From Oscillospiraceae bacterium (GTDB lineage: Bacteria; Bacillota; Clostridia; Oscillospirales; Ruminococcaceae), in assembly GCA_021199795.1 (NCBI GenBank), contig JAJQHJ010000004.1:1-64000 (forward strand): a stretch of DNA of 64,000 nucleotides, read 5' to 3'. The position numbers and the translations under genes are program-made. Positions 1 through 64,000 of this stretch are shown one piece after another (within the stretch, counting starts at the first letter, position 1; each line of letters starts with the position of its first letter). Below the pieces are notes generated by a model. The model had not been told where the DNA came from and did not search any database. It was given only the letters and a program-made list of their open reading frames with translations.

Positions 1-55
1 AACCAATGACACGGGGATTTTCAGTCCCCTGCTCTACCAACTGAGCTACAGAGGC
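1..55 (-). tRNA. tRNA-Phe (GAA), 3' end outside the window
   Basis: The minus strand reads a 7-nt acceptor arm at 55-49, then TAGCTCAG of the D arm and an anticodon stem with loop CTGAAAA, giving anticodon GAA for phenylalanine. The T arm and CCA end lie beyond base 1, so only about 55 of roughly 76 nt are present. It is the last visible gene of a Val-Asp-Phe tRNA operon. Confidence 0.93.
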
Positions 56-77
56 ATCGCTTCCCCGAAAAAGGGAA

Positions 78-154
78 TGGCGACCCGAACCGGGCTCGAA
101 CCGGTGACCTCTAGCGTGACAGGCTAGCGTTCTAACCAACTGAACTACCGGGCC
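78..154 (-). tRNA. tRNA-Asp (GTC)
   Basis: A complete cloverleaf of 77 nt including an encoded CCA. The acceptor arm GGCCCGG at 154-148 pairs with the 3' arm, the T loop contains GGTTCGAGCC and the anticodon loop reads CTGTCAC, giving GTC for aspartate. It is the second gene of the tRNA operon. Confidence 0.96.
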
Positions 155-159
155 GTTTA

Positions 160-235
160 TGGTGGGAACAATAGGGCTCGAACCTATGACCCCCTGCTTG
201 TAAGGCAGATGCTCTCCCAGCTGAGCTATGCTCCC
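160..235 (-). tRNA. tRNA-Val (TAC)
   Basis: A complete cloverleaf of 76 nt with encoded CCA. The acceptor arm GGGAGCA starts at 235, the D arm is TAGCTCAGCTGG and the anticodon loop reads CTTACAA, giving TAC for valine. It is the first gene after the promoter at 267-295, so the operon order is Val-Asp-Phe. Confidence 0.96.
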
Positions 236-266
236 GATTGCTCGCCTCTCTCGAAGCGACTTGTAT

Positions 267-295
267 ATTATATATCGCCCCGAGCGATTTGTCAA
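267..295 (-). promoter_or_regulatory. Promoter of the Val-Asp-Phe tRNA operon
   Basis: On the minus strand TTGACA (295-290) is followed after exactly 17 nt by TATAAT (272-267). Both boxes match the sigma-A consensus perfectly, as expected for a stable RNA operon. The predicted start lies about 25 nt upstream of tRNA-Val. Confidence 0.85.
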
Positions 296-382
296 GTCCT
301 TTTTCAAAAAAATTTTTGAAATCTTCCCCGCGGGTCTTCATGCTAGCAAAACCACGCAGGGAAGCCATTTTCAAGCCTTATA

Positions 383-1303
383 TCACGGCTCACTCGCAGA
401 AATCGCCTCATAAAGCCGTTCAAACATTGGCAGCAACTCGTCGAAATTCTCCTGCATCTTCTCAAGCTTTGTGCCGCTGAGTTCCTGCGGCTGCCTCATT
501 CCGATGTAGAGTTCGTCCGGCATCGCTTCCCATTTCAGCTCTTCGCGGGTAAGAGCGCAGTTGAGAACGATTCCATACTCGGTCATGCAGTCGTCATCAT
601 AGCCCTCGTCTTGGGTGAAGTCGTGAACCTCAAACTCGGTTGTGCCATCGGATATAATCATGATATTGTCGCCGGTCATAAGCTGGGTCATAATCTGCGC
701 CTGTGCAGATGTAGATGATGTGACATCCTCAAGGTCGCTTAAGACGATATTATAGACCAGAACGTGTACATAGCCGTTGCCGTCGAGGTCGTCGCAGTAC
801 TGCTCAAGGAATTCCTCAACCTGCTCAGTTCTCGCGTAGAGGGAGTTGTTATCCATGACGACAAGGACGGTCATGTCCGCCTTTTCGCTTGTGACCTGGG
901 AGTAGATGATGTATCCGCCGGCAACCACACAGAAGACAACAAATAGTATTATCCACTTTGACCGGTACCAGATGTTTTCGACTTTCTTGCCGAAAGAGAG
1001 CTTCGGTGCCTCTTCGTGGACTTCCTTTATGGTGTCCGACTCGTCAATGACGCCCATCTTGAGCTTTGTGAGTTCGATTTTCTTCTCCTGGAGCTCCTTT
1101 TCGTGCTGAGCTCTTGCCTCCCTGTCCGTCCGGGACGCCTCCTCACGCGCCTTGACCTCCTCGTCAAGGTAGAGCATGACATCGGTCTTAGGCTTATCAG
1201 GCATTTCGGATGGGTGGATTTCGCTCTCATCGACCGCCTCGATAGGCTCATCACTCTCGCTTAAAATCTTCTCTTCGTTTTCGTTCTGTTCTTTTTGAGA
1301 CAT
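383..1303 (-). CDS. Single-pass membrane protein of unknown function
   Basis: A 306-residue protein I do not recognise. Residues 1-110 are highly charged (Glu, Lys, Asp) and probably cytoplasmic, with a likely coiled coil around 48-82. One hydrophobic helix spans about 117-135, and the remaining acidic domain of about 170 residues would lie outside the cell. The topology resembles a type II membrane protein with a cytoplasmic charged tail. The start is supported by AAGGAGG six bases before the ATG. It lies between the tRNA operon and ung, 35 nt downstream of ung on the same strand, so it may share that transcript. No enzyme motif was found, so no function is proposed. Confidence 0.75.
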   Translation of the reverse strand: MSQKEQNENEEKILSESDEPIEAVDESEIHPSEMPDKPKTDVMLYLDEEVKAREEASRTDREARAQHEKELQEKKIELTKLKMGVIDESDTIKEVHEEAPKLSFGKKVENIWYRSKWIILFVVFCVVAGGYIIYSQVTSEKADMTVLVVMDNNSLYARTEQVEEFLEQYCDDLDGNGYVHVLVYNIVLSDLEDVTSSTSAQAQIMTQLMTGDNIMIISDGTTEFEVHDFTQDEGYDDDCMTEYGIVLNCALTREELKWEAMPDELYIGMRQPQELSGTKLEKMQENFDELLPMFERLYEAISASEP

Positions 1304-1338
1304 TGGGGACCTCCTTATCTCATGCTAGTTATACGTTT

Positions 1339-2007
1339 TCAGCCCACCTGCCAATTAATCGGCACCTCTCCATTTTCCGCAAGGAACTGGTTCGTTCTCG
1401 AGAACGGTCGCGAGCCGAAGAAGCCGTTAAATGCTGAAAGCGGGCTGGGGTGGGCGGATTCTATTATGCAGTGCTTCGGGTTGGTGATGAGTGCTTTCTT
1501 GCTTCTCGCGTTTGCACCCCATAGGATGAAAACTATCGGGGTTTCGCGCTCATTGAGCTTACGGATAATCTCGTCCGTCAGAATCTCCCAGCCTTTTCCC
1601 TTATGGGAATTAGCCTGACCGCGGCGGACGGTGAGGACGGTGTTCAAAAGAAGCACTCCCTGCTCCGCCCAGGATGTCAGGTCGCCGGTTTCAGCCGGAG
1701 GGATTCCCATATCCGTCTCAAGCTCCTTATAGATGTTCTTGAGAGACGGAGGCAGAGCGGTGCCGTCCTGAACAGAGAAGCAGAGACCATGAGCCTGTCC
1801 CGGCTCGTGATATGGATCCTGCCCGAAAATTACCACCTTGACAGAGTGATATGGCGTCAGCTTGAGTGCCGTGAATATGTGATACATGTCGGGATAGATG
1901 GTGCCGCTTGAATACTCAGTCTTGAGGAATTCACGGAGCTTGAGATAATAGTCTTTAGAGAACTCCCCGCCGATCACATCATCCCAGTCGTTACCTATTA
2001 CGACCAT
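1339..2007 (-). CDS. ung: Uracil-DNA glycosylase
   Basis: Family 1 uracil-DNA glycosylase, which removes uracil from DNA to start base excision repair. The water-activating motif GQDPYH and the late HPSPLSA loop are both intact, and the start IGNDWDDVI plus TIYPDMYHIF match the family. The protein is 222 residues, the usual length, when started at the ATG at 2007. The reading frame stays open to 2043, but the extra residues do not resemble the family. The chosen ATG begins one base after the stop of a 33-codon gene (TGA-T-ATG) and has no good ribosome site of its own, so its translation is probably coupled to that small gene. Confidence 0.95.
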   Translation of the reverse strand: MVVIGNDWDDVIGGEFSKDYYLKLREFLKTEYSSGTIYPDMYHIFTALKLTPYHSVKVVIFGQDPYHEPGQAHGLCFSVQDGTALPPSLKNIYKELETDMGIPPAETGDLTSWAEQGVLLLNTVLTVRRGQANSHKGKGWEILTDEIIRKLNERETPIVFILWGANARSKKALITNPKHCIIESAHPSPLSAFNGFFGSRPFSRTNQFLAENGEVPINWQVG

Positions 2008-2008
2008 A

Positions 2009-2110
2009 TCAGATAAACAGGCTGTAGAGCGATGAATAAACAATCGCCGCCAGCATAAACACGACTATAAGGATTACGAATATTCTTGCAATTATAGGCT
2101 TCTTTTTCAT
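2009..2110 (-). CDS. 33-residue membrane peptide coupled to ung
   Basis: A very short reading frame with a textbook ribosome site: AAGGAG lies 6-7 bases before the ATG at 2110. The peptide starts MKKKPIIAR and continues as one hydrophobic helix (about residues 6-24), then ends in Ser, Tyr and Leu. It would insert as a small single-span membrane peptide with a basic cytoplasmic end. The stop codon is one base from the ung start, in a different frame, so ribosomes finishing here could reinitiate on ung. Small KKK-helix proteins such as DUF4044 look similar, but I cannot confirm membership. Its role could be the peptide itself or simply translational coupling. Confidence 0.6.
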   Translation of the reverse strand: MKKKPIIARIFVILIVVFMLAAIVYSSLYSLFI

Positions 2111-2219
2111 TTTGGTCTCCTTAAACAAACTGCCGCCCGACGCAGAAAAACCGGTCGAGCGGCAACTTCAAATCAAATTCTCAAATCGATTCGTCGATTT
2201 TCGATTCATCGATTTCGAC

Positions 2220-2471
2220 TCAGCCTGCGAAGCGCGCTATGATGTTTACAACTATGCATACAACATAGAGAAGTCCTACTACGATCTTGGTGACTAAATT
2301 AAGCCTCGCCTCGCGAGTGTTCTTCATATTTCTTCCGTAGAAAGAATCGCTTCCTCCGCCAATAGCAGAACTCATTCTCGCACTGTCTGTGTCGGTAAAC
2401 ATGATGATAAGAACTATAGCGATACTGCATATAAGCAATATGATTCCACTGATTATATTGACAACAGTCAT
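2220..2471 (-). CDS. secG: Preprotein translocase subunit SecG
   Basis: SecG is the small accessory subunit of the SecYEG export channel in the cytoplasmic membrane. The 83-residue protein has two membrane helices (about 5-25 and 62-82) joined by a cytoplasmic loop containing the family signature GGGSDSFYGRN. Length and topology are typical of Firmicute SecG. The start is supported by GGAGGG a few bases before the ATG. It is followed by the 33-residue peptide gene and ung on the same strand, after a gap of about 110 nt with no clear terminator. Confidence 0.9.
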   Translation of the reverse strand: MTVVNIISGIILLICSIAIVLIIMFTDTDSARMSSAIGGGSDSFYGRNMKNTREARLNLVTKIVVGLLYVVCIVVNIIARFAG

Positions 2472-2570
2472 CTTTTGCCCTCCAATCTGATAGAAATAGC
2501 ATTCTAAGAGATTATAACACGTCCTGAAAGAAAATGCAATAGGTTGATGGAGAAATTTTTGTGGAAATGC

Positions 2571-2748
2571 TCGCCCTACGGGCTCGCGAACCTCTCAGTC
2601 GCCTACGGCGACAGCTCCCCTTAAAAAAGGGGAGCCAATAGTGCTCGTAAAAAGGCTCCCCTTGATAAGGGGAGCTGGCTGTGCCGCAGGCACAGACTGA
2701 GAGGTGCCGCGACCAAAGGGAGCGGCGTCGCCGGCAAAGCCGGCGACA
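2571..2748. repeat. Two modular hairpin repeats in opposite orientation
   Basis: Half A (2571-2636, minus orientation) and half B (2653-2748, plus orientation) share the frame GGCTCCCC-loop-GGGGAGC, then a variable hairpin, then CTGAGAGGT. Half B continues with GCCGCGACCAAAGGGAGCGG and a second variable hairpin (GTCGCCGGC-AAA-GCCGGCGAC). Half B matches the copy at 21433-21521 closely except in the hairpin stems, which differ but still pair. It fills the gap between secG and glgP, and no reading frame fits. It is noncoding and probably mobile or structural. I recall similar repeats in related Clostridia but cannot name the family. Confidence 0.8.
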
Positions 2749-2763
2749 ATTCCGCATTCCGAA

Positions 2764-5175
2764 TTACTTTGAAAGTCCCCAGATGTTCTTTGCGTACTCG
2801 TCAACCGAGCGGTCGGCGGAGAATCTGCCGGCGTTGGCTATGTTCATGAGAGACATTCTCTGCCATCTGAGCTGATCCTGATAGATCTTTGAAGCCTCTG
2901 CCTGTGCGCTTCTGTATGACTCGAAGTCAGCAAGAACCATGTACGGGTCGGAGTACTTGTAGGAGGAGACGACATCGTCGAAATGGTTGCCGTTGATTCC
3001 AGCCGCAACTCTGTCAACAGCCGCCTTGATGACGGGATCGCAGTTGTAGAGCTGCTCAGGACGATAGCCCTGATGCTTGAGATTCTCAACCTCATCAACG
3101 GTCATACCAAAGTTGATGATGTTGTCAGCCCCTGCTGCCTCGCCGATTTCGATGTTTGTTCCGTCCTTGGTGCCAAGAGTTACCGCACCGTTGAGCATGA
3201 ACTTCATGTTTCCGGTTCCGCTAGCCTCGGTTCCTGCAAGAGAAATCTGCTCGGAAACCTCAGAAGCAGGCATCAGAAGCTCGGAAAGGGTTACGTTATA
3301 GTTCTCAAGGAACACAACAGAGAGCTTCTCGTGAATCTTCGGGTTCTTCTTTATCTCTTCGCCCAGCGACCAAATGAGCTTGATGATCTGCTTTGCAAGA
3401 TAGTAGCCAGGAGCTGCCTTTGCTGCAAAGATATAGGTCTTCGGCTGGACATCGAGGTCGGGGTTCTCAAGAAGTCTGTTATACTCTGAAACGATGTTGA
3501 GAACGTTCAGATGCTGTCTCTTGTATTCGTGAAGTCTCTTTACCTGAACGTCAAAGAGGGTGTCAGGATTGATGACTATGCCGGTGTCAGCCTTGATCTT
3601 CTTGACGAAGCTAGCCTTGTTCTTCTTCTTGACTTCTGCAAGTCTATTGAGGACTTCTTCATCATCAGCAAACTTCTCAAACTTCTTGAGTTGATTTGCA
3701 TCCTTGAGGTAGCCCTTGCCGATGGTGTCGTCAAGGAGCTTGCAGAGCTCGGGGTTAGACTGATAGAGCCATCTGCGGTAGGCTATACCGTTGGTGACGT
3801 TGGTGAACTTCTCGGGGGTGTTCTCATATTCGTTTGCGAAGACATCGCGCTTGATTATCTCGGAGTGAATCTGGGAAACGCCGTTTACATGGTGGCAGAC
3901 TGCAACGCAGAGCTTAGCCATGTGAGCCTTGTTGTTCTGGATGATAGACATTGAGGTGACCTTCTGGTGGTCGTGATACTTCTCCCAGAGGTCTGCGCAA
4001 TAGCGGTTGTTTATCTCAACAATGATGGAGAAGATTCTCGGGATAACAGTCTTGAGAAGATCGCTGTCCCACTTTTCAAGAGCCTCAGCCATAACCGTGT
4101 GGTTGGTATAAGCGAAGCAGCCCTGAACGATTCTGTAAGCATCGTCCCAGGAATATCCGCAGTCATCGAGAAGAATTCTCATGAGCTCAGGAATAGCGAG
4201 AGTCGGGTGGGTGTCGTTTATCTGGATGGCGACCTTATCTGCAAGATTATCAAGTGTTCCATAGGTAGCCATGTGGTGGTTTACGATATCGGCAACCGAA
4301 GCGGCACACATGAAGTACTGCTGACGAAGCCTTAGCGACTTGCCATCATTATGGTTGTCGTTAGGATACAAAACCTTGGAAATAGCCTGTGCTGTGATAT
4401 TCTGTCCGAGTGCGGCGGCATAGTTGCCGGAGTTGAACTTGTTCATATCGAACGACGGGCTGATTGCTTTCCAGAGTCTGAGCTTTGAAACAGCATCGCT
4501 GTCGTAGCCGGAGACATAGAGGTCATACGGCTCAGCGATAACGGTTGTATAGTTTTCGAGATTTACGTGGTGATACTGATTATCCCAGTATTCCTTGAGG
4601 ACACCGTCGAAGTGAACCTCGATCTGGGATTCGGAATGCTCAACCAGCCAGCACTTGCCGCCGGGGAGCCAGTTGTCGGGGAGTTCATCCTGCCAGCCGT
4701 TTTCGAGCTTCTGGCGGAAGATTCCATACTCATAAAGAATCGAATATCCGGTTGCCGGATAGCCGTCAGTTGCCAAGCCGTCGAGATAGCAGGCAGCGAG
4801 TCTTCCCAAGCCGCCATTGCCGAGACCTGCATCCGGCTCCTGATCGTAGATAGATTCAAGGTTTGCGCCCAAATCCTTGAGTGCGCCCTGAGCTGCCTTG
4901 ACCATTCCCAGGTTGTAGAGATTGGTCTTAAGCGACCTGCCCATCAGGAATTCCATTGAAATATAGTAAACCTGCTTTTTGCCCTCTGAATGAACCTTTG
5001 TAGTGTACTTGTGACGCTTGTCAGAAAGCTCTCTTGTGATGATGAAAGCGAGTGCTTCATAGAGCTGCTTGTCAGAAGCCAGCTCAGGAGAAATACCATA
5101 CTTCACATCGAGGATATTGATTAATTCCTCTTTAAGACCATCCTTTGTATAACGCTTGTTAATAACCTTTGGCAA
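2764..5175 (-). CDS. glgP: Glycogen/maltodextrin phosphorylase
   Basis: A GT35 phosphorylase that uses phosphate to release glucose-1-phosphate from alpha-1,4-glucans in the cytoplasm. At 803 residues it has normal bacterial length. The family signature EASGTGNMKFMLNG contains the pyridoxal-phosphate lysine (about K658). The N-terminal substrate region GLGNGGLGRLAACYLD and the INDTHPTLAIPELMR segment are intact. It stands alone, with a repeat cluster immediately downstream and about 130 nt before the phage-derived cassette upstream. The start follows GGAGGGATAATTTTGCC, a good ribosome site. It would supply glucose-1-phosphate from stored glycogen or imported dextrins. Confidence 0.96.
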   Translation of the reverse strand: MPKVINKRYTKDGLKEELINILDVKYGISPELASDKQLYEALAFIITRELSDKRHKYTTKVHSEGKKQVYYISMEFLMGRSLKTNLYNLGMVKAAQGALKDLGANLESIYDQEPDAGLGNGGLGRLAACYLDGLATDGYPATGYSILYEYGIFRQKLENGWQDELPDNWLPGGKCWLVEHSESQIEVHFDGVLKEYWDNQYHHVNLENYTTVIAEPYDLYVSGYDSDAVSKLRLWKAISPSFDMNKFNSGNYAAALGQNITAQAISKVLYPNDNHNDGKSLRLRQQYFMCAASVADIVNHHMATYGTLDNLADKVAIQINDTHPTLAIPELMRILLDDCGYSWDDAYRIVQGCFAYTNHTVMAEALEKWDSDLLKTVIPRIFSIIVEINNRYCADLWEKYHDHQKVTSMSIIQNNKAHMAKLCVAVCHHVNGVSQIHSEIIKRDVFANEYENTPEKFTNVTNGIAYRRWLYQSNPELCKLLDDTIGKGYLKDANQLKKFEKFADDEEVLNRLAEVKKKNKASFVKKIKADTGIVINPDTLFDVQVKRLHEYKRQHLNVLNIVSEYNRLLENPDLDVQPKTYIFAAKAAPGYYLAKQIIKLIWSLGEEIKKNPKIHEKLSVVFLENYNVTLSELLMPASEVSEQISLAGTEASGTGNMKFMLNGAVTLGTKDGTNIEIGEAAGADNIINFGMTVDEVENLKHQGYRPEQLYNCDPVIKAAVDRVAAGINGNHFDDVVSSYKYSDPYMVLADFESYRSAQAEASKIYQDQLRWQRMSLMNIANAGRFSADRSVDEYAKNIWGLSK

Positions 5176-5308
5176 AATTATCCCTCCAAATGATAGATTT
5201 CAATAGCCGAACGGTAAACGAAAGCCCATAAGCCCCGTTCCCTTTGTTGATTCTAAGCCATATAGTAACCTTGCTTATTATAATACATCAAACGGGGAAT
5301 GTCAATAG

Positions 5309-5950
5309 TTATTTTAGAAGAGTGTTCAACCCTTTACCCTCAATAATCTTCCGATAGTCCTTATAAGCAATATCCTGATCCAGCCTCGACGGATAAACCC
5401 CATCGATCACCTCGGAGGAGGAGTATTGCCAGATGCCCAAGATCGGGTTCTGGTAGAGGACTTTTCTTCGCTCCAGACTTGTATAGCACGCCAACCACAC
5501 ATCGAAATGCTTGAGCCTATCCATATCGAGATAATTCTTGATGAAATTCGCATAAGAATATAGCATGGCATAACAGCCGGCGTCCTCGATTTCGGTTAAG
5601 AACCTCAGTGCAATGTCGGTGCACTTCTCTCTGCCCAGGGCTTTCTGAGTGCTGTTCTCGATGTCATATACTATCGGATGTGTTAGCTTCTTGCCCTTGA
5701 TCCAGGAAAGCATAAGTCTCGCTTCTTCTGAAGCTTCATCCTCTGTTGTGGCGTAGCTGTAGAGATATGCACCCACGGATAAGCCTGCGACTCTTGCTTT
5801 TGAATAGTGTTTGTCGAATGCAGAATCCTTTGCTTTCAGGCTTCCGGCTTTAGCCATAACGAAAGTGTAACCCAGGTCTTTAAGAGCCCCATAGTTCATC
5901 TTCGATGGCGACTGGTACTTTGAAACGTCTATGCCTTTGTATTCGCTCAT
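5309..5950 (-). CDS. GH25 muramidase, phage-type endolysin
   Basis: A lysozyme of glycoside hydrolase family 25, which cuts the MurNAc-GlcNAc bond of peptidoglycan. The 213-residue protein is a single GH25 barrel beginning KGIDVSKYQ (D8) with the catalytic acid pair DIE at D96 and E98. It ends with the usual IWQYSS segment. It has no signal peptide and no wall-binding repeats, as expected for an endolysin released through holins. Its ATG overlaps the stop of the upstream gene by four bases (ATGA), so it is the last gene of the phage-derived operon. The catalytic residues look intact. Confidence 0.9.
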   Translation of the reverse strand: MSEYKGIDVSKYQSPSKMNYGALKDLGYTFVMAKAGSLKAKDSAFDKHYSKARVAGLSVGAYLYSYATTEDEASEEARLMLSWIKGKKLTHPIVYDIENSTQKALGREKCTDIALRFLTEIEDAGCYAMLYSYANFIKNYLDMDRLKHFDVWLACYTSLERRKVLYQNPILGIWQYSSSEVIDGVYPSRLDQDIAYKDYRKIIEGKGLNTLLK

Positions 5951-6198
5951 TTAAAATCCTCCTGTTCGTCTTTATTGTCTTTTTCAGAGCTTGTAATCTG
6001 TTTTGAAATGGTTATCGCCGCCGTGAGGATTCCCTCAATCCCGCCACATCCCATGACGCATGTGATGAGGGTATCCGGAACGGCGTCCTTTATATAAAAT
6101 GTCACAATCATCGCTATTGTGAATAGTCCCATGAAGCCTCCCAGAATGATTAGTATTTTGTCTATCGTTCCGAGAGGCTTTTTATCATGCTTTTTCAT
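5947..6198 (-). CDS. Small membrane protein, holin candidate
   Basis: An 83-residue protein with a basic N-terminus (MKKHDKK), two hydrophobic helices at about 14-35 and 42-62, and a very acidic, charged C-terminal tail. This size, topology and position directly before the GH25 lysin fit a phage holin, which would form the membrane lesion that releases the lysin. I do not recognise a specific holin family, so the role is inferred from context. It overlaps the lysin gene by four bases and starts 9 nt after the preceding gene, with AGGA before the ATG. Confidence 0.6.
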   Translation of the reverse strand: MKKHDKKPLGTIDKILIILGGFMGLFTIAMIVTFYIKDAVPDTLITCVMGCGGIEGILTAAITISKQITSSEKDNKDEQEDFK

Positions 6199-6207
6199 CT
6201 TATATTC

Positions 6208-6468
6208 CTATCTGTGCGCCTGCTGGTTGAGATACTTGTCGAGCTTGTCCTTGGCAGTTGTCACAGTGTGATTTGCTCCAAGCTGTCCCAAGCCATCAAG
6301 GCAAGCCGAAAGTGCGAAGCAGATGAGAGTGTTCTCTTCCTTGATTCTGAGTATTTCCGCCGCCTGCTTCTTCTGGCTTAAGTACCACTTCACAACAGAG
6401 ACCATGGCTCCTGCCGCAACAGTCAGTGCCGAGATTACCGACGCAGTTTTTATGATTGTATCAGCCAT
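6208..6468 (-). CDS. Small phage membrane protein, holin or antiholin candidate
   Basis: An 86-residue protein with one or two hydrophobic segments at the N-terminus (about 5-28) followed by a charged helical region with KKQAAEILRIKEE. It is preceded by AAGGAGGG right before the ATG. Together with the next gene it makes a pair of small membrane proteins before the lysin, which is common in phage lysis cassettes. A role as a second holin component is inference from position; a structural spacer protein is also possible. Confidence 0.5.
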   Translation of the reverse strand: MADTIIKTASVISALTVAAGAMVSVVKWYLSQKKQAAEILRIKEENTLICFALSACLDGLGQLGANHTVTTAKDKLDKYLNQQAHR

Positions 6469-6477
6469 TTTCCCTCC

Positions 6478-7521
6478 TTAATCGTCGGTAGGTGACGGAG
6501 CGTTGAGCTTTAGCTTCGACCATAGTCCGTCAGAATCAAAATGAATAGTCTGCGATGTCAGGGTGAACTCACCTACCTCGCTTCCATCCGGCTTCAGGAC
6601 AAGCACCCTGTCGCCCGGTTCAAGAGCTGGATTGCACCTTGTTTTCAGTGTTAACTCAAACCGCTGGTTCTGGGATGCAAAATACAGCTCAGCTATAAAC
6701 ATTGCAAGTGCAGAATCGATAAAATCGTTTTCAAGATACTCCGCAAGACAGCCCTGTGTGTATTTTCCGGATGAGGAGACGAATTCTCCCTCCGAGTTTT
6801 CTCCCGTAATTTCGATGTAGTCGACATGGTCTCCGAGCTTCAAGCCCGAATACTCGAGAATTTCGTCCGGAGATATGGTTGCCGAATAGCCTGTTCTCCC
6901 TGCGATTCTCTCAAAGTGAACCGTTCCATCACGAGCCACCCAAACAGAGGCAAATCCCGCCGCCTGAGCTAAAGTAAGAAGACAATTTCGCTGAGAGTCG
7001 AGAGTCGTCAGCATGTTCGGGCAGACGGTGTAGTCAAGCGTGGTGTCGTCGCAATAGACGTCCAGCCCATAAAGGGCACCAGAGGCATAGGTTAAAAGAA
7101 AAGACATCGACACCGAAGAGCTGGAGTAGAGCCCGGTCATATACTTGTCCATATATGTCTTGACCCTGTCGGATGCCTCAATTTCAACTGTCAGCCCAAG
7201 ATCCCCGGTGTCTATCTCGTCGATATAATACTTTCCAACCGAAATATACTCGCCATTGATTCCGATAAGCACTTCAAACCGAGCACCCACGTAGTCAGTC
7301 TTCTCTGATGCAAACGAAAGACCCAAGCTGTCTATAGCTTTAAGCTTAAGTGAACGGGACGGGAAGCTGTCGCAGGTGACATCGAGGCTCTCCGTCAACT
7401 CCATGCTGATTACATCCCCGGTTCCAAGGCTCATCCCCTCATAGTCACCCAAAAAATCTATCTTGATTCCGACTTCCCTTACCGGGCTGGCGGGATCGTA
7501 TTCACTTGTGTATTCCTGCAT
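6478..7521 (-). CDS. Phage structural protein, hub or baseplate-like
   Basis: A 347-residue soluble protein rich in beta-type sequence. The order (a YISVGKYYIDEID strand region, EIEASDRVKTYMDKY, then a C-terminal barrel-like part ending in TLTSQTIHFDSDGLW) resembles tail-hub or baseplate proteins that form beta-barrel rings at the end of a phage tail. This is a fold-level impression, not a firm family match. The ATG at 7521 follows the previous stop with no gap (TAA-ATG), and GGGAGTGGAA provides the ribosome site. It is the largest gene downstream of the capsid, so it is probably the main adhesion or DNA-delivery component if particles form. Confidence 0.55.
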   Translation of the reverse strand: MQEYTSEYDPASPVREVGIKIDFLGDYEGMSLGTGDVISMELTESLDVTCDSFPSRSLKLKAIDSLGLSFASEKTDYVGARFEVLIGINGEYISVGKYYIDEIDTGDLGLTVEIEASDRVKTYMDKYMTGLYSSSSVSMSFLLTYASGALYGLDVYCDDTTLDYTVCPNMLTTLDSQRNCLLTLAQAAGFASVWVARDGTVHFERIAGRTGYSATISPDEILEYSGLKLGDHVDYIEITGENSEGEFVSSSGKYTQGCLAEYLENDFIDSALAMFIAELYFASQNQRFELTLKTRCNPALEPGDRVLVLKPDGSEVGEFTLTSQTIHFDSDGLWSKLKLNAPSPTDD

Positions 7522-8205
7522 TTATTCCACTCCCTTTCCCGTCGCAGTTATGCTGACTGCACACCAGGTGCAGACTCCGTCGTCATCATATTCTGTTGCT
7601 TCAAGCTTCGGAATGTCAAACAGCATATCCATTGTCACGCTTTCTGAAATATCCGGATAGGTAACACAGAGAAATGGCGAGCTTTCAATCATGCCGACCA
7701 ATGCAACTGCCTCTTCCCTTGGAAGCGTAATGTCGCTTACACTGAGTGTCACCTTGCTTCCGATTATGTCAAGAACCGTGCTGCCGTCAGATGCAGTGGC
7801 GGAGCTTCCGATACGTGCTCTGGAAACGGAATAGTCAGTCCCAAGAGGCAGAATAACAGTCGAGCTCCCATCCGTGATGATAAGAGAACCGGAAACCGAG
7901 GTTGAGCTGTTATAGTCTTCAACAGAAAACTGCCGGAACGAGAATGTAGCCATTTCAGGCGACTCTCCCGTGTCCTCACCGGTTATCTGAAAGGTTTCGC
8001 TGCCGGAAACCCTCCTGAATATGTCGCCATAATTTAGATCCACCTCAGGCGAAACGGTGAGTGTGCACTTTCTTACTAGTCCTGAATCTTCTTCCGTAGA
8101 GTTGTCAAAAATCAGCGCGCCCTTGAATGTCTCGCCCTCTGTGAAGCCATCCACTGCTATCGCAAGCTTCAGAAATTCTTCTGAAAAGATATCTATAAGC
8201 CCCAT
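7522..8205 (-). CDS. Phage structural protein of unknown role
   Basis: A 227-residue acidic protein starting MGLIDIFSEEFLK, with Ser/Thr-rich beta-type sequence throughout and no membrane segment. The frame is open for five more codons upstream. The ATG at 8205 is preferred because it overlaps the previous stop as TAATG and sits six bases after GGAGGA. It is enclosed by connector-like and hub-like genes, so it is likely a particle component such as a tail or neck protein. I do not recognise the family. All codons are intact and it keeps tight spacing with both neighbours. Confidence 0.55.
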   Translation of the reverse strand: MGLIDIFSEEFLKLAIAVDGFTEGETFKGALIFDNSTEEDSGLVRKCTLTVSPEVDLNYGDIFRRVSGSETFQITGEDTGESPEMATFSFRQFSVEDYNSSTSVSGSLIITDGSSTVILPLGTDYSVSRARIGSSATASDGSTVLDIIGSKVTLSVSDITLPREEAVALVGMIESSPFLCVTYPDISESVTMDMLFDIPKLEATEYDDDGVCTWCAVSITATGKGVE

Positions 8206-8606
8206 TATATCTTCCTCCACTGATTGAGCCTCGATGCAAAGACTTTCTGCCAGTTGTTTGCCTCCGTGTCCTCAAGCTCATAGGAATATCCGCCGAAGCT
8301 CTCTTTCTTATAAGGCGACGGCGACGCCATGTCGGACGCCATATAGGTCTCAATCTCCTCGCACAGTGCCAGAAAATCCTCAGGAGGATTCATAAGTGCG
8401 ATATCGCCGCTGAACTCCTCGTCTGTAAGCACGTCATCCGGATAGAGGTGCACAGCATCGTTATATTTGCTTCCCCAGATGAGATAATAGCCATCGCGCA
8501 TGAAGTCGGCATCTGTAACCGCTCCTCCGGAAATAGTGAACTCCCCTGCATGAACCTCCGAGATAAAGTAGTTTTTTATATGCCTGCAAACAGTTTCAAT
8601 AATCAC
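8205..8606 (-). CDS. Head-tail connector-like phage protein
   Basis: A 133-residue protein located directly after the major capsid gene, where phages usually encode head-completion or adaptor proteins. The start is GTG with AAAGGAG and six bases of spacing. It has an N-terminal helix, a mixed middle and a C-terminal helical part ending NQWRKI, a size and layout similar to gp6-like connectors. The assignment is positional. Its stop codon overlaps the ATG of the next gene (TAATG), so the two are translationally coupled. Confidence 0.5.
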   Translation of the reverse strand: MIIETVCRHIKNYFISEVHAGEFTISGGAVTDADFMRDGYYLIWGSKYNDAVHLYPDDVLTDEEFSGDIALMNPPEDFLALCEEIETYMASDMASPSPYKKESFGGYSYELEDTEANNWQKVFASRLNQWRKI

Positions 8607-8667
8607 GCTTTTCTCCTTTCATTCCCTTTCCGGGTGGGGATTTCTCCCCACCCATGAACCTACATTA

Positions 8668-9504
8668 TCACACAGTGCAATTGAGCACTGCAATCTGTGT
8701 CGGGTCGATGACCTTTATGCCATAGACATGAAGACCCTTGACGGCATCCGCAAACTTCTTTTCAGGGCGGTAAGCGGTGGTTTCGAGAATCTGCTCAGCA
8801 TAGGTGCAAGCAGACGGAACCTGTGCTGTGATGCAGTAGACGTCGCCGTTCATATAGCAGTTATTCGACTCATAGATGTCAAAGCCGGCAATTCTTCCGA
8901 TGAATCCACTTCTCGAAGTCTCCTCGCCCATCATGCCGGAGCCGGTGAATCTCGAATCCTGCAAAAGGAGTGCGTAGACATCGGGAGGCAGGACTATGCT
9001 TCTTCCCTCATGCGGAACGTTGTTCTTGTCGAGGATAAGCCGGAGCTGGACAATGTAGCCATAGACATTGTCAGCCGTGAGCGCAATAGGGCTGCCCGCA
9101 CCGATGACATTGTCGGAGCTTGCATTGGATGCAAGGTTTTCAAGGATATAGGCGTCAGCAATGTCATTGAGTGCATAGGCACTCTTCTGCATAGCCTTGT
9201 CCATGATATCTCCTGCCGCCTGAGCCGCATCCACGTCATCAATCTGGAAGTTGAAATACTTCGCCTGATCGATTTCGAGTGTGGTGTCGCTGAGATTCAG
9301 ATCCTCAGGATCTACGATTTCAGAGCCCTTTTCATAGTCCGAAACGGTGATGTCGCCTATAGTGTTGATGTGAACTGCCGAGCCGCACTGCTTGATTTCG
9401 CCATCATAGTCGTGATTCACGATACTTCCCGCAACGTGAGCCTTTTCAAGAGCAGCCAGAAGTCTTGCACTCCAGAGCTCGGGTATAAATGTGCTTAATG
9501 CCAT
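8668..9504 (-). CDS. Major capsid protein, P22 coat-like
   Basis: A 278-residue protein starting MALSTFIPELWSARLLAAL, a typical opening for P22-type coat proteins with the HK97 fold. The family pattern ENLASNASSDNVIGAG and VPHEGRSIVLPPDVYALLL also fits, as do the GFDIYESNN and AILNC-type terminal strands. It follows the scaffold gene by 24 nt, the usual scaffold-capsid order. No separate protease gene is present, which suits P22 or SPP1-type maturation without cleavage. It would form the shell of the particle. Confidence 0.85.
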   Translation of the reverse strand: MALSTFIPELWSARLLAALEKAHVAGSIVNHDYDGEIKQCGSAVHINTIGDITVSDYEKGSEIVDPEDLNLSDTTLEIDQAKYFNFQIDDVDAAQAAGDIMDKAMQKSAYALNDIADAYILENLASNASSDNVIGAGSPIALTADNVYGYIVQLRLILDKNNVPHEGRSIVLPPDVYALLLQDSRFTGSGMMGEETSRSGFIGRIAGFDIYESNNCYMNGDVYCITAQVPSACTYAEQILETTAYRPEKKFADAVKGLHVYGIKVIDPTQIAVLNCTV

Positions 9505-9528
9505 GATTTTTATTTTCCTTTCTTTTTA

Positions 9529-10077
9529 TCAGTCGGTTGTCACTCCAAGCGACTGTTTTATCGCCTGGTAGTTTTCGTTGATCTCATGGGAAGACATTCT
9601 TCTTATGTCCTCTCTTGAGTAGCCTTTGTCGGATGAATTTGCGGGAGGCGAAGCCGTCTCTGCGCCGTAAAGATATCTCCTCGGAATAAATCCCGAGTAA
9701 AGATCACTTAAGCCGCTTCTGACCGCATCTTCATCAAGAAGTCTTCCATCCTCCGAAATCTCAAGCTTTTCAAAATCCGTGACATGTAAAATAGAGTTCA
9801 CACATCCCTCCGGGATGTGAAGTTCCCTTAACATTTCAGTCACTGCCTGCCTTTTAGCCTGCATCGACTTCTCCATGTCAAGTGCCTCGAATTTTGTCTG
9901 ATACTCCGCAAGCGAATTCTTAGCGTTATCAAGCTCACCTACCAAGCCGGCAAGTCTCTCATTTTCAGCTCTATAGCCCTTGAGAGCCTCAACAGTCTCG
10001 GCATGAGCCTTGATAATCTCCTCCGCATTCTCATCCGTAATGCCCATTTCTCTGAGCATCTTTCTTGTTAATGCCAT
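9529..10077 (-). CDS. Phage scaffold protein, GP20 type
   Basis: A 182-residue, mostly coiled-coil protein (about residues 20-85 rich in Glu, Lys, Ala and Leu) resembling phage minor structural protein GP20, an internal scaffold needed to assemble the procapsid. The frame extends upstream to 10230, but those residues are Arg/Lys-rich without family character. The ATG at 10077 begins MALTRKMLREMGI, as in GP20 proteins, and has AAAGGAAAG five bases before it. It lies between portal and capsid genes, its normal place. Confidence 0.8.
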   Translation of the reverse strand: MALTRKMLREMGITDENAEEIIKAHAETVEALKGYRAENERLAGLVGELDNAKNSLAEYQTKFEALDMEKSMQAKRQAVTEMLRELHIPEGCVNSILHVTDFEKLEISEDGRLLDEDAVRSGLSDLYSGFIPRRYLYGAETASPPANSSDKGYSREDIRRMSSHEINENYQAIKQSLGVTTD

Positions 10078-10114
10078 TTTTCTTTCCTTTCTTGTGTAAC
10101 TTCCTCTACACAAT

Positions 10115-11404
10115 TTATATGCCCAGTGCTTCCGCACAGAGAGCCTTGATTGTTTCATCGTCGAACAAGCCTCGAAGTAGCAAAGCCGTTTCGGCTCTTT
10201 CCCTTTCCGTCTGCGCCTTTTCATACTCATTGACGATGGTGTCCCGCTTGAAAGTGCAGGTGTCCTCTACTCCCAATAGATTCAGCAGCCCGTGGACAAA
10301 TTTGAGAACCGCATATTCAAGCATGTTTGAATACAGGTTCATCGGCTCATATGCCGCCTTGATTGCCGTTGCGGTTGAATTACCGCCCGAAACGGTGTCA
10401 AGATTCAGAACCATGAAGTCGCGGTACATTTCGTTTTCAAGACGGGTGAGCATTGCCTCCCGGCTTTCATAGGGAATCTCGGTTGTGTGAGACTCAGCCT
10501 GCGCACCGTCGTCCTCGATCACTGCCGCCCTGACTGTCTTCATGTGCTCGATGAACTTGGCAAGGTCGATGTCGTCCATACCGCCGGCATTTGAGATTGT
10601 CCAGTATATCATCGAAGCGTCGTCAATGTCGTTTGCAAAGCCCGATTCGATGAGGTCGTAGCAGTCAATCTGCCGCCTTAGCCCAACAATCCCCGACTGC
10701 TTTCTCGGAGAGTAGAGCGGCACAATAGGCAGCCTCTCATAGTTCTCTTCAATCAGCGAATCATCCTGATATTCAGACCTGATAACTATCTGCTTATAAG
10801 CCCTTTTCGGCTTCATGACAGTGAGCTCCTCTCCACGTCTGCGGATATATTCGGTGTAGCCGTCAATCTCGTAGAGGGTGAGCCTCAGCGGCTTGTCAAT
10901 ATCCAGCTGCCAGAACCTGATTCCGGCTTTCAGCTCGCCTGTCTCCTCATCATAAAGCGGCACAAACTCCTCCGCTCCGAACACCTCAACTCTGTCATGG
11001 TTCATAAATCCATAGGAAACCCCGCCGTTCAGAGCATCGGTCAAAGCCTCCTGCAATGCATGATCAAAGCTATTGCCGCCAAGAAGCTTCTTCGTGTCAG
11101 AGTTTTCAAACCTCGCGCCGTACCCAAGAAGATACTGCACCGTCTGTGTGACGAACCGGAAGTAGACGTTTGAAGCCAGCCGGAAGTTCGCCGAGTAGTT
11201 GTCCGGAACAGCTCTTCCCGAAACGGTGTAGAGTAGCTTCCGGTATTTCGTGATGGTCGGGTTTTCGTTTCGCCAGTAGGCGAGGGCATCGAGTGTGTCG
11301 CGGTAGGTTTTCGATGTCTTATAGTCCGCGACAGCACTCTTCAAAAAGCCCTCAAGCTCATGTTCCCCTTTCTTTGCCTTTTCCAGATCCTGATAGGTAT
11401 ACAC
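10115..11404 (-). CDS. Phage portal protein, SPP1 gp6 type
   Basis: The portal forms the ring at one capsid vertex through which DNA is packaged and released. The 429-residue sequence fits the SPP1 gp6 family: a variable N-terminus, VKFVTQTVQYLLGYG-like wing region, the pattern IDCYDLIESGFANDIDDAS, and a long helical stem region with ESREAMLTRLENEMYRDF and the SGGNSTATAIKAAYEPM segment. The start is GTG at 11404, 19 nt after the terminase stop, with AAAGGGG upstream at slightly long spacing. No interruptions are visible. Confidence 0.88.
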   Translation of the reverse strand: MYTYQDLEKAKKGEHELEGFLKSAVADYKTSKTYRDTLDALAYWRNENPTITKYRKLLYTVSGRAVPDNYSANFRLASNVYFRFVTQTVQYLLGYGARFENSDTKKLLGGNSFDHALQEALTDALNGGVSYGFMNHDRVEVFGAEEFVPLYDEETGELKAGIRFWQLDIDKPLRLTLYEIDGYTEYIRRRGEELTVMKPKRAYKQIVIRSEYQDDSLIEENYERLPIVPLYSPRKQSGIVGLRRQIDCYDLIESGFANDIDDASMIYWTISNAGGMDDIDLAKFIEHMKTVRAAVIEDDGAQAESHTTEIPYESREAMLTRLENEMYRDFMVLNLDTVSGGNSTATAIKAAYEPMNLYSNMLEYAVLKFVHGLLNLLGVEDTCTFKRDTIVNEYEKAQTERERAETALLLRGLFDDETIKALCAEALGI

Positions 11405-11423
11405 TTATATAATTTCCCCTTTC

Positions 11424-12644
11424 CTAGAGTAGCCTGAGCCCCGAGAGCTCAGCCTCATTTCTTTTCTTTGCCAATATTGTCGACGAGAAGTATCTTATCT
11501 CGTCCATCGCATGGTCATTCTCTTTTACAACCCTGTCGTTTCCGGACTTGTCGTCCCAACGGTAGAGCGAGAATTCCCGGAGAGCGTTCTTGCAGCTTCG
11601 GTGAATCTTAAGCTTCCCGGATTTTAAGAACCCAGCCGTAAGACGGATGCCGTTCATGACGTCGTTGTCGGCTTTTTTAACTCGAAACTTTCCTTTCTTT
11701 CTGATAAGAATGATGAAGCTCGATGCCGACGGGTCGACTATCACGTTTCTCACGGGAAGATCTCCCGCCAATGCCTCAAGAGCAAGGTAGTAGTCCTCGT
11801 CGGTGAGCTGCTTTTTCTCAGCTCTGCCGTCGTAATAGTACTCCGCTATTCTCGTAGCAACGCCGTTTGAAACGCACCACAGTCCCATCGAACAGGGATT
11901 CATAGTCCCATAGTCGCAGGAAATGTAGTATTCGCCGTGGGTTGGAATCTCGTCCGTGATGTAGTCTTCGCTCATTTCGTAAACCAGTCCCTCCGCCAAG
12001 ACCCATCTTCCCTCGATATATCTTTCATAGAAAGCACCCGAGTAGTAGCTCTTGTAGCGGTCGATGATGCGTTTTGAAAGTGACGGGTTGTCCTCCAATC
12101 TGAAATGCAGATAGAGGGCGTTTCTTTCGTCCGCTTTCAGAATCCACTCCCGGTAGAACCAGTGCTCCGGCGACTCGGGGTTGCAGGAAAACCACAGCTT
12201 CGAGCCCTCAACCGAACACCTCGCCACCGCCTGAGAAACAAACGACTTCGGCATCAGTGCCACCTCGTCGATAAGCGCACCGGCAAATGTTCTTCCCTGA
12301 ATCAGAATGAAGCTTGACTCATCCTTGCCGCCGAAAAACTCGAAAACGTTCCTGACACTGCCCTGGGAGACCTCCATCACCTTTGAGGACGGCTTCCACT
12401 TGATGCGGTATTTCTTGTTTGAATAGCTCATCGACATGAACGGAAGTATAATGTTCTTCACAGCACCGTCGGCTGTCTTCCCGCAGATTCCGAACCGCTG
12501 ACCGGAAAAGTTCGCCATCGCCCAGTCGACAAATGCAACCGTCATGACGGAAGTTTTTCCGGAACGGATCGCGCCGTCGCAGATGAGTGCGTCGTAGTCC
12601 GACTCCGCAAACGCGAAAATCTTTTTCTGCTTCTCACTGAGCAA
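11424..12644 (-). CDS. Phage terminase large subunit
   Basis: The packaging motor: an ATPase that pumps DNA into the capsid, plus a nuclease that cuts it. The Walker A motif is GAIRSGKT (residues 24-31 of the chosen protein) and Walker B is ALIDEVALM. The C-terminal nuclease keeps its acidic residues in SCDYGTMNP, IVDPSAS and NDHAMDEIRY. The family is PBSX/SPP1-like. A TTG at 12644 is preferred as start: it sits five bases after AAGGGGTGGG, beyond the stop of the upstream gene. The ATG 18 codons upstream would overlap that gene and adds no conserved sequence. All catalytic residues look intact. Confidence 0.88.
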   Translation of the reverse strand: MLSEKQKKIFAFAESDYDALICDGAIRSGKTSVMTVAFVDWAMANFSGQRFGICGKTADGAVKNIILPFMSMSYSNKKYRIKWKPSSKVMEVSQGSVRNVFEFFGGKDESSFILIQGRTFAGALIDEVALMPKSFVSQAVARCSVEGSKLWFSCNPESPEHWFYREWILKADERNALYLHFRLEDNPSLSKRIIDRYKSYYSGAFYERYIEGRWVLAEGLVYEMSEDYITDEIPTHGEYYISCDYGTMNPCSMGLWCVSNGVATRIAEYYYDGRAEKKQLTDEDYYLALEALAGDLPVRNVIVDPSASSFIILIRKKGKFRVKKADNDVMNGIRLTAGFLKSGKLKIHRSCKNALREFSLYRWDDKSGNDRVVKENDHAMDEIRYFSSTILAKKRNEAELSGLRLL

Positions 12645-12657
12645 TCTCCCACCCCTT

Positions 12658-12924
12658 TCACTGCGGCTTGTCGCTCTTGAGATCCTTAATAAGCTCAAAA
12701 ATGCTCTTGCTCAAGGGATCGTCCGCCGTGCTGTCAGCCTCAGATTCTGTCAGGAAGCTATCCGACAAGGACGAAATCGCACCCGTCAGCTGTGAAACGC
12801 TTGCATCCTTAAGCTTTTCCTCATCATTGAGAATCTCAAGGCACTTTTCTATGATTTCGTTTGCCCTGAGCCTGTTAAAATCACAACTATCCTGCTTACC
12901 CAAATTCATCCCTCCGAATTTCAT
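12658..12924 (-). CDS. Small protein before terminase, possible small terminase subunit
   Basis: An 88-residue acidic protein with helical stretches (NRLRANEIIEKCLEILNDEEKLKD and SKSIFELIKDLKSD). Its position directly before the large terminase fits a small terminase subunit that recognises DNA, but it lacks a clear helix-turn-helix and is short for that role. A regulatory protein is also possible. The start is uncertain: ATG at 12924 has no ribosome site, ATG at 12909 lies directly against GGAGGG, and a TTG at 12903 has ideal spacing. A 34-codon leader frame ends here at 12896. Confidence 0.5.
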   Translation of the reverse strand: MKFGGMNLGKQDSCDFNRLRANEIIEKCLEILNDEEKLKDASVSQLTGAISSLSDSFLTESEADSTADDPLSKSIFELIKDLKSDKPQ

Positions 12925-13000
12925 ATATTTCTAAAAAAAGTACTTGACATTTCGGAGAAAGCTTGATATAATACAGTTGTGTGTTTTTGATAACATTCAT
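12896..13000 (-). CDS. Possible 34-codon leader peptide of the phage cassette
   Basis: A short frame starting MNVIKNTQLYY and ending RRDEFG. It has GGAG ten bases before the ATG at 13000, and its stop overlaps the start region of the next gene. That layout suits a translated leader that feeds ribosomes into the first cassette gene. The peptide has no recognised motif and the frame may be fortuitous, so confidence is low. Confidence 0.25.
   Translation of the reverse strand: MNVIKNTQLYYIKLSPKCQVLFLEIYEIRRDEFG
12944..12972 (+). promoter_or_regulatory. Consensus promoter pointing away from the phage cassette
   Basis: TTGACA (12944-12949), 17 nt, TATAAT (12967-12972): a perfect sigma-A promoter on the plus strand. 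No protein gene follows before the RelB-like gene at 13530. The RNA would run antisense to the start of the cassette transcript and toward tRNA-Ser. Confidence 0.6.
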
Positions 13001-13154
13001 ATTTTTATTTCTCCTTTTTCCTTTTCCAATCTTTGAAACAAAGTCGTCCTCCGGGGCGGCTTTGTTCATTCTGTAGGTTTGTCCACCGGAAGAGCTTTTC
13101 TCTCGCAAAGCCGCCTTAAAGAAACTTGTGTTCTGAACTTTTGTTCTGTATTTT

Positions 13155-13182
13155 ATGATACTCCGGATTTCCCGTTTGTCAA
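13155..13182 (-). promoter_or_regulatory. Probable promoter of the phage cassette
   Basis: On the minus strand TTGACA (13182-13177), 16 nt, TATCAT (13160-13155). It is the only good minus-strand promoter upstream of the terminase genes and lies just after a terminator that would block read-through. The early transcript contains the palindrome GAAC-AAAA-GTTC, a possible operator. Confidence 0.5.
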
Positions 13183-13193
13183 CCCCAAATTTC

Positions 13194-13235
13194 AAAAAAA
13201 AATCTCCCGCAGTCCTAATTTCCGGACTCCGGGAG
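13194..13235 (-). terminator. Rho-independent terminator insulating the phage cassette
   Basis: On the minus strand a 12-bp stem with one mismatch (CTCCCGGAGTCC with GGACTGCGGGAG) is followed by A and nine T residues. It would stop any minus transcription arriving from the right before the cassette promoter. Confidence 0.7.
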
Positions 13236-13264
13236 GAAAAGCAAATAAATTTGTGAAAAAGGTC

Positions 13265-13293
13265 TTGACATCGAGCTGAAAATAGCGTATAAT
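13265..13293 (+). promoter_or_regulatory. Promoter of tRNA-Ser
   Basis: TTGACA (13265-13270), 17 nt, TATAAT (13288-13293) on the plus strand, about 36 nt before the tRNA. Both boxes match the consensus perfectly. Confidence 0.85.
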
Positions 13294-13328
13294 GTCATAG
13301 TTCGCAAGCGAACAGATAAACTAAGCAT

Positions 13329-13421
13329 GGAGAAGTCGCCTAGCCCGGTTTATGGCGCACGACTGGAACTCGTGTATGGGTTGATAGCTCATCGAGGGTT
13401 CGAATCCCTCCTTCTCCGCCA
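13329..13421 (+). tRNA. tRNA-Ser (GGA)
   Basis: A 93-nt tRNA with the long variable arm of the serine class, acceptor arm GGAGAAG, T arm GAGGGTTCGAATCCCTC and an encoded GCCA end. The anticodon loop reads CTGGAAC, giving GGA. It has its own promoter and terminator. Confidence 0.95.
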
Positions 13422-13425
13422 AATA

Positions 13426-13452
13426 AGAGCCTTGAAATAGGGCTCTTTTTGT
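13426..13452 (+). terminator. Terminator of tRNA-Ser
   Basis: A stem AGAGCC / GGGCTCT with loop TTGAAATA is followed by TTTTTGTTTT, immediately after the tRNA. Confidence 0.8.
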
Positions 13453-13460
13453 TTTCACTA

Positions 13461-13503
13461 TTGACATCACTCAACGCATATGCTATAATGTATGTGTAAC
13501 ACA
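13461..13503 (+). promoter_or_regulatory. Promoter and likely operator of the toxin-antitoxin operon
   Basis: TTGACA (13461-13466), 17 nt, TATAAT (13484-13489). Right after the -10 box lies the palindrome TGTGTAACACA (13493-13503). Antitoxins of the RelB type usually repress their own promoter through such a site, so this is the likely operator; that role is inferred. Confidence 0.75.
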
Positions 13504-13529
13504 TTGTAATACAGAAAGGAGACACCATT

Positions 13530-13748
13530 ATGACTTTTTCCATCCGTTTGTCCGAAAGTGAAAAAAATCTGGCTGAAAGCTATGCCAGACTCCACAGCGT
13601 TTCTATGGGTGAAGCTTTCAAGCGCGCACTTTTCGAGAAGATTGAAGACGAGTACGACGTGGTTGTCGCCGAGGAAGCTTATTCTGAGTATCAGAAAGAC
13701 CCGAAGACCTATACTCTTGATGAGGTCAGAAAGAGCCTCGGTATATGA
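13530..13748 (+). CDS. RelB/DinJ-like antitoxin
   Basis: A 72-residue protein beginning MTFSIRLSESEKNLAESYA, a ribbon-helix-helix DNA-binding start, followed by SMGEAFKRALFEKIED and a flexible acidic C-terminal part ending TLDEVRKSLGI. This is the usual plan of a RelB-type antitoxin: N-terminal dimerising DNA-binding domain, C-terminal toxin-binding tail. It precedes a RelE-like toxin with a four-base ATGA overlap and follows a strong promoter with a palindromic operator. AGAAAGGAG precedes the ATG. It should neutralise the toxin and repress the operon. Confidence 0.88.
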   Translation: MTFSIRLSESEKNLAESYARLHSVSMGEAFKRALFEKIEDEYDVVVAEEAYSEYQKDPKTYTLDEVRKSLGI

Positions 13749-14011
13749 AGTACTCAGTAGCTTTTTCAAAGCGAGCTCGTAAGGAGCTCGGGAACTTAGA
13801 CAAGTACACCCAGAAGATGATAGTAAACTGGATTGAGAAGAATCTCGACGGCTGCGAAGATCCGCACGCCCACGGCAAGGCTCTGACAGGCGACCTTAAG
13901 GGCATCTGGCGATATCGCATTGGCGACTACCGCCTTTTGTGCGACATAAACGAAAGTGAGCTCGTCATCCTCGCCCTCAGCATTGGTCACCGAAGAGAAG
14001 TTTACAGATAG
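13745..14011 (+). CDS. RelE/ParE-superfamily toxin
   Basis: An 88-residue basic protein with the RelE fold pattern: YSVAFSKRARKELGNLDK at the start, then GKALTGDLKGIWRYRIGDYRLLCDI and the terminal strand ILALSIGHRREVY. RelE toxins cut mRNA in the ribosome A site. The late Arg and Tyr residues (R78 region, GHRREVY) match the catalytic end of this family. It overlaps the antitoxin gene by four bases. Length is normal and no key segment is missing, so the module appears functional. Confidence 0.88.
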   Translation: MKYSVAFSKRARKELGNLDKYTQKMIVNWIEKNLDGCEDPHAHGKALTGDLKGIWRYRIGDYRLLCDINESELVILALSIGHRREVYR

Positions 14012-14020
14012 GAGCATAAC

Positions 14021-14533
14021 ATGAAAACCCTCATAGTAATAGACATGCAAAACGACTTCATCGATGGTGCCTTGGGCACTGCTGAGGCGGTCGCTATTGT
14101 CCCGAACGTCAAAAAGAAAGTTTCGGAATATCTCGCTTCCGGCGGGGCGGTCATCTACACCCGCGACACCCACACACTCGATTATCTCTCCACTCAGGAG
14201 GGCAAAAACCTGCCTGTTGTCCACTGTGTCAAGGGCACTCCCGGCTGGGAGATTGCGGATGGAATATATGCAGGCGGCTCAACGGTCGTTGACAAGCCCT
14301 CTTTCGGCTCAACTGAGCTTCCAAAGGTGCTTTCGGAAATCAAGGATCTTGAGTCAATAGAGCTCATCGGTCTCTGCACCGACATCTGCGTCATCTCGAA
14401 CGCAATGATCCTGAAAGCCGCTTTCCCGGAGATTCCGATAACTGTTGACTCATCCTGCTGTGCCGGCGTAAGCCCAGAAAGTCATGAAAACGCCCTCAAG
14501 GCGATGGCGGTCTGCCAGATTAATATTGCATAA
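14021..14533 (+). CDS. Nicotinamidase/isochorismatase-family cysteine hydrolase
   Basis: A 170-residue cytoplasmic hydrolase with the intact catalytic triad D8 (VIDMQNDF), K92 (VDKPSFGS) and C123 (CTDICV), including the usual cis-peptide region before the cysteine. Nicotinamidases convert nicotinamide to nicotinate for NAD salvage. The TRDTHTLDY segment, with Asp and His candidates for metal binding, favours a nicotinamidase-like substrate, but related enzymes use other amides. It starts nine bases after the toxin stop with TAGGAG before the ATG and no promoter between. It is therefore probably co-transcribed with the toxin-antitoxin genes, an unusual pairing. A terminator follows at 14540. 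Confidence 0.85.
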   Translation: MKTLIVIDMQNDFIDGALGTAEAVAIVPNVKKKVSEYLASGGAVIYTRDTHTLDYLSTQEGKNLPVVHCVKGTPGWEIADGIYAGGSTVVDKPSFGSTELPKVLSEIKDLESIELIGLCTDICVISNAMILKAAFPEIPITVDSSCCAGVSPESHENALKAMAVCQINIA

Positions 14534-14539
14534 GAAAAG

Positions 14540-14575
14540 CCCGTGCCGGTCAACTGCCTGCACGGGATATTTTTG
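14540..14575. terminator. Bidirectional terminator between convergent genes
   Basis: The stem CCCGTGC (14540-14546) / GCACGGG (14560-14566) is followed on plus by ATATTTTTG and on minus by CTTTTCTT. It ends the amidohydrolase operon. The minus-strand membrane protein gene at 14550 even encodes its last residues within the hairpin. Confidence 0.75.
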
Positions 14576-15176
14576 TCATAAGAAACCTGATTGTAATCAC
14601 GAGAACCAGCGCATACATCGCCCCGCTCGTGATGGCGGACAACGTCAGCATACTTTCAGCACCGCCATTCACCATGATTAGCGTGTTCTGCAGCGACAGC
14701 ACCGACACTATAGCATCAATAAGGCTTATCGCCCTCAGCTCCGAGATTAAGATATTTCCCGAGAGCTTTTTCTTTTTGCTCCCGAAATTCACCGACGCCA
14801 TGATTATCTTGTATGTGGTATACGCCGCCATCGCGATTGCCGGAATCTTACTCATCGTGACCGGCTTCTCGAACATCACCATGAGAGCAATCGGGCAGAT
14901 GAGGGCAATATTGAGGAGCAAGAGAAAGCACGAACTTATCCGGAATGTCCGGATCCTTGCCCTGTTTTTTCGCTCAGAGAGAAGAATTATCCCGCGAATC
15001 AAAGCCAGCAGTATATAGTAAATTGCAATGCTTCCATGCCAGAGTGACAGCGAAGCTATCCCCAGATAGCCGTTATACACAGCAAACAGCACGGTTATCC
15101 CAAGTGACAGCCATGCCCCAGAAAAAGTCCTGAATTCATAGTCAGTGCGGTATCTCTCAATGAAACTATTTCCCAT
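14550..15176 (-). CDS. Multi-pass membrane protein of unknown function
   Basis: A 208-residue protein with about five or six hydrophobic helices and short charged loops (SERKNRARIRTFR and GSKKKKLSG). I do not recognise the family. The ATG at 15176 is chosen because GGAG lies seven bases upstream and the codon overlaps the end of the TetR gene by 11 nt; an upstream ATG at 15206 lacks support. The overlap and order suggest that the TetR regulator controls this membrane protein, perhaps a transporter-like or stress protein. The last codons fall in the shared terminator at 14540-14575. Confidence 0.65.
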   Translation of the reverse strand: MGNSFIERYRTDYEFRTFSGAWLSLGITVLFAVYNGYLGIASLSLWHGSIAIYYILLALIRGIILLSERKNRARIRTFRISSCFLLLLNIALICPIALMVMFEKPVTMSKIPAIAMAAYTTYKIIMASVNFGSKKKKLSGNILISELRAISLIDAIVSVLSLQNTLIMVNGGAESMLTLSAITSGAMYALVLVITIRFLMTKISRAGS

Positions 15177-15762
15177 ACCCAATCTCCGGACGCACGCATT
15201 CTTCAATGACAGTGCATATCATTTCAACCGAATCCTTGCAGTCTTCTGCCAGCCAGCGTCTTATTATCGCCATGACTCCGTTGATATAGTAGTCGATAAA
15301 GTACCTCTGCTGCTCAGCCGGGATGCTGAACCGGGACATAATTGGCTTAAGTATATACTTTTTCATGTACTCAAACTTCACATCTGCCTGAATCCCGCTC
15401 GGGTTCCGGAACGATGCACGGTAGATGGATTTATTGTCCCTGATAAATTCGAGATAGGGCTTAAGATACTTTTCGGTAATGAGGACGAGCTCCGGGAGCT
15501 CCTTGTTCTGGATATTCCCGACAAAGCTCTCGCCACTTTCGGAAAAGCAAGCCTGAAATTTTGAGTCCATCATTTCAACCGTCTCGTTCACGAGGTCGCC
15601 GATATTCTCATAGTGAAGATAGAATGTCGACCGGTTAACTCCTGCTCTCTCACAAATCTCCTTTACGGTGATGAATTCCAAATCCTTTCGCTCAAGAAGC
15701 AGAAGCAACGCCTCGTCCATCAAAAGGGCAGTGTTAAAGTATTTACTTTCTGATTTGTTCAT
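15166..15762 (-). CDS. TetR-family transcriptional regulator
   Basis: A 198-residue repressor-type protein. The N-terminal helix-turn-helix is typical: FITVKEICERAGVNRSTFYLHYENIGDLV (residues about 30-58). The C-terminal helical domain (YLEFIRDNKSIYRASFRN, YYINGVMAIIRRWLAEDCK) matches the DhaS-like TetR subgroup found in Firmicutes. It sits between two membrane-protein genes on the same strand, overlapping the downstream one, so it probably regulates this small operon. The ligand is unknown. Confidence 0.9.
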   Translation of the reverse strand: MNKSESKYFNTALLMDEALLLLLERKDLEFITVKEICERAGVNRSTFYLHYENIGDLVNETVEMMDSKFQACFSESGESFVGNIQNKELPELVLITEKYLKPYLEFIRDNKSIYRASFRNPSGIQADVKFEYMKKYILKPIMSRFSIPAEQQRYFIDYYINGVMAIIRRWLAEDCKDSVEMICTVIEECVRPEIGYGK

Positions 15763-15792
15763 CTTGCCACCGCCCTTTCCAGACGTCCTTGA

Positions 15793-16152
15793 TTATTCCG
15801 CCTTGTCGCTAATCTCTTTTGCAAGCCTTAAGATGTCACTTGCATACTGCTTCTTCCCGCTCTCAATGAGCTTACGGTAAATCGGATAGTTGACGCTCAC
15901 GCCTATAATTCCGATAACTCCGATGACGATTCCCAAGACCATCATCGCCACGGTTCCGCCGCCGATAACTCCCATTGCAAGGCACATGCCGACGCCTAAG
16001 ACCAGGGTCATGATAACTCCGAAAGTGTACCCAAAAACGTTCGCCTTGCTCTTCGCCTTGCGGTCAAGCTTCTTGAGGGCAACAATTTTTGAGGTGTCCT
16101 TGGGCGCATAGTCCTTTGCAATCGATTCTGCAACAATTTTGTCTGTGTTCAT
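15793..16152 (-). CDS. Small two-helix membrane protein
   Basis: A 119-residue protein with a charged N-terminal segment containing ALKKLDRKAK, two glycine-rich membrane helices (about 38-60 and 66-88) and a conserved-looking SVNYPIYRKLIESGKKQYA tail. Similar Firmicute proteins are often labelled dihydropteridine reductase in databases, but nothing here supports such an enzyme. AGGAG lies eight bases before the ATG. It is the first gene of the membrane protein-TetR-membrane protein operon. Confidence 0.7.
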   Translation of the reverse strand: MNTDKIVAESIAKDYAPKDTSKIVALKKLDRKAKSKANVFGYTFGVIMTLVLGVGMCLAMGVIGGGTVAMMVLGIVIGVIGIIGVSVNYPIYRKLIESGKKQYASDILRLAKEISDKAE

Positions 16153-16236
16153 AATAGAGTCTCCTAAACATTAATTTCAGCCTCAGCTGATGATTTTATT
16201 ATAGGAGATTTCAGAGGTGAACTGAACAACACGAAT

Positions 16237-17127
16237 TTATTTTTGTGTTGAGTTGAGAGCTTGCATTGCTCCGAGATACGCCGCCGAAGCTCTCGAAAAT
16301 ACCTGATACTTCTTCCAGACGAAGTACAGATCCGACTCCCACTTTGGGTATACCGGCTTGAAGCAGAGCCCGCTGTCGCCTGATGTGTTTATGAGCTTAT
16401 CAAGCCCGATGAGGTAGCCGAGTCCCGATTTCACGAACTGCGAGGCATTGTATATCAAATCATATTTCAGAACAATATTCAGTTCATCCTCGCTGCGTTT
16501 GAGCCAGCGGAACATTTCGCCTGTTTTTGATGCCTGTTGGGAAACGATGAGCGGCTTATCCCATAGGTCTTCCGCCGTTATATAGTCCCTGCCCGCAAGC
16601 GGACTGTCGTCCCTCATGAGCACTCCCCAGGTGTCTTTGGTCGGGAGACGGATATAGTCATGCTTCTCGAACCCCGTCGGCTCAGCAACCAGAAGTCCAA
16701 AATCGATAAGCCCCTTGTCAAGCTTTTCTGCAACCTGCTCTCCGTCTCCGGCATAAATATGGTAGTGGATATTCGGATACCTTTTCTGGAGCTCACAGGC
16801 AGCGTCAGCCAGGAACGAGATCGCCTCCGACTCCCCGCCACCTATATAAACATCGCCGCTGATGTCATAATCCGACGAAATCATTTCATTTTTTGTCTTC
16901 TCCATCAGGTCTAAAAGCTCTTCTGCCCGACCTCTTAAAATCATCCCGTCGTCCGTGAGTGTAACTTTCCTGCTCCCTCGGATAAACAGCTGCTTGCCAA
17001 GCTCGTCTTCAAGGTCTTTGATTGCCCTCGAAAGCGGCGGCTGAGTCATGTGAAGCGTCTCGGCAGCTTTCGTGATGCTCTCTTCCCGTGCAACCGCCAG
17101 AAAATATTGAAGCGACCGTATGTCCAT
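16237..17127 (-). CDS. LysR-family transcriptional regulator
   Basis: A 296-residue regulator with the classic LysR N-terminus MDIRSLQYFLAVAREESITKAAETLHMTQPPLSRAIKDLE (winged helix, residues 1-60) and a periplasmic-binding-like effector domain (about 90-290). It is transcribed divergently from the flavodoxin-AKR gene with 143 nt between them, the standard layout of a LysR protein and its target. The intergenic region contains the palindrome ATACTT-TTC-AAGTAT at 17166-17180, which fits the T-N11-A rule of LysR sites. It therefore probably controls the reductase and perhaps the alcohol dehydrogenase behind it. Confidence 0.92.
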   Translation of the reverse strand: MDIRSLQYFLAVAREESITKAAETLHMTQPPLSRAIKDLEDELGKQLFIRGSRKVTLTDDGMILRGRAEELLDLMEKTKNEMISSDYDISGDVYIGGGESEAISFLADAACELQKRYPNIHYHIYAGDGEQVAEKLDKGLIDFGLLVAEPTGFEKHDYIRLPTKDTWGVLMRDDSPLAGRDYITAEDLWDKPLIVSQQASKTGEMFRWLKRSEDELNIVLKYDLIYNASQFVKSGLGYLIGLDKLINTSGDSGLCFKPVYPKWESDLYFVWKKYQVFSRASAAYLGAMQALNSTQK

Positions 17128-17165
17128 CGAAATCCCTCCTCATATTCATTTTACCACGCTTATCT

Positions 17166-17232
17166 ATACTTTTCAAGTATATCTTGCAATATAATATGCA
17201 TATTTGATATTGAGCGACCGCTATGTTATAAT
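17166..17232 (+). promoter_or_regulatory. LysR-type site and promoter of the flavodoxin-AKR gene
   Basis: A palindrome ATACTT-TTC-AAGTAT (17166-17180) lies upstream of TTGATA (17204-17209), 17 nt, TATAAT (17227-17232). The palindrome sits at about -70 to -56, the usual place for a LysR recognition site. The binding protein is inferred to be the divergent LysR regulator. Confidence 0.6.
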
Positions 17233-17270
17233 AATGTTGACCCAAAAATATTGATATGGAGGTAATCGCG

Positions 17271-18779
17271 ATGAAGAAACTTGTTGCAATTCTGCTCTCA
17301 GCCCTTTTGCTCACTTCCTGCGGAACGCAAGCCGTATCAGAAGAGCAAACCGACGCAGTCACCAAAGCCACAACTGAACCCACTAATGAAGCTACTGAAT
17401 CCACAACAAGCTCTACAGAGCCAGAACCGGAAGCCGAGGCAACCGAATCCTCAGGCAGCAAAATCCTTGTCGCCTACTTCTCCTGCACCGGAACTACTGA
17501 ACAGATTGCCGAATGGATCGCCTCTGAGACTGGTGCAGACGTTTACGAAATAGTCGCCGCCGACCCGTATACGGAGGAAGATTTGCAGTACTACACCGGT
17601 GGTCGTGCCGACCAGGAGCAGAGCGACGACTCCGCCCGTCCCGAAATCGACGGCGCAGTTGAAGATATATCTCAGTACGACGTGATCTTCCTCGGCTACC
17701 CAATCTGGCACGGTCAGGCTCCGAAAATTATCTATACTTTCCTTGAAAGCTATGATTTAGAGGATGTCACCATCATCCCATTCTGCACCTCCCACTCAAG
17801 CGGCATCGGCTCCAGTGCCGAAAACCTGCACTCTCTCGTCTCCGACTCTGTCTCATGGAACGACGGCAGAAGATTCTCTGGCGATGCAACTGAAGATGAC
17901 GTTACAGAATGGATTGAGAGCCTGGATTTACCGGAAAGTGAGGTTAGCGAAGTGTCCGAGGTGGGAGTATTCAACTTTGAAACGAAAACCGTTCTCTTAA
18001 ACAGCGGCTACGAAATGCCGATAATGGGTCTTGGAACCTACAGCCTTTCGGATGAAGAGTGTGCAGTGTCAATTGCCGCTCTTCTCGAAGCCGGAGGAAG
18101 ATTGATTGACACCGCCTACATGTATGGCAACGAAGCCGCAGTCGGTCAGGCAATCCGCGATTCCGATGTCCCACGTGAAGAGATTTTCGTAATAACGAAG
18201 CTCTATCCGACGCAGTATTCCTATGCCGCAGAGGCGATTGACGACGCACTTGAGCGTATGGGGCTCGACTATATCGACATGATAATTCTTCACCATCCTG
18301 GCGACGGCGATGTCGAAGCCTATCTTGCACTTGAACAGGCGGTCGCCGACGGAAAAGTCCGCTCAATCGGACTTTCAAACTGGTATATCGAAGAGCTTGA
18401 GGAGTTCCTCCCGCAGGTCAATATCACACCGGCATTAGTCCAGAACGAGATCCATCCATACTACCAGGAAAACGACGTCATCCCCTATATCCAGAGCCTC
18501 GGAATCGTAGTCCAGGGCTGGTATCCGCTAGGCGGAAGAGGTCACACCTCGGAGCTTCTTAACGACGAGACCATCGTCGCCATTGCCGAAGCGCACGGAG
18601 TATCATCTGCACAGGTAATACTCAGATGGAATCTCCAGAAAGGCGTGGTGGTAATCCCCGGTTCGAGCGACCCAGACCATATCCGTGAGAATCTCGATCT
18701 CTTCGGCTTCGAGCTGACGGATGAAGAGATGGAAGCCATCAACGCTCTCGACAGAAACGAAAAGCACGACTGGTATTGA
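17271..18779 (+). CDS. Exported flavodoxin-aldo/keto reductase fusion lipoprotein
   Basis: A 502-residue fusion. Residues 1-17 form a lipoprotein signal ending LLTSC, with C17 as the lipid site, followed by a Thr/Glu-rich linker to about 62. Residues 64-220 are a flavodoxin domain with the FMN phosphate loop SCTGTTEQIAEW and aromatic loop YPIWHGQAP. Residues 235-502 are an aldo/keto reductase with the tetrad D280, Y285, K310, H341 and late PGSSDPDHIREN for NADPH binding. Start choice: GGAGG is eight bases before this ATG; the ATG five codons upstream is less likely. Export is odd because AKRs use NADPH, which is not expected outside the cell. Confidence 0.85.
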   Translation: MKKLVAILLSALLLTSCGTQAVSEEQTDAVTKATTEPTNEATESTTSSTEPEPEAEATESSGSKILVAYFSCTGTTEQIAEWIASETGADVYEIVAADPYTEEDLQYYTGGRADQEQSDDSARPEIDGAVEDISQYDVIFLGYPIWHGQAPKIIYTFLESYDLEDVTIIPFCTSHSSGIGSSAENLHSLVSDSVSWNDGRRFSGDATEDDVTEWIESLDLPESEVSEVSEVGVFNFETKTVLLNSGYEMPIMGLGTYSLSDEECAVSIAALLEAGGRLIDTAYMYGNEAAVGQAIRDSDVPREEIFVITKLYPTQYSYAAEAIDDALERMGLDYIDMIILHHPGDGDVEAYLALEQAVADGKVRSIGLSNWYIEELEEFLPQVNITPALVQNEIHPYYQENDVIPYIQSLGIVVQGWYPLGGRGHTSELLNDETIVAIAEAHGVSSAQVILRWNLQKGVVVIPGSSDPDHIRENLDLFGFELTDEEMEAINALDRNEKHDWY

Positions 18780-18829
18780 CGCATATCACTCACTTTTGCT
18801 ATAACAATAAATAACATGGAGGTATACAC

Positions 18830-20002
18830 ATGAACGATTTCATTTTCCACAATCCCGACAAGGTTTATTTCGGCAAGAGCCATCTTAAGAATCTTCCGGC
18901 TGAACTGAAGCAATTTGGCAACAAAGTGCTTCTCGTCTACGGCGGAGGCTCTATCAAGCGCAACGGGCTTTATGACGAGATAGTTTCTCTCTGCAAGGAA
19001 AGCGGCATCGAGCTTTTCGAGCTTTCCGGCGTTGAGCCGAACCCGCGTCACTCCACTGCCAACAAGGGCGCAGAGATATGCAAGCGCGAGGGAATTGACG
19101 TCATACTCGCTGCTGGCGGCGGCTCCACTATTGACTGTGCCAAGGGCGTTGCGGCTGCTGCAAAGACTCCCGACGGCGACGTCTGGAAGCTGGTTTCCGG
19201 CGGAGTATGGGTCACCGAAGCTCTCCCCTTGGTCGCGATTCTTACTAACGCCGCAACCGGCTCCGAAATGGACGCCTGGGCGGTAATCTCCAACATGGAC
19301 ACCAATGAGAAGATAGGTCTCGGCGGATCGGCACTCATCCCGAGAGTCGCTTTCGAGAACCCTGAATACAGCTACACCCTGCCCTCCTATCAGACTGCAT
19401 GTGGCGCGTTCGATATCTTCAACCATGTCCTCGACAACTACTATCTCGCTGGCGACGCCACTTTCGATCTCTTACTCGAAATGCAGGAAGCAGTCATGCG
19501 CACCGTCGTCAAGTGGGCACCGATAGCTATGAAAGAGCCGGATAACTACGAAGAGAGAGCCAACCTGATGTGGGCGTCCTCTATGGCACTGAACACCATC
19601 CTCGACGGCGGAACCGTCCACGGCTGCGCCTGCCACATGATGGAGCACGAGCTCTCCGCCTACTATGACATCACCCACGGTCACGGTCTGGCAATCCTCA
19701 CTCCCCGCTGGCTGACCTACATTTTGGATGAATCGACCGCTCCCGCAATCTACCGCTTCGGCGTCACTGTTTTCGGAACAGAATCAGGGCTCGACCCGAT
19801 GGACGGCGCAAAGAAAGCAATTGAAGCTTGCTCCAAGTTCTGCTTCGAGACCCTTGGGCTCAAGCCGAATCTCGGAGACCTCGGCATCGACACCACTCAT
19901 TTCAAAGCAATGGCTTCCCATGCCTGCGCCGGCGGCGTCATAACCGGGCTCAAGAACCTGTCCCCAGACGATGTCGAGAAGATTTACGAAATGTGCCTGT
20001 AA
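18830..20002 (+). CDS. Iron-containing alcohol dehydrogenase
   Basis: A group III metal-dependent alcohol dehydrogenase of the BdhA/YqhD type, 390 residues, reducing aldehydes such as butyraldehyde with NAD(P)H. The nucleotide loop GGGSIKRNG and GGGSTIDCAKG is present. The metal ligands are visible in CGAFDIFNHVLD (Asp and His) and in HMMEHELSAYYDITHGHGLAI (two His). It follows the flavodoxin-AKR gene by 50 nt with GGAGG before the ATG, and ends in a strong terminator. The pair suggests a shared role in aldehyde or carbonyl reduction under the LysR regulator. Confidence 0.93.
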   Translation: MNDFIFHNPDKVYFGKSHLKNLPAELKQFGNKVLLVYGGGSIKRNGLYDEIVSLCKESGIELFELSGVEPNPRHSTANKGAEICKREGIDVILAAGGGSTIDCAKGVAAAAKTPDGDVWKLVSGGVWVTEALPLVAILTNAATGSEMDAWAVISNMDTNEKIGLGGSALIPRVAFENPEYSYTLPSYQTACGAFDIFNHVLDNYYLAGDATFDLLLEMQEAVMRTVVKWAPIAMKEPDNYEERANLMWASSMALNTILDGGTVHGCACHMMEHELSAYYDITHGHGLAILTPRWLTYILDESTAPAIYRFGVTVFGTESGLDPMDGAKKAIEACSKFCFETLGLKPNLGDLGIDTTHFKAMASHACAGGVITGLKNLSPDDVEKIYEMCL

Positions 20003-20024
20003 ACAGTTCCTTCCACTATAAAAC

Positions 20025-20056
20025 CCGACCGAGGTCACCCTCGGTCGGTCTTTTTT
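20025..20056 (+). terminator. Terminator of the alcohol dehydrogenase
   Basis: A perfect 10-bp stem CCGACCGAGG / CCTCGGTCGG with loop TCAC, followed by TCTTTTTTG. The convergent minus-strand gene at 20035 encodes its last residues inside this hairpin. Confidence 0.88.
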
Positions 20057-20256
20057 GTATTGCTCAGATCCACATCAAGCGGCTTATCGATATCTCTCCC
20101 AACATATCCGCCATTTTTCTTTCTCTGGCGGACACATTCTGTGAGGAGGTATTCGATCTGCCCGTTGAGGGAGCGGAAATCGTCTTCAGCCCATGCGGCA
20201 AGGGAATTGTAGAGCTGTTCCGAAATCCTTAAAGGTACTGCTTTTTTATCAGCCAT
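20035..20256 (-). CDS. Arc/CopG-like ribbon-helix-helix DNA-binding protein
   Basis: A 73-residue protein whose first 45 residues form a ribbon-helix-helix: [19 protein letters not shown] strand and helix, then [18 protein letters not shown]. The rest is a short polar tail. It lies 18 nt after the SPFH gene on the same strand. Such a pairing of an SPFH protein and a small Arc-like protein is, as far as I recall, common in Clostridia. Three TGATATC repeats just after the promoter of this operon are a natural binding site, so it probably represses its own transcript. The final codons overlap a terminator hairpin. Confidence 0.8.
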
Positions 20257-20274
20257 CTATCCATCATCCTGATT

Positions 20275-21333
20275 CTAGTATAAGCTGCCGGAATTCACAA
20301 CCGGCTGAGCATCGTGATTGCCGCAGAGGACGACCAGGAGATTTGAAACCATTGCCGCCTTTCTCTCGTCATCCAGGTTCACAAGCCCGCCCTCGTTGAT
20401 TCTCTCAAGAGCCATTTCAACCATGCCGACAGCTCCGTCAACTATCATCTTTCTTGCTTCGATAATTGCGGATGCCTGCTGACGCTGGAGCATAACTGCC
20501 GCAATCTCGGGAGCGTATGCCAGGTAAGTGATTCTCGCCTCGACAATCTCAAGACCAGCATCGTCGACCCTCTGCTGAATTCTGTCCTTGATTCGGGCAG
20601 CGACTATCTCGCTTGAACCTCTCAAGCTTCCCTCGTCGGCAATTCCGTCACCGGTGGTGTCGACATTCGGAGCGACATCGTAAGGGTACATCTTGACAAT
20701 CTCTCTAAGAGCCGAGTCGCACTGGAGCGAAAGGTATTCCTTGTAGTTATCGACGTTGAAGACCGCCTTTGCCGTGTCGACAACCCTCCACATAACCGCG
20801 ATTCCAATTTCAATCGGGTTACCGAGGCAGTCGTTGATTTTCTGCCTTGAGTTATTTAGGGTCATAATCTTGAGGGAAATCTTCGTCTCGTTCGGGTTGA
20901 CGCCAATCTCGCCTGTCGACGCATTCAGGAAAATCTGCGAAGCAGGAGTGTTTCGTGAACCGGCAACGTCTCCCGACTGGCTGAGCTTGGTCTTAGCTGC
21001 CGGATTAAACGACACGCAGAACGGGTTGACATAATAGAACCCGTCGCCCTTGAGGGTTCCGACATACTTTCCGAAGAGAGTGAGAACTCTAGCCTCCTGC
21101 GGCTTGAGAACCTTAAGCCCCATAACCGGAATCCACCCGAGGCAGCACCAGATAATTCCGACCACCAGGAGCACAGCTCCAAGCACTTCGTTCCCATCTT
21201 CAAGAAGCACTCCGCCAGCGATAATGATCAGCACCGAGAGAGTCAGCCCGACTATGGTCGCAAGCAAAACCGGCATACCTTTCTTCACATTCTTAACCGG
21301 AAACTCCGTCATTCCAACATTGATATTCGCCAT
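20275..21333 (-). CDS. SPFH (band 7/flotillin-like) membrane protein
   Basis: A 352-residue membrane-scaffold protein. Two hydrophobic helices lie at about 20-42 and 50-70, followed by an SPFH domain (GLKVLKPQEARVLTLFGKY to LREIVKMYPYD and AARIKDRIQQRVDDAGLEIVEARITYLAY) and a C-terminal helical region with AVMLQRQQASAIIEARKMIVDGA. These proteins form large membrane rings or cages that organise lipids or protect the membrane. The ATG at 21333 is preferred over the one 13 codons upstream, because the upstream residues would be encoded inside the operator. It heads a two-gene operon with the ribbon-helix-helix gene. Confidence 0.88.
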   Translation of the reverse strand: MANINVGMTEFPVKNVKKGMPVLLATIVGLTLSVLIIIAGGVLLEDGNEVLGAVLLVVGIIWCCLGWIPVMGLKVLKPQEARVLTLFGKYVGTLKGDGFYYVNPFCVSFNPAAKTKLSQSGDVAGSRNTPASQIFLNASTGEIGVNPNETKISLKIMTLNNSRQKINDCLGNPIEIGIAVMWRVVDTAKAVFNVDNYKEYLSLQCDSALREIVKMYPYDVAPNVDTTGDGIADEGSLRGSSEIVAARIKDRIQQRVDDAGLEIVEARITYLAYAPEIAAVMLQRQQASAIIEARKMIVDGAVGMVEMALERINEGGLVNLDDERKAAMVSNLLVVLCGNHDAQPVVNSGSLY

Positions 21334-21351
21334 ATATATTCCGCCTTTCTT

Positions 21352-21413
21352 TGATATCCAAAGTGATATCATTTTGATATCACTATCATATCACAGAGTG
21401 GAGCGGTTGTCAA
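21352..21413 (-). promoter_or_regulatory. Promoter and TGATATC operator of the SPFH operon
   Basis: Minus strand: TTGACA (21413-21408), 17 nt, TATGAT (21390-21385). Directly downstream lie three TGATATC units at 21352, 21364 and 21375, the last two forming the palindrome TGATATCA-TTT-TGATATCA (21364-21382). Their 11-12 bp spacing puts them on one face of the helix over the start site, the classic arrangement for a ribbon-helix-helix repressor. Confidence 0.78.
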
Positions 21414-21432
21414 GGGGTTTGACGAAAAATTT

Positions 21433-21521
21433 AAAGGCTCCCCTGCCAAGGGGAGCTGTCAGCCGCTAGGCTGACTGAGAGGTGCCGCGACCAACGGGAG
21501 CGGTGTCGCCCGCAGGGCGAC
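21433..21521. repeat. Modular hairpin repeat, second copy
   Basis: Same frame as half B at 2653-2748: AAAGGCTCCCC, loop, GGGGAGCT, variable hairpin, CTGAGAGGTGCCGCGACCAA, GGGAGCGG, then a second variable hairpin GTCGCCC-GCA-GGGCGAC. The first hairpin here is GTCAGCC-GCTA-GGCTGAC, unlike the other copy, but still fully paired. It lies between the SPFH promoter and the tuf terminator. Confidence 0.85.
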
Positions 21522-21567
21522 AAAAACCCGGAGGCGCAGGTGTTCTTTCGAGCATCTGCGCCTCCGG
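21522..21567 (-). terminator. Terminator of the str operon after tuf
   Basis: Minus strand: perfect 12-bp stem CCGGAGGCGCAG / CTGCGCCTCCGG with a 16-nt loop, followed by GTTTTTG. It lies 30 nt after the tuf stop codon. Confidence 0.88.
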
Positions 21568-21596
21568 TCAACAAAGGGGTCAAGAAAATGTCTTTA

Positions 21597-22796
21597 TCAT
21601 TCGGTTGCGATAACAACGCCTGAACCAACGGTTCTGCCGCCCTCACGGATAGCGAAGCGGAGTCCGTTCTCGATAGCAATCGGGGTGATAAGTTCAACGC
21701 TGATCTCAACGTTGTCACCAGGCATGCACATTTCCTTACCCTCAGGAAGTGTGATGGTGCCGGTAACGTCAGTGGTTCTGAAGTAGAACTGAGGACGATA
21801 GTTGGTGAAGAACGGAGTATGACGTCCGCCCTCTTCCTTCTTAAGAACGTAAACCTGTCCCTTGAACTTGGTCAAAGGATGGATGGAACCGGGCTTGCAG
21901 AGAACCTGTCCTCTTTCGATGTCCTTTCTCTGGACACCTCTGAGGAGTGCGCCGATGTTGTCGCCAGTCTCAGCATAGTCGAGGGTCTTTCTGAACATTT
22001 CAAGACCGGTAACAACGGTCTTAGCTCTCTCTTCGGTGAGACCGATGATCTCAACTTCGTCGCCGAGCTTAACCTGTCCACGCTCAACTCTACCAGTTGC
22101 AACGGTACCACGTCCGGTGATGGTCATGGTGTCCTCAACAGGCATAAGGAACGGCATATCAGCCTTACGGTCAGGAGTAGGAATATAATCGTCAACAGCG
22201 TCCATGAGTTCCTTGATGCAAGCATACTCAGGAGCGTCAGGATCGGTAGAAGTGGATTCGAGAGCCTGAAGAGCAGAACCCTGGATTATCGGAATGTCGT
22301 CGCCAGGGAAATCGTAGGAGCTGAGAAGGTCGCGGATGTCCATCTCAACGAGCTCGAGAAGCTCAGGGTCGTCAACCTGGTCAACCTTGTTCATGAAAAC
22401 AACGATTGCAGGAACGCCAACCTGACGAGCGAGAAGAATGTGCTCTCTGGTCTGAGCCATAGGTCCATCAGAAGCAGCAACAACGAGGATTGCGCCGTCC
22501 ATCTGAGCAGCACCGGTGATCATGTTCTTAACGTAGTCAGCATGGCCGGGGCAGTCAACGTGAGCATAGTGACGCTTGTCAGTCTCATACTCAACGTGAG
22601 CGGTGTTGATGGTGATACCACGCTCTCTCTCCTCAGGAGCCTTATCGATCATATCGTAAGCCTCAAACTTTGCCTGACCCTTCATAGCCAGAACCTTGGT
22701 GATTGCTGCGGTAAGAGTGGTCTTGCCGTGGTCAACGTGTCCGATGGTACCTACGTTAACGTGGGGCTTGTTTCTTTCAAATTTTTGCTTTGCCAT
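21597..22796 (-). CDS. tuf: Translation elongation factor Tu
   Basis: EF-Tu carries aminoacyl-tRNA to the ribosome A site using GTP. The 399-residue protein has the G1 loop GHVDHGKT, the switch region [28 protein letters not shown] and the barrel domains ending RTVGSGVV. All nucleotide motifs are intact. GGGAGGAAATTCCA precedes the ATG. It is the last gene of the rpsL-rpsG-fusA-tuf operon and is followed by a strong terminator. A 37-nt imperfect hairpin lies upstream at 22848-22884. Confidence 0.98.
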
Positions 22797-22847
22797 TGGA
22801 ATTTCCTCCCTTGAAAATTGTTTGGTACTCTAATATTAACAGATTAC

Positions 22848-22884
22848 TCATGGAAATGCAAGAGAAATTTGCATTTACCCATGA
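22848..22884. repeat. Inverted repeat between fusA and tuf
   Basis: TCATGG-AAATGCAA and TTGCATTT-A-CCATGA-type arms pair over 14 positions with one bulge around a 7-nt loop. It lies in the leader before tuf, so it could be an attenuator, processing site or mRNA stabiliser. Confidence 0.5.
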
Positions 22885-22906
22885 AAAAGTTTTGTGAAAT
22901 TCAGTT

Positions 22907-24991
22907 TCAGTCGTTCGCGTGCTTGCGGGTCGACATGATGTTCTCAGCAACAGACTTCGGAACGTCGGTGTAGCTGTGCGGCTCCATCGTGTACTGTCCT
23001 CTGCCCTGGGTCTTTGAACGCAAGTCGTTTGAATAACCGAACATTTCAGAAAGCGGAACGAGAGCATCTATCTGGGCAACACCAGAATTGATTTCCTGTC
23101 CGAGAATCTGTCCACGGCGAGAGTTGAGGTCGCCGATAGCGGTTCCCATATACTCTTCCGGAACAATGCAGGCAACCTTCATGATAGGTTCGAGTATAAC
23201 CGGGTCAGCTTTCTTCATAGCATCCTTGAACGCCATAGAACCAGCGATCATGAATGCGGTTTCAGAAGAGTCAACCTCATGGTAAGAACCATCATAAAGC
23301 TCAACCTTGACGTCAACAACAGGATATCCTGCCAAAACGCCGGACTTCATAGCTCCCTGAATACCCTTGTCTACAGCCGGAATGTATTCCTTAGGAATAG
23401 CACCGCCGACGATAGAGTTGGTGAATTCGTAGCCCTTGCCCGATTCGTTCGGAGAAAGCCTGATCTTGACGTGACCATACTGTCCCTTACCACCAGACTG
23501 ACGAGCATACTTGCACTCGACATCTGAAAGCTTTCTGACAGTTTCCTTGTAGGCAACCTGAGGTGCACCTACGTTAGCTTCAACCTTGAATTCACGGAGC
23601 ATTCTGTCAACGATGATTTCGAGGTGAAGTTCGCCCATTCCGGCGATGATGGTCTGACCGGTTTCTTCATCCGTCCAGGTCTTGAATGTCGGGTCTTCCT
23701 CGGCAAGCTTGTTAAGAGCTATAGCCATCTTTTCCTGACCAGCCTTGGTCTTAGGCTCGATAGCGAGCTGGATAACAGGATCCGGGAATTCCATTGATTC
23801 AAGGATTATCGGGTGCTTTGCATCGCAAAGTGTGTCACCTGTTGTAGTGTTCTTTACGCCGACTACTGCATAGATATCGCCAGCATAGCAGGTGTCGATA
23901 TCCTTACGGTGGTTGGAGTGCATCTGAAGAACACGTCCCATTCTTTCGTTGGTGTCCTTGGTGCAGTTAAGAACCGTTTCGCCTGTGTTAAGTGTTCCCG
24001 AGTAAACTCTGAAGAAGCAGAGCTTTCCGACGAACGGGTCAGTAGCAATCTTGAATGCGAGTGCTGCAAACGGAGCGTTGTCGTCGGAGGGTCTTGTCTC
24101 CTCCTCGCCAGTCTCGGGGTTGATGCCCTTGATGTCCTCGATATCTGTAGGAGCCGGCATATAATCTACGATCGCGTCAAGGAGCTTCTGAACGCCCTTG
24201 TTCTTATAGGATGTTCCGCAGACAACGGGAACCATCTTGTTAGCGATTGTCGCCGCTCTTATGTCAGCCTTGAGCTCTTCAATGGTGAGCTCTCCGCCGT
24301 CGAGATACTTCTCCATAAGGTCGTCATTAAGCTCAGCAACCGACTCAACCATCTGCTGACGATACTTTTCAGCTTCTTCAACCATGTTCTCAGGGATATC
24401 TTCAACCCTGATGTCGGTTCCGAGTTCGTTATAGTAAACATAAGCTTTCATTTCAAGGAGATCGATGATTCCCTTGAAGAAAGTTTCGCTTCCGATAGGA
24501 AGCTGTATTGGAACAGCGTTAGCCTTGAGACGCTGATGGATCATGTCGAGGACGTGATAGAAGTTCGCACCCATGATGTCCATCTTGTTGACGTAAATCA
24601 TACGGGGAACATTATACTTGTCCGCCTGTCTCCAAACAGTCTCGGTCTGCGGCTCAACGCCTCCCTTGGCACACAGAACTGTTACCGCACCGTCGAGAAC
24701 TCTTAAAGAACGCTCAACCTCAACGGTAAAGTCAACGTGACCGGGGGTGTCGATGATGTTGATTCTATGACCTTTCCAGTATGCAGTGGTAGCTGCGGAG
24801 GTGATTGTGATACCTCTCTCCTGCTCCTGCTCCATCCAGTCCATCGTTGCCGCACCGTCATGAACCTCGCCGAGCTTGTGGTTGATTCCCGTGTAGTAGA
24901 GAATACGCTCGGTGGTGGTCGTCTTGCCGGCATCGATATGGGCCATAATTCCGATGTTTCGGGTCATCGACAAAGATACATCTCTTGCCAT
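22907..24991 (-). CDS. fusA: Translation elongation factor G
   Basis: EF-G drives translocation on the ribosome with GTP. The 694-residue protein has [16 protein letters not shown] (G1), [11 protein letters not shown] (switch I), DTPGHVDFT (G3), NKMD (G4) and the C-terminal domains with [10 protein letters not shown] and the end region NIMSTRKH. Length and motifs match canonical bacterial EF-G. It lies between rpsG and tuf in the str operon, and its ATG is preceded by a purine-rich AGGA site. Confidence 0.98.
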
Positions 24992-25031
24992 ACAAATCCT
25001 CCATGCCCCTTTGTGAGGGCGATTTTATCCC

Positions 25032-25051
25032 AGCAATGCTACTGCATTGCT
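25032..25051. repeat. Single tight hairpin between fusA and rpsG
   Basis: AGCAATGC-TACT-GCATTGCT is a perfect 8-bp stem with a 4-nt loop in the 137-nt gap before fusA. It resembles the other short-loop hairpins in the window. Confidence 0.6.
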
Positions 25052-25128
25052 AGTGCGGTCAACCTAACCCAAAAGCAGACCGCTGAAAGAAAATACTCTT
25101 CTTAGGATAGCTGTTATCCGGTCGGAAA

Positions 25129-25599
25129 TTACCAACGGAAATGAGCAAAAGCCTTGTTTGCCTCAGCCATCTTGTGAGTGTCCTCACGCTTCTTGACAGC
25201 AGCACCGGTACCGTTCATGGCATCCATGATTTCGCCTGCAAGCTTTTCTTTCATGGTCTTCTCATGTCTGTCACGGGAATACTTGACTATCCATCTTAAG
25301 CCTAATGTCTGTCTTCTTGCCGGACGTACTTCCATAGGAACCTGGTAGGTAGCACCGCCAACACGGCGAGCCTTGACCTCAAGGTTCGGCATTACGTTTT
25401 CCATAGCCTGCTCGAAAGCTTCGAGAGCCGGCTTACCGGACTTTGTTTCTACAATTTCAAATGCGTCGTACACAATCTTCTGAGCTACGCCTTTCTTACC
25501 GTCAACCATAATGTTGTTTATGAGACGAGTGACGAGCTTAGAATTATACACCGGATCTTCCAAAACATCACGTTTTGCAATATTACCTCTTCTTGGCAC
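25129..25599 (-). CDS. rpsG: 30S ribosomal protein S7
   Basis: S7 binds the 3' domain of 16S rRNA and helps nucleate head assembly. Started at the GTG at 25599 the protein is 156 residues and begins [15 protein letters not shown], exactly like the family. The ATG six codons upstream is rejected because AAGGAGGG, the ribosome site, would lie inside its coding sequence. The core pattern [17 protein letters not shown] and the terminal [12 protein letters not shown] are intact. It is second in the str operon. Confidence 0.97.
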
Positions 25600-25721
25600 T
25601 TCGCTTCCCTCCTTCATAATAGAATGATATCATGGGTACTCGTTTTCACCCGAAAAAGCTGTCGGAATGGCTTCACTCAAGCTCTCCCGCAGTGACCCCG
25701 TCAGTCCGTAAGAGATAACCC

Positions 25722-25781
25722 GCGAACAATGTTCGCTGCGAGCACAGCTCGCATATATATGTTAACTCCACATGACTGTGG
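25722..25781. repeat. Three tight hairpins between rpsL and rpsG
   Basis: GCGAAC-AAT-GTTCGC (25722-25736), TGCGAGC-ACA-GCTCGCA (25737-25753) and CCACA-TGAC-TGTGG (25768-25781) follow one another with loops of 3-4 nt. The stems are unrelated in sequence. They sit in the str operon transcript between two ribosomal protein genes. Confidence 0.75.
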
Positions 25782-25832
25782 TGGATTTTCGCTTTTTTGT
25801 TTTGTCCGAACACTCTCGGACTGTGTTACTGA

Positions 25833-26255
25833 TTACTTCTTTGCAGCCTTCGGTCTCTTTGCGCCGTACTTGGATCTTGCCTGCATTCTCTTGGCAACGC
25901 CCTGAGTATCGAGAGTTCCTCTGATGATGTGGTAACGCACACCAGGGAGATCCTTGACTCTGCCGCCTCTGATGAGAACAACGCTATGCTCCTGGAGGTT
26001 GTGTCCGATTCCGGGGATGTAAGCAGTGACTTCTGTGCCGTTTGTAAGACGAACTCTTGCGATCTTTCTCATAGCTGAGTTAGGCTTCTTAGGAGTCTGA
26101 GTCTTTACAGCAGTGCAAACGCCTCTCTTCTGAGGGCAGGACAAATCAACGCTGACTTTCTTCTTGGAGTTGTAAATCTTCTGAAGTGCAGGTGCTGTTG
26201 ACTTGTAGACAGAAACTTCTCTTCCCTTGCGAACCAACTGGTTAAAGGTAGGCAT
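25833..26255 (-). CDS. rpsL: 30S ribosomal protein S12
   Basis: S12 lies at the decoding centre and affects translational accuracy. The 140-residue sequence has the family segments [31 protein letters not shown] and [17 protein letters not shown]. The lysines that mutate to streptomycin resistance are the wild-type residues. AAAGGAGAGAAAAC precedes the ATG. It is the first gene of the str operon, behind the promoter at 26368-26396. Confidence 0.98.
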
Positions 26256-26304
26256 GTTTTCTCTCCTTTCGTTAGAATTAAATTTGCGTAGATATTGAAA
26301 CCCG

Positions 26305-26352
26305 GAAGTTGCGAAGCAACTTCCCCAGATAGCTACGCCAGTAGCTATCTGT
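26305..26352. repeat. Two tight hairpins in the rpsL leader
   Basis: GGAAGTTGC-GAA-GCAACTTCC (26305-26325, 9 bp) and CAGATAGCTAC-GCCA-GTAGCTATCTG (26327-26352, 11 bp) are adjacent and perfect. They lie between the str promoter and the rpsL start, so both would be in the mRNA leader. Confidence 0.8.
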
Positions 26353-26367
26353 TCGCATACTATTCAA

Positions 26368-26396
26368 TTATACTTGTTGACTAAGAATTTGTCAAG
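26368..26396 (-). promoter_or_regulatory. Promoter of the str operon
   Basis: Minus strand: TTGACA (26396-26391), 17 nt, TATAAT (26373-26368), both perfect. The leader to the rpsL ATG is about 105 nt and includes the two hairpins at 26305-26352. Confidence 0.85.
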
Positions 26397-26492
26397 CTTT
26401 ATTTTTCAGGAAAATATGACGAATTTGCCGCTCGCAAATCCGTCAAAACTGTTATTTTCGTGCAAATAAGATTCCGAAATGAGGTACAAAGC

Positions 26493-26542
26493 AAAGAAGA
26501 CGCCAAAAGGCGTCTTCTTTGGTAGCTCACGAAGTGAGCTAC
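26493..26542. terminator. Hairpins after tRNA-Leu, probable terminator
   Basis: A perfect 12-bp stem AAAGAAGACGCC / GGCGTCTTCTTT with a 4-nt loop (26493-26520) ends in T-rich sequence on the minus strand and probably ends tRNA-Leu transcription. Between it and the tRNA lies a second perfect hairpin, GTAGCTCAC-GAA-GTGAGCTAC (26522-26542), of the short-loop type. Confidence 0.6.
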
Positions 26543-26629
26543 TGGTGCCGGTGACCGGGGTCGAACCGGTACGGTATCTCTACCACTGGATTTTGAGTCC
26601 AGCACGTCTGCCAATTCCATCACACCGGC
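26543..26629 (-). tRNA. tRNA-Leu (CAA)
   Basis: An 87-nt tRNA with long variable arm, acceptor GCCGGTG / CACCGGC, T arm CCGGTTCGACCCCGG and encoded CCA. The anticodon loop reads CTCAAAA, giving CAA for leucine. Confidence 0.95.
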
Positions 26630-26642
26630 AGGCACGAATTAA

Positions 26643-26671
26643 AGTATATCACAAGAAAATACGGTTGTCAA
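26643..26671 (-). promoter_or_regulatory. Promoter of tRNA-Leu
   Basis: Minus strand: TTGACA (26671-26666), 17 nt, TATACT (26648-26643), just upstream of the tRNA. Confidence 0.8.
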
Positions 26672-26690
26672 GCGTTTTTTCAGACTCAGT

Positions 26691-27962
26691 TTAAATGTTC
26701 AGGGAGTTTTCATTAAGAAAGAACTCGTAAAGTCCCATATGCAAAATTCCTTGCTCATCATACCACGCCTTGCCGTAAAGTCCCGAAACGACAACTTTCT
26801 TGAAAAAGTCGTTTACGCTTCTGAGCGATCGGAGCTCGGTTTCAGCTTTTTCATCGGAATCCACGCTGAACGCCGACTGGATATATATTCTCCTTGAACC
26901 CATATTTGCAACAAAATCAATCTCACAGGTCGAGGCACCATTACTTGCCGGCACAACCCCCACATCTACCGAATATCCTCTGTAGATAAGCTCATTATAG
27001 ATGATATTCTCCATAATATGAGTCGGTTCCTGCTGGCGGAAATTGAGTCTTGAATTCCGAAGTCCCACATCCGCACAGTAGTATTTGCTTGGGTAGTCGA
27101 AATACTTTTTGCCCTTGACGTCGTATCTTTTGGCACATCTGAAAAGGAAAGACTCGGTCAGACAATTAAGATAGCTCGAAACAGTCTCACTGTCAACCTT
27201 TATGCCTTTGGTACTTGCAATGGTTCTCGCTATCTTTGATGGATTGGTAAGCGACCCGACGGACGAACAAAGGTCATCGGTAAGCTCGCCTAAAATCTCC
27301 GGAAGCTTGATTCCATATCTTTCAACTATGTCTTTGAAATAGACTTCAGTGAAAAGCTCGCTCAGGTATCTTGCCTTGTCCTCATCTGATTTTCTGAATA
27401 GAGTGAATGGCATTCCGCCATAGAGTGAATAATTCTCATAAGCCTCACTTCTGTCTCCGCCGACATAGTCATAATATTCTTTAAAAGTGAGGGGATAAAC
27501 CTCAACAGTGTCTCCTCTGCCACGAAATGCGGTCATAACATCCCGGCTCAGGAGCTTGGAGTTGCTTCCGGTGACATATATATCCACATTTTTAAGCCGC
27601 ATAAGACCGTTCAAGACGTTATAAAGCCTTATTTCTTCTGGATTTTTCATCTCAGCACGAGTGATGGCATACTGTACTTCATCGATAAGAACATAGTACA
27701 TCTCACCATCATCGGCAATCTTCGACCTGATATACTCCGAAAGCTTCCCGCAGTCGCGAAGCTCCGAATATCTGTCGTCATCAAGTGCAATGGTGATGAT
27801 ATTTTCCGACTTGACACCACTTTCTAATAAATAATTATAGAATATTTCAAACAAGAGAAAGCTCTTTCCGCATCGTCTTATGCCGGTTATAACCTTGACA
27901 AGACCGTTTCCCTTGCGGTCTATGAGCATATTCAGATATTTATCTCGCCTGATATAGTCCAT
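26691..27962 (-). CDS. AAA-type ATPase with DUF4143 domain
   Basis: A 423-residue P-loop ATPase. Walker A is GIRRCGKSF (about 27-35) and Walker B is YVLIDEVQ, followed by a sensor region with VTGSNSKLL and a winged-helix part (LTNPSKIARTIASTKG). The C-terminal part carries the nuclease-like CEIDFVANMGSRRIYIQSAF. These AAA/DUF4143 proteins are widespread in gut Firmicutes and Bacteroidetes; their biological role is unknown. AGGAGG precedes the ATG. The promoter at 28018 and an inverted repeat over its start point suggest tight control. A second family member lies at 56545-57897. Confidence 0.88.
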   Translation of the reverse strand: MDYIRRDKYLNMLIDRKGNGLVKVITGIRRCGKSFLLFEIFYNYLLESGVKSENIITIALDDDRYSELRDCGKLSEYIRSKIADDGEMYYVLIDEVQYAITRAEMKNPEEIRLYNVLNGLMRLKNVDIYVTGSNSKLLSRDVMTAFRGRGDTVEVYPLTFKEYYDYVGGDRSEAYENYSLYGGMPFTLFRKSDEDKARYLSELFTEVYFKDIVERYGIKLPEILGELTDDLCSSVGSLTNPSKIARTIASTKGIKVDSETVSSYLNCLTESFLFRCAKRYDVKGKKYFDYPSKYYCADVGLRNSRLNFRQQEPTHIMENIIYNELIYRGYSVDVGVVPASNGASTCEIDFVANMGSRRIYIQSAFSVDSDEKAETELRSLRSVNDFFKKVVVSGLYGKAWYDEQGILHMGLYEFFLNENSLNI

Positions 27963-27975
27963 ATATTTTTGCCTC

Positions 27976-28046
27976 CTAATCGGAACTTACCGCTAAATCT
28001 CTGCAACTTCCGATTAGATTATATCACGATTTTCAGGAAATGTCAA
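27976..28046 (-). promoter_or_regulatory. Promoter and inverted-repeat operator of the first DUF4143 ATPase
   Basis: Minus strand: TTGACA (28046-28041), 17 nt, TATAAT (28023-28018), both perfect. CTAATCGGAA begins right after the -10 box (28017-28008) and its inverse TTCCGATTAG (27985-27976) runs into the AGGAGG ribosome site. The pair could be a DNA operator over the start site or an mRNA hairpin hiding the ribosome site. Confidence 0.7.
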
Positions 28047-28047
28047 C

Positions 28048-28410
28048 CTATCTTCTCCCAACCCTGTCCCCAAACACCTTGCCGAGGACGATTCCGAGCG
28101 CGGTTGCGAGCATGATGAGTATGACATAAATCCACGCCGTCGAGTTGAAGAAAATGTAGACGCAGGGGATGAACGCAACGCCTGATTCAAGTGCCACGAG
28201 CCAGTCGCCGCCTTTATTTCTTCCGTAGAAGAAGCCAACGACCATCCCGAAGCAGAGATCCAATATCGGACACATGTTGTAAACAGACCCTATCGCCGCG
28301 CTGTACTCCTCTCCGACATTACTGACAACCGCCACAAGAATCATAGGCAGAGCAAAGAAAAATACTATTATTGCTATAAAATACGTAAGTGTCCTTTCAA
28401 ATCTTTCCAT
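28048..28410 (-). CDS. Small multi-pass membrane protein
   Basis: A 120-residue protein with about three hydrophobic segments (near 7-30, 45-62 and 80-110) separated by short loops including GFFYGRNKGGDW. I do not recognise it. The ATG at 28410 is preferred; a TTG at 28431 would extend it into the rqcH reading frame. It overlaps or abuts the rqcH stop and is the last gene of that operon. The -35 box of the next promoter begins directly after its stop codon. Confidence 0.6.
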   Translation of the reverse strand: MERFERTLTYFIAIIVFFFALPMILVAVVSNVGEEYSAAIGSVYNMCPILDLCFGMVVGFFYGRNKGGDWLVALESGVAFIPCVYIFFNSTAWIYVILIMLATALGIVLGKVFGDRVGRR

Positions 28411-28417
28411 CCTGAGC

Positions 28418-30184
28418 CTACTTTCTGTCAATTCTCAGAGCCTCGACCGTCTCCTCATCTGGGGTGACATAGAGTGTTTTCTGGTTTGTGAAGATGACCA
28501 TTCCCGGCTTGCCGCCGGAGGGCTTCTTCACGTATCTCACAAGCGTATAGTCGACCGGAACGAGCGACGAATTTCTCGCCGAGGAGTTATAAGCCGCAAT
28601 CAACGCCGCCTCCTCGATGGTCTTTTCCGGAACCTCCCCGCCGTGGGTCGAAATTATGACATGCGAGCCGGTAAAGTCTTTCGTGTGAAGCCAGATGTCC
28701 GTCTTCTCTGCGGTCTTGAGCGTGAGCTGGTCGTTCTGCCGGTTGTTTCTGCCAACATAAATCCTGAATCCGTCCGAAGAGCGATATTCTATTGGAGGAA
28801 GAGGCTTCGCGTCCTTGCCTTTCGAGCGTGAAAGCCGGACATATCCCTCGGATGCTAATTCTGCCTTTATCTCCGCCAGTTCTCCCTCGGAGGAAGCACG
28901 TGAAAGCGAATCGAAAACGGATTCCAGGTACTTTATCTCGTTCTCGCCGCTCTCAATCAGCTCCCTCAGCTTTTTGTCAGCGGTGTCGGCTTTTCTATAT
29001 TCTCTATAGTACTGCTGTGCGTTCTGCGCGGGAGTCAGCCGCCTGTCAAGGCTTATAGTGACCGTCGGGCAGTTTTCGTCATAGAAGTTTTCAAGAACCG
29101 CGCTTCCGTCGCCCTTTTCGATTCTGTAGAGATTTGCCATTATGAGGTCGCCCTTGATCCTCAGTTCGTCACGGTTCTCGCACTCTTTTAATTTAAGCTT
29201 CTGCGCCGCAACTCGCCTTTCAGTCCTTTCACTCAGGCTCATAACAAGCTTGAAAAGGTCCTGCGCACGCTGCCTTGTCTGAAGAGCTGTGTCCCTTTCC
29301 CGGTAGAAGCTGTCGAGTAGCTCCGACGGGCTGTCATACTCCTTTGAAATCATCAGGTTCCCATACTGGTGGATGTCCACGAAGCAGAAATCTTTCATCA
29401 AGCCGCTTCTGTCCTTGAGAATCACATACTTATTCTCCCCAGACTTGATATCGCTGGCAGTATTATTAAGATAGAATAGAAGCCGCCCCATTTCGTCATC
29501 CGTGAATTCGCTTGCCGGCTTCTCGTCGCCTCTGAGAGCATAGAAAACCGCCTCGCGTGCAAATACAGGCGAGATTCCCTCGATGAGCCTGACCAGAGTT
29601 TTGGATGCATCTTTCTGGGAAGATGACCGCATTCCATTCTCAAGAGCTTCTTTATCGATCTCAAAAAGGCTGATTCTTTCGTCTCTCGGCGGGAGCGAAT
29701 ATGCGATTCCCGGCAAGACCAGCCGGACGCTCGACATATCTTCACTGACGCGCTTGATAGAGTCGATGACCCGCCCGTCCTGATTGATGAGGACGACATT
29801 AGAGCACCTGCCCATAATCTCAGCGGCAAGAGTGAGAATAACCCTGTCCCCGAACTCATCTGTAGCTTCAAAGTCGAAATTGAGGATTCTCTCAAACCCG
29901 TCCTGCCGGATATCTATGAGCTTTGCAGAGCCCAGGTGCTTCCGGAGCAGCATACAGAACATCGGCGGAGTTTTCGGGTTTTCAAGCTCGCTTTTGCTCA
30001 GGTGCACCCTCGCGGTGCCTGCATTCGCCGAAAAGAGAACCTTTTTTGTGCCGCTAGACATAGTCCGGAAAGTTATTATTAAATTGTCCCGTGATGGCTG
30101 ATGGATCTTGTCCACCCGTGTCCCGATGAGCACCTGAGCCATTTCCTGCCGAAGCAGGCTTAAATAAACCCCGTCTAAAGCCAT
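28418..30184 (-). CDS. rqcH: NFACT-family ribosome quality control protein RqcH
   Basis: RqcH binds stalled 50S-peptidyl-tRNA complexes and adds alanine tails that mark proteins for decay; older annotations call it fibronectin-binding protein. The 588-residue protein has the N-terminal NFACT-N domain (MALDGVYLSLLRQEM, AEIMGRCSNVVLI), a middle coiled coil (about 290-420) and a C-terminal NFACT-R domain (RIYVGRNNRQNDQLTLK, DIWLHTKDFTGSHVII). Its ATG overlaps the stop of the cellulase gene as TAATG, so the two are translationally coupled. Confidence 0.93.
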   Translation of the reverse strand: MALDGVYLSLLRQEMAQVLIGTRVDKIHQPSRDNLIITFRTMSSGTKKVLFSANAGTARVHLSKSELENPKTPPMFCMLLRKHLGSAKLIDIRQDGFERILNFDFEATDEFGDRVILTLAAEIMGRCSNVVLINQDGRVIDSIKRVSEDMSSVRLVLPGIAYSLPPRDERISLFEIDKEALENGMRSSSQKDASKTLVRLIEGISPVFAREAVFYALRGDEKPASEFTDDEMGRLLFYLNNTASDIKSGENKYVILKDRSGLMKDFCFVDIHQYGNLMISKEYDSPSELLDSFYRERDTALQTRQRAQDLFKLVMSLSERTERRVAAQKLKLKECENRDELRIKGDLIMANLYRIEKGDGSAVLENFYDENCPTVTISLDRRLTPAQNAQQYYREYRKADTADKKLRELIESGENEIKYLESVFDSLSRASSEGELAEIKAELASEGYVRLSRSKGKDAKPLPPIEYRSSDGFRIYVGRNNRQNDQLTLKTAEKTDIWLHTKDFTGSHVIISTHGGEVPEKTIEEAALIAAYNSSARNSSLVPVDYTLVRYVKKPSGGKPGMVIFTNQKTLYVTPDEETVEALRIDRK

Positions 30185-31308
30185 TATTTCGCTGCTTTCC
30201 TTATCGCCTTTATCATATCTTCATTCTGCCATGTCAGTGTATCTCTTTCAAGAAGACTTCCGTCATCCCATATATAAGTCGGAATCCCTGCATCTGAACA
30301 TAGGCTCACCAGTGTCTTGCAGAAGAGTACCCTTGAATCCTCGTCATTCCCGAGACATGTCCCGTATTCTCCAATAATTACCGGGACGCCATTGTCCACA
30401 TAGTAGCTCTTCAGCTTCTCGATTTTCGACTCCATCAGCTCAATTTCCTCGTCACTGCCCCACTCATACTGCTGGGTAGTGGTGCAGAACTGCCATGGGG
30501 TGTAGTAGTGAACCGAGAGTATGCACCTGTCCATCGGGTCGTCCGGCATTTCAAATAAGCTCGAACATGTCGCGTCGATATCTGTCCAGTAGCCGGCAAT
30601 CAGCAGGTGCCTGTCCGGATTGTTCCCGCCGCTTGAGCGCACAAGGTCGACAAACGCCTGGTTGAGGTTGTTTAAGGTCTCATATGCCAGCCAGTCATCG
30701 AGGTCATCAAATCCGACTTCATTCATAGATTCAAAGATGAGCCTGTCGCCATAGTCCTCAAACTTGTCGCAAATCTGCTGCCAGATGGTTAAGTACTTAT
30801 CTAAAACTCCGTCATAGTCGGTGGATGCATTTCTGATCCAAGCCCCGAACTGCGGGTCACCGCCGCCGTCGTGGTGGACATTTATGATAACGTAAAGCCC
30901 CAAATCATAGGCATAGTCGACAATCTCCTGCACCCTGTCCATCCACTCTTCATCGATGTTGTAATCTTCATCAATATGGTCGCGCCAGGTGATGGGGATT
31001 CTGACTGAATTGAACCCCGATTCCTTGACGAACTCAAGAAGCTCTTTCGTGACAACCGGATTCCCCCAGAGCGTCTCATCGACGTCATCTGAGTTTTCAT
31101 CAATCTCACCGTCGCCGTCCCTGTCCGCATTGCAGACGTCCAGGCTGTTTCCGAGGTTATATCCAATCCCCATTTCCGAGACAAGCTCCATTGAAGTTAT
31201 GTCCCGCATATCGTCGGTGTAATTGATGGCGATATCTCCGCTCCCACAAGCTGTGAAAGTGGTGAGGACGAGAACTATGCAAACTGTGACAGACAGTAAT
31301 CTTTTCAT
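30184..31308 (-). CDS. GH5 endoglucanase lipoprotein
   Basis: A secreted cellulase-type enzyme of glycoside hydrolase family 5, probably subfamily 4. Residues 1-21 are a lipoprotein signal with lipobox TACG (C21). The barrel keeps the acid/base E197 in FESMNEVG and the nucleophile E314 in IIGEYG, plus INVHHDGGG and SVHYYTPWQF. An unusual acidic loop at about 60-76 (D62, D64, D66, I69, D70) resembles an EF-hand or dockerin calcium loop, inserted before the conserved ETLWGNP. It lies inside an operon of housekeeping genes and is coupled to rqcH. Confidence 0.92.
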   Translation of the reverse strand: MKRLLSVTVCIVLVLTTFTACGSGDIAINYTDDMRDITSMELVSEMGIGYNLGNSLDVCNADRDGDGEIDENSDDVDETLWGNPVVTKELLEFVKESGFNSVRIPITWRDHIDEDYNIDEEWMDRVQEIVDYAYDLGLYVIINVHHDGGGDPQFGAWIRNASTDYDGVLDKYLTIWQQICDKFEDYGDRLIFESMNEVGFDDLDDWLAYETLNNLNQAFVDLVRSSGGNNPDRHLLIAGYWTDIDATCSSLFEMPDDPMDRCILSVHYYTPWQFCTTTQQYEWGSDEEIELMESKIEKLKSYYVDNGVPVIIGEYGTCLGNDEDSRVLFCKTLVSLCSDAGIPTYIWDDGSLLERDTLTWQNEDMIKAIRKAAK

Positions 31309-31320
31309 AAGAGCCTCCGA

Positions 31321-32106
31321 TTAAATTGTTTTTGCCAAAAAGCTGTCTTCCGAAACCACAAACTCAACTTCCGGAAACTGCTTTCCGAGCTTATCTTTCA
31401 GATACTCCATTGCAATGGTCTCCGTCTCGAAATGCCCGGCATCTATAAGGGTTATGCCGAGGCGTTCAGCTTCGATGAAGTTATCCTGCTTCACGTCTCC
31501 GGAAACATAGGCATCACAGCCCAGTTCACTCGCGTTCGTGACATATGAGCCGCCAGCTCCGGAAATCATGCCGACGGTCTTGATATTACGGTTGCCGGCG
31601 ACATACTTGATCGCAATGCAATTAAACCTCTCCTTGCAGAGCCTTGCTAACTCATCAGGAGTCATTTCTTTTTCGCATTCCCCGATTGCACCGTAGCCAA
31701 CAACTCTGCCTGTAACGGGGTCATTTCGGTTTATATCAATAATTTTGTGGAGATTCTTAAGCCCAAGCTTATCAGCCATCATGTCGCTGATGCCATATTC
31801 GGCACTATCAAGATTCGTGTGGGACGAAATACAGGCGATTCCCTTTTTAAACAGCAGAGCCGCCGGGACGGTTGAATCAAGGCTCCTTAGCGGATCGAAA
31901 ATGACCGGATGATGAGTTAAAATCAGCTGGCAGCCCAGATTCTCTGCCTCAAGTATTGCTGGGATCGATGCATCCAGGGCGCAAAGAGCCTTGGTGACCG
32001 GTTCACTTCCGTCCCCGACCAAAAGTCCCGAATTGTCCCAGCTGTCCTGCGTCCTGTATGGCGCGAAGCTGTCAATATAATTATAGATGTCTCTTACTGT
32101 AGTCAT
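31321..32106 (-). CDS. Nif3-like dinuclear metal center protein
   Basis: A 261-residue member of the Nif3/YqfO/DUF34 family, which forms hexameric rings with a two-metal centre; the substrate is unsettled. Metal ligands are visible in ILTHHPVIFD (two His), CISSHTNLDS and the late DAGHFETE. The middle part holds the domain with VGMISGAGGSYV. It overlaps the trmK stop by four bases (ATGA), the same yqfN-yqfO arrangement known from Bacillus, and lies 12 nt before the cellulase gene. Confidence 0.92.
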   Translation of the reverse strand: MTTVRDIYNYIDSFAPYRTQDSWDNSGLLVGDGSEPVTKALCALDASIPAILEAENLGCQLILTHHPVIFDPLRSLDSTVPAALLFKKGIACISSHTNLDSAEYGISDMMADKLGLKNLHKIIDINRNDPVTGRVVGYGAIGECEKEMTPDELARLCKERFNCIAIKYVAGNRNIKTVGMISGAGGSYVTNASELGCDAYVSGDVKQDNFIEAERLGITLIDAGHFETETIAMEYLKDKLGKQFPEVEFVVSEDSFLAKTI

Positions 32107-32783
32107 TTTTTAGCCTCCCTCAGAAGCTTTTCTATTTCGTCGGCTGTCCGTTCGAGCTCTTCAAGTTCATCAGAATCCGGATTCAAAGCCATCTTCATGC
32201 CATTTGCGACGTCTCTTAAACGCTTCACCTGCGTCGAAAGATATTCCCCTGAAATCTCTTCGCTTAAATCCAGCCCCGCCGTCAGGCATTCCGCCTGGGT
32301 GAGAATTCTCGGATTTCCGGAGTATTTCGCATTTATAACGGGATAGATGAATTTCCCGTCGCGGACGGCTTTCTCGAGGACAACCTCAAAGCCGTTTCCC
32401 GACAGCCAGTCGACAAGCTCCCACGCCCGGGTGTTCGGCTGCAAAACGAGGTTCGCCTTTTTTGCCTTGTCCCCGCCGCCGGCGAGAATATCCCGAATCA
32501 TTTCCCCGCCCATTCCGGCGATGATGATGTCGGTTATCTCCCCATCGGAAATCTCTATAAGCCCGTCCGAAAGAACCGTCTCTATCCTGTCTTCAAGTCC
32601 TGAATCCGCAATGTTCTTCCTTGCAAACGAAAGCGGACCCTCAGCGATGTCGCAGGCATAGGCGCGCTCGCACTTTCCAGACTGAACCAGATATATCGGA
32701 AGCCATGCATGGTCAGTCCCGATATCGCAGGCAACCGAGCCACGAACCATTTCAGAGCAGCACAGAAGCCTCTTACTCAGCAT
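32103..32783 (-). CDS. trmK: tRNA (adenine-22-N1) methyltransferase
   Basis: TrmK methylates N1 of A22 in tRNAs using S-adenosylmethionine. The 226-residue protein starts with LSKRLLCCSEMVRGS and the SAM motif VACDIGTDHAWLPI, followed by DIIIAGMGGEMI (motif IV) and NTRAWELVDWLSGNGF, all typical of the family. The C-terminal helices RLRDVANGMKMAL form the tRNA-binding part. Its start overlaps the DUF1858 gene by 11 nt and its stop overlaps the next gene. Confidence 0.93.
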   Translation of the reverse strand: MLSKRLLCCSEMVRGSVACDIGTDHAWLPIYLVQSGKCERAYACDIAEGPLSFARKNIADSGLEDRIETVLSDGLIEISDGEITDIIIAGMGGEMIRDILAGGGDKAKKANLVLQPNTRAWELVDWLSGNGFEVVLEKAVRDGKFIYPVINAKYSGNPRILTQAECLTAGLDLSEEISGEYLSTQVKRLRDVANGMKMALNPDSDELEELERTADEIEKLLREAKK

Positions 32784-33003
32784 TTTCAGTCTCTGCTTCC
32801 GGAGTGTGCTCCGCGAAATAAGCCCTCAGCTCTTCAAGAAAGTCGTCGGTGTCGACTCCGTGCACAGCGCAAGCCTCGTCGACAGTCTCAAACAAAGCCG
32901 CCGGGCAGCTGAAGCAATGCATTCCTATCTCCATAAACAAATCCGCACACCCGCTGTCATAAGCGACGATGTCGTATATCATTGTATCCTTTGTAATTTC
33001 CAT
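32773..33003 (-). CDS. DUF1858-domain protein with redox-type Cys pair
   Basis: A 76-residue protein of the DUF1858 family, often described as hybrid-cluster-associated redox disulfide proteins. It begins MEITKDTMIYDIVAY and contains GMHCFSCP, the conserved CxxC pair, followed by TVDEACAVHGVD. The C-terminal tail is acidic. It could act as a small dithiol carrier or metal-responsive protein; the exact role is unknown. AGGAGG precedes the ATG. It heads the operon that runs through trmK, the Nif3-like gene, the cellulase and rqcH. Confidence 0.88.
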   Translation of the reverse strand: MEITKDTMIYDIVAYDSGCADLFMEIGMHCFSCPAALFETVDEACAVHGVDTDDFLEELRAYFAEHTPEAETENAE

Positions 33004-33070
33004 ATATAAGCCTCCTAAAGACGTGTTTTCTTAATATTATACGCCATTTCTTCGCCCATTTCAACCCCAA

Positions 33071-33098
33071 AAGAAAAATCGGCGGAGATATCTCCGCC
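33071..33098 (-). terminator. Terminator after the zinc-ribbon gene
   Basis: Minus strand: perfect palindrome GGCGGAGAT-ATCTCCGCC followed by GATTTTTCTTTT. It separates the zinc-ribbon gene from the DUF1858 operon. Confidence 0.8.
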
Positions 33099-33135
33099 GG
33101 TTAATTTCTAAAACTCTAAGATTATGCCATAATCT

Positions 33136-33156
33136 CGTAAATACGAAGTATTTACG
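33136..33156. repeat. Tight hairpin overlapping the zinc-ribbon stop codon
   Basis: CGTAAATAC-GAA-GTATTTACG is a perfect 9-bp stem with a GAA loop, as at 26305 and 26522. On the minus strand its end supplies the TAA stop of the gene at 33152. Confidence 0.7.
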
Positions 33157-33418
33157 CGTGTCTCTGCTTTGCGAAGCAATCGCTGCAATATACAGGACGG
33201 TCGTCATGTGGCTTGAAAGGTACTCTTGCTTCTTTTCCGCAAGATGCGCAAACAGCAGTGTAATACTGCTTGCCCTCTTCCTTCTTGGCTCTTCTGCAAT
33301 CCTTGCACATTTTGGGCTCATTCTCAAAGCCTTTCTCTGCATAGAATTCCTGCTCGCCGGCTGTAAAAACGAATTCTTTTCCGCAATTACGGCATACCAA
33401 CTTCTTGTCTTCGAACAT
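33152..33418 (-). CDS. Double zinc-ribbon protein
   Basis: An 88-residue protein with two treble-clef or zinc-ribbon units. The first has VCRNCGKEF and MCKDCRR and the second has VCASCGKEARV and YCSDCFAK, giving eight cysteines in four CxxC pairs for two zinc ions. Similar proteins are common in Firmicutes, and their function (RNA, DNA or protein binding) is unknown. GAGGG precedes the ATG. Its stop codon lies inside a hairpin repeat. Confidence 0.85.
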   Translation of the reverse strand: MFEDKKLVCRNCGKEFVFTAGEQEFYAEKGFENEPKMCKDCRRAKKEEGKQYYTAVCASCGKEARVPFKPHDDRPVYCSDCFAKQRHA

Positions 33419-33573
33419 ATAATTCCCTCACTTCATAGTATTTGCCGTGCGGACTAAACCTGCAATCAGAGCGTAATAACAATTTTTGCGAATTAATTGA
33501 CATGGCTTGTTATATTATAGAACCCTGGGATTGGGTTTCTACCGAAATTAAAATGTTGAGGTTGAGTCTTTCC

Positions 33574-34107
33574 TCAACTGCGGAACTTCCGCCTGATTCT
33601 CTGAAGAGCGTTGTCGACCGATTTTGGGTTTATGCCAAGCTCCTCCGCTGTTTCCGAATGGCTTTTCCCCTCGAGATAGCACTTGAAAACGCTTCTTTCA
33701 AGGTCGCTCAGTCTGCTATCCGCAAGCCTCCTAAGCTCGTCCGTCTCTTCGCTCGAAATGAGAATGCTTTCGGGGGACCCATGGTCTGCTATCTCCAGAT
33801 TCTCCATCGATTCTTCACTGCTCTCGATTCTCTTTGACCGGCGGATTAAATTCAGCATCCTGTTGCTTATGCAGGAATAGGAATAGGTTCCAAACGACGC
33901 ACCCTTTTCCTCGTCATAAGTTCTGACGGCGTTCATAAGCCCCATCAGCCCCTCAGAACAGAGGTCGTCATAATCATATCCGCCGGCAGCACTGCCAGCC
34001 GAATAGATTCCGGCAAGACGCCGAACCGTGCCAAGATGCCTCGAAATCAGCTCAGAAAATGCAAGGTCATCACTTCCGGCAGCCAGGAGCAGCTCCCGCT
34101 CGGTCAT
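33574..34107 (-). CDS. Sigma-70 family factor, SigH-like
   Basis: A 177-residue sigma factor. Region 2 is visible in YDDLCSEGLMGLMNAVRTYDEEKGASFGTYSYSC, and region 4 in LSDLERSVFKCYLEGKSHSETAEELGINPKSVDNALQRIRRKF. The SKSVDNALQR-type end resembles SigH, the early stationary-phase and sporulation factor, but identity is not certain. The ATG at 34107 is chosen because AGGAGG lies upstream of it, and because the promoter at 34163-34191 would place the earlier ATG at 34161 at or before the transcription start. It lies downstream of ftsZ on the same strand with its own promoter. Confidence 0.85.
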   Translation of the reverse strand: MTERELLLAAGSDDLAFSELISRHLGTVRRLAGIYSAGSAAGGYDYDDLCSEGLMGLMNAVRTYDEEKGASFGTYSYSCISNRMLNLIRRSKRIESSEESMENLEIADHGSPESILISSEETDELRRLADSRLSDLERSVFKCYLEGKSHSETAEELGINPKSVDNALQRIRRKFRS

Positions 34108-34162
34108 CGCCTGATAATCCTCCTGCTTCAACCGAACCACCTCGCACTTCGTTTCATCCATT

Positions 34163-34191
34163 ATAATAACATCAGTCAACGCAAAAGTCAA
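34163..34191 (-). promoter_or_regulatory. Promoter of the SigH-like gene
   Basis: Minus strand: TTGACT (34191-34186), 17 nt, TATTAT (34168-34163), with TATAAT overlapping three bases further. Its position decides the translation start in favour of 34107. Confidence 0.65.
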
Positions 34192-34250
34192 GTACTTAAC
34201 AGAGCATTTGTTAAAAAATCGGGAAGAAATTTTTGAAATTTATCACAATT

Positions 34251-34277
34251 ACCCCCGACGCCAGAGCGATCGGGGGT
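34251..34277. repeat. Inverted repeat after ftsZ
   Basis: ACCCCCGA / TCGGGGGT with an 11-nt loop, 15 nt after the ftsZ stop. It could end or stabilise the division-cluster transcript, but there is no run of T residues. Confidence 0.45.
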
Positions 34278-34291
34278 TGAAATACAAAATA

Positions 34292-35371
34292 TTACTTGAA
34301 GAACTCTTTCCAGATTCCGTCGTAGAATGTTCCGCCGTCTTCTGTCTTGCTGCTGGGCTCTTCGCCGGAAGCTACAGCCTCGGGAGCGGCTTCGGGAGCT
34401 TCCTCCTCGGGAACAGCGTAGGTGTCAAAGTCGGATGCAATGACGATGATGTCGATGGTGTCGGAAAGATTCTCATTGAAGTCAGCACCGAAGATGAGGT
34501 CGACATCCTCCGCAGCTGCCTTGGTGATGGTGTCGGTGAGTTCTGATACGTCGCCGGTTCCGATATCCTCGCTCATGGTGATGTTGATAAGGAGTCTCTT
34601 TGCGCCCTTGATAGAAGTCTCAAGAAGCGGGCTGGAGATAACCTGCTGAACAGCATCTGCAACCTTGTCCTTGCCCTCGCCGTGACCGATTGCCATGTGA
34701 GCATAACCGGCATTAGACATTATCGACTTGACGTCTGCAAAGTCAACGTTGATTTCGCCGTGTCTGAGAATCAGTTCGGTAACACTGAGGACTGCTGTCT
34801 TCAAAATATCATCAGCCAAGCCAAACGACTGGCGCATTGTGAGATTCTCTCTGCCAGTAAGGAGCTTCTGGTTCGGGATAACTACCAGCGAGTCGACATT
34901 CTTGACTAGGGCATCGATGCCCTTTTCAGCCGACATGGCTTTCTTCTTGCCCTCAAATGCAAAGGGCTTTGTGACAACTGCAACAGTGAGGATTCCCATA
35001 TCTCTTGCAATCTCAGCAACTACAGGAGCAGCACCGGTTCCGGTTCCGCCGCCCATACCGGCTGTGATGAATATCATATCTGCACCCTTGAGGGTGTCCT
35101 GAATCTCGTCTTTAGACTCCTGGGCAGCAGCCTCGCCAACCTCAGGCTTTCCGCCTGCACCGAGACCGTGGGTCAGCTTCTGACCGATCTGGATCTTGGA
35201 TGTTGCCTTAGAATTCTTGAGAGCCTGAGCATCGGTATTGATAGAAATGTACTCAACATTCTGAATTCCCGTCGCCACAATGCAGTTCAAAGCGTTGCCG
35301 CCGCCGCCGCCAACTCCGACGACTTTGATTTTTGCAAGGTCAATGCCTTCATTTTCCATGATAAAGCCCAT
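34292..35371 (-). CDS. ftsZ: Cell division protein FtsZ
   Basis: The tubulin-like GTPase that forms the division ring. The 359-residue protein has VVGVGGGGGNALN, the tubulin signature GMGGGTGTGAAPVVAEIA, and the T7 loop NVDFADVKSIMSNAGYAHMAIG. After a variable acidic and Ala-rich linker it ends with YDGIWKEFFK, a basic-aromatic tail. The classical C-terminal peptide for FtsA/SepF binding is only loosely recognisable. GGAGG precedes the first ATG with eight-base spacing. It is the last gene of the division cluster. Confidence 0.97.
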   Translation of the reverse strand: MGFIMENEGIDLAKIKVVGVGGGGGNALNCIVATGIQNVEYISINTDAQALKNSKATSKIQIGQKLTHGLGAGGKPEVGEAAAQESKDEIQDTLKGADMIFITAGMGGGTGTGAAPVVAEIARDMGILTVAVVTKPFAFEGKKKAMSAEKGIDALVKNVDSLVVIPNQKLLTGRENLTMRQSFGLADDILKTAVLSVTELILRHGEINVDFADVKSIMSNAGYAHMAIGHGEGKDKVADAVQQVISSPLLETSIKGAKRLLINITMSEDIGTGDVSELTDTITKAAAEDVDLIFGADFNENLSDTIDIIVIASDFDTYAVPEEEAPEAAPEAVASGEEPSSKTEDGGTFYDGIWKEFFK

Positions 35372-35401
35372 TTCTACTTCCTCCAGTAAACTCTATTTAT
35401 A

Positions 35402-35432
35402 ATTGTACAGTGTACATTGTACAATGTACAAT
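35402..35432. repeat. GTACA palindrome upstream of ftsZ
   Basis: ATTGTACAGTGTAC-ATT-GTACAATGTACAAT forms a 14-bp stem with one mismatch and a 3-nt loop. It lies in the 167-nt gap between ftsQ and ftsZ, in the likely ftsZ leader or promoter region. Confidence 0.65.
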
Positions 35433-35538
35433 TTCTGATGTACAAATATTGTATCGCCTCATGCGACTGATATATACATCTATTGTAACACGAAATTTTC
35501 CGTTTGGCAATAGGTTTGTTCGACATAATTTAAATTTT

Positions 35539-36417
35539 TTATTCGTCCGTTTCCGAGGACTCGGTTTCCTCTTCCTCGGTTTCTGTCATATTTTCTATCT
35601 TATCTTTACTCTGTTCCAGTTCTTCAAGTCCCTCGTCAGGAATGAACGACACTCCCGAGGATGAGCTGATATAGATAAGCTCGCCGCTCGCGTCGGCATC
35701 AAGATTTGCCGTTATGATGGTGATGAGGTACCTCATCTTGTACTCATAGTCGAGTGAGCTTCCGAAGTCTATCTCGATTCTGCCGTTGTCATAGCTCATC
35801 AGGATGTCGGTTCTGTCGGTGATGTCGATATAGTCTATCATTCCAGGGCAGATGTCTTCTATCACGTCAAGAAGATTCATGATAATAGTCTTCTTGTTCT
35901 CATCAGAGGAGGTGAACTCGTCGCCTAAGGAAACGTCGATAAGGTCGAGCCCGTATATTTGCAAAAGTTCTTCATCCGGCTCAGCCTGTTCAGTGGAAAG
36001 GTATCTTCCGCTCCGGCTGATGACTGCATAACGGTTGCCCTCATACTGGCAGCAGGCGAACTCCTCCGCCTCGGTTACCTCGATGACAATTGTGCTCGGA
36101 AGCTCTCTTGAAACGTTTACGTCGTCGATATAGATAAGAGCCTTTTTGATTTTCTGTTCAGTAGCACTGAGATCAATATTATATAGGTTTTCATTGTCCC
36201 CAAGCCCCGCTGCACCGAGAATTTCTGAATCGGAATATCTCTCATTTCCGGAAATCTCATAGTTTTCAACCTTGAAGAAAACGGTTCTCGAAAGGGCATA
36301 GAGAATAATAACTGAGGCGACAAACAGCATAAGATAGTAAAGTGACATATTGCCGCGGCGTCTGCGCTTTTTCCTGCGTCTGGTTCCCTGCGGATTTGTC
36401 TTTACAACGTCCTGCAC
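35539..36417 (-). CDS. ftsQ: Cell division protein FtsQ/DivIB
   Basis: A bitopic division protein that links early and late divisome parts. The 292-residue protein has a very basic cytoplasmic start (RRRKKRRRRG), one membrane helix (about 25-46), a POTRA domain (VFFKVENYEISGNERYSDSEIL, then LPSTIVIEVTEAEEFACCQ) and a beta domain, ending in a Glu/Thr-rich tail. The start is GTG at 36417 with GGAGG at good spacing. It lies between murA and ftsZ, the usual Clostridia order. Confidence 0.92.
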   Translation of the reverse strand: MQDVVKTNPQGTRRRKKRRRRGNMSLYYLMLFVASVIILYALSRTVFFKVENYEISGNERYSDSEILGAAGLGDNENLYNIDLSATEQKIKKALIYIDDVNVSRELPSTIVIEVTEAEEFACCQYEGNRYAVISRSGRYLSTEQAEPDEELLQIYGLDLIDVSLGDEFTSSDENKKTIIMNLLDVIEDICPGMIDYIDITDRTDILMSYDNGRIEIDFGSSLDYEYKMRYLITIITANLDADASGELIYISSSSGVSFIPDEGLEELEQSKDKIENMTETEEEETESSETDE

Positions 36418-36433
36418 CTTGTCGTCCTCCTTT

Positions 36434-37732
36434 CTATATCCTTTTTATATCTGCTCCGACCGACGAAAAAGCCGTCTCTATGCTTTCATAGCCTCTGTCT
36501 ATATAGTGTATATCTGATATTTCAGTCTGCCCCTCTGCTCCGAGAGCTGCCACAACCAGTGCAGCACCTGCCCTTAAGTCATACGCCCTGACAGGCGCAC
36601 CGCAGAGCTTCTTTACACCCTCGATGACTGCAACCTTTCCCTCAGCCTTGATGTTGGCACCCATGCGTCTTAGCTCCGGAGCCGCCATAAACCTGTTCTC
36701 GAATATGTTCTCAACTATGACGCTTGTTCCCTGAGACTTGCATAGAGCCGCCAGAACTATTGGCTGGCAATCGGTCGGGAACCCTGGGTACGGCATAGTC
36801 CGGACAGTCCTGACAGCCGTTATAGGCTTTCTTGCACTTATGAAAACCTTGTCGTCATATGGATAGACCCCGCAGCCCATTTCCGAGAAGACCGACATGC
36901 AGGAATACATATCCTGGGGTCTCACTCCCGTCAGCATGAGCTCGCCACCTGTTATCGCCGCCGCACCCATATAGGTTGCCGCCTCGATTCTGTCCGGCAT
37001 GACGGAATACTCGCAGCCATGAAGTTCGGGAACACCGTTTATAACAAGCGTGGAGGTTCCCTGCCCGGAAATTTCGGCTCCGCATTTTATCAAGTACCCT
37101 GCCAGGTCTGCAATTTCCGGCTCCCTGGCGGCATTCCGGATGACCGTTTCGCCTGAGCCAAGTGCCGAGTAGAGCATTATATTCTCAGTCGCCCCGACAG
37201 ACGGAAGCGACAAGGTTATATCAGCACATGTTGGACGGACTCCCGCTGTGCAATCCAGTATTCCATGATCAATTGTAATCCTGACGCCAAGCCGCCTTAA
37301 GGCTTCCAGATGAAGATCTATCGGTCTCGGACCCAGCTCGCATCCGCCCGGGAATGACAGCCGGCATCTTCCGACCCGACCCAAGATAGCTCCCAAGAAC
37401 ACAATCGAAGAGCGCATTTCATGCATCAGCCCGTCAGAAATGATATCTCCATCGGCGTCAGCTGAATTGACAGTAACGGTGCTGCCCTCATGCGAGATTT
37501 CGCAGCCCAAAGAGCGCAATATTCTCATAGCGGCGAAAGCGTCTGACAGCCCGGGGCAGTTATGTACAGTACTTGCTGCGCAAGTACGACTAAATCCGGC
37601 GTTGCCGGATTTAGCCCCACCACACAAAAGTGTGGCTGCTAATATGGGCAATACGCTATTCTTAGCTCCGTGAACCCTGATTTCGCCCTCAATTTTCCTG
37701 CCGCCATCTATCAAAAGCCTGCTACTCTCCAT
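36434..37732 (-). CDS. murA: UDP-GlcNAc 1-carboxyvinyltransferase with in-frame hairpin insert
   Basis: MurA transfers enolpyruvate to UDP-GlcNAc, the first committed step of peptidoglycan synthesis. Substrate residues HGAKNSVLPILAATLL and the active cysteine in FPGGCELGPRPIDLHL are intact, and the C-terminal half is normal. After LLCGG the family would continue directly into VHNCPGLSD. Here about 16-17 extra residues (near 40-55, AKSGNAGFSRTCAAST) are inserted, encoded by consecutive DNA hairpins at 37569-37635. The insert keeps the frame, so the enzyme is probably still made. This explains its 432-residue length against the usual 415-420. Confidence 0.93.
   Translation of the reverse strand: MESSRLLIDGGRKIEGEIRVHGAKNSVLPILAATLLCGGAKSGNAGFSRTCAASTVHNCPGLSDAFAAMRILRSLGCEISHEGSTVTVNSADADGDIISDGLMHEMRSSIVFLGAILGRVGRCRLSFPGGCELGPRPIDLHLEALRRLGVRITIDHGILDCTAGVRPTCADITLSLPSVGATENIMLYSALGSGETVIRNAAREPEIADLAGYLIKCGAEISGQGTSTLVINGVPELHGCEYSVMPDRIEAATYMGAAAITGGELMLTGVRPQDMYSCMSVFSEMGCGVYPYDDKVFISARKPITAVRTVRTMPYPGFPTDCQPIVLAALCKSQGTSVIVENIFENRFMAAPELRRMGANIKAEGKVAVIEGVKKLCGAPVRAYDLRAGAALVVAALGAEGQTEISDIHYIDRGYESIETAFSSVGADIKRI
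37569..37635. repeat. Three tight hairpins inserted within murA
   Basis: GTACTTGC-TGC-GCAAGTAC (37569-37587), CTAAATCCGGC-GTT-GCCGGATTTAG (37590-37614) and CCACAC-AAAA-GTGTGG (37620-37635). All stems are perfect and the loops are 3-4 nt. The first two encode residues absent from other MurA proteins. The arrangement matches the triple hairpin at 25722-25781. Confidence 0.85.
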
Positions 37733-37795
37733 CTCAACCGCTCCTATGTCATAGGCTTATAGAGCATAATATGTTGAGAATTAGATTTCGGTGAT

Positions 37796-38929
37796 TTATG
37801 AATTCAAAACGGATTCGATTACATCGCCTACTCTGTCGGGAGTATCTTTTATGTAGAGTTTAGCTGCGTTAGCCGAAAGCTCTTCAAGTCTCGCAGGATT
37901 GTTAATCAGGTCGCTTACCGTCTGGATGAGAAGCTCGCTTGTCAAATCTTTCTGTTCAAACATTATCGCCGCGCTGGCATCCGAGAGAACCTTGCCGTTA
38001 TAGAACTGGTGATTCTCGGCTACTATCGGGGACGGGACGAGGATTGAACCGCAGCCTACTGCCTCTATTTCTGTAAGTGCTCCCGCACCACAGCGGCTGA
38101 TGATGAGGTCTGCCGCCTCCATGCAGGTGGACATGTTGTCGATGTATTCTTTCACGATGAAATCCGGGTGCTCACTAAGGTTTACGCCATTAGTCTGTAG
38201 CGACGCCGCAAAGCTTCCCCTGCCGTTCTTGCCGTAGGAGTGAATGTGGCTGACCTTTATATCATTCTTGCAGTACCATGCGATAAGGTCGGAAACAGTT
38301 TCGTTTATCCTCCCCGCACCCAGGCTTCCGCCTGTTGAAAGAATGCAGAGCTGATCTGTAGGCAGCCCCAGAGCCTTTTTAGCCTCGGTCTTTGAAAGCC
38401 TGTCCACAAAGCCGTGTCTCACGGGAAGACCAGTAACGACGCACTTGTCGCTCTCTTTTATATAGTCCTTTGCACGCTCAACCGTGAGCATTATCTTATC
38501 GGCTTTTTTAGCCAGAATCTTTGTCGTAACTCCCGGGAAAGCGTTCTGCTCGTGGATGACGGTCTTGATGCCCATAGCCGCCGCCTTGTGAACAATAGGC
38601 TCGCAGGCATAGCCGCCCGTGCCAATGACTATGTCCGGCTGGAAGTCGTCAATAATCTTCTTAGCCTTGTGCCCCGATTCCAGGAAATACTTTGTCGCAA
38701 CGGCGTTGCGCTTTATGTTGTTAAGATTAATCTTCCTCTGGAAGCCGGCAACCTCCATTGAGACGAACCGGATCCCCTCCTGCTCGATGAGCTTTTTCTC
38801 AATTCCGTTCGGCGTTCCGACATATAGAAATTCGGCGTCGGGATGATTCTTTTTTATTATCTCATAGATGGCAATGGCGGGGTTTACATGCCCCGCTGTT
38901 CCTCCGCCTGAAAGTATCACTTTAAGCAT
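37796..38929 (-). CDS. murG: UDP-GlcNAc:lipid I N-acetylglucosaminyltransferase MurG
   Basis: MurG adds GlcNAc to lipid I to give lipid II at the inner face of the membrane. The 377-residue GT28 protein begins VILSGGGTAGHVNPAIAI (glycine-rich loop 1), has GTGGYACEPIVHKAA, ILSTGGSLGAGRINETV and the donor-binding DLIISRCGAGALTEIEAVG with PSPIVAENHQ. All family motifs are intact. It lies 18 nt after ftsW and 63 nt before murA. Confidence 0.96.
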   Translation of the reverse strand: MLKVILSGGGTAGHVNPAIAIYEIIKKNHPDAEFLYVGTPNGIEKKLIEQEGIRFVSMEVAGFQRKINLNNIKRNAVATKYFLESGHKAKKIIDDFQPDIVIGTGGYACEPIVHKAAAMGIKTVIHEQNAFPGVTTKILAKKADKIMLTVERAKDYIKESDKCVVTGLPVRHGFVDRLSKTEAKKALGLPTDQLCILSTGGSLGAGRINETVSDLIAWYCKNDIKVSHIHSYGKNGRGSFAASLQTNGVNLSEHPDFIVKEYIDNMSTCMEAADLIISRCGAGALTEIEAVGCGSILVPSPIVAENHQFYNGKVLSDASAAIMFEQKDLTSELLIQTVSDLINNPARLEELSANAAKLYIKDTPDRVGDVIESVLNS

Positions 38930-38947
38930 AATTTTTCTCCAATCAAA

Positions 38948-40225
38948 TCAGATATTTTCGCACTGCCTCGAAACTCCCAATATTACTCCCATTTCAACAA
39001 GCTGTATCATGAGAGCAGAGCCGCCGTAGCTGAAGAACGGGAGCGTAACACCGGTGTTCGGGAAAGCGTTGCAGGCTACGCCTATATTAAGTATCGCCTG
39101 AAGCCCTATCTGGAACGTGATTCCGGAGGTTATCAGCATTCCGAACTTGTCGGGAGCTTTCCTTGCAATTCTGAAGCCTCTGTAGACAAGCAGTGCAAAG
39201 AGGATTATAACAACCAATCCTCCTATATAGCCGAGCTCTTCCACAATTACTGATATAATCATGTCGTTCTGAGCCTCGGGGAGCCAAAGGTATTTCTGCC
39301 TCGATTCACCGAATCCTAAGCCAAACCATCCTCCGGAGCCTATGGCAATAAGCGACTGCATAGTCTGCCAGTTGTCGTCCGTTATGACGCCCTCGTCGAT
39401 GGTCGACATACTGGTGAGTCGGTCGGAAATATAGGAAAGTCCGCCCTCTCTCGTCGCCGCATACAAAAGAAGAACTGAAATTCCTCCGACGGCGATGATT
39501 ACAGCCATCTTTGCGATGTCTTTATATGGTATTCCTGAAAGCAGAACAACGCAGAACCAAATTGCTCCCATGATTAATAGTCCCGAAATGTGTCTTTGCA
39601 GAACCATATTGAAACAGACGAGTGCCAGAGTGAGTAGGAGCGAGAAATATTTCCTCAGAAGAGGCATATTCTGCCGCTTGGGGTTGTCAAGCAGCTTCAC
39701 GCACAAAAACGACGTGAATATAATCAGAACCGGCTTCATAGCCTCAGACGGCTGGAATGAAAACGAGCCAATCTCAATCCATCTTCTCGCCTCGGCGTTT
39801 TCAGTTCCGAAGAAAGAGGTGTATGTCAGCAGCCCGAGCATGGCGAGATAGCCTATGACGACGACGTTTGAATTCATAAGGATATGATAATCAAAGAACG
39901 ATACAAACAGCATCACAACAACGCCGATTATAGCCGCAATTCCCTGGGTTCTTACAAATCTGTAGCCGTCGTCATAGTAGGTAAGGGCCTCGATATAGCT
40001 CGCCGAAAAGACCATAATAAGCCCGTAAACGAGCATAACTATAACTATTACAAAGAAGACAGGATCCATGCTGCCGTCGATAAGCCGGAGCCCCGGCTCT
40101 CTCGTCTTTTTGGCTTTCTTGGCTTCCTTTTTAGCCTTGCGACCCGTGCCCTGACTTACGGTAATATTTCTGCCTGAGCCCTCAACGCCCGAGCCGATTA
40201 TGTAGTTTGTTCTTTTTTCAGCCAA
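38948..40225 (-). CDS. ftsW: Septal peptidoglycan polymerase FtsW
   Basis: A SEDS-family glycosyltransferase that polymerises lipid II at the septum. The 425-residue protein has a basic N-terminal tail (KKEAKKAKKTREPG) and about ten membrane helices. The SEDS motifs are EARRWIEIGSFSFQPSEAMK, LQRHISGLLI, LGFGESRQKYLWLPEAQNDMI and the terminal GVTLPFFSYGGSALM. Position between mraY and murG in the division cluster favours FtsW over RodA. Confidence 0.94.
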   Translation of the reverse strand: MAEKRTNYIIGSGVEGSGRNITVSQGTGRKAKKEAKKAKKTREPGLRLIDGSMDPVFFVIVIVMLVYGLIMVFSASYIEALTYYDDGYRFVRTQGIAAIIGVVVMLFVSFFDYHILMNSNVVVIGYLAMLGLLTYTSFFGTENAEARRWIEIGSFSFQPSEAMKPVLIIFTSFLCVKLLDNPKRQNMPLLRKYFSLLLTLALVCFNMVLQRHISGLLIMGAIWFCVVLLSGIPYKDIAKMAVIIAVGGISVLLLYAATREGGLSYISDRLTSMSTIDEGVITDDNWQTMQSLIAIGSGGWFGLGFGESRQKYLWLPEAQNDMIISVIVEELGYIGGLVVIILFALLVYRGFRIARKAPDKFGMLITSGITFQIGLQAILNIGVACNAFPNTGVTLPFFSYGGSALMIQLVEMGVILGVSRQCENI

Positions 40226-40253
40226 AGCGTTCGCCCCCTAAAAAATTTACAAA

Positions 40254-41273
40254 TTACGCATTACGAATTGACAACCACGTAGCCAGCACTCCCAGCGCAC
40301 CTGCAACCAACGTCACGCCCGAGAACACCCACAGTATCTTATATTCACTCCATCCGCAGAGCTCGAAGTGGTGGTGAATGGGTGCCATTTTGAATACGCG
40401 CTTGTGCCTTATCCTGATGCTTGCAATCTGTATAAGATCCGAAAGCATTTCTATTACATATATGATTCCGACCAGCGGCATGAGTAATTCCAGCCCCGAC
40501 GCCATTCCCATTGCGACCACTGCGCCTCCAAGGAACATCGAGCCGGTGTCGCCCATGAAGACCTTTGCGGGGTGGAGATTCCAGATAAGGAATCCCAGGC
40601 ACCCGCCTGCCACTGCCATCGAAAATGCACTCATTTCCCAGTTGTCTAAAAGAACGAATATCAGAACAAATGCCAGGGAATAAACAGTCGTGACTGACCC
40701 AAGGAGCCCGTCGACTCCGTCGGTGAAGTTGACTGCATTCACTAGTAAATAGATGCATACTCCCATCAGCGGATAGTAGAACCAACCGAAATTGACCTCC
40801 CCGATAAGCGGAAATACAACCGAGGTGGTGTTCCCAAGGAAGTAAAGTGCCACTAAGTAGCCGACAACTATCAGAACCTGCATGATGGTCTTAGCCTTGA
40901 TGCTTAAGCCAAGGTTTCTCTTCTTGATGACCTTTATGTAGTCGTCGATAAATCCGACCAGCATGAAGAGCATCGAAACTCCGACAGCTAAAAGTAACTT
41001 CCAGCCGGCATTTTCGGGAGTGTCTATCATGTGAGCTGAACGATATGCCTTTATGATGAGATATCCAATCCAGGTGCATATCGGAACCGACAGGATAAAC
41101 ATAAACCCGCCCATCAGAGGAGTCCCCTCCTTTGACTTGTGCCAGGCAGGACCTATGTCAAGTATATGCGACCCGGCTTTGAGCTTTCTAAGATACGGAA
41201 TCAGTACAACTCCAAAAGCCCCAGCAATCACAGCTGAAAGTATTCCGACTATAATGTTAATCCAATACGGCAT
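40254..41273 (-). CDS. mraY: Phospho-MurNAc-pentapeptide translocase MraY
   Basis: MraY attaches phospho-MurNAc-pentapeptide to undecaprenyl phosphate, making lipid I. The 339-residue membrane enzyme has about ten helices and the catalytic motifs GTPLMGGFMFI, GFIDDYIKVIKKRNLGLS (Asp pair), NAVNFTDGVDGLLG and FMGDTGSMFLGG, plus the MAPIHHHFELCGW histidine loop. All are intact. It lies seven nt after murE and before ftsW. Confidence 0.97.
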   Translation of the reverse strand: MPYWINIIVGILSAVIAGAFGVVLIPYLRKLKAGSHILDIGPAWHKSKEGTPLMGGFMFILSVPICTWIGYLIIKAYRSAHMIDTPENAGWKLLLAVGVSMLFMLVGFIDDYIKVIKKRNLGLSIKAKTIMQVLIVVGYLVALYFLGNTTSVVFPLIGEVNFGWFYYPLMGVCIYLLVNAVNFTDGVDGLLGSVTTVYSLAFVLIFVLLDNWEMSAFSMAVAGGCLGFLIWNLHPAKVFMGDTGSMFLGGAVVAMGMASGLELLMPLVGIIYVIEMLSDLIQIASIRIRHKRVFKMAPIHHHFELCGWSEYKILWVFSGVTLVAGALGVLATWLSIRNA

Positions 41274-41279
41274 GGTTTT

Positions 41280-42725
41280 TCATCCTTCTTGCAACGCTTC
41301 CGCCACAACTTCCCTTTCATCAAAATGAATCTTCCCCGTAGAAAGAATCTGATAATCCTCATGACCCTTTCCGCAGAGGACGATTACGTCGTCTTTCTTA
41401 GCATTCTTAATTGCCCAGAATATGGCGTCCCTGCGGTTGTCTATTTCAATATATTCCTTGAAGTCTGGGGAAAGACCGGCTATTATGTCCATAATGATAG
41501 CATGTGGGTCCTCGCTTCTTGGGTTATCGGATGTTATTATGAGAAAATCTGCGTCATTTTCCGCAGCTTTCGCCATCAGAGGACGCTTCTTTGCATCCCT
41601 GTCTCCTCCGCAGCCGAACAGGCAGACAATTCTTCTGTGGTCTCCTGCACTCTCGCGGACATTCTTAAGAATATTCGTTATAGCGTCCGGCGAATGGGCA
41701 TAGTCGATAATGACGGTGAAGTCTCTTCCTGTCGGAACAACCTCGCATCTGCCTCTGACGCCGTTAATCTTCGAGATAAGCGGCACTGTCCTCTCGGCAC
41801 CGATTCCGGCGAGCTCAAGAACTGCAATAGCAGTCATGGCGTTTGAAACGTTATAGCTTCCCGGAAGAGGGATTTCGACCTTATAGCTCTTGAGAGCATT
41901 CGAGTACCAATAGGTGGTCTTGTGTGCCGAAAGCTTGATCATGTCGGCGTAGAAGTCAGCTTCCTTGCGGGTGGAAAGAGTGTATTTCGGGCAGTCGATC
42001 TCATTAAAGAGCCGTTCGCCATAGGGGTCATCTATATCTATAACAGCATTCTTGCTTCTCAGGAAGAGGAGCTTTTTCGCCTGATAGTAGTTCTCCATGG
42101 TGCCGTGGACGTCGAGGTGATCCTGAGTCAGGTTCAGAAAAGCCGAAACCTCGAAGACGCATTTTCCAAGCCTCTCCTGCTCAAGCCCCTGAGAGGAAGC
42201 CTCCATAACGGCATATTCACATCCCGCATCAACCATTTCGCTGAGGAGTTCAAAGAATTCGTTCGGCATGGGGGTAGTGTTCTCGGTGTGAATATATCTG
42301 TCGCAGACCTCGTTTCCGCATGTGCCGATAAGTCCTGCTTTGATTCCGAGAGCGTCTAATAGCCGCTTTATGACTGTAGTCGTGGTGGTCTTGCCGTTGG
42401 TGCCGGTGATGCCTATTAGCTTCAATTTCCGCTCAGGATTATGATACCAGTTAGCCCACAGAGTAGACAAAGCAAGCCTCGAGTCCCGAACGACTATCTG
42501 GTGCTCGACACCGCAGTCGTGCTCCACTACAAACACCTGAACGCCTTTTTTACTCAGCTCAGGCACCGCCTCATGCGCATCAAACTTGGCACCCTTGAGC
42601 GCGACAAAGAGCGTAGACTCCGAAACAGAGTCCCTCGAATCGGAAGAAATCTTGTCAATCTCAATATTAGGAATATCCTCCGGCGTAACCGTACATATGC
42701 CGGATAGTAAATCATATAGCTTCAT
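41280..42725 (-). CDS. murE: UDP-MurNAc-tripeptide ligase MurE
   Basis: MurE adds the third amino acid to the peptidoglycan stem. The 481-residue protein has the ATP loop GITGTNGKTTTTTVIKR, the carbamylated-lysine region, GVRGRCEVVPTGRDFTVIIDYAHSPDA and TSDNPRSEDPHAIIMDI. The DNPRSEDP loop is the pattern linked to meso-diaminopimelate as substrate, so Dap-type peptidoglycan is likely. The ATG at 42725 follows the PBP stop by one base (TGA-T-ATG) with GAGGA upstream; six further codons of open frame are rejected. Confidence 0.95.
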   Translation of the reverse strand: MKLYDLLSGICTVTPEDIPNIEIDKISSDSRDSVSESTLFVALKGAKFDAHEAVPELSKKGVQVFVVEHDCGVEHQIVVRDSRLALSTLWANWYHNPERKLKLIGITGTNGKTTTTTVIKRLLDALGIKAGLIGTCGNEVCDRYIHTENTTPMPNEFFELLSEMVDAGCEYAVMEASSQGLEQERLGKCVFEVSAFLNLTQDHLDVHGTMENYYQAKKLLFLRSKNAVIDIDDPYGERLFNEIDCPKYTLSTRKEADFYADMIKLSAHKTTYWYSNALKSYKVEIPLPGSYNVSNAMTAIAVLELAGIGAERTVPLISKINGVRGRCEVVPTGRDFTVIIDYAHSPDAITNILKNVRESAGDHRRIVCLFGCGGDRDAKKRPLMAKAAENDADFLIITSDNPRSEDPHAIIMDIIAGLSPDFKEYIEIDNRRDAIFWAIKNAKKDDVIVLCGKGHEDYQILSTGKIHFDEREVVAEALQEG

Positions 42726-42726
42726 A

Positions 42727-44970
42727 TCAACCACTGTCCTCATTTACAACAAAGTACGCTTCAATAATGGTTCCTACCTCTACTGTCGTTCCGACGGAAT
42801 AGTTTGAGGTGCCGGAGCATACGGCTCCGCTCTTTTCTGCCGCTCCGCCCAGCGGCAACAGATTGAGTCCTGCCTTTGTAAGCAGTCTGTTTGCCTCCGT
42901 CAGAGAGCAGCCGGATATATCTGGAACGGTCGTATACTGGACATCATAGTCCTCATCCGTGTAGACAACAACCGTGCATCCCGTCGGCATGGTGCTTCCG
43001 CTTGCCGGAACCTGCCTTACAACCGTGTCACCCTCGCCTATAACCTCGATTTCGAGTCCCAAGGCCTCAAGAGTGGATGTAGCCTGTTCAACAGTTGAGC
43101 CTCTTATATAAGGAACGGAAACGTCCATATCCTCAAGGTCTTCCTCTGTATACTCTGCGTAATATCCCAGATATGGCAGAATCTCAGTCAATGCCTCAAC
43201 AACAACCGGTGCCGCAACAGCCGAACCATAGTAGAGCCCGTTTGTCGGCTCGTCAACCATGACGAGCATGATTATCTCCGGGTCGTCGGCAGGATAGAAA
43301 GCGACGTATGAAGAAACGTAGGTGTTGCCGCTTGAATCCTCATCCAGCTTCTGGGAGGTTCCCGACTTGCCGCCAATTGAGTAGCCCTTGATGTAGGCGT
43401 TGCTGCCCGAGTTTGTGTTAACAACAGTCTCGAGAACCTCGCGCATGGTTTCCGAAGTCTCTTCGGAAATCACCTGCCGCTTGGTGGTGGTCTCGTTCTG
43501 CATGACTATATTTCCCTCGCTGTCGACAACCTTATCGACGACATAAGGGGTTAAGAGATATCCGCCGTTGACAACTGCCGCAAATGCGCAGATCATCTGG
43601 ATAGGAGTTACCTTATTAGCCTGACCGAATGAGCTTGACGCCAGGTTTACAAGCGTCATGCTGTCGGCATCGATATAAAGGCTGTTCGACTCTGCCGGGA
43701 GGTCAATTCCCGTCTTCTGTGTGAATCCGAAAGCTTCAAAATATTTGCTGAAAGCCTGCATTCCGAGCTTCTGCCCGATCTGAACGAATGCCGGGTTGCA
43801 GGAATTGGTCATAGCTTCAACGAATGTCTGGCTTCCGTGAGCACCTGATGTGGCATAGCTCCAGCAGTGATAGAGGGTATCAGCAACCGTTATTGTTCCT
43901 GAGCAGTAGAAAGTGTCGCTCAAGGAAATGGCATTCTCCTCAAGAGCCGCCGAGCCGGTTACAACCTTGAATACCGAGCCGGGAAAGTAGAGGCTTGAGA
44001 TAGCCTTGTTTGTCCACTGGGTGTAGCGCGCCTCCGAAAGAGCCGCACTGTATTCCTCATCGGTGGTGGTATCCGAAAGCCCCGCCAGGTACTCGGAAAG
44101 GGATTCATCCGTCACAACTGAGGGTTCGTTGAGGTTATATGTCGGCGAAGATGCCATCGCATAGATAGCTCCCGTCTTGCAGTTCATGACAATTGCGCAG
44201 GCACCGTTTTCCGGATCGTTTGCCGAAACTGCGTTTGCAAGTGCCTCTTCAACATAATACTGAATCGTCGCGTCAATTGTCGAATATACTGAGTAGCCGT
44301 CAACTGCGTCGTAGCTGGACTTGTATTTATACTGAATTTCCGAGCCGTTTGCATCTATAGCGGTGACTATTGCGCCGTCGGTACCGGTGAGGTAGTCGTC
44401 ATATGACGCCTCGATTCCGTAGATTCCATAGCCGTCATAGTGCAAGTGCCCTATAACGTTTGCCGCCAGGTCGTCCTGGGGATAGTATCTCTCTGTCGTT
44501 GCCGTCGCTCCTACTGATGTGATTCCCGCCTCGCTCATGATTGTAAGTATACTCGTAGCCGTGACCTTGTCGACCTCGGTTGCGATTACCTGATAGGCGT
44601 TGCTCTTATTGAGCTTCTCTTCAATTACATCCTCGTCGACATCAAGATACTCTGAAAGCGTTTCGACTATCAGATCCTTTTGCTCTGTATCTCTATCACG
44701 GTAGGTTGTAGGGTCGACAAAAACTGTATACACGGTCACACTCTGGGCTAAGACCTGACCGTTCGTGTCATAGATTGTTCCTCGGTTTGAACTGATTGTG
44801 GTCGTTTTGAACTGCTGACTGTTGGCGAGCTCCTGATACTTCTCACTGTCCACAATTGCAACCTGGTACATGGCATATGTGACATACACCAGTGCAGCCA
44901 TCATGACTATGAGCAGTGGTATCAGCAGTCGCCGCTTCATTTTTGGAGTCGGTTTTTTTTGTTCTGCCAT
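42727..44970 (-). CDS. Class B penicillin-binding protein with PASTA domains
   Basis: A septal transpeptidase of the PBP2/SpoVD group, 747 residues. It has an N-terminal membrane helix (about 13-35), a dimerisation domain, and a transpeptidase domain with YFPGSVFKVV (active Ser in SVFK), TNSCNPAF (SxN) and GGKSGTSQ (KTG-type). Two C-terminal PASTA domains follow (VSVPYIRGSTVEQATSTLEA, then TTVPDISGCSLTEANRLL), typical of Firmicute division PBPs. It lies between ftsL and murE, and AAAGGA precedes its ATG. It partners FtsW in septal wall synthesis. Confidence 0.95.
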   Translation of the reverse strand: MAEQKKPTPKMKRRLLIPLLIVMMAALVYVTYAMYQVAIVDSEKYQELANSQQFKTTTISSNRGTIYDTNGQVLAQSVTVYTVFVDPTTYRDRDTEQKDLIVETLSEYLDVDEDVIEEKLNKSNAYQVIATEVDKVTATSILTIMSEAGITSVGATATTERYYPQDDLAANVIGHLHYDGYGIYGIEASYDDYLTGTDGAIVTAIDANGSEIQYKYKSSYDAVDGYSVYSTIDATIQYYVEEALANAVSANDPENGACAIVMNCKTGAIYAMASSPTYNLNEPSVVTDESLSEYLAGLSDTTTDEEYSAALSEARYTQWTNKAISSLYFPGSVFKVVTGSAALEENAISLSDTFYCSGTITVADTLYHCWSYATSGAHGSQTFVEAMTNSCNPAFVQIGQKLGMQAFSKYFEAFGFTQKTGIDLPAESNSLYIDADSMTLVNLASSSFGQANKVTPIQMICAFAAVVNGGYLLTPYVVDKVVDSEGNIVMQNETTTKRQVISEETSETMREVLETVVNTNSGSNAYIKGYSIGGKSGTSQKLDEDSSGNTYVSSYVAFYPADDPEIIMLVMVDEPTNGLYYGSAVAAPVVVEALTEILPYLGYYAEYTEEDLEDMDVSVPYIRGSTVEQATSTLEALGLEIEVIGEGDTVVRQVPASGSTMPTGCTVVVYTDEDYDVQYTTVPDISGCSLTEANRLLTKAGLNLLPLGGAAEKSGAVCSGTSNYSVGTTVEVGTIIEAYFVVNEDSG

Positions 44971-45105
44971 TCTGATTCCTTTCTCCGAAAATTGACTGTC
45001 TTCGCCATTTTGCCTCTGACTGAAGAAAGCTAAGTTTACCCTTCAATATTCAAGAAGGCAAAACTTAACTTTCCCTCGATACTATCCAGTAATAATACTA
45101 TTTAC

Positions 45106-45621
45106 TCAGAACCCCAGATATTCAAACAGGTCTGTAAACCAGTTTTTCAAAATTACAAATATATTTGAGCTTTCCGTCTCGACGACTTCTATAACCGTGT
45201 CGCCCTCGACCTCGACATATTCAATCTGAGATTTGTCGAGTTTCTCAAGCCCTAGAACGTTCTGCGCATATTCCTCAACGCTCTTTAAGGACGTTTTCGA
45301 CTCATACTCAGCCGCCAGGCTTGCATTGTCGCTCTCTATTTCAGAAAGCGTGCTCTCAAGAGTTGAAATCTCGCCAAAGAGCCGGTTGGTTTCAACCTTG
45401 CCATACAGAAGTGCGAACATGACCGCCAGGACTACCGCAGCAGTTACGAAAATAGAGAAGAGATTCTGCGGCAAAGCAACCGTATTGTGTCTTATCTCAA
45501 TGCGGGGCTTGGTTGCAGCTTTAGCTGTCGGTTCAGCCTTAGGCTGGACTTTCGGCACCACATTGCTCTTCGGCTCATACACCGACAGGTCATAAGCTAA
45601 ATTGTCATCACGATACGCCAT
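45106..45621 (-). CDS. ftsL: FtsL-like division protein
   Basis: A 171-residue bitopic protein with a long cytoplasmic part, one membrane helix (about 55-78, FSIFVTAAVVLAVMFALLY) and an extracellular coiled coil (about 85-120). The conserved-looking YAQNVLGLEKLDKSQIEYVEV is the normal end of FtsL/DivIC-type proteins. It should bind FtsQ and FtsB/DivIC at the septum. Sequence conservation in this family is low, so identity rests on position between rsmH and the PBP gene plus topology. AAAGGACG precedes the ATG. Confidence 0.82.
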   Translation of the reverse strand: MAYRDDNLAYDLSVYEPKSNVVPKVQPKAEPTAKAATKPRIEIRHNTVALPQNLFSIFVTAAVVLAVMFALLYGKVETNRLFGEISTLESTLSEIESDNASLAAEYESKTSLKSVEEYAQNVLGLEKLDKSQIEYVEVEGDTVIEVVETESSNIFVILKNWFTDLFEYLGF

Positions 45622-45649
45622 GGTTTCACGTCCTTTGGGTTCAGGCGGA

Positions 45650-45668
45650 TGATATCCGCCCCTACAAT
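45650..45668. repeat. GGCGGAT hairpin repeat at the end of rsmH
   Basis: GGCGGAT-GAT-ATCCGCC followed by CCTAC. On the minus strand the unit reads GTAGGGGCGGATATCATCC, and its TAG is the stop codon of rsmH. A near copy lies at 47165-47191. Confidence 0.75.
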
Positions 45669-46585
45669 TTTTCTATCACACGTAGTTTGGCTGAATGGCT
45701 TCTATTGTTTGATGCTAGCTCTGCTTCCGATGGTTCAATAGGCTTCTTTGTAATTATCTTTCCCCTTGGAGTCCTCCCGCATACGCACACGGGGAATTCC
45801 GGTGGGCAGATGCAGCCTTGGGCGAAGCTTAGAAACCTCTGCTTGACCATTCTGTCTTCAAGCGAGTGGAAAGTTATAACACACAGTCTCCCGCCCGGCT
45901 TGAGTCTGTCAAAGCCTTTGTCAAGAGCGTCGGATAGCTCTCCGAACTCGTTGTTTACTTCTATTCTTATCGCCTGAAAGGTCTTCTTGCAGGGGTTCTT
46001 ATCCCTTTTGACCTTTGCAGGAACTGACTCTCTTATTATATCCGCCAGGTCTCCGACGGTTCTTATCTCTTTGGTTTCCCGTTCACGGACGATGTTTGAA
46101 GCTATGCTCTTAGCAAACTTTTCCTCGCCATACTCAAACAGGATTCTGGTTAAATCCTCATAGGAATAAGTGTTGACGACATCCCTGGCACCCAGCCCGC
46201 TCTCGCTCATTCTCATGTCGAGTTCTGAGTCTTCCGAGTGATAGGAGAACCCGCGGTCGGGGTTATCCAGCTGATAGGAGCTGACGCCGATATCGAGGAG
46301 CAGCCCGTCAATTAAGCTTATCTCAAGCTCATCCAGGATTTTGTCGACGTTTCCGAAAGTGCCCTGAACCACCTGGGCATTCAGCCCGAAAAGCCGCTCC
46401 CGAGCCTCTTCTACAGCCTCGGGGTCGCGATCAATCGCTATAAGCATCCCAGTTGTGAGCTTCTTTGCAATTGCCCTTGAGTGACCTGCTCCGCCGGCGG
46501 TTCCGTCAACATAAATTCCATCCGGCTTGATGTTCAGACCATCTATACATTCATCCAAAAGAACCGGTATATGCCGAAATTCCAT
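45662..46585 (-). CDS. rsmH: 16S rRNA (cytosine-1402-N4) methyltransferase RsmH
   Basis: RsmH methylates C1402 in the ribosomal P site using S-adenosylmethionine. The 307-residue protein begins FRHIPVLLDECIDGLNI and has YVDGTAGGAGHSRAI (SAM loop), LLDIGVSSYQLDNPDRGFSY, RIEVNNEFGELSDAL and ITFHSLEDRMVKQ, all typical. AAGGACAG precedes the ATG. It is second in the division cluster after mraZ. Its stop codon is provided by a dispersed hairpin repeat, but the length is normal. Confidence 0.96.
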   Translation of the reverse strand: MEFRHIPVLLDECIDGLNIKPDGIYVDGTAGGAGHSRAIAKKLTTGMLIAIDRDPEAVEEARERLFGLNAQVVQGTFGNVDKILDELEISLIDGLLLDIGVSSYQLDNPDRGFSYHSEDSELDMRMSESGLGARDVVNTYSYEDLTRILFEYGEEKFAKSIASNIVRERETKEIRTVGDLADIIRESVPAKVKRDKNPCKKTFQAIRIEVNNEFGELSDALDKGFDRLKPGGRLCVITFHSLEDRMVKQRFLSFAQGCICPPEFPVCVCGRTPRGKIITKKPIEPSEAELASNNRSHSAKLRVIEKL

Positions 46586-46599
46586 GTAACTGTCCTTAA

Positions 46600-47034
46600 T
46601 TATTCAAGTGCCGCAAGTGCCGCATAGAGGTCATCAGGAGAAATGGACTGAGTGAACTCTTCATAAGTCGACTTGTCCCATATCTCAGCGGTATCTATTG
46701 CTCCCACGACATAGACGTCTTTCAGGAGCCTTGCATATTCTCTCAGAGCCTGAGGCACCAATATTCTTCCGAGCTTATCCGTTTCAACCGGAATCGCTCC
46801 CTTGATATAAATCTGCTTGAGGATTTCCTTGTCCTTGCCCTCACGCATGAGTGAAATCTTGTCTCTGAGTGCGTTCCAACGCTCGGTTGAATAGGCAACC
46901 AGACGGTGATCTGCGCCTCTGGTCAGAATAAAGCTGTCGCCCAATACATCGCGAAACTTCTGTGGAAAGCTCATTCTGCCTTTCACATCAATTGTATACG
47001 GGAGCTCCCCGCTCATTTTCAACTCTTCCGGCAT
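46600..47034 (-). CDS. mraZ: Transcriptional regulator MraZ
   Basis: MraZ is an AbrB-like ring-forming DNA-binding protein that represses its own division-cluster promoter. Started at the ATG at 47034 the protein is 144 residues, the family length. It has two SpoVT/AbrB-like halves: YTIDVKGRMSFPQKFRD and IPVETDKLGRILVPQALREYA. The frame is open 14 codons further upstream, but those residues do not match the family, and AGGTGG lies properly before the chosen ATG. Direct repeats fitting MraZ boxes lie just upstream at 47052-47085. Confidence 0.93.
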   Translation of the reverse strand: MPEELKMSGELPYTIDVKGRMSFPQKFRDVLGDSFILTRGADHRLVAYSTERWNALRDKISLMREGKDKEILKQIYIKGAIPVETDKLGRILVPQALREYARLLKDVYVVGAIDTAEIWDKSTYEEFTQSISPDDLYAALAALE

Positions 47035-47051
47035 CAGATCCACCTCGCTTT

Positions 47052-47116
47052 TCCACCTTTTAACACTCGATACCACTCAGTACACCAATTATAGCATTAT
47101 CTTTTCCAAAATGCAA
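47052..47116 (-). promoter_or_regulatory. Division-cluster promoter and MraZ boxes
   Basis: Minus strand: TTGCAT (47116-47111), 17 nt, TATAAT (47093-47088). Downstream are the repeats GTGTA (47085-47081), GTGGT (47076-47072), GTGTT (47066-47062) and GTGGA (47056-47052), the last three exactly 10 bp apart. MraZ in other bacteria binds GTG-containing direct repeats with this period, so these are the likely autoregulatory sites. Confidence 0.7.
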
Positions 47117-47164
47117 TAGGGAATTTCAAGGTATTTTCGATTTCGGGGAAATTTTTTCTTGAGA

Positions 47165-47191
47165 GTAGGTGCGGATAATATCCGCCTCTAC
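47165..47191. repeat. GCGGAT hairpin repeat upstream of argC
   Basis: GTAG-GT-GCGGAT-AAT-ATCCGC-CT-CTAC forms a nested hairpin and matches the unit at 45650 (GTAGGGGCGGATATCATCC type). It lies between the divergent mraZ and argC promoters. Confidence 0.75.
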
Positions 47192-47204
47192 ATAAAAATA
47201 ACTA

Positions 47205-47233
47205 TTGCAAAAAAACTGCATATCGTGTATAAT
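47205..47233 (+). promoter_or_regulatory. Promoter of the arginine operon
   Basis: TTGCAA (47205-47210), 17 nt, TATAAT (47228-47233), 31 nt before the argC ATG. GCATA at 47218 and TATGC at 47239 flank the -10 box as a loose inverted repeat. An ArgR-type site is possible but not convincing. Confidence 0.65.
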
Positions 47234-47263
47234 TGCTGTATGCGACTGAAAGGGGATTCACAG

Positions 47264-48301
47264 ATGAAAATTAAAGTTGGAATCATCGGTGCCACGGGCT
47301 ATGCAGGTGCCGAGCTGGTAAGGTTATTAAAACAGCGTGATGATATAGAAATAGTGAGCCTAGGTTCCCGCAGTTATGCCGGGACGCCATTCTCGAACGA
47401 ATACGGCGCACTCCGGGGCTATGAGGACGACGAGTGCGCGGGAGAGGACATGCTTGAAATGTCGAAAACTGTCGACGTCATATTCACAGCAACTCCCCAG
47501 GGCTTCTACGCTTCCCAGCTTTCAGAAGAGATTCTCTCAAGCTGCAAGGTCATTGACCTGAGTGCAGATTTCCGAATTACTGATGTGAATATTTATGAAG
47601 AGTGGTACAAGATCCACCATCCCTGCCCGGAGTTTATCAAAGAGGCAGTCTACGGCTTGCCGGAAATCAACCGAGAGAAGATAAAGAACGCCCGGCTCAT
47701 AGCAAACCCCGGCTGCTACCCCACATGCAGTTTCTTAAGCATATATCCCCTGCTCAAAGCGGGCTACATAGACCCCGATACTATTATAATTGACGCCAAG
47801 AGCGGCACTTCGGGAGCCGGAAGAGGTGCGAAGACAGCTAATCTCTTCTGCGAGGTAAACGAGTCGATCAAGGCTTATTCCGTCGCCGCACACAGGCATG
47901 TCCCCGAAATTGAGGAGCAGCTTTCAAACGTTGCAGGACGGGATATCCGTATAAGCTTCACCCCGCATTTGGTTCCCATGCTAAGAGGAATCTTGGTTAC
48001 TGCTTATGCAAGCTTGACTAAGCCAGTAACTCCGGAGGAATTGCACGCTGCATATGAAGCCTGCTACAAGGACGAATATTTCGTTCGCGCTCTCCCCTAT
48101 GGCACTCCTCCCGAGACAAGATGGGTGCGCGGCTCGAACCTAGCCGACGTTTCCTGCAAACTGGACGCGCGCACAAACAGAGTCATCATGATGGGAGCGA
48201 TAGACAACATGGTCAAGGGTGCAGCCGGACAGGCAATTCAGAATATGAATCTGATGTTCGGGCTGCCCGAAACAACCGGCATCACCCAATTACCACTGTA
48301 G
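47264..48301 (+). CDS. argC: N-acetyl-gamma-glutamyl-phosphate reductase
   Basis: ArgC reduces N-acetylglutamyl phosphate with NADPH in arginine synthesis. The 345-residue protein begins MKIKVGIIGATGYAGAELVRL (nucleotide-binding loop). It has the catalytic cysteine in LIANPGCYPTC and the segments SGTSGAGRGAK and AYSVAAHRHVPEIEEQL with the active His. The frame is open 35 codons upstream, but those include the promoter, and AAAGGGG precedes the chosen ATG. It is first in the argC-GNAT-argJ-argB-argD operon. Confidence 0.96.
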   Translation: MKIKVGIIGATGYAGAELVRLLKQRDDIEIVSLGSRSYAGTPFSNEYGALRGYEDDECAGEDMLEMSKTVDVIFTATPQGFYASQLSEEILSSCKVIDLSADFRITDVNIYEEWYKIHHPCPEFIKEAVYGLPEINREKIKNARLIANPGCYPTCSFLSIYPLLKAGYIDPDTIIIDAKSGTSGAGRGAKTANLFCEVNESIKAYSVAAHRHVPEIEEQLSNVAGRDIRISFTPHLVPMLRGILVTAYASLTKPVTPEELHAAYEACYKDEYFVRALPYGTPPETRWVRGSNLADVSCKLDARTNRVIMMGAIDNMVKGAAGQAIQNMNLMFGLPETTGITQLPL

Positions 48302-48313
48302 GACGGATATTAT

Positions 48314-48778
48314 ATGAACAAAACTTCAGGCGCAACACTTCGCCCCATGACAATTGAAGACTATCCCGAGGTTTTCGCCCTATGGGAGAATATTGAGGGC
48401 TTCGCTATCCGGAGTATAGACGACTCATATGACGGCGTTAAGCGGTTTCTTATGCGTAATCCCGGCTTAAGCGTTGTGGCGGAGATTGATGGAAAGCTCG
48501 TCGGCACTATCCTCTGCGGCAGCGACGGCAGAACCGGCTATTTCTACCACGTCTGCGTCGAAAGAAGCTACCGTAACCACGGTATCGGAACCGAAATGGC
48601 GAAATTCTGCATGGGCGTCCTCAAGGCAGACGGCGTAAACAAAATAAGCCTCATCGCATTCAAACAGAACAGGCTCGGCAACTCTTTCTGGCAATCGACC
48701 GGCTGGTCACCCAGGGAAGATGTAAACGTCTATGACTTGGTACTGAATGATGAAAATAAAATAAAAAGAAATCTATAG
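48314..48778 (+). CDS. GNAT-family N-acetyltransferase within the arginine operon
   Basis: A 154-residue acetyltransferase. The acetyl-CoA loop RNHGIGTEM is intact, preceded by the strand region YFYHVCVERSY, and the C-terminal WQSTGWSPRED matches GNAT motif B. It lies 12 nt after argC and 11 nt before argJ, so it is certainly part of the operon. ArgA-like glutamate acetylation would fit the context, but the sequence looks like a general RimI/Aat-type GNAT. A role in starting or topping up acetylglutamate is therefore a hypothesis only. Confidence 0.85.
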   Translation: MNKTSGATLRPMTIEDYPEVFALWENIEGFAIRSIDDSYDGVKRFLMRNPGLSVVAEIDGKLVGTILCGSDGRTGYFYHVCVERSYRNHGIGTEMAKFCMGVLKADGVNKISLIAFKQNRLGNSFWQSTGWSPREDVNVYDLVLNDENKIKRNL

Positions 48779-48789
48779 AGGGAACTACA

Positions 48790-50019
48790 ATGAAAATAGA
48801 AAAAATCACTGGCGGCGTAACTGCCGCTGTCGGCTTTTCTGCCGGTTCTTATGCCGCAGGAATAAAATATCAGGGCAGAGACGATATGGCTATGATTTAT
48901 AGCTCCGTCCCCGCCGTAACTGCCGGAACTTTTACAACTAATCTTGTCAAGGCGGCTCCTGTGCTCTTTGACAAAGAAATTGTCGAAAGCTTCGAGACCT
49001 CCCAGGCAGTCGTCATCAACTCAGGAATTGCCAACGCCTGCACCGGCAAAGAGGGCTTCGATTGTTGCAAGGCTGTTTCGGATGAAGCAAAGTCTGTTCT
49101 CGGACTTGGCGAGGGCTCAGTCCTGGTCGCTTCAACAGGCGTTATCGGCAAGCAGCTTCCCATTGATAAGCTCAAAGCTGGCGTAAAGGCACTTTCCGAA
49201 AGATTAGGATCAGATGAAGCCCACGGCACTGCGGCTGAAAAAGCCATCATGACCACAGATACCAAGCCAAAAGAGGTCGCCGTCCGGTTCACTCTCGGAG
49301 ACAAAACCGTCACCATAGGCGGCATGTGCAAGGGTTCCGGAATGATTCACCCGAATATGTGCACAATGCTCTGCTTCATCACCTCCGACATCGCTATCTC
49401 TAAAGAATTGCTGAATAAAGCTCTCAAGGCTGACGTCCAGGATACATTCAACATGATTTCTGTCGATGGGGACACCTCCACAAACGACACGGTAATACTC
49501 ATGGCGAACGGTCTTGCCGGAAATGCTGAGATTGCAGAAGAGAATGAGGACTTTGAGACATTCTGCAAAGCTCTTCACATCGTCACTGAAACTCTTGCCA
49601 AGAAAATTGCCGGGGACGGCGAGGGCTGCACGGCTCTCCTCGAAGTAAAAATCGTAAATGCCTCCGACAAAGAAACCGCGAAAATCCTTGCAAAGTCGGT
49701 TGTCTGCTCAAGCCTCACTAAGGCGGCAATCTATGGTCACGATGCCAACTGGGGAAGAATCCTCTGCGCACTTGGCTATTCGGGAGCGAAATTTGACCCG
49801 GACAAGACAGATTTATACTTCATAAGTGCCGCAGGAAAATTAAGAGTAGTTGAGAACGGCATGGCTACGGATTACTCCGAAGAGTTCGCCACAAAGATTC
49901 TCTCAGAGCCGGAAGTGACCGTTATCGCAGATGTCCACGACGGCAGTGAAACTGCCACCGCATGGGGCTGCGACCTCACCTATGACTACGTCAAGATAAA
50001 TGCAGACTATCGCTCGTAA
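48790..50019 (+). CDS. argJ: Glutamate N-acetyltransferase / ornithine acetyltransferase ArgJ
   Basis: ArgJ moves the acetyl group from acetylornithine to glutamate, closing the arginine acetyl cycle. The 409-residue precursor cleaves itself at the conserved Thr; here the site reads [14 protein letters not shown], with Cys in place of the usual Ala before the Thr nucleophile. Other motifs are [33 protein letters not shown] and [14 protein letters not shown]. Whether it is also an acetyl-CoA-dependent synthase cannot be told from sequence. Confidence 0.95.
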
Positions 50020-50033
50020 AGGAGTTACATAAA

Positions 50034-50945
50034 ATGACTGAAAATACACCCGTTGTCCCGGATATAGACGTAATGCAAAAAGCGCAAGTCCTGATTGAGG
50101 CTTTGCCATATATCCAGAGATTCAATCGAAAAATCATAGTTGTCAAGTATGGCGGAAGCGCGATGGTCGACGAAAAGCTGAAGCTTTCGGTCATCCAGGA
50201 CGTCGTACTCTTAAAGCTCGTCGGATTCAAGCCCATCATCGTCCATGGCGGCGGCAAGGAAATAAGCCGCTGGGTCGGAAAGGTAGGCATGGAGCCGCAC
50301 TTCGTCAACGGCTTGAGAGTCACAGATGAGCCGACAATGGAGATAGCCGAAATGGTCTTGAACCGCGTCAACAAGAGCCTTGTGCAGCTTGTAAACGAGC
50401 TTGGAGTCAAGGCTGTCGGAATAAGCGGCAAGGACGGAATGCTCCTTAAATGCGAGAAGAAGCTCTCGGGCGGCGAAGACATAGGCTATGTCGGGGAGAT
50501 TACGGAAGTGAACCCGAAAATAATCTATGACCTCCTTGAAAAGGACTTCCTCCCCATCATCTGCCCCATCGGTTTTGACAATGACTTCTACAGCTACAAT
50601 ATCAATGCCGACGATGCGGCATGTGCGATTGCCCGGGCTGTCAACGCCGAAAAACTCGCGTTCCTCACGGATGTTGAGGGAGTTTACCGCGATTTCAACG
50701 ACAAATCGACCCTCATTTCCGAAATGACCGTTTCGGAGGCTCAGGAATTCGTTTCAAGCGGCGGCTTGGGCGGAGGGATGCTCCCGAAGCTCCAGAACTG
50801 CATCGACGCCATCAACCACGGCGTCAACCGTGTTCATATCTTAGACGGCAGAATCGCACATTGCCTCCTCCTCGAAATCTTCACCAATAAAGGTATCGGC
50901 ACTGCGATTATAAGAGACGGTGGAGAAAGATTTTACAAGGAGTAA
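50034..50945 (+). CDS. argB: Acetylglutamate kinase
   Basis: ArgB phosphorylates N-acetylglutamate. The 303-residue protein begins with a helix typical of arginine-sensitive enzymes ([22 protein letters not shown]), then [26 protein letters not shown] and [11 protein letters not shown] with late [13 protein letters not shown]. The extended N-terminal helix suggests a hexameric enzyme inhibited by arginine, known from other bacteria. It follows argJ by 14 nt with AAGGAG before the ATG. Confidence 0.96.
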
Positions 50946-50950
50946 CACAC

Positions 50951-52132
50951 ATGCCTACATATATTGACCGCGCCGAAAGCACGCTTTACAAAACATATTC
51001 CCGCTTCCCTGTGGTATTTGACCATGGCGAGGGCGTGAGATTATACGACGACAAGGGAACAGAATACCTCGATTTCGGAGCTGGAATCGCTGTTATGGGT
51101 CTTGGATATCACTATCCCGGGGTCGACGAGGCGGCTAAGAGCCAGATTGATAAATTGGTCCACACTTCCAACCTCTTTTACAACATTCCCGCAACCGAGG
51201 CTGCCGAAAAGCTGTTGAAAGTTTCCCATATGGACAGGGTCTTCTTCACCAACAGCGGCACTGAAGCCATCGAGGGAGCCTTAAAGATTGCTAAGCGTCA
51301 CGCCTATAATCGTGGACTGCCAAATGACTACGAGATTATCGCCATGGAGCACTCTTTTCACGGCAGAAGCCTTGGCGCACTTTCCGTCACCGGCAACGCC
51401 CACTATCGCGATCCGTTCGACCCGCTCATCCCTAATGTCAGATTCGCAGAATACAACAATCTTGACAGTGTGAAATCGCTTTTCTCGGACAAGACCGCCG
51501 CAGTCATAATGGAGACCATCCAGGGCGAGGGCGGAATCTATCCGGCAGCGGAAGAGTTCCTGAAAGGCGTAAGAGCCCTCTGCGACAAGACCGGTGCACT
51601 TCTCATCCTCGATGAAATCCAGTGCGGAATGGGAAGAAGCGGCGACATGTTCGCCTGGCAGACTTACGGCGTAAAGCCGGATGTCATGACCGTTGCAAAA
51701 GCCCTGGGAAACGGCTTCCCGATCGGTGCATTCTTAGCGTGTGGCGAAGCTGCAAATGCGATGACAGTTGGCGACCACGGCTCCACCTATGGTGGAAACC
51801 CACTCGTCTGCGCAGTAGTTTCAAAAGTCCTCGATATCTACAAAGAAAAAGACATCCCCGGACACGTTAGAAACGTTGGAGGATATCTCTTTGATAAGCT
51901 CGAAGAGCTGATGCAGTCTTCAGATAAAATTGTCGCCCACAGAGGCAAAGGCTTGATTCAGGGACTTGAGTTCAACATCCCAGTAGCGGACATAGTAAAA
52001 TCCGCGCTCATAGATGAGCACTTAGTCCTGATTTCAGCCGGAAAGAACGTAATCCGATTCGTCCCGCCACTTGTCATCACAGAATCAGAAGTTGATGAAA
52101 TGGTGGAGAAACTCGGAAAAGTTATTCGCTAA
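50951..52132 (+). CDS. argD: Acetylornithine aminotransferase
   Basis: ArgD converts acetylglutamate semialdehyde to acetylornithine. The 393-residue class III aminotransferase has DFGAGIAVMGLGYHYP, FFTNSGTEAIEGALKIAK, HSFHGRSLGALSVTG, LLILDEIQCGMGRSG (cofactor Asp) and VAKALGNGFPIGAF with the pyridoxal lysine. It starts five nt after argB. Its stop overlaps by 11 bp the stop region of the convergent EamA gene, and no terminator is visible. Confidence 0.96.
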   Translation: MPTYIDRAESTLYKTYSRFPVVFDHGEGVRLYDDKGTEYLDFGAGIAVMGLGYHYPGVDEAAKSQIDKLVHTSNLFYNIPATEAAEKLLKVSHMDRVFFTNSGTEAIEGALKIAKRHAYNRGLPNDYEIIAMEHSFHGRSLGALSVTGNAHYRDPFDPLIPNVRFAEYNNLDSVKSLFSDKTAAVIMETIQGEGGIYPAAEEFLKGVRALCDKTGALLILDEIQCGMGRSGDMFAWQTYGVKPDVMTVAKALGNGFPIGAFLACGEAANAMTVGDHGSTYGGNPLVCAVVSKVLDIYKEKDIPGHVRNVGGYLFDKLEELMQSSDKIVAHRGKGLIQGLEFNIPVADIVKSALIDEHLVLISAGKNVIRFVPPLVITESEVDEMVEKLGKVIR

Positions 52133-53045
52133 GCCCCTCAGCCACTCCCATGACCAGTATTCCTGCCATAACAATAGCTATGGCTATATACTGCTTCGGG
52201 GTGAGTTTTTCTTTCAGGAAGATTCTTGAAAGAACGATGGAAACTATGCTGTATGCCGAAATGAGAGGTGCCGCAACTATGGCGTTGCCGCTCATGGCGT
52301 AGACGTAGAAATACTGTCCGGCAGTCTCGAAGATTGCTGCGGCAACCTTGTCTCCCTGCTTCGGGAGGACTATCTTCTCTTTCTTTATAACCAGGACATA
52401 GAAAAGAAGAATCAGTGCAACGAAGAGGAAAGTGAGCATATAGGAAATGTTCGCAACATCCTCAATGTTGTCTTCCGTGACGCTGACAAGCGGAGTGAGC
52501 TCGATGTCAAGATAGAACGCATCAAAGAATGTGCCCAAGGCATCCAGTACCGCATAGACAAGCGGGAAGATGAGTGCGACGAAGCCGTTCATATACTTCT
52601 TATCGACATCCTTGACCTCGCCGACCTCCTGTCTTTCAAGGATTCCGATGTAGACAACACCGACGGTGACTAAAATTACCGACACTGCCGACATGAGGTC
52701 TAAGCTCTGTCCCAGGAAAATGATGCAGAGTATCGTTACGACTGCTCCCGACGAATTCTCAACCGGCGAGCATATGGAAAGCTCTAAGTACCTAAGTCCC
52801 GCATATCCGACGACCATCGAGATTATGTACATGAGCGAGGTCGGCAGATAGTAGATAAGGTTCAGCGGATTGTAGTCAAACCCGCAGGAAATCAGCATTG
52901 CTATTGCCTGGATGCCCATGATAATACCGACTGCAATGGCTGTAAGATAGTGACTGTATTTTTCCGATTCGTCCGCACCTTTCTTATAGAACAGGTCGGC
53001 GGCACCCCAGAGAAACGTCGTCAACAGCGTGAATAAAAACCACAT
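52122..53045 (-). CDS. EamA/DMT-family transporter
   Basis: A 307-residue inner-membrane protein with ten predicted helices in two homologous halves, the plan of drug/metabolite exporters. Typical segments are WGAADLFYKKGADESEKYSHY near the start, PVENSSGAVVTILCIIFLGQ in the first half and APLISAYSIVSIVLSRIFLKEKLTPKQY near the end. The substrate is unknown. The ATG at 53045 has GGGAG eight bases upstream; an upstream TTG is rejected. A strong promoter and a perfect palindrome precede it, implying regulation by an effector. Confidence 0.88.
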   Translation of the reverse strand: MWFLFTLLTTFLWGAADLFYKKGADESEKYSHYLTAIAVGIIMGIQAIAMLISCGFDYNPLNLIYYLPTSLMYIISMVVGYAGLRYLELSICSPVENSSGAVVTILCIIFLGQSLDLMSAVSVILVTVGVVYIGILERQEVGEVKDVDKKYMNGFVALIFPLVYAVLDALGTFFDAFYLDIELTPLVSVTEDNIEDVANISYMLTFLFVALILLFYVLVIKKEKIVLPKQGDKVAAAIFETAGQYFYVYAMSGNAIVAAPLISAYSIVSIVLSRIFLKEKLTPKQYIAIAIVMAGILVMGVAEGLSE

Positions 53046-53080
53046 ATAATAATCTCCCAACTAATAATAGTTTTCAAAAA

Positions 53081-53132
53081 CGTGCAAGTTTGCACGATTT
53101 GAAAGTATATCATAGTTGGGGGTTGTTGTCAA
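53081..53132 (-). promoter_or_regulatory. Promoter and palindromic operator of the EamA gene
   Basis: Minus strand: TTGACA (53132-53127), 17 nt, TATACT (53109-53104), followed seven bases later by the perfect palindrome CGTGCAA-AC-TTGCACG (53096-53081). The palindrome would cover the transcription start, as repressor sites do. The regulator is unknown. The -35 box overlaps the original stop codon of ppk. Confidence 0.75.
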
Positions 53133-53325
53133 GAGCTGAATTTGCCTTTAATTTTTGCCCACAATCCACCCTTATGCTTGATTTCTTCTGCAAGCTGGAT
53201 TTCCTCCTGCTGGAATATCTCCTGGCAGCTTCGGGGGCTGGAATTGTCCTTGATCCGGTGATATGTCCCGTCCGGAGCCATCACACGGGCTTTTACGTTG
53301 TCAAGCTGGAGCTCGTCGATGATGT
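53129..53325 (-). pseudogene. ppk: Out-of-frame 3' end of ppk
   Basis: In the next frame the sequence continues as a good PPK1 C-terminus: ATC ATC GAC GAG at 53323 gives IIDELQLDNVKARVMAPDG, running to GGLWAKIKGKFSS and a TGA at 53131-53129. One base is missing near 53321-53331 compared with an intact gene. It is listed separately because the present reading frame of ppk does not include it. Confidence 0.8.
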
Positions 53326-55242
53326 GAGGAGGCGTTTTCTTGTCTCCTTGTCGGTGACCGGGCAGGCGACCTCCACACGGCGTTCTGTGTTTCTCGTCAT
53401 AAAATCAGCCGAGGCTATATAAAGGCTTGCGTCGTTCCCACGCCCGAAGCAATAGATTCTTGAGTGCTCAAGGTATCTTCCGACAATCGAGAAGACCTTG
53501 ATATTCTCCGTCAAGCCCTCAATTCCGGGCAGTAAGCAGCAGATTCCACGGATATTCATGACAATCTCGACTCCCGACTGTGACGCCTCCGCCAGTTTGT
53601 CGATAATCTCGCGGTCGGTGAGGGAATTTAATTTCAGGAAGATATAGCCGTCCGACTTCTTCTTTATCTCGTCGTCTATAAGCTCGATGACACGCTCTTT
53701 GAGGCTGAATGGCGAAACCAAAAGGTGCTGATACTTGCCGTCAAGGTTCGCAGTCGCCATGTTCTGGAAGAGCAAAGCCGCATCCTCGCCTATTTCCTGG
53801 TTGGTAGTCATAAGTGAAAGGTCGGTATACTGCTTCGCGGTCTTTTCGTTGTAGTTTCCTGTGCCAATCTGGGTGATGTATCTGACATTTCCGCCTCCGC
53901 GGCGGCTATGCTCACGCTTCGTGATGAGGCATATCTTCGAGTGAACCTTGATTCCCTCGAAGCCATAGAGGATAGTGCACCCTGCCTCCTCAAGCCGCTC
54001 CGCCCAATAGATGTTGTTCTGCTCATCAAACCTGGCTCTTAATTCCATCAGGACTACAACATGCTTGCCGTTCTCAGCCGCGGCGCAGAGGTATTCAACC
54101 AGCCTTGCCCCTGCCGCAAGTCTGTAGATAGTGATTTTGATAGATAATACGCTCGGGTCGACCGAAGCCTCCGCAATCATTCTAAGGAACGGCTCCATCG
54201 ATTCATAGGGATAGAACATTAAGACGTCCCGCTTTTCTATCTGCGGGATGATCTTCTCGTTTTTACTCAAGTACGGCGTGAAGTGCGGCTTGTAGACCGG
54301 GTCGCACAAAGTCGCAACGCTCTCTTTCGGGAGTAAATCGCTGAGAGAAAACAGATAGTCGAGGTGAATCGGGTATTTCATGGTGAAGACCTGCTCGCGG
54401 CTTAGGGAAAGGGTCTTGCAGAGTGTCATGATGAGCTTTTCGCTTAAGACACCCTCGATTTCAAGCCGGACTGGTGCCAGGCGACGGCGTTTTTTGACTA
54501 TCTTCTGCATGAGACGCCGGAAGTCGGTCTCGACATCGTAAGCCTCATCCTCGGGAGAAATATCGGCGTTGCGGGTGACGGAAATGATAGCTTTTTCGGC
54601 AATTTCGTACTCCGTGAATATCGACCCGGCGAGCTCCAGAAGTATGTCCTCTGTCAGAATGTAGTGCACTCCACGCTCCTCAAGCCTTAAGAACTTTGGA
54701 AGCTCATTCGGTACAGGAAGAATCCCTATAAGCTCCTGACCGTCCCGCTTGAGGGACATGATAATATTAAGCCCCTTGTTCGGCAGATGCGGAAACGGAT
54801 TGTGCATGTCAACAATCTGCGGCGAGAGAATCGGTCTGACCTCGTCCTCAAACCATACCGTTACCTGCTTTTTCGCCTTTTCGCTTAAGTCAGCGTAGGA
54901 AAACCTGCATATATTACATGCCCGGCAAAGCGATTCAAGCTCCGCCATCACTTTGTCACGCTTTTTATAAAGCGGAATCAAAGCCTTGAAAATAGCCGAA
55001 AGCTGCTCCGAGGGCGTTTTGCCCGTCTTGTTGTCGATGTGTTCCTCTTTTAAGAGGCTCATGTCGTGAAGCGACCCGACACGAACCATGAAGAATTCGT
55101 CCAGGTTCGACGTGAAAATAGCCGCAAACTTGAGCCGCTCCATCAGCGGCACGCTCTCGTCCTTAGCTTCCTCTAAAACTCTTTCGTTGAACCGAAGCCA
55201 GGAAAGCTCTCTGTCCTGGGTGTAACGCAAATCTTTATCCAT
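53293..55242 (-). CDS. ppk: Polyphosphate kinase, frameshifted near the C-terminus
   Basis: PPK1 makes inorganic polyphosphate from ATP. The frame gives 649 residues: N domain (DLRYTQDRELSWLRFNERVLEEA), head domain, and the two phospholipase D-like catalytic domains with KVHSKICLI and YLEHSRIYCFGRG (the autophosphorylated-type histidines). RNTERRVEVACPVTD then appears. After KRLLT the frame runs into SSTSSSLTT and stops, while the normal continuation lies in another frame. The ATG at 55242 follows the ppx stop as TGA-A-ATG. About 65 C-terminal residues are lost; activity may be reduced or the shift may be a sequencing artefact. Confidence 0.9.
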   Translation of the reverse strand: MDKDLRYTQDRELSWLRFNERVLEEAKDESVPLMERLKFAAIFTSNLDEFFMVRVGSLHDMSLLKEEHIDNKTGKTPSEQLSAIFKALIPLYKKRDKVMAELESLCRACNICRFSYADLSEKAKKQVTVWFEDEVRPILSPQIVDMHNPFPHLPNKGLNIIMSLKRDGQELIGILPVPNELPKFLRLEERGVHYILTEDILLELAGSIFTEYEIAEKAIISVTRNADISPEDEAYDVETDFRRLMQKIVKKRRRLAPVRLEIEGVLSEKLIMTLCKTLSLSREQVFTMKYPIHLDYLFSLSDLLPKESVATLCDPVYKPHFTPYLSKNEKIIPQIEKRDVLMFYPYESMEPFLRMIAEASVDPSVLSIKITIYRLAAGARLVEYLCAAAENGKHVVVLMELRARFDEQNNIYWAERLEEAGCTILYGFEGIKVHSKICLITKREHSRRGGGNVRYITQIGTGNYNEKTAKQYTDLSLMTTNQEIGEDAALLFQNMATANLDGKYQHLLVSPFSLKERVIELIDDEIKKKSDGYIFLKLNSLTDREIIDKLAEASQSGVEIVMNIRGICCLLPGIEGLTENIKVFSIVGRYLEHSRIYCFGRGNDASLYIASADFMTRNTERRVEVACPVTDKETRKRLLTSSTSSSLTT

Positions 55243-55243
55243 T

Positions 55244-56164
55244 TCAAATCCCTTTCCCAATCACATTCTTGATAAGATAGCCCTCTCTAACTCCGCACAT
55301 GCTTACAGTAATCTCCTCGGCGTTCAGGGCTTTCGAGATAGTCTCAAGAACTATGAGTCCCGGGATGATTGTATGGATTCTGTCGGGAACAATCTTTAAG
55401 AGCTCGTGGACATTGTCGCTGTCCGGCTTTTTGATTCGCTTCAGGAGTATTTTCAGCTCTTCCACAGAGATTATGTTATAGTCATCCGACCGGCAGAAGA
55501 AGTGGTTTGCGACCTGTGAAGCCGCCCGGATTGTTCCTCCGACTCCGCAGATATGTGCGGCTGGGCTGAGGTCGACGTTTGCCCTCTCAAGCTGCTCCTC
55601 CACCGCCTTGTGAATCTTCTTCCGCTCCTCCTCGGTTGGGTAGAAGCCGTTAACATAGCGGTTGAAGAGGTTCAGAGACCCTATTGGCAAGCTGTAGGTC
55701 GAGAGAACCCGTCCGTCCTCGTTCTCGAGGACGTTCTCGTATCTTAAAATTTCGGTCGAGCCTCCGCCAAGGTCAATCATAACGCCCTTTTTGTGGGTGA
55801 TGCCAAGAGTAGCACCGGTGAAGCTGAGGACTGCCTCTTCCTCACCGGAAATGACGTCCACAGAAATTCCCGTCTCCTCAAGTATACTCGAAACAGCTTC
55901 CTCAGTATTCGAGATATTCCGAAGCGGTGCGGTCGCAAAGACGTGCATGTCCTTGATTTCAAGGTTGTCAAGAAGCCTCTTATATTCAACCAAGGTCTTG
56001 CAGATAATTCTTATCCCCTCGGCAGGAAGCCGCCCGGATTTAATGTAGCTCGCAACTCCAGCCATGGTTTTTCTATGCATGAGAAGCCTGTTCTCCCCAT
56101 CCTCGCACTTATAAACCGACAACCGTATAGTGTTAGACCCAATATCAACAATTCCGCAAATCAT
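55244..56164 (-). CDS. ppx: Exopolyphosphatase, Ppx/GppA family
   Basis: Ppx/GppA enzymes degrade polyphosphate or pppGpp. The 306-residue protein is the short form made of the two actin-like domains only. It has VDIGSNTIRLSVY (phosphate loop 1), ATAPLRN, DLGGGSTEI (phosphate loop 2) and GVGGTIRAA. It lacks the C-terminal HD-type domains of longer versions. It is translationally linked to ppk, so synthesis and breakdown of polyphosphate are controlled together. Confidence 0.93.
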   Translation of the reverse strand: MICGIVDIGSNTIRLSVYKCEDGENRLLMHRKTMAGVASYIKSGRLPAEGIRIICKTLVEYKRLLDNLEIKDMHVFATAPLRNISNTEEAVSSILEETGISVDVISGEEEAVLSFTGATLGITHKKGVMIDLGGGSTEILRYENVLENEDGRVLSTYSLPIGSLNLFNRYVNGFYPTEEERKKIHKAVEEQLERANVDLSPAAHICGVGGTIRAASQVANHFFCRSDDYNIISVEELKILLKRIKKPDSDNVHELLKIVPDRIHTIIPGLIVLETISKALNAEEITVSMCGVREGYLIKNVIGKGI

Positions 56165-56544
56165 CGTAATCCCCCAATATTATTAATCATATACGGCTAT
56201 TATTATACGCAAGTTCATGTTAAGTTTGATACCTCGGGGAAGTTAAATTTGGGTAAACCCCAGATGAATATTACCCTTTGTATACCATCATTCACGAAAA
56301 TAAAGAATGTTGAAAACTCTGTGAGTTTGTTGAAAAGAAAAGCCCGGAAAAGCTAGGTTCTCAACATTTTCAACAGAGTTTTCAACAAAAATTCAGCGAA
56401 TACCGATTGTAAATCAAAAAATATGGGACAATTTATCGCAAAAGCACGAATATTATTCGGAGAAGATTTGGGATTTTGAGGGGCGAAATTTTGGAGGATC
56501 AGACAAAAAAGACCCGGACTCGTATGTATGAGCCCGGGCTGTAT
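56165..56544. other. Noncoding region with TTTTCAACA boxes
   Basis: No gene is visible in these 380 nt. The centre holds four exact TTTTCAACA nonamers, two in each orientation (56308-56316 and 56328-56336 as the reverse complement; 56367-56375 and 56379-56387 forward). A fifth one-mismatch copy lies at 56358. A perfect 15-bp inverted repeat, TGTTGAAAACTCTGT / ACAGAGTTTTCAACA, runs between 56308 and 56387. AT-rich sequence follows at 56400-56470, and the terminator of the ATPase gene closes the region. Confidence 0.7.
56504..56538 (-). terminator. Terminator of the second DUF4143 ATPase
   Basis: Minus strand: GCCCGGGCTC / GAGTCCGGG-type stem with one mismatch and loop ATACATAC, followed by TCTTTTTTG, just after the stop codon at 56545. 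Confidence 0.78.
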
Positions 56545-57897
56545 CTATTCAATTATCAGATTCTTTTCGCCCGTCCCCGTTCCCAGGAACATCACGAAAT
56601 ATACAGGCAGATAGATTATTTTTCCGACTCGCCTGATTTCCCGCTCATTTGAAAGAACATATGCCTTTTTTACATGGTAGTCTTCATTCGAGACGAAAGT
56701 GCTTAAGGCACTGTGAGTGGTGTAATCCTTGCCTGACTTAACCTCAATCGGAACGGCAGAAAGGCTCTCATAGTCATCGATAAGATAATCAACCTCACCT
56801 TTGACGCGGTTGTCATAGTAATATAGCTTATGTCCGTGAGCGGCAAGCTCGCTCGCAACAACGGTCTCGTAAACAGAGCCCAGGTTTACCGACGGCATTT
56901 CATCCATAATGGCGCGCATATTGTTTCCATATAGAATTCCGGAAAGAATTCCAACATCGTTCAGATAGAGCTTCAAAAGATTCTTGCCCTGAGACTGCGA
57001 CAGAGGAAACTGAGGATTTGAGATAGCCTGAACATTCAGAGCGATTCCTGCACTGATGAGATATTCAAACTCGTCCTGATAGTCCCCAAAAGTCTTTCCC
57101 TTTTTGCCCTCAATACTCTGCGCAACTACCCGCTTCTTCTTGTTTTCCATGTTTGATGGAATCAGATCATAGACCCGTCGGATTTTAAGCTTATTGTCAG
57201 AATCGTATTTAGAGGCATCCGCTGCGTAGTAATCATGAATTTCTGTCTGAATCTCCCTGACTTTCTGAATATTTTTGCTTTCCAGAAATGCATTGACCGC
57301 ATCAGGAAGTCCACCAACCAGAAGATACTTTCTGAATAAGTCCATCATTTTTTCGTGCATACTTTCATCAAGGGATTCTTCTCTTTGAAATTTGTCCAAA
57401 AGAACAGAGACCGCCACTTTATTCATGCCATTGGCATACAAAAACTCCTCAAAGTCGAGTGGGTACATCCGCACTTTCCGGATACTTCCCATCGGAATAG
57501 AGGTTGTTTGTGACAGCGTAACCCCCAGAAGAGAACCGCTTGCAATAAATGTGTACTTTCCATCCTGAGATAAAAACTTGAGTAATGTCAGAAGCTGAGG
57601 ATAAGCCTGAATCTCGTCTATGAAGATAAGCGTATCTGATTTCTTTTGCATCCTGTCACCGGCAATCATGCTGAGCCTGAGATAAAAATCATCAACCGTC
57701 CTCGTCTCACTAAAAAGCCTCTCCCCAAGAGAATCCTCAACCATATTAATCTCAATGAAGTTCTTAAACATCCGCTGCCCCACATGCCGGATAATATAGG
57801 TTTTCCCGACCTGCCTGGCACCGTCAATAAGAAGAATCTTTTCAGAGCCCCCGCATAAGTGCTTTTCAATCACGTCTTCAATTTTACGATATAGCAT
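56545..57897 (-). CDS. AAA-type ATPase with DUF4143/PD-(D/E)XK-like domain
   Basis: A 450-residue P-loop ATPase. Walker A is DGARQVGKTYI (about 25-35), Walker B is LIFIDEIQAYPQLL, and the arginine or sensor part includes FIASGSLLGV. The C-terminal domain has GEVDYLIDDY and VPIEVKSGKDY, the D-ExK pattern of a nuclease-like fold. Function is unknown; members are numerous and variable in gut anaerobes. It shares its family but little sequence with the gene at 26691. GGGAGG precedes the ATG. Its promoter is embedded in four 33-bp-spaced repeats, and its 3' flank carries TTTTCAACA boxes. Confidence 0.9.
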   Translation of the reverse strand: MLYRKIEDVIEKHLCGGSEKILLIDGARQVGKTYIIRHVGQRMFKNFIEINMVEDSLGERLFSETRTVDDFYLRLSMIAGDRMQKKSDTLIFIDEIQAYPQLLTLLKFLSQDGKYTFIASGSLLGVTLSQTTSIPMGSIRKVRMYPLDFEEFLYANGMNKVAVSVLLDKFQREESLDESMHEKMMDLFRKYLLVGGLPDAVNAFLESKNIQKVREIQTEIHDYYAADASKYDSDNKLKIRRVYDLIPSNMENKKKRVVAQSIEGKKGKTFGDYQDEFEYLISAGIALNVQAISNPQFPLSQSQGKNLLKLYLNDVGILSGILYGNNMRAIMDEMPSVNLGSVYETVVASELAAHGHKLYYYDNRVKGEVDYLIDDYESLSAVPIEVKSGKDYTTHSALSTFVSNEDYHVKKAYVLSNEREIRRVGKIIYLPVYFVMFLGTGTGEKNLIIE

Positions 57898-57920
57898 AAA
57901 TCCGCCTCCCTAAGTTCAAA

Positions 57921-58034
57921 AATGACTTTTCAATAGTATTATACCCCATTTTAAATGACTTTTCAATACTTTCAGAAGCGATTTTTGCCTACTTTTCAAT
58001 ATATTTTTGCTTAGAAAATCATGACTTTTCAAAG
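57921..58034 (-). promoter_or_regulatory. Four 33-bp-spaced repeats and promoter of the second ATPase
   Basis: TTGAAAAGTCA units (minus strand) begin on plus at 57923, 57956, 57989 and 58022, exactly 33 bp apart, one with two mismatches. The second supplies the -35 box TTGAAA (57966-57961), 17 nt before TATAAT (57943-57938). The first lies between the -10 box and the ATG. The array looks like a cooperative operator. Confidence 0.75.
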
Positions 58035-58061
58035 TTTCCGGGTTTGTATAGTTTTTACAAA

Positions 58062-58095
58062 GAAAAAAGCCCCCGCTCATCACGGGGACTTTTTT
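58062..58095 (-). terminator. Terminator of the 90-residue protein gene
   Basis: Minus strand: GTCCCCG / GCGGGGGC stem with loop TGATGA, followed by TTTTTTC, eight nt after the stop codon. Confidence 0.82.
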
Positions 58096-58102
58096 AGCTT
58101 TC

Positions 58103-58375
58103 TTACCTCGTCGCCAGCCAATCATGTGCGAGGTCGACTGCCTCGAAGAGGGATTTCTTCTCGGTCGTCTTTGTGATGCGCTCCATGACGGGGACGTTTT
58201 CGTCGGTCAGCATTCTATAGACCCTGACCTTTGTCGCGACATCAACGTCGCCACGCTTCTCGGAAGAAGCTATCTGCATGTAGACAACCTCTTTGTCTCC
58301 CATGCTGCCATAGTACAGCTCATTGCCCTTTCTGACAAGAGGCATACCCTTGTATTCAAAGAATTGTTCTGCCAT
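58103..58375 (-). CDS. Small uncharacterised protein
   Basis: A 90-residue soluble protein beginning MAEQFFEYKGMPLVRKGN and ending DLAHDWLATR, with a beta-rich middle (YYGSMGDKEVVYMQIASSEK) and a C-terminal helix. It looks conserved and compact but I do not recognise the family. The ATG at 58375 follows AAGGA by eight bases; the frame extends 16 codons further, into hairpin sequence, and is not used. It has its own terminator. Two hairpins separate it from the Gld-type operon upstream. Confidence 0.7.
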   Translation of the reverse strand: MAEQFFEYKGMPLVRKGNELYYGSMGDKEVVYMQIASSEKRGDVDVATKVRVYRMLTDENVPVMERITKTTEKKSLFEAVDLAHDWLATR

Positions 58376-58404
58376 TATTCTCATCCTTCCTGAATTATTC
58401 GGGG

Positions 58405-58451
58405 TGGAAGTTTGGCATACCAAACTTCCTAAGTTCGCCTCCGGCGAACTT
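58405..58451. repeat. Two tight hairpins after the DUF4340 gene
   Basis: GGAAGTTTGG-CATA-CCAAACTTCC (58405-58428) and TAAGTTCGCC-TCC-GGCGAACTTA (58429-58451) are adjacent, perfect 10-bp stems with 3-4 nt loops. They start two bases after the stop codon of the gene at 58454. Confidence 0.8.
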
Positions 58452-58453
58452 AT

Positions 58454-59944
58454 TCACCAAGCCATGAGTATATCATCGCTAGTTCCGCCATTTATAAACG
58501 TCTCAAGGTTCGTTTGCAAAGTCTGGATATAGCTTATCGGCTGGCTGAATGAGGTGGTGCCGTTCATCTTTATCGTGACACGGTTGTTGCCGTCGTCGTA
58601 GAATTCGAGAACGTCTCCTCCGGTCTCGGTTATAATCTCCATCTTGCAGACAAGCTCAGCGTCTTCATCCGGATCTTCAAGACAGAGGTCGTCGATAGGA
58701 CACTTCAAAATGAACTGGTAGAGCACCTTGAACGTGTCGATGTCAACAAACTCGTTATTGTAGGTTGCAACCAGATAGTCCTCATCCTCATCGGCGGTGA
58801 CGTCGAAGTAGTAGTCGGTGGTCTCGCCATCCTCATAGAACTCGATGTTGATATAGTCGACCCTGTAGATGTAGTTAGAGGTCATCAGGCTCGACAGGAT
58901 GTCAACCGGCATGAACGTTGTCCACGGGAGGTCGTCAACAGCGAATGTGTAAACACAGTCGATTCCCTCATAGTAGCCGTAGTAGTAAGCCGGCTCGCTG
59001 GTGTCGTTGCCTGAGTCATCAGTGACATATGATGCGACGTTTCCGATGATGAGGGAGTAGGTCTGGAGCTCAGCCTCGATGTAGACTGTGCAGTAGGGAT
59101 CACTGAGTCCGTAGTAGTCCATATCCTCCTCGGTCGGGAACGGGCAGATAGCGTCGGCCGCCGTCAGTCCCCAGAGACCGTAGATAACGTCGTTTGAGTT
59201 GGTGATATCAAGATATGCATAAACCGGAGAGGTCATGACCTGGGATGAAGCCATCGAGACTTCGTCAGTCGCATAGTTCTTGGTGTCGTCCTCAAAAGTG
59301 ATGTCGTAGTCTAAGTCCTTTCTCGTTACTGTCATGTAGTCGATAGTCGGAGAGGTGCTCGTGGATGTAAGTTCGCTCAGGATTATAAGGCTTATGAAAT
59401 CCTCTTTTGCATAGTAGAAATATCTTGAGGAGTTTGCGAGAACTGTGTAGACGTCGTTTGAGTCGCCCAGTCTTACATAAACGGTAGAGCTTGTCGAGTC
59501 AGCCGAGTCGATTCCGTAGTAGACGGTATAAACGGTTCCATCTGTAAGTGTGACCGTTACTTTTGCGGTCGGGTCGTCTTCCGAAAGACCATACTTTTCA
59601 AGGTTTTCTGCATTCTCTTCAACCAAGGACTGAGCGGTGATGGATGAAATGCAGTTTCCAGCCGCCGCCAATGTGGTGGAATTCTGATTGAGTCCCTCAA
59701 GCTCGTCGATTGTGAACGTTCCGTCGTCCTGAGTGACAGTGTACTCGCCGTACTCGTTTGAAATGACCATTGTAGCTATGTCGTCGCGGCTTCCGCTGTA
59801 GACATAGGTAGTTGTGTCAACGGTTTCGTCATCGGAAGAGGAAACAGTGACGTCAACCTGTGTCAGAAGAAGTATTCCCAGAACAACCAGCAGGCTGAGG
59901 ACAAAAACAGCAACGATTATAAGGCTTCTTTTCTTGGATGTCAT
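58454..59944 (-). CDS. DUF4340-domain membrane-anchored protein
   Basis: A 496-residue protein with an N-terminal membrane helix (about 8-27) and a large extracellular part rich in Asp, Thr and Tyr. The tail contains repeated beta segments typical of DUF4340, a family found beside Gld-type ABC exporters. It overlaps the preceding GldG-like gene by one base, so it belongs to that system and may be an extracellular accessory or substrate-handling subunit. The start and spacing are unambiguous. Two hairpin repeats follow its stop. Confidence 0.85.
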   Translation of the reverse strand: MTSKKRSLIIVAVFVLSLLVVLGILLLTQVDVTVSSSDDETVDTTTYVYSGSRDDIATMVISNEYGEYTVTQDDGTFTIDELEGLNQNSTTLAAAGNCISSITAQSLVEENAENLEKYGLSEDDPTAKVTVTLTDGTVYTVYYGIDSADSTSSTVYVRLGDSNDVYTVLANSSRYFYYAKEDFISLIILSELTSTSTSPTIDYMTVTRKDLDYDITFEDDTKNYATDEVSMASSQVMTSPVYAYLDITNSNDVIYGLWGLTAADAICPFPTEEDMDYYGLSDPYCTVYIEAELQTYSLIIGNVASYVTDDSGNDTSEPAYYYGYYEGIDCVYTFAVDDLPWTTFMPVDILSSLMTSNYIYRVDYINIEFYEDGETTDYYFDVTADEDEDYLVATYNNEFVDIDTFKVLYQFILKCPIDDLCLEDPDEDAELVCKMEIITETGGDVLEFYDDGNNRVTIKMNGTTSFSQPISYIQTLQTNLETFINGGTSDDILMAW

Positions 59945-61614
59945 TATCTGTGTCTCCTCCTAGCCCATACGACAATGCCGATTACAGCTGTTATAACCGG
60001 GATAACTCCGGCAAATGCGATATTAAGTCCGTTCTGGACAGATTCCGAAACCACAACTCCGCTTGAAGAAATTGTCTTCGCAGTGATTGTGATGCCCTCG
60101 GTCTTCTCGGTTATCTCGTTTATGAGACTGATGAAGAAGTCGCCGTTATTGAACTGTGAGCTCGACATAAGCGTCGAGAGAAGCATCTGATCGGAACCAA
60201 CAGCAATAATGTGGGTGTAGCCGGAAATGTGGGTGTCCTGATTTAGGACCTTATAAGTGCCCATTGCGACTGAATAGAAAGTTCCACGCTCGGTGGCATC
60301 ATCTGTTGTCCAGCCATCGGAGGTGTCGTACATGTCCTTTAAGACTGCATTTTCCGAGGTCTGAACCAATACCTGGCAGGTGTAATATCCGTCGCCGTCG
60401 TCAAATCTCGTGGAAACTGCTCTTGAATTCGGAACATAGAGCGAGAGATACGGGTTGGCGATATCGTCACTGTAATCTTCCGAAACTATAGTCTGGAACG
60501 TGTAGTTCTGGTAGTTTGCGTAGTAGCTCGTGCTGGTCTCGTAAATTACATCATACTCGACAGTCAGACCGTACTTATAGAGAAGTGCATCGAGATTAGG
60601 CGTTTCAGCCTGCTCAACAGATGCGACATAGATTACGTCCTTTTCAAGCTGACCGTTATTGTTGAGCCAGGTTTCAATCTTTGAAATCTCATCTGTAGTG
60701 TAGTCGATCTTCGGAGCGGGGATGATGATGAGGTCGACATCCTCAGGGATATCCTCAGTCTGGATGTTTATCTCAGTCAGGATATAGCCGTTCTTGTCGA
60801 GGAGATCTGTAAGACCTGATACGTCCGACTCGTTTGCACCGGGATAAGTAAGCGTTGCAACCGTTACCGGGTTAGCATCAGTCACAGCCATGATGGCACT
60901 TGTAAGAGCCTGCTCGGCAATAGAGCCAGTTATAAGACCATAGGAGTCGAACATTTCGTGAGTGTAAAGCGAGCCGTATGAGTCTGCCATTGAGCTGACA
61001 TAGCTCTCATAGTCCTCGGCAACCTCGATTATGTCAGTCAAAGATACAATCTTGACTCTTGTATGGTCGCCGTCTGCGAGCTCAACTATGATGTCACCCG
61101 TCTCAAGCGACTGTGAGTAGTTTGCGACAAAGTCAGGGTTAGAGTTTAAATCCTTATAGGAAACAACTATGAGTGGATTGTACTGTGTGTACTTATCTAA
61201 GAGTTCCGAGCACTGAACCGCATAGTCGCTCACAGAACGGTATTCGTCCTCGGTAGCCATAACGGTTATAGAAACCGCAACGTCGATTCCCTCGATATAT
61301 TCAATAGTCTCGTCAGAAACGGAATAGATGCTGTCGGAGGTTAAGTCGATTGTAATCGGGAACCTATCGAAGAGCATTGTCATTACAACGTTCAGAAGCA
61401 CAACTGCCGCCACAAACAGAACTGTCATTGCAGTTGCAAAGGAGCCGTGCTTAAGCTTTCTCTTATTAAGTGGCTTTCTCTCGTGCTTTGGCTTGACGAC
61501 TGTTCCGGCAGCCGACTTTTTGGCTTTCTTCTCAGCCTTTTCTTCGGCAGCTTCCACAGCTGTAGCTTCTGTTTCCACTACCTCTGATTCGATTTTCTTT
61601 TTATTTTCTTTCAT
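59944..61614 (-). CDS. GldG-like ABC system accessory protein
   Basis: A 556-residue protein with a Lys/Glu-rich cytoplasmic start (KKIESEVVETEATAVEAAEEK), a first membrane helix at about 60-82, a large extracellular domain and a C-terminal helix (about 525-548). The extracellular part resembles the ABC-transporter auxiliary domain of GldG (SVSDETIEYIEGIDVAVSITVMA, DLIIIPAPKIDYTTDEISKI). GldG works with GldA and GldF in Bacteroidetes gliding, but related sets are widespread in non-gliding bacteria. It lies between the permease and DUF4340 genes. Confidence 0.87.
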   Translation of the reverse strand: MKENKKKIESEVVETEATAVEAAEEKAEKKAKKSAAGTVVKPKHERKPLNKRKLKHGSFATAMTVLFVAAVVLLNVVMTMLFDRFPITIDLTSDSIYSVSDETIEYIEGIDVAVSITVMATEDEYRSVSDYAVQCSELLDKYTQYNPLIVVSYKDLNSNPDFVANYSQSLETGDIIVELADGDHTRVKIVSLTDIIEVAEDYESYVSSMADSYGSLYTHEMFDSYGLITGSIAEQALTSAIMAVTDANPVTVATLTYPGANESDVSGLTDLLDKNGYILTEINIQTEDIPEDVDLIIIPAPKIDYTTDEISKIETWLNNNGQLEKDVIYVASVEQAETPNLDALLYKYGLTVEYDVIYETSTSYYANYQNYTFQTIVSEDYSDDIANPYLSLYVPNSRAVSTRFDDGDGYYTCQVLVQTSENAVLKDMYDTSDGWTTDDATERGTFYSVAMGTYKVLNQDTHISGYTHIIAVGSDQMLLSTLMSSSQFNNGDFFISLINEITEKTEGITITAKTISSSGVVVSESVQNGLNIAFAGVIPVITAVIGIVVWARRRHR

Positions 61615-61626
61615 TTCAGTCCCTCC

Positions 61627-62355
61627 TTAGCTCCAACGGCGTCTTTCAACAACACGGACGGTCAGGAACAGGAACACAACCACCATGCTTACAAAGAAGA
61701 GGACGTTTGAAAAATCGAAAATTCCGTAGGTGAAATATGCGTATCTCGAAAGAACAGACAGCTCATTCAGTATATTTGCAATCCAGTTTACACTGATGAT
61801 GGAAGCTATCGAGGATATGAGATACATAACCAAAATTGCTGCAAATCCGCCAACAGCTGCCGTTACCTGGTTTTCAGTCAGGGATGAGACGAACATGCAT
61901 ATTGCTATGAACGCAGCACCTATGAGAAGAAGTCCTAAGATTGTTCCCATAACCTCAAGCCAGTGCACTTCAACAAAGAAGTTGAGGACAATTGCATACA
62001 CAAATGTTGCCGCAACACCCATTGCATAAACGCAGAATGCCGCCAGGAACTTCCCAACAACCAGCGAGCCAAGGCTTATGGGAGCTGTGAGCAAGCACTG
62101 GTCGGTTTTGTTCTTCATTTCCTCCGACATGGTTCTCATCGTTAAGATAGGAATAAGAACCATCAGGACGTAGAACAAAAGCGTGAACATGGTGGACATG
62201 TCAGGGGTTAAGTAGAGAAGCCCGTCAAGCGAACTTGTCGAGACGGCTGTTATTCCGAACAGGACTCCCGATGCAGCGTAGAATGCCGTTAAGAAGATAT
62301 ACCCTATCGGAGATTTGAAGTATGCACCGAATTCTCTTCTGAATATTGCTTTCAT
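61627..62355 (-). CDS. ABC-2 type permease, GldF-like
   Basis: A 242-residue membrane protein with six helices, starting MKAIFRREFGAYFKSPIGYIF, the standard opening of GldF/NosY-type permeases. MRTMSEEMKNKTDQCLLTAPIS marks the cytoplasmic coupling helix. It forms the channel for the ATPase encoded just upstream, whose stop overlaps its start by four bases. The transported substrate is unknown. Confidence 0.92.
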   Translation of the reverse strand: MKAIFRREFGAYFKSPIGYIFLTAFYAASGVLFGITAVSTSSLDGLLYLTPDMSTMFTLLFYVLMVLIPILTMRTMSEEMKNKTDQCLLTAPISLGSLVVGKFLAAFCVYAMGVAATFVYAIVLNFFVEVHWLEVMGTILGLLLIGAAFIAICMFVSSLTENQVTAAVGGFAAILVMYLISSIASIISVNWIANILNELSVLSRYAYFTYGIFDFSNVLFFVSMVVVFLFLTVRVVERRRWS

Positions 62356-63356
62356 GACTTCTTCGCCTCCCCGCTGTTCATGTTGTCCATCGATTCTGCT
62401 TTCTGGTTGATGAACTCGTCAACGCTTTCACCCATCGTGAGCCTCAGGAAGATGTCTTCAAGCGTCAGTTCAGAGGGACGTAATCCCATGATGTACCAGT
62501 TTCTCTGGGAGAGACGCTTGTTGAGTTCACGTCTTATATCCGTTCCCTCAACTGCTTCGATGTTGTATTCCCAGACACCCTTTTCGCGCTGCATGTCTGC
62601 AAGCACTGAAACAACTCCTGGAATAGAGCTTATCACCTTTGTGACTTCGTCTCTTGGTCCATCGATTCTTGCTACCAGCTTGTGGTCGGCAGTCAGAGTA
62701 TTTGAAAGATTATCTGCGGTGTCGTCGGCAATAATCCTGCCGTTATTTATGATTACGATCCTGTCGCAGACAGCCTGGACTTCACTCAGGATATGTGAAG
62801 AAAGGATAACCGTGTGGTTCTTTCCGAGCTTTTTTATGAGCGTTCTTATCTCAATAATCTGCTTCGGGTCAAGACCTACTGTCGGTTCGTCAAGGATAAG
62901 GACGTTAGGGTTCCCGACAAGTGCCTGAGCCAGACCGACACGCTGCTTATAGCCCTTTGAAAGGTTCTTGATGAGGCGGTCATAAACCTCCTCAATCTTG
63001 ACTAGCTCGCATATTTCCTGCAGGTGGGTGTTCCGGGGAATCTTGCACCCTTTCAGCTCATACATGAAATTTAAGTATTCCTTGACGGTCATGTCAAGAT
63101 ACAGCGGCGGGAATTCGGGGAGATATCCTATCTCTTTCTTCGCAAGAAGCGGTTCCTCAAGTATTTCCTTGCCGTTGATATACGCTTCTCCGCTTGTGGA
63201 GGAGAGGTAGCCCGTCAGGATGTTCATTGTAGTTGATTTTCCTGCGCCGTTCGGTCCTAAGAAGCCCAAGATCTCACCGTTGTGAGCCTCGAAGCTTATG
63301 TTGTCGACCGCCAACTTGTCGCCGTAGGATTTACAAAGGTTTTTTACCTCAATCAT
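62352..63356 (-). CDS. ABC transporter ATPase, GldA-like
   Basis: A 334-residue ATP-binding protein. Walker A is GPNGAGKST (residues 34-42), the Q-loop region reads EIGYLPEFPPLY, the signature is LSKGYKQRVGLAQAL, Walker B is VLILDEPTVGLDP and the switch histidine is in ILSSHILSEV. A C-terminal extension of about 110 residues resembles that of GldA/NatA-type ATPases. It is the first gene of the four-gene operon that continues with the permease, GldG-like and DUF4340 proteins. Confidence 0.95.
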   Translation of the reverse strand: MIEVKNLCKSYGDKLAVDNISFEAHNGEILGFLGPNGAGKSTTMNILTGYLSSTSGEAYINGKEILEEPLLAKKEIGYLPEFPPLYLDMTVKEYLNFMYELKGCKIPRNTHLQEICELVKIEEVYDRLIKNLSKGYKQRVGLAQALVGNPNVLILDEPTVGLDPKQIIEIRTLIKKLGKNHTVILSSHILSEVQAVCDRIVIINNGRIIADDTADNLSNTLTADHKLVARIDGPRDEVTKVISSIPGVVSVLADMQREKGVWEYNIEAVEGTDIRRELNKRLSQRNWYIMGLRPSELTLEDIFLRLTMGESVDEFINQKAESMDNMNSGEAKKS

Positions 63357-63446
63357 CGGGTTTTACGTCCTTTCCGGAATAATTCCGAGTCTAACTTCAC
63401 ACATTATACACCGTTTTTGTGTACGCTTTGTGTCAGCACATTGATA

Positions 63447-64000
63447 TTATCCAAGCATTTCAAGTGAGCGATTGATTCTCCGGATGGTCTCATCTTTGCC
63501 GATAATTTCAGCAATCTCGAATGCTCCGCCAGGGGTGAACTGCTTGCCGCTGATGGCAACTCTCAGAGACCACAAAACGTAGCCGTTCTTCACTCCCATT
63601 TCTGCGATGAGCTCAAAAAGCCTGTCATGGATGTTCTGGAAGTTCCATTCACTATCGGGGATCGCTTCGAGAACGGGAAGAGCCTTTGTAAGAGCGTCTA
63701 CAGCCGTTTCCCTGTTGGTCTTCATCTTCTTGTTCTCATAGAGCGAGAGGTCATAGTCGGGCATTTCGTCGATAAAGTCGACCTGCTCGGGAATTTCGGA
63801 GAATACCTCGGTTCTGTTCTGCAAGAGTGCCGCAATCTTTGAAATGTCGACATCTTTCTTGACAACAGTCCTGATATAAAGCTCTGCATACTCTGTAAAT
63901 TTCTCAGGAGTAAGTGCACGTATATATTCGCCGTTGATGGCTCTTAATTTAAGCGGGTCAAAGATAGCAGGAGACTTTGAAAGTCCGTCAATCTCGAACT
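63447..64000 (-). CDS. gltX: Glutamate-tRNA ligase, C-terminal part
   Basis: GltX charges tRNA with glutamate. Only the last 184 codons lie in the window; the frame is open to the edge and the start is outside. The visible part begins FEIDGLSKSPAIFDPLKL, followed by NGEYIRALTPEKF, the class I synthetase region after the KMSKR-type loop. The anticodon-binding helical domain then runs to GGAFEIAEIIGKDETIRRI. No frameshift is visible. It lies about 90 nt before the ABC operon on the same strand. Confidence 0.93.
   Translation of the reverse strand, partial: FEIDGLSKSPAIFDPLKLRAINGEYIRALTPEKFTEYAELYIRTVVKKDVDISKIAALLQNRTEVFSEIPEQVDFIDEMPDYDLSLYENKKMKTNRETAVDALTKALPVLEAIPDSEWNFQNIHDRLFELIAEMGVKNGYVLWSLRVAISGKQFTPGGAFEIAEIIGKDETIRRINRSLEMLG

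Follow-up and report, generated by a model that had tools for sequence, protein, structure and literature searches.

A candidate gene transfer agent in Ruminococcaceae

An eleven-gene cassette of an Oscillospiraceae bacterium (GTDB lineage Bacteria; Bacillota; Clostridia; Oscillospirales; Ruminococcaceae) is probably (about 0.7, judged from comparative sequence analysis) a domesticated, vertically inherited, and SOS-controlled gene transfer agent (GTA) of siphophage origin with a tail stub. It is located in the first 64,000 nt (positions 1 to 64,000, forward strand) of contig JAJQHJ010000004.1 (assembly GCA_021199795.1), which constitute the entire stretch of DNA analyzed and are referred to here as the window. 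Comparisons were based on 31 genomes of the host genus. The capsid gene is present in 16 of them, which comprise group A (11 genomes, including that of the window, all listed as separate species) and group B (5 genomes). Cassette proteins were annotated with Pfam and PHROG profiles, tRNAs with ARAGORN, and non-coding RNAs with Rfam.

Gene content of the cassette

The eleven co-directional genes of the original prediction are all present as open reading frames on the minus strand (window positions 5309-12924), and the families claimed for terminase, portal, scaffold, capsid, and GH25 lysin were recovered by profile searches (PF03237, PF05133, PF06810 [below cut-off], PF25209, and PF01183, respectively); the remaining genes encode neck and tail-tip proteins and two small membrane proteins. 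None of the eleven proteins was identified by Pfam or PHROG as an integrase, repressor, replication, tail-tube, or tape-measure protein or as a protease. The cassette is flanked by host genes on both sides, and no integration or replication genes were detected among its eleven proteins or in the flanks (three flanking proteins scanned with profiles, the remainder, including glgP, inspected by eye). The claimed lack of a tail tube, tape measure, and protease holds for the eleven proteins, but the notion of a bare capsid does not, because a 347-aa protein is related to tail proteins; the cassette encodes a head plus a tail stub. The complete set recurs with unchanged gene order in 10 further genomes (in G001 spread over two contigs), which indicates that the arrangement is not due to chance.

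The small terminase-like protein TerS (88 aa; 12658-12924, minus strand) matched no Pfam or PHROG profile, so its assignment is based on its position and its similarity to the longer TerS-like proteins of G020 and group B. A helix-turn-helix-like segment of about 50 residues is missing from TerS in 10 of the 11 genomes of group A, including the window, whereas it is retained in G020; the four readable homologs of group B all have a longer N-terminal part. The match to the helix-turn-helix is weak (Pfam E value 1e-3 in G020, below the cut-off; none in G024). Because G020 and apparently also group B preserve the segment, a loss of TerS specificity would not be general.

The large terminase TerL (11424-12698, minus strand; PF03237, E value 7e-16; phrog_2) of the window retains its Walker A and Walker B motifs as well as the nuclease-type motifs, in agreement with the catalytic motifs having been read as intact. 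In each of the 16 TerL homologs, direct inspection of the Walker B stretch revealed the DE pair. With a dN/dS of 0.046, TerL is among the most constrained proteins of the cassette.

The head genes, all on the minus strand, comprise an SPP1 gp6-like portal (10115-11404; SPP1_portal PF05133, E value 1e-34; phrog_64), a scaffold (conserved part 9529-10074; PF06810, E value 1e-5, below the Pfam cut-off; phrog_194), a major capsid protein (8668-9504; PF25209, E value 1.5e-12; PF19821; phrog_267, E value 1e-74), and a head-completion or connector protein of 133 aa (8205-8606; phrog_1236 head protein, E value 5e-7). Two gene starts had to be revised: conservation across genomes suggests that the scaffold probably starts at 10074 and not at 10230, where its reading frame begins, and that TerL probably starts near 12641 and not at 12698. 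The lysis module consists of a GH25 endolysin (5309-5950, minus strand; PF01183, E value 1e-30) and two small membrane proteins (5947-6198 and 6208-6468, both minus strand). The latter match solely PHROGs of unknown function (phrog_38777 and phrog_1009, respectively), so the label "holin-like" reflects their position.

Neck and tail stub

A protein of 227 aa (7522-8205, minus strand) combines a neck stopper-like N-terminal half (phrog_17977, residues 26-103) with a C-terminal half that is tail-tip-like by position (phrog_1194, residues 122-225); both PHROGs are of unknown function. The two parts are fused in group A but encoded by separate genes in four of the five genomes of group B. A terminator-like gene lies between the neck and tail-tip genes in all five genomes of group B but in none of the 11 of group A, and a tail-tube gene is present in four genomes of group B versus none in group A; the fusion was accompanied by the loss of the intervening genes. 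No tail-tube gene was found in G008, the remaining member of group B, where the gene arrangement differs at that place.

The adjacent gene (6478-7521, minus strand) encodes the 347-aa protein, which is tail-tip- or hub-like (phrog_13879, unknown function; phrog_1887 tail protein, E value 2e-7). Searching the sequences of solved structures with alignments of the two proteins revealed no relative: the 347-aa protein yielded two matches at chance level and the 227-aa protein none. Among viral contigs, 75 pattern matches to the hub profile were obtained, of which none was confirmed. Neither a receptor-binding protein nor a fibre gene was recognized among the eleven genes of the cassette.

Promoter region and predicted SOS control

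The cassette is preceded by a promoter (TTGACA-N16-TATCAT; 13155-13182, minus strand) that matches the consensus in 11 of 12 positions and is aligned in all genomes of group A. Eight nucleotides downstream of its -10 hexamer is the palindrome GAAC-N4-GTTC (13135-13146), a predicted LexA/SOS operator that is unique in the 64-kb window. The same palindrome occurs near the cassette promoter in all 15 upstream regions read (11 of 11 in group A and the 4 readable regions of group B), and two such boxes are present in the promoter region of a Y-family DNA polymerase gene of the same genome. The exact box was found upstream of lexA in 1 of 30 genomes and upstream of recA in 0 of 30 (one with only 79 bases of upstream sequence); the recA promoters of group A carry a different palindrome at a similar place.

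The leader between promoter and terS contains a conserved hairpin (13034-13068, folded on the plus strand; z-score -3.97 for 12978-13090), whose sequence is conserved in 11 genomes. This leader block is present as a single strong copy in each of the 11 genomes of group A and in none of the five of group B; it is not repeated apart from six short, weak matches in six genomes, of which two are non-carriers. A perfect sigma-70-type promoter (TTGACA-N17-TATAAT; 12944-12972, plus strand; 12 of 12 consensus positions) is directed away from terS. Its -35 hexamer is invariant and its -10 hexamer intact in 10 of the 11 genomes of group A, and it could give rise to an antisense RNA over the leader. A search of window positions 1-16000 against Rfam recovered only tRNAs.

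Vertical inheritance and purifying selection

The locus is fixed in group A. A gene for tRNA-Ser(GGA) (13329-13421, plus strand), transcribed away from the cassette, adjoins it in all 11 genomes; glgP flanks it in nine and was not detected at all in the other two. In group B, the same tRNA gene is located near terS in G024 and G012. An rpoB tree (midpoint-rooted; 28 of the 31 genomes) unites the 15 carriers represented (G022 yielded no rpoB) in a single clade (support 100/99) that contains no non-carrier, and the sister genome of this clade (G026) lacks the cassette. The tree of the cassette is divided into the same two groups, A and B.

All cassette genes of group A are under purifying selection. 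Median dN/dS per gene ranges from 0.03 to 0.23 across the 11 genes and 11 genomes, far from the neutral values that would have spoken for decay; the neighboring glgP and isochorismatase genes have values of 0.042 and 0.09, and the dS of the cassette is within the range of its neighbors. The only damage visible in group A is a frameshift close to the 5' end of the portal gene in G009. With a conserved locus, low dN/dS, and rare disruption, the proposal of a domesticated particle maintained by selection gains support, although the production of particles would still have to be inferred.

Relationship to known systems

To our knowledge, few GTAs are known outside Alphaproteobacteria. The closest known system is FpGTA of Faecalibacterium, compared here on the basis of its published description. 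It was reported for Faecalibacterium prausnitzii, occurs in all 12 Faecalibacterium genomes that its authors examined, and was presented by them as the first GTA of the human gut (Borodovich et al. 2026; PMC12946183). As far as this description goes, the two systems share an occurrence in gut Clostridia; a short operon encoding a TerS without an obvious DNA-binding domain, TerL, portal, scaffold, and capsid; and the presence of lysis genes and absence of replication genes (PMC12946183). By contrast, FpGTA is described as podovirus-like and organized in two operons, whereas the cassette is a single operon that encodes an SPP1-type portal and a neck-tail-tip fusion and carries an SOS-type box (PMC12946183). 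Genus g201 shows a similar gene order and was considered as Faecalibacterium, but a 16S probe matched none of the 14 genomes examined, a result that could equally reflect missing 16S genes. Short cassettes of podovirus type occur in families f13, f17, f20, and f21. In genus g103, portal matches (about 25%) were assessed as possible relatives of FpGTA and set aside: of four loci, the three whose reading frames were inspected (L299-L301) look, by eye, like contractile-tail elements.

PBSX of Bacillus subtilis, which likewise resides in a Gram-positive host, is of prophage origin, responds to DNA damage, and packages host DNA. Its tail is complete and it shows tailocin-like activity, whereas no tube gene was found in the cassettes of group A. 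RcGTA, whose regulators are CtrA and GafA, possesses a tail of the siphovirus type; the cassette differs by its LexA-type box and the lack of a tube gene. PBSX has been called GTA-like in the description of FpGTA (PMC12946183). RcGTA and its relatives in Alphaproteobacteria resemble the cassette in having a head and packaging cluster inherited with the host and, according to the published account, a TerS without an N-terminal DNA-binding domain (PMC6854486).

Five phages of the host family (L303-L307) have portal, scaffold, connector, stopper, and tail-tube genes in the same order, and four of them also share TerL. Different head genes are present in them, and the capsid, phrog_1194, and hub proteins of the cassette are unmatched among them (the stretches of L306 and L307 end soon after the tube gene). 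L305 carries a tape-measure-like gene, as judged by eye. Complete relatives exist, yet as separate, more distant phages.

Proposed function and alternative explanations

We infer that the cassette forms particles, packages DNA at random, is induced by the SOS response, and delivers DNA to recipients. Inactivation of LexA by DNA damage would activate the promoter at 13155-13182; portal, scaffold, and capsid would assemble into a small head, which TerL, together with a TerS devoid of its likely sequence-specific DNA-binding segment, would fill with any host DNA available. Closure of the head would then fall to the neck fusion protein together with the hub, with the tail stub replacing a tail; the cell would be burst by the GH25 lysin and the membrane proteins.

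A bacteriocin-like or lysis device, one of the options originally offered, would release particles upon damage that bind or kill competitors in the manner proposed for PBSX, with DNA transfer not being the selected function. This is unlikely: although such a device would explain the SOS-type box and the lysin gene, and the authors of FpGTA left open a PBSX-like role for their system (PMC12946183), the ATPase and nuclease-type motifs of TerL and its dN/dS of 0.046 would be superfluous for tail-based killing, group A has no tube gene, and no fibre gene was recognized among the eleven. The neck and hub proteins (under purifying selection, dN/dS 0.095-0.13) and the retained lysin speak against a domesticated capsid that stores or protects DNA or serves in signalling but delivers nothing, a private role that we regard as quite improbable even though the tail-tube gene is missing in group A and was not found in G008.

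Capsid-forming phage-inducible islands are known satellites that borrow the tails of helper phages. The combination of head and packaging genes with a missing tail tube would be compatible with such an element, and at least two carrier genomes also harbor siphoprophages, but this option, likewise among those originally offered, fits poorly because the locus is fixed and no integrase is encoded among the eleven genes. The absence of replication genes, the vertical inheritance within the clade, the possession of an own lysin, and the tRNA-Ser 3' end, which matched only the tRNA itself when a repeat was sought in the window, render a satellite very improbable. Nor does the cassette resemble a stray prophage. 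Chance survival of head and lysis genes would be consistent with the absence of the majority of phage functions and the frameshifted portal in one genome, but the persistence of the same eleven genes in 11 genomes of separate species, each gene with a dN/dS well below 1, and the conserved operator and leader make decay the least credible explanation, as the original prediction had held. Among the options put forward, a GTA fits best.

Implications

A more far-reaching scenario, which we consider tentative and rather doubtful, is that GTAs arose repeatedly among gut Clostridia of the order Oscillospirales from different types of phages and that the transition is visible here, from most of group B (neck, terminator, tube, longer TerS) to group A (neck-tail-tip fusion, loss of terminator and tube, helix-turn-helix mostly lost). 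The product might be a nearly tail-less, SOS-triggered particle for DNA donation, locked twice (by LexA and by an antisense RNA across the leader of terS), which prophage copies of the capsid and a truncated scaffold in two carriers could poison.

GTA-like packaging of host DNA has been published for related gut families (PMC12946183), and the cassette provides a defined, one-operon candidate for such particles. Since stages that retain or lack the tail tube, and that retain or lack the TerS segment, are both available, the steps from phage to GTA become testable through a comparison of natural proteins. If the preferred reading as a GTA is true, a clade of gut Clostridia would possess a heritable particle under SOS control that couples DNA damage directly to the donation of genes, and these uncultured bacteria may pass pieces of their own genome to their relatives.

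Gene content and genomic locus

Eleven co-directional genes occupy the minus strand from the start of the small terminase subunit (TerS) at 12924 to the end of the lysin at 5309. Family searches of all eleven proteins identify a terminase, an SPP1 gp6-like portal, a scaffold, a capsid, a head-completion protein, a relative of tail proteins, and a GH25 lysin; for TerS and two small membrane proteins, the names come from position and relatives only. None of the eleven matched an integrase, repressor, replication, tail-tube, tape-measure, or protease family, which bears out the original prediction of a gene set free of phage genome functions. The large terminase subunit (TerL) of the cassette has a single match in the whole genome.

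The cassette is flanked by glgP (assigned by the original prediction and by eye) on one side and by tRNA-Ser(GGA), a DUF6290/ParE pair, and isochorismatase on the other. The proposed common locus between glgP and tRNA-Ser was recovered among the 11 genomes of the host genus that share it (group A, including the window): the cassette adjoins tRNA-Ser(GGA) in unchanged relative orientation in all 11, and glgP follows the lysin in nine; no glgP was found anywhere in G001 and G029. Among five more distant carriers (group B), tRNA-Ser(GGA) lies near terS in G024 and G012 and about 9 kb away in G022; the contig of G013 ends before the position could be read. It was not found around the cassette of G008, where tRNA-Thr sits past the lysin. 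A repeat of the tRNA end, a possible trace of an integrase, was not found within the window. The DUF6290/ParE toxin pair (13530–14011), which adjoins tRNA-Ser, is complete elsewhere only in G020 among the group A stretches compared; its first gene has partial matches in G029 and G001.

Vertical inheritance and purifying selection

Among 60 relatives, TerL identity falls into tiers of 89–92% in the ten other group A genomes, 66–71% in group B (G008, G012, G013, G022, G024), and ≤55% elsewhere. The same tiers appear in glgP, which was found in 29 of 31 genomes (94–97% in group A, 77–81% in group B, 65–76% in the rest; the value of G022 is from its longer piece). The capsid occurs in 16 of the 31 genus genomes, which are exactly groups A and B. 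Five loci with TerL identities of 50–53% (L196–L200, one from another genus) look like terminases of other phages, because no further cassette gene matched there.

In a midpoint-rooted maximum-likelihood tree of rpoB from 28 genomes (G022, G007, and G021 yielded no rpoB), all 15 carriers included group into a single clade (support 100/99). Its sister, G026, and 12 other rows are without the cassette, so that one gain (or one loss) suffices. Seven cassette proteins, concatenated, give a tree that splits groups A and B (100/100). Both trees group G006, G014, G025, and G030 (cassette, 100/100; rpoB, 89/70) and pair G009 with G029 at modest support (60.6/77 and 94/74). Together, the two trees and the identity tiers indicate that the cassette is vertically inherited.

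Intact genes kept by selection had been predicted, and both aspects held. Median dN/dS ratios of the eleven genes in group A range from 0.033 to 0.226 (Nei-Gojobori, 55 pairs of 11 genomes, of which 13–55 are usable per gene); they are rough where dS nears saturation, as in several genes, and close pairs agree with the overall picture. The medians are 0.046 for TerL, 0.068 for the portal, 0.095 for the connector, 0.07 for the lysin, 0.22 for the scaffold, and 0.13 each for the capsid, the 227-aa protein, and the 347-aa hub, the latter two having the fewest usable pairs. The highest value of any single pair is 0.43; the neighboring genes have ratios of 0.042 (glgP, five genomes) and 0.09 (isochorismatase). 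All eleven reading frames are open in all 11 genomes with one exception, a frameshift near the start of the G009 portal (a mutation or an assembly error).

Reduction of the tail and of TerS

Gene comparison identifies the group B cassette as a less reduced form. Downstream of the connector (133 aa; 8205–8606 in the window), group B encodes stopper-like, terminator-like, and tail-tube-like proteins, followed by a protein resembling the C half of the 227-aa protein (7522–8205). The stopper-like protein belongs to phrog_17977 (G024, G012), and the terminator-like protein has weak PHROG matches; the tube-like protein of G012 matches the major tail protein phrog_885 (E = 5e-8), and that of G024 has no family match, yet is 37% identical to it. 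According to tblastn, the terminator-like gene is present in 5/5 group B and 0/11 group A genomes and the tail-tube gene in 4/5 (missing in G008) and 0/11. In 9/11 group A genomes, the N half of the 227-aa protein has a match to the G012 stopper, its C half is matched by phrog_1194-like proteins in 11/11 (tblastn), and each half of the window's protein has its own PHROG match, which identifies the group A protein as a neck/tail-tip fusion of two group B proteins with loss of the two intervening genes. G008 looks like a second reduction: it encodes a 252-aa protein whose first half is related to the terminator-like protein (E = 1e-9) and whose second half, assigned to phrog_1194 by eye, has neither a family nor a tblastn match.

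Outside groups A and B, profiles of the stopper and tube have relatives in 14 and 15 ORFs, respectively (two of the 15 were themselves profile members), with both in 14 loci, indicating that the head and neck of the cassette descend from phages like L303–L307 of the same host family. The phrog_1194 and hub (6478–7521) profiles found no relatives among the loci compared outside the two groups.

TerS may have followed a parallel course. The G020 protein contains about 50 residues that the other ten group A proteins are missing at exactly that place, and this segment has a weak Pfam match to a helix-turn-helix (E = 1e-3, below the cut-off). The four readable group B proteins are also longer and similar in this segment by eye; three are related by tblastn, and that of G024 has no Pfam match. 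Loss of the TerS DNA-binding domain has been proposed as the source of non-specific packaging by gene transfer agents (PMC6854486).

Predicted regulation

GAACAAAAGTTC (13146–13135), a predicted LexA-type box, lies 8 nt downstream of the cassette promoter (TTGACA-N16-TATCAT; 13182–13155, minus strand). A study of Clostridium difficile included GAAC-N4-GTTC among the LexA motifs that it searched for (PMC4234289). With one occurrence in the 64-kb window versus 1.2 expected from shuffling, its count is uninformative and its placement is what tells. The box sits at the identical place in 11/11 group A genomes, with three different centers and the palindrome kept; two of them have a second, overlapping box. 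All four readable group B genomes have GAACATATGTTC upstream of terS, after a −10-like hexamer (by eye); this includes G008 despite its different locus.

Genome-wide, the motif occurs at 15 places (reversed control pattern, 115). Besides that of the cassette, two boxes lie between a classical SOS gene, which encodes a Y-family DNA polymerase (IMS domain, E = 8e-26), and its divergent neighbor; eleven others fall within long ORFs, and the status of one is uncertain. SOS control of the cassette is likely rather than proven, because the exact box is missing at all 30 recA loci (L398–L427), one of which has little sequence upstream, and present at only 1/30 lexA loci. The recA promoters of ten group A genomes have a GGYAC-N4-GTRCC-like palindrome instead (by eye; imperfect in two). 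The N-terminal part of group A LexA (L393) also differs by eye from other LexA of the genus, and this clade may be shifting to a different SOS operator.

Between operator and terS, a near-invariant leader (12944–13068) includes a run of 43 positions that do not vary among the 11 genomes, apart from a single base inserted in G025. It is present as one strong copy per group A genome and absent from group B. Its opposite strand carries a 12-of-12 promoter (12944–12972) and a hairpin (z = −3.97), which would fit a putative antisense RNA across the terS leader as a possible second layer of control.

Related cassettes and prophages

The one described gut gene transfer agent met in the literature searched is that of Faecalibacterium prausnitzii (FpGTA). 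In its published description (PMC12946183), one operon encodes TerL, portal, scaffold, capsid, and a TerS in which no DNA-binding domain is obvious, a second operon contains tail-fiber and lysis genes, and 40-nm heads hold 8.4–8.9 kb of DNA. The same paper reports GTA-like packaging in Ruminococcus callidus, in CAG-115, and in an Oscillospiraceae genus. No description of the present cassette was found in the literature searched, mostly at title and abstract level.

An order-wide search with a capsid profile had matches in 124 of the 396 genomes. ORFs were read for 12 of 27 stretches drawn from these matches; three (genus g225) look more like siphoprophages, and nine (families f13, f17, f20, f21; L317–L319, L321, L327, L328, L331, L332, L335) look, by eye, like short podovirus-type capsid cassettes amid host-like genes, built differently from that of the window. 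The only portal tested among the nine, that of L331, is P22-like (E = 6e-11). L331 and L332 have GntR-like and ABC-transporter-like neighbors in common. These short cassettes resemble FpGTA as far as its published description goes and may represent further gene transfer agents. The window cassette, which has an SPP1-type portal, looks like a lineage of its own. Three loci of genus g103 (L299–L301) have a contractile-tail, PBSX-like gene set by eye; L299 and L300 lie between the same neighboring genes.

Two carriers also harbor an HK97-type siphoprophage (L221:8574–10601 in G029 and L222:9012–11043 in G025), whose own portal and capsid have Pfam matches in L222. In both prophages there is also a truncated scaffold of 104 aa, along with a tandem pair of capsid genes 53–57% identical to the cassette capsid. 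Such tandem copies occur in 6/139 capsid-match loci, all of them stretches of these two prophages, and one copy has relatives among viral contigs at ≤45% identity. The copies could act as decoys against the cassette.

The gene set is real, and its inheritance, the selection on it, and its reductive changes toward a gene transfer agent, all read from genomes, lend good support to the predicted domesticated particle; such a particle would package and deliver host DNA.
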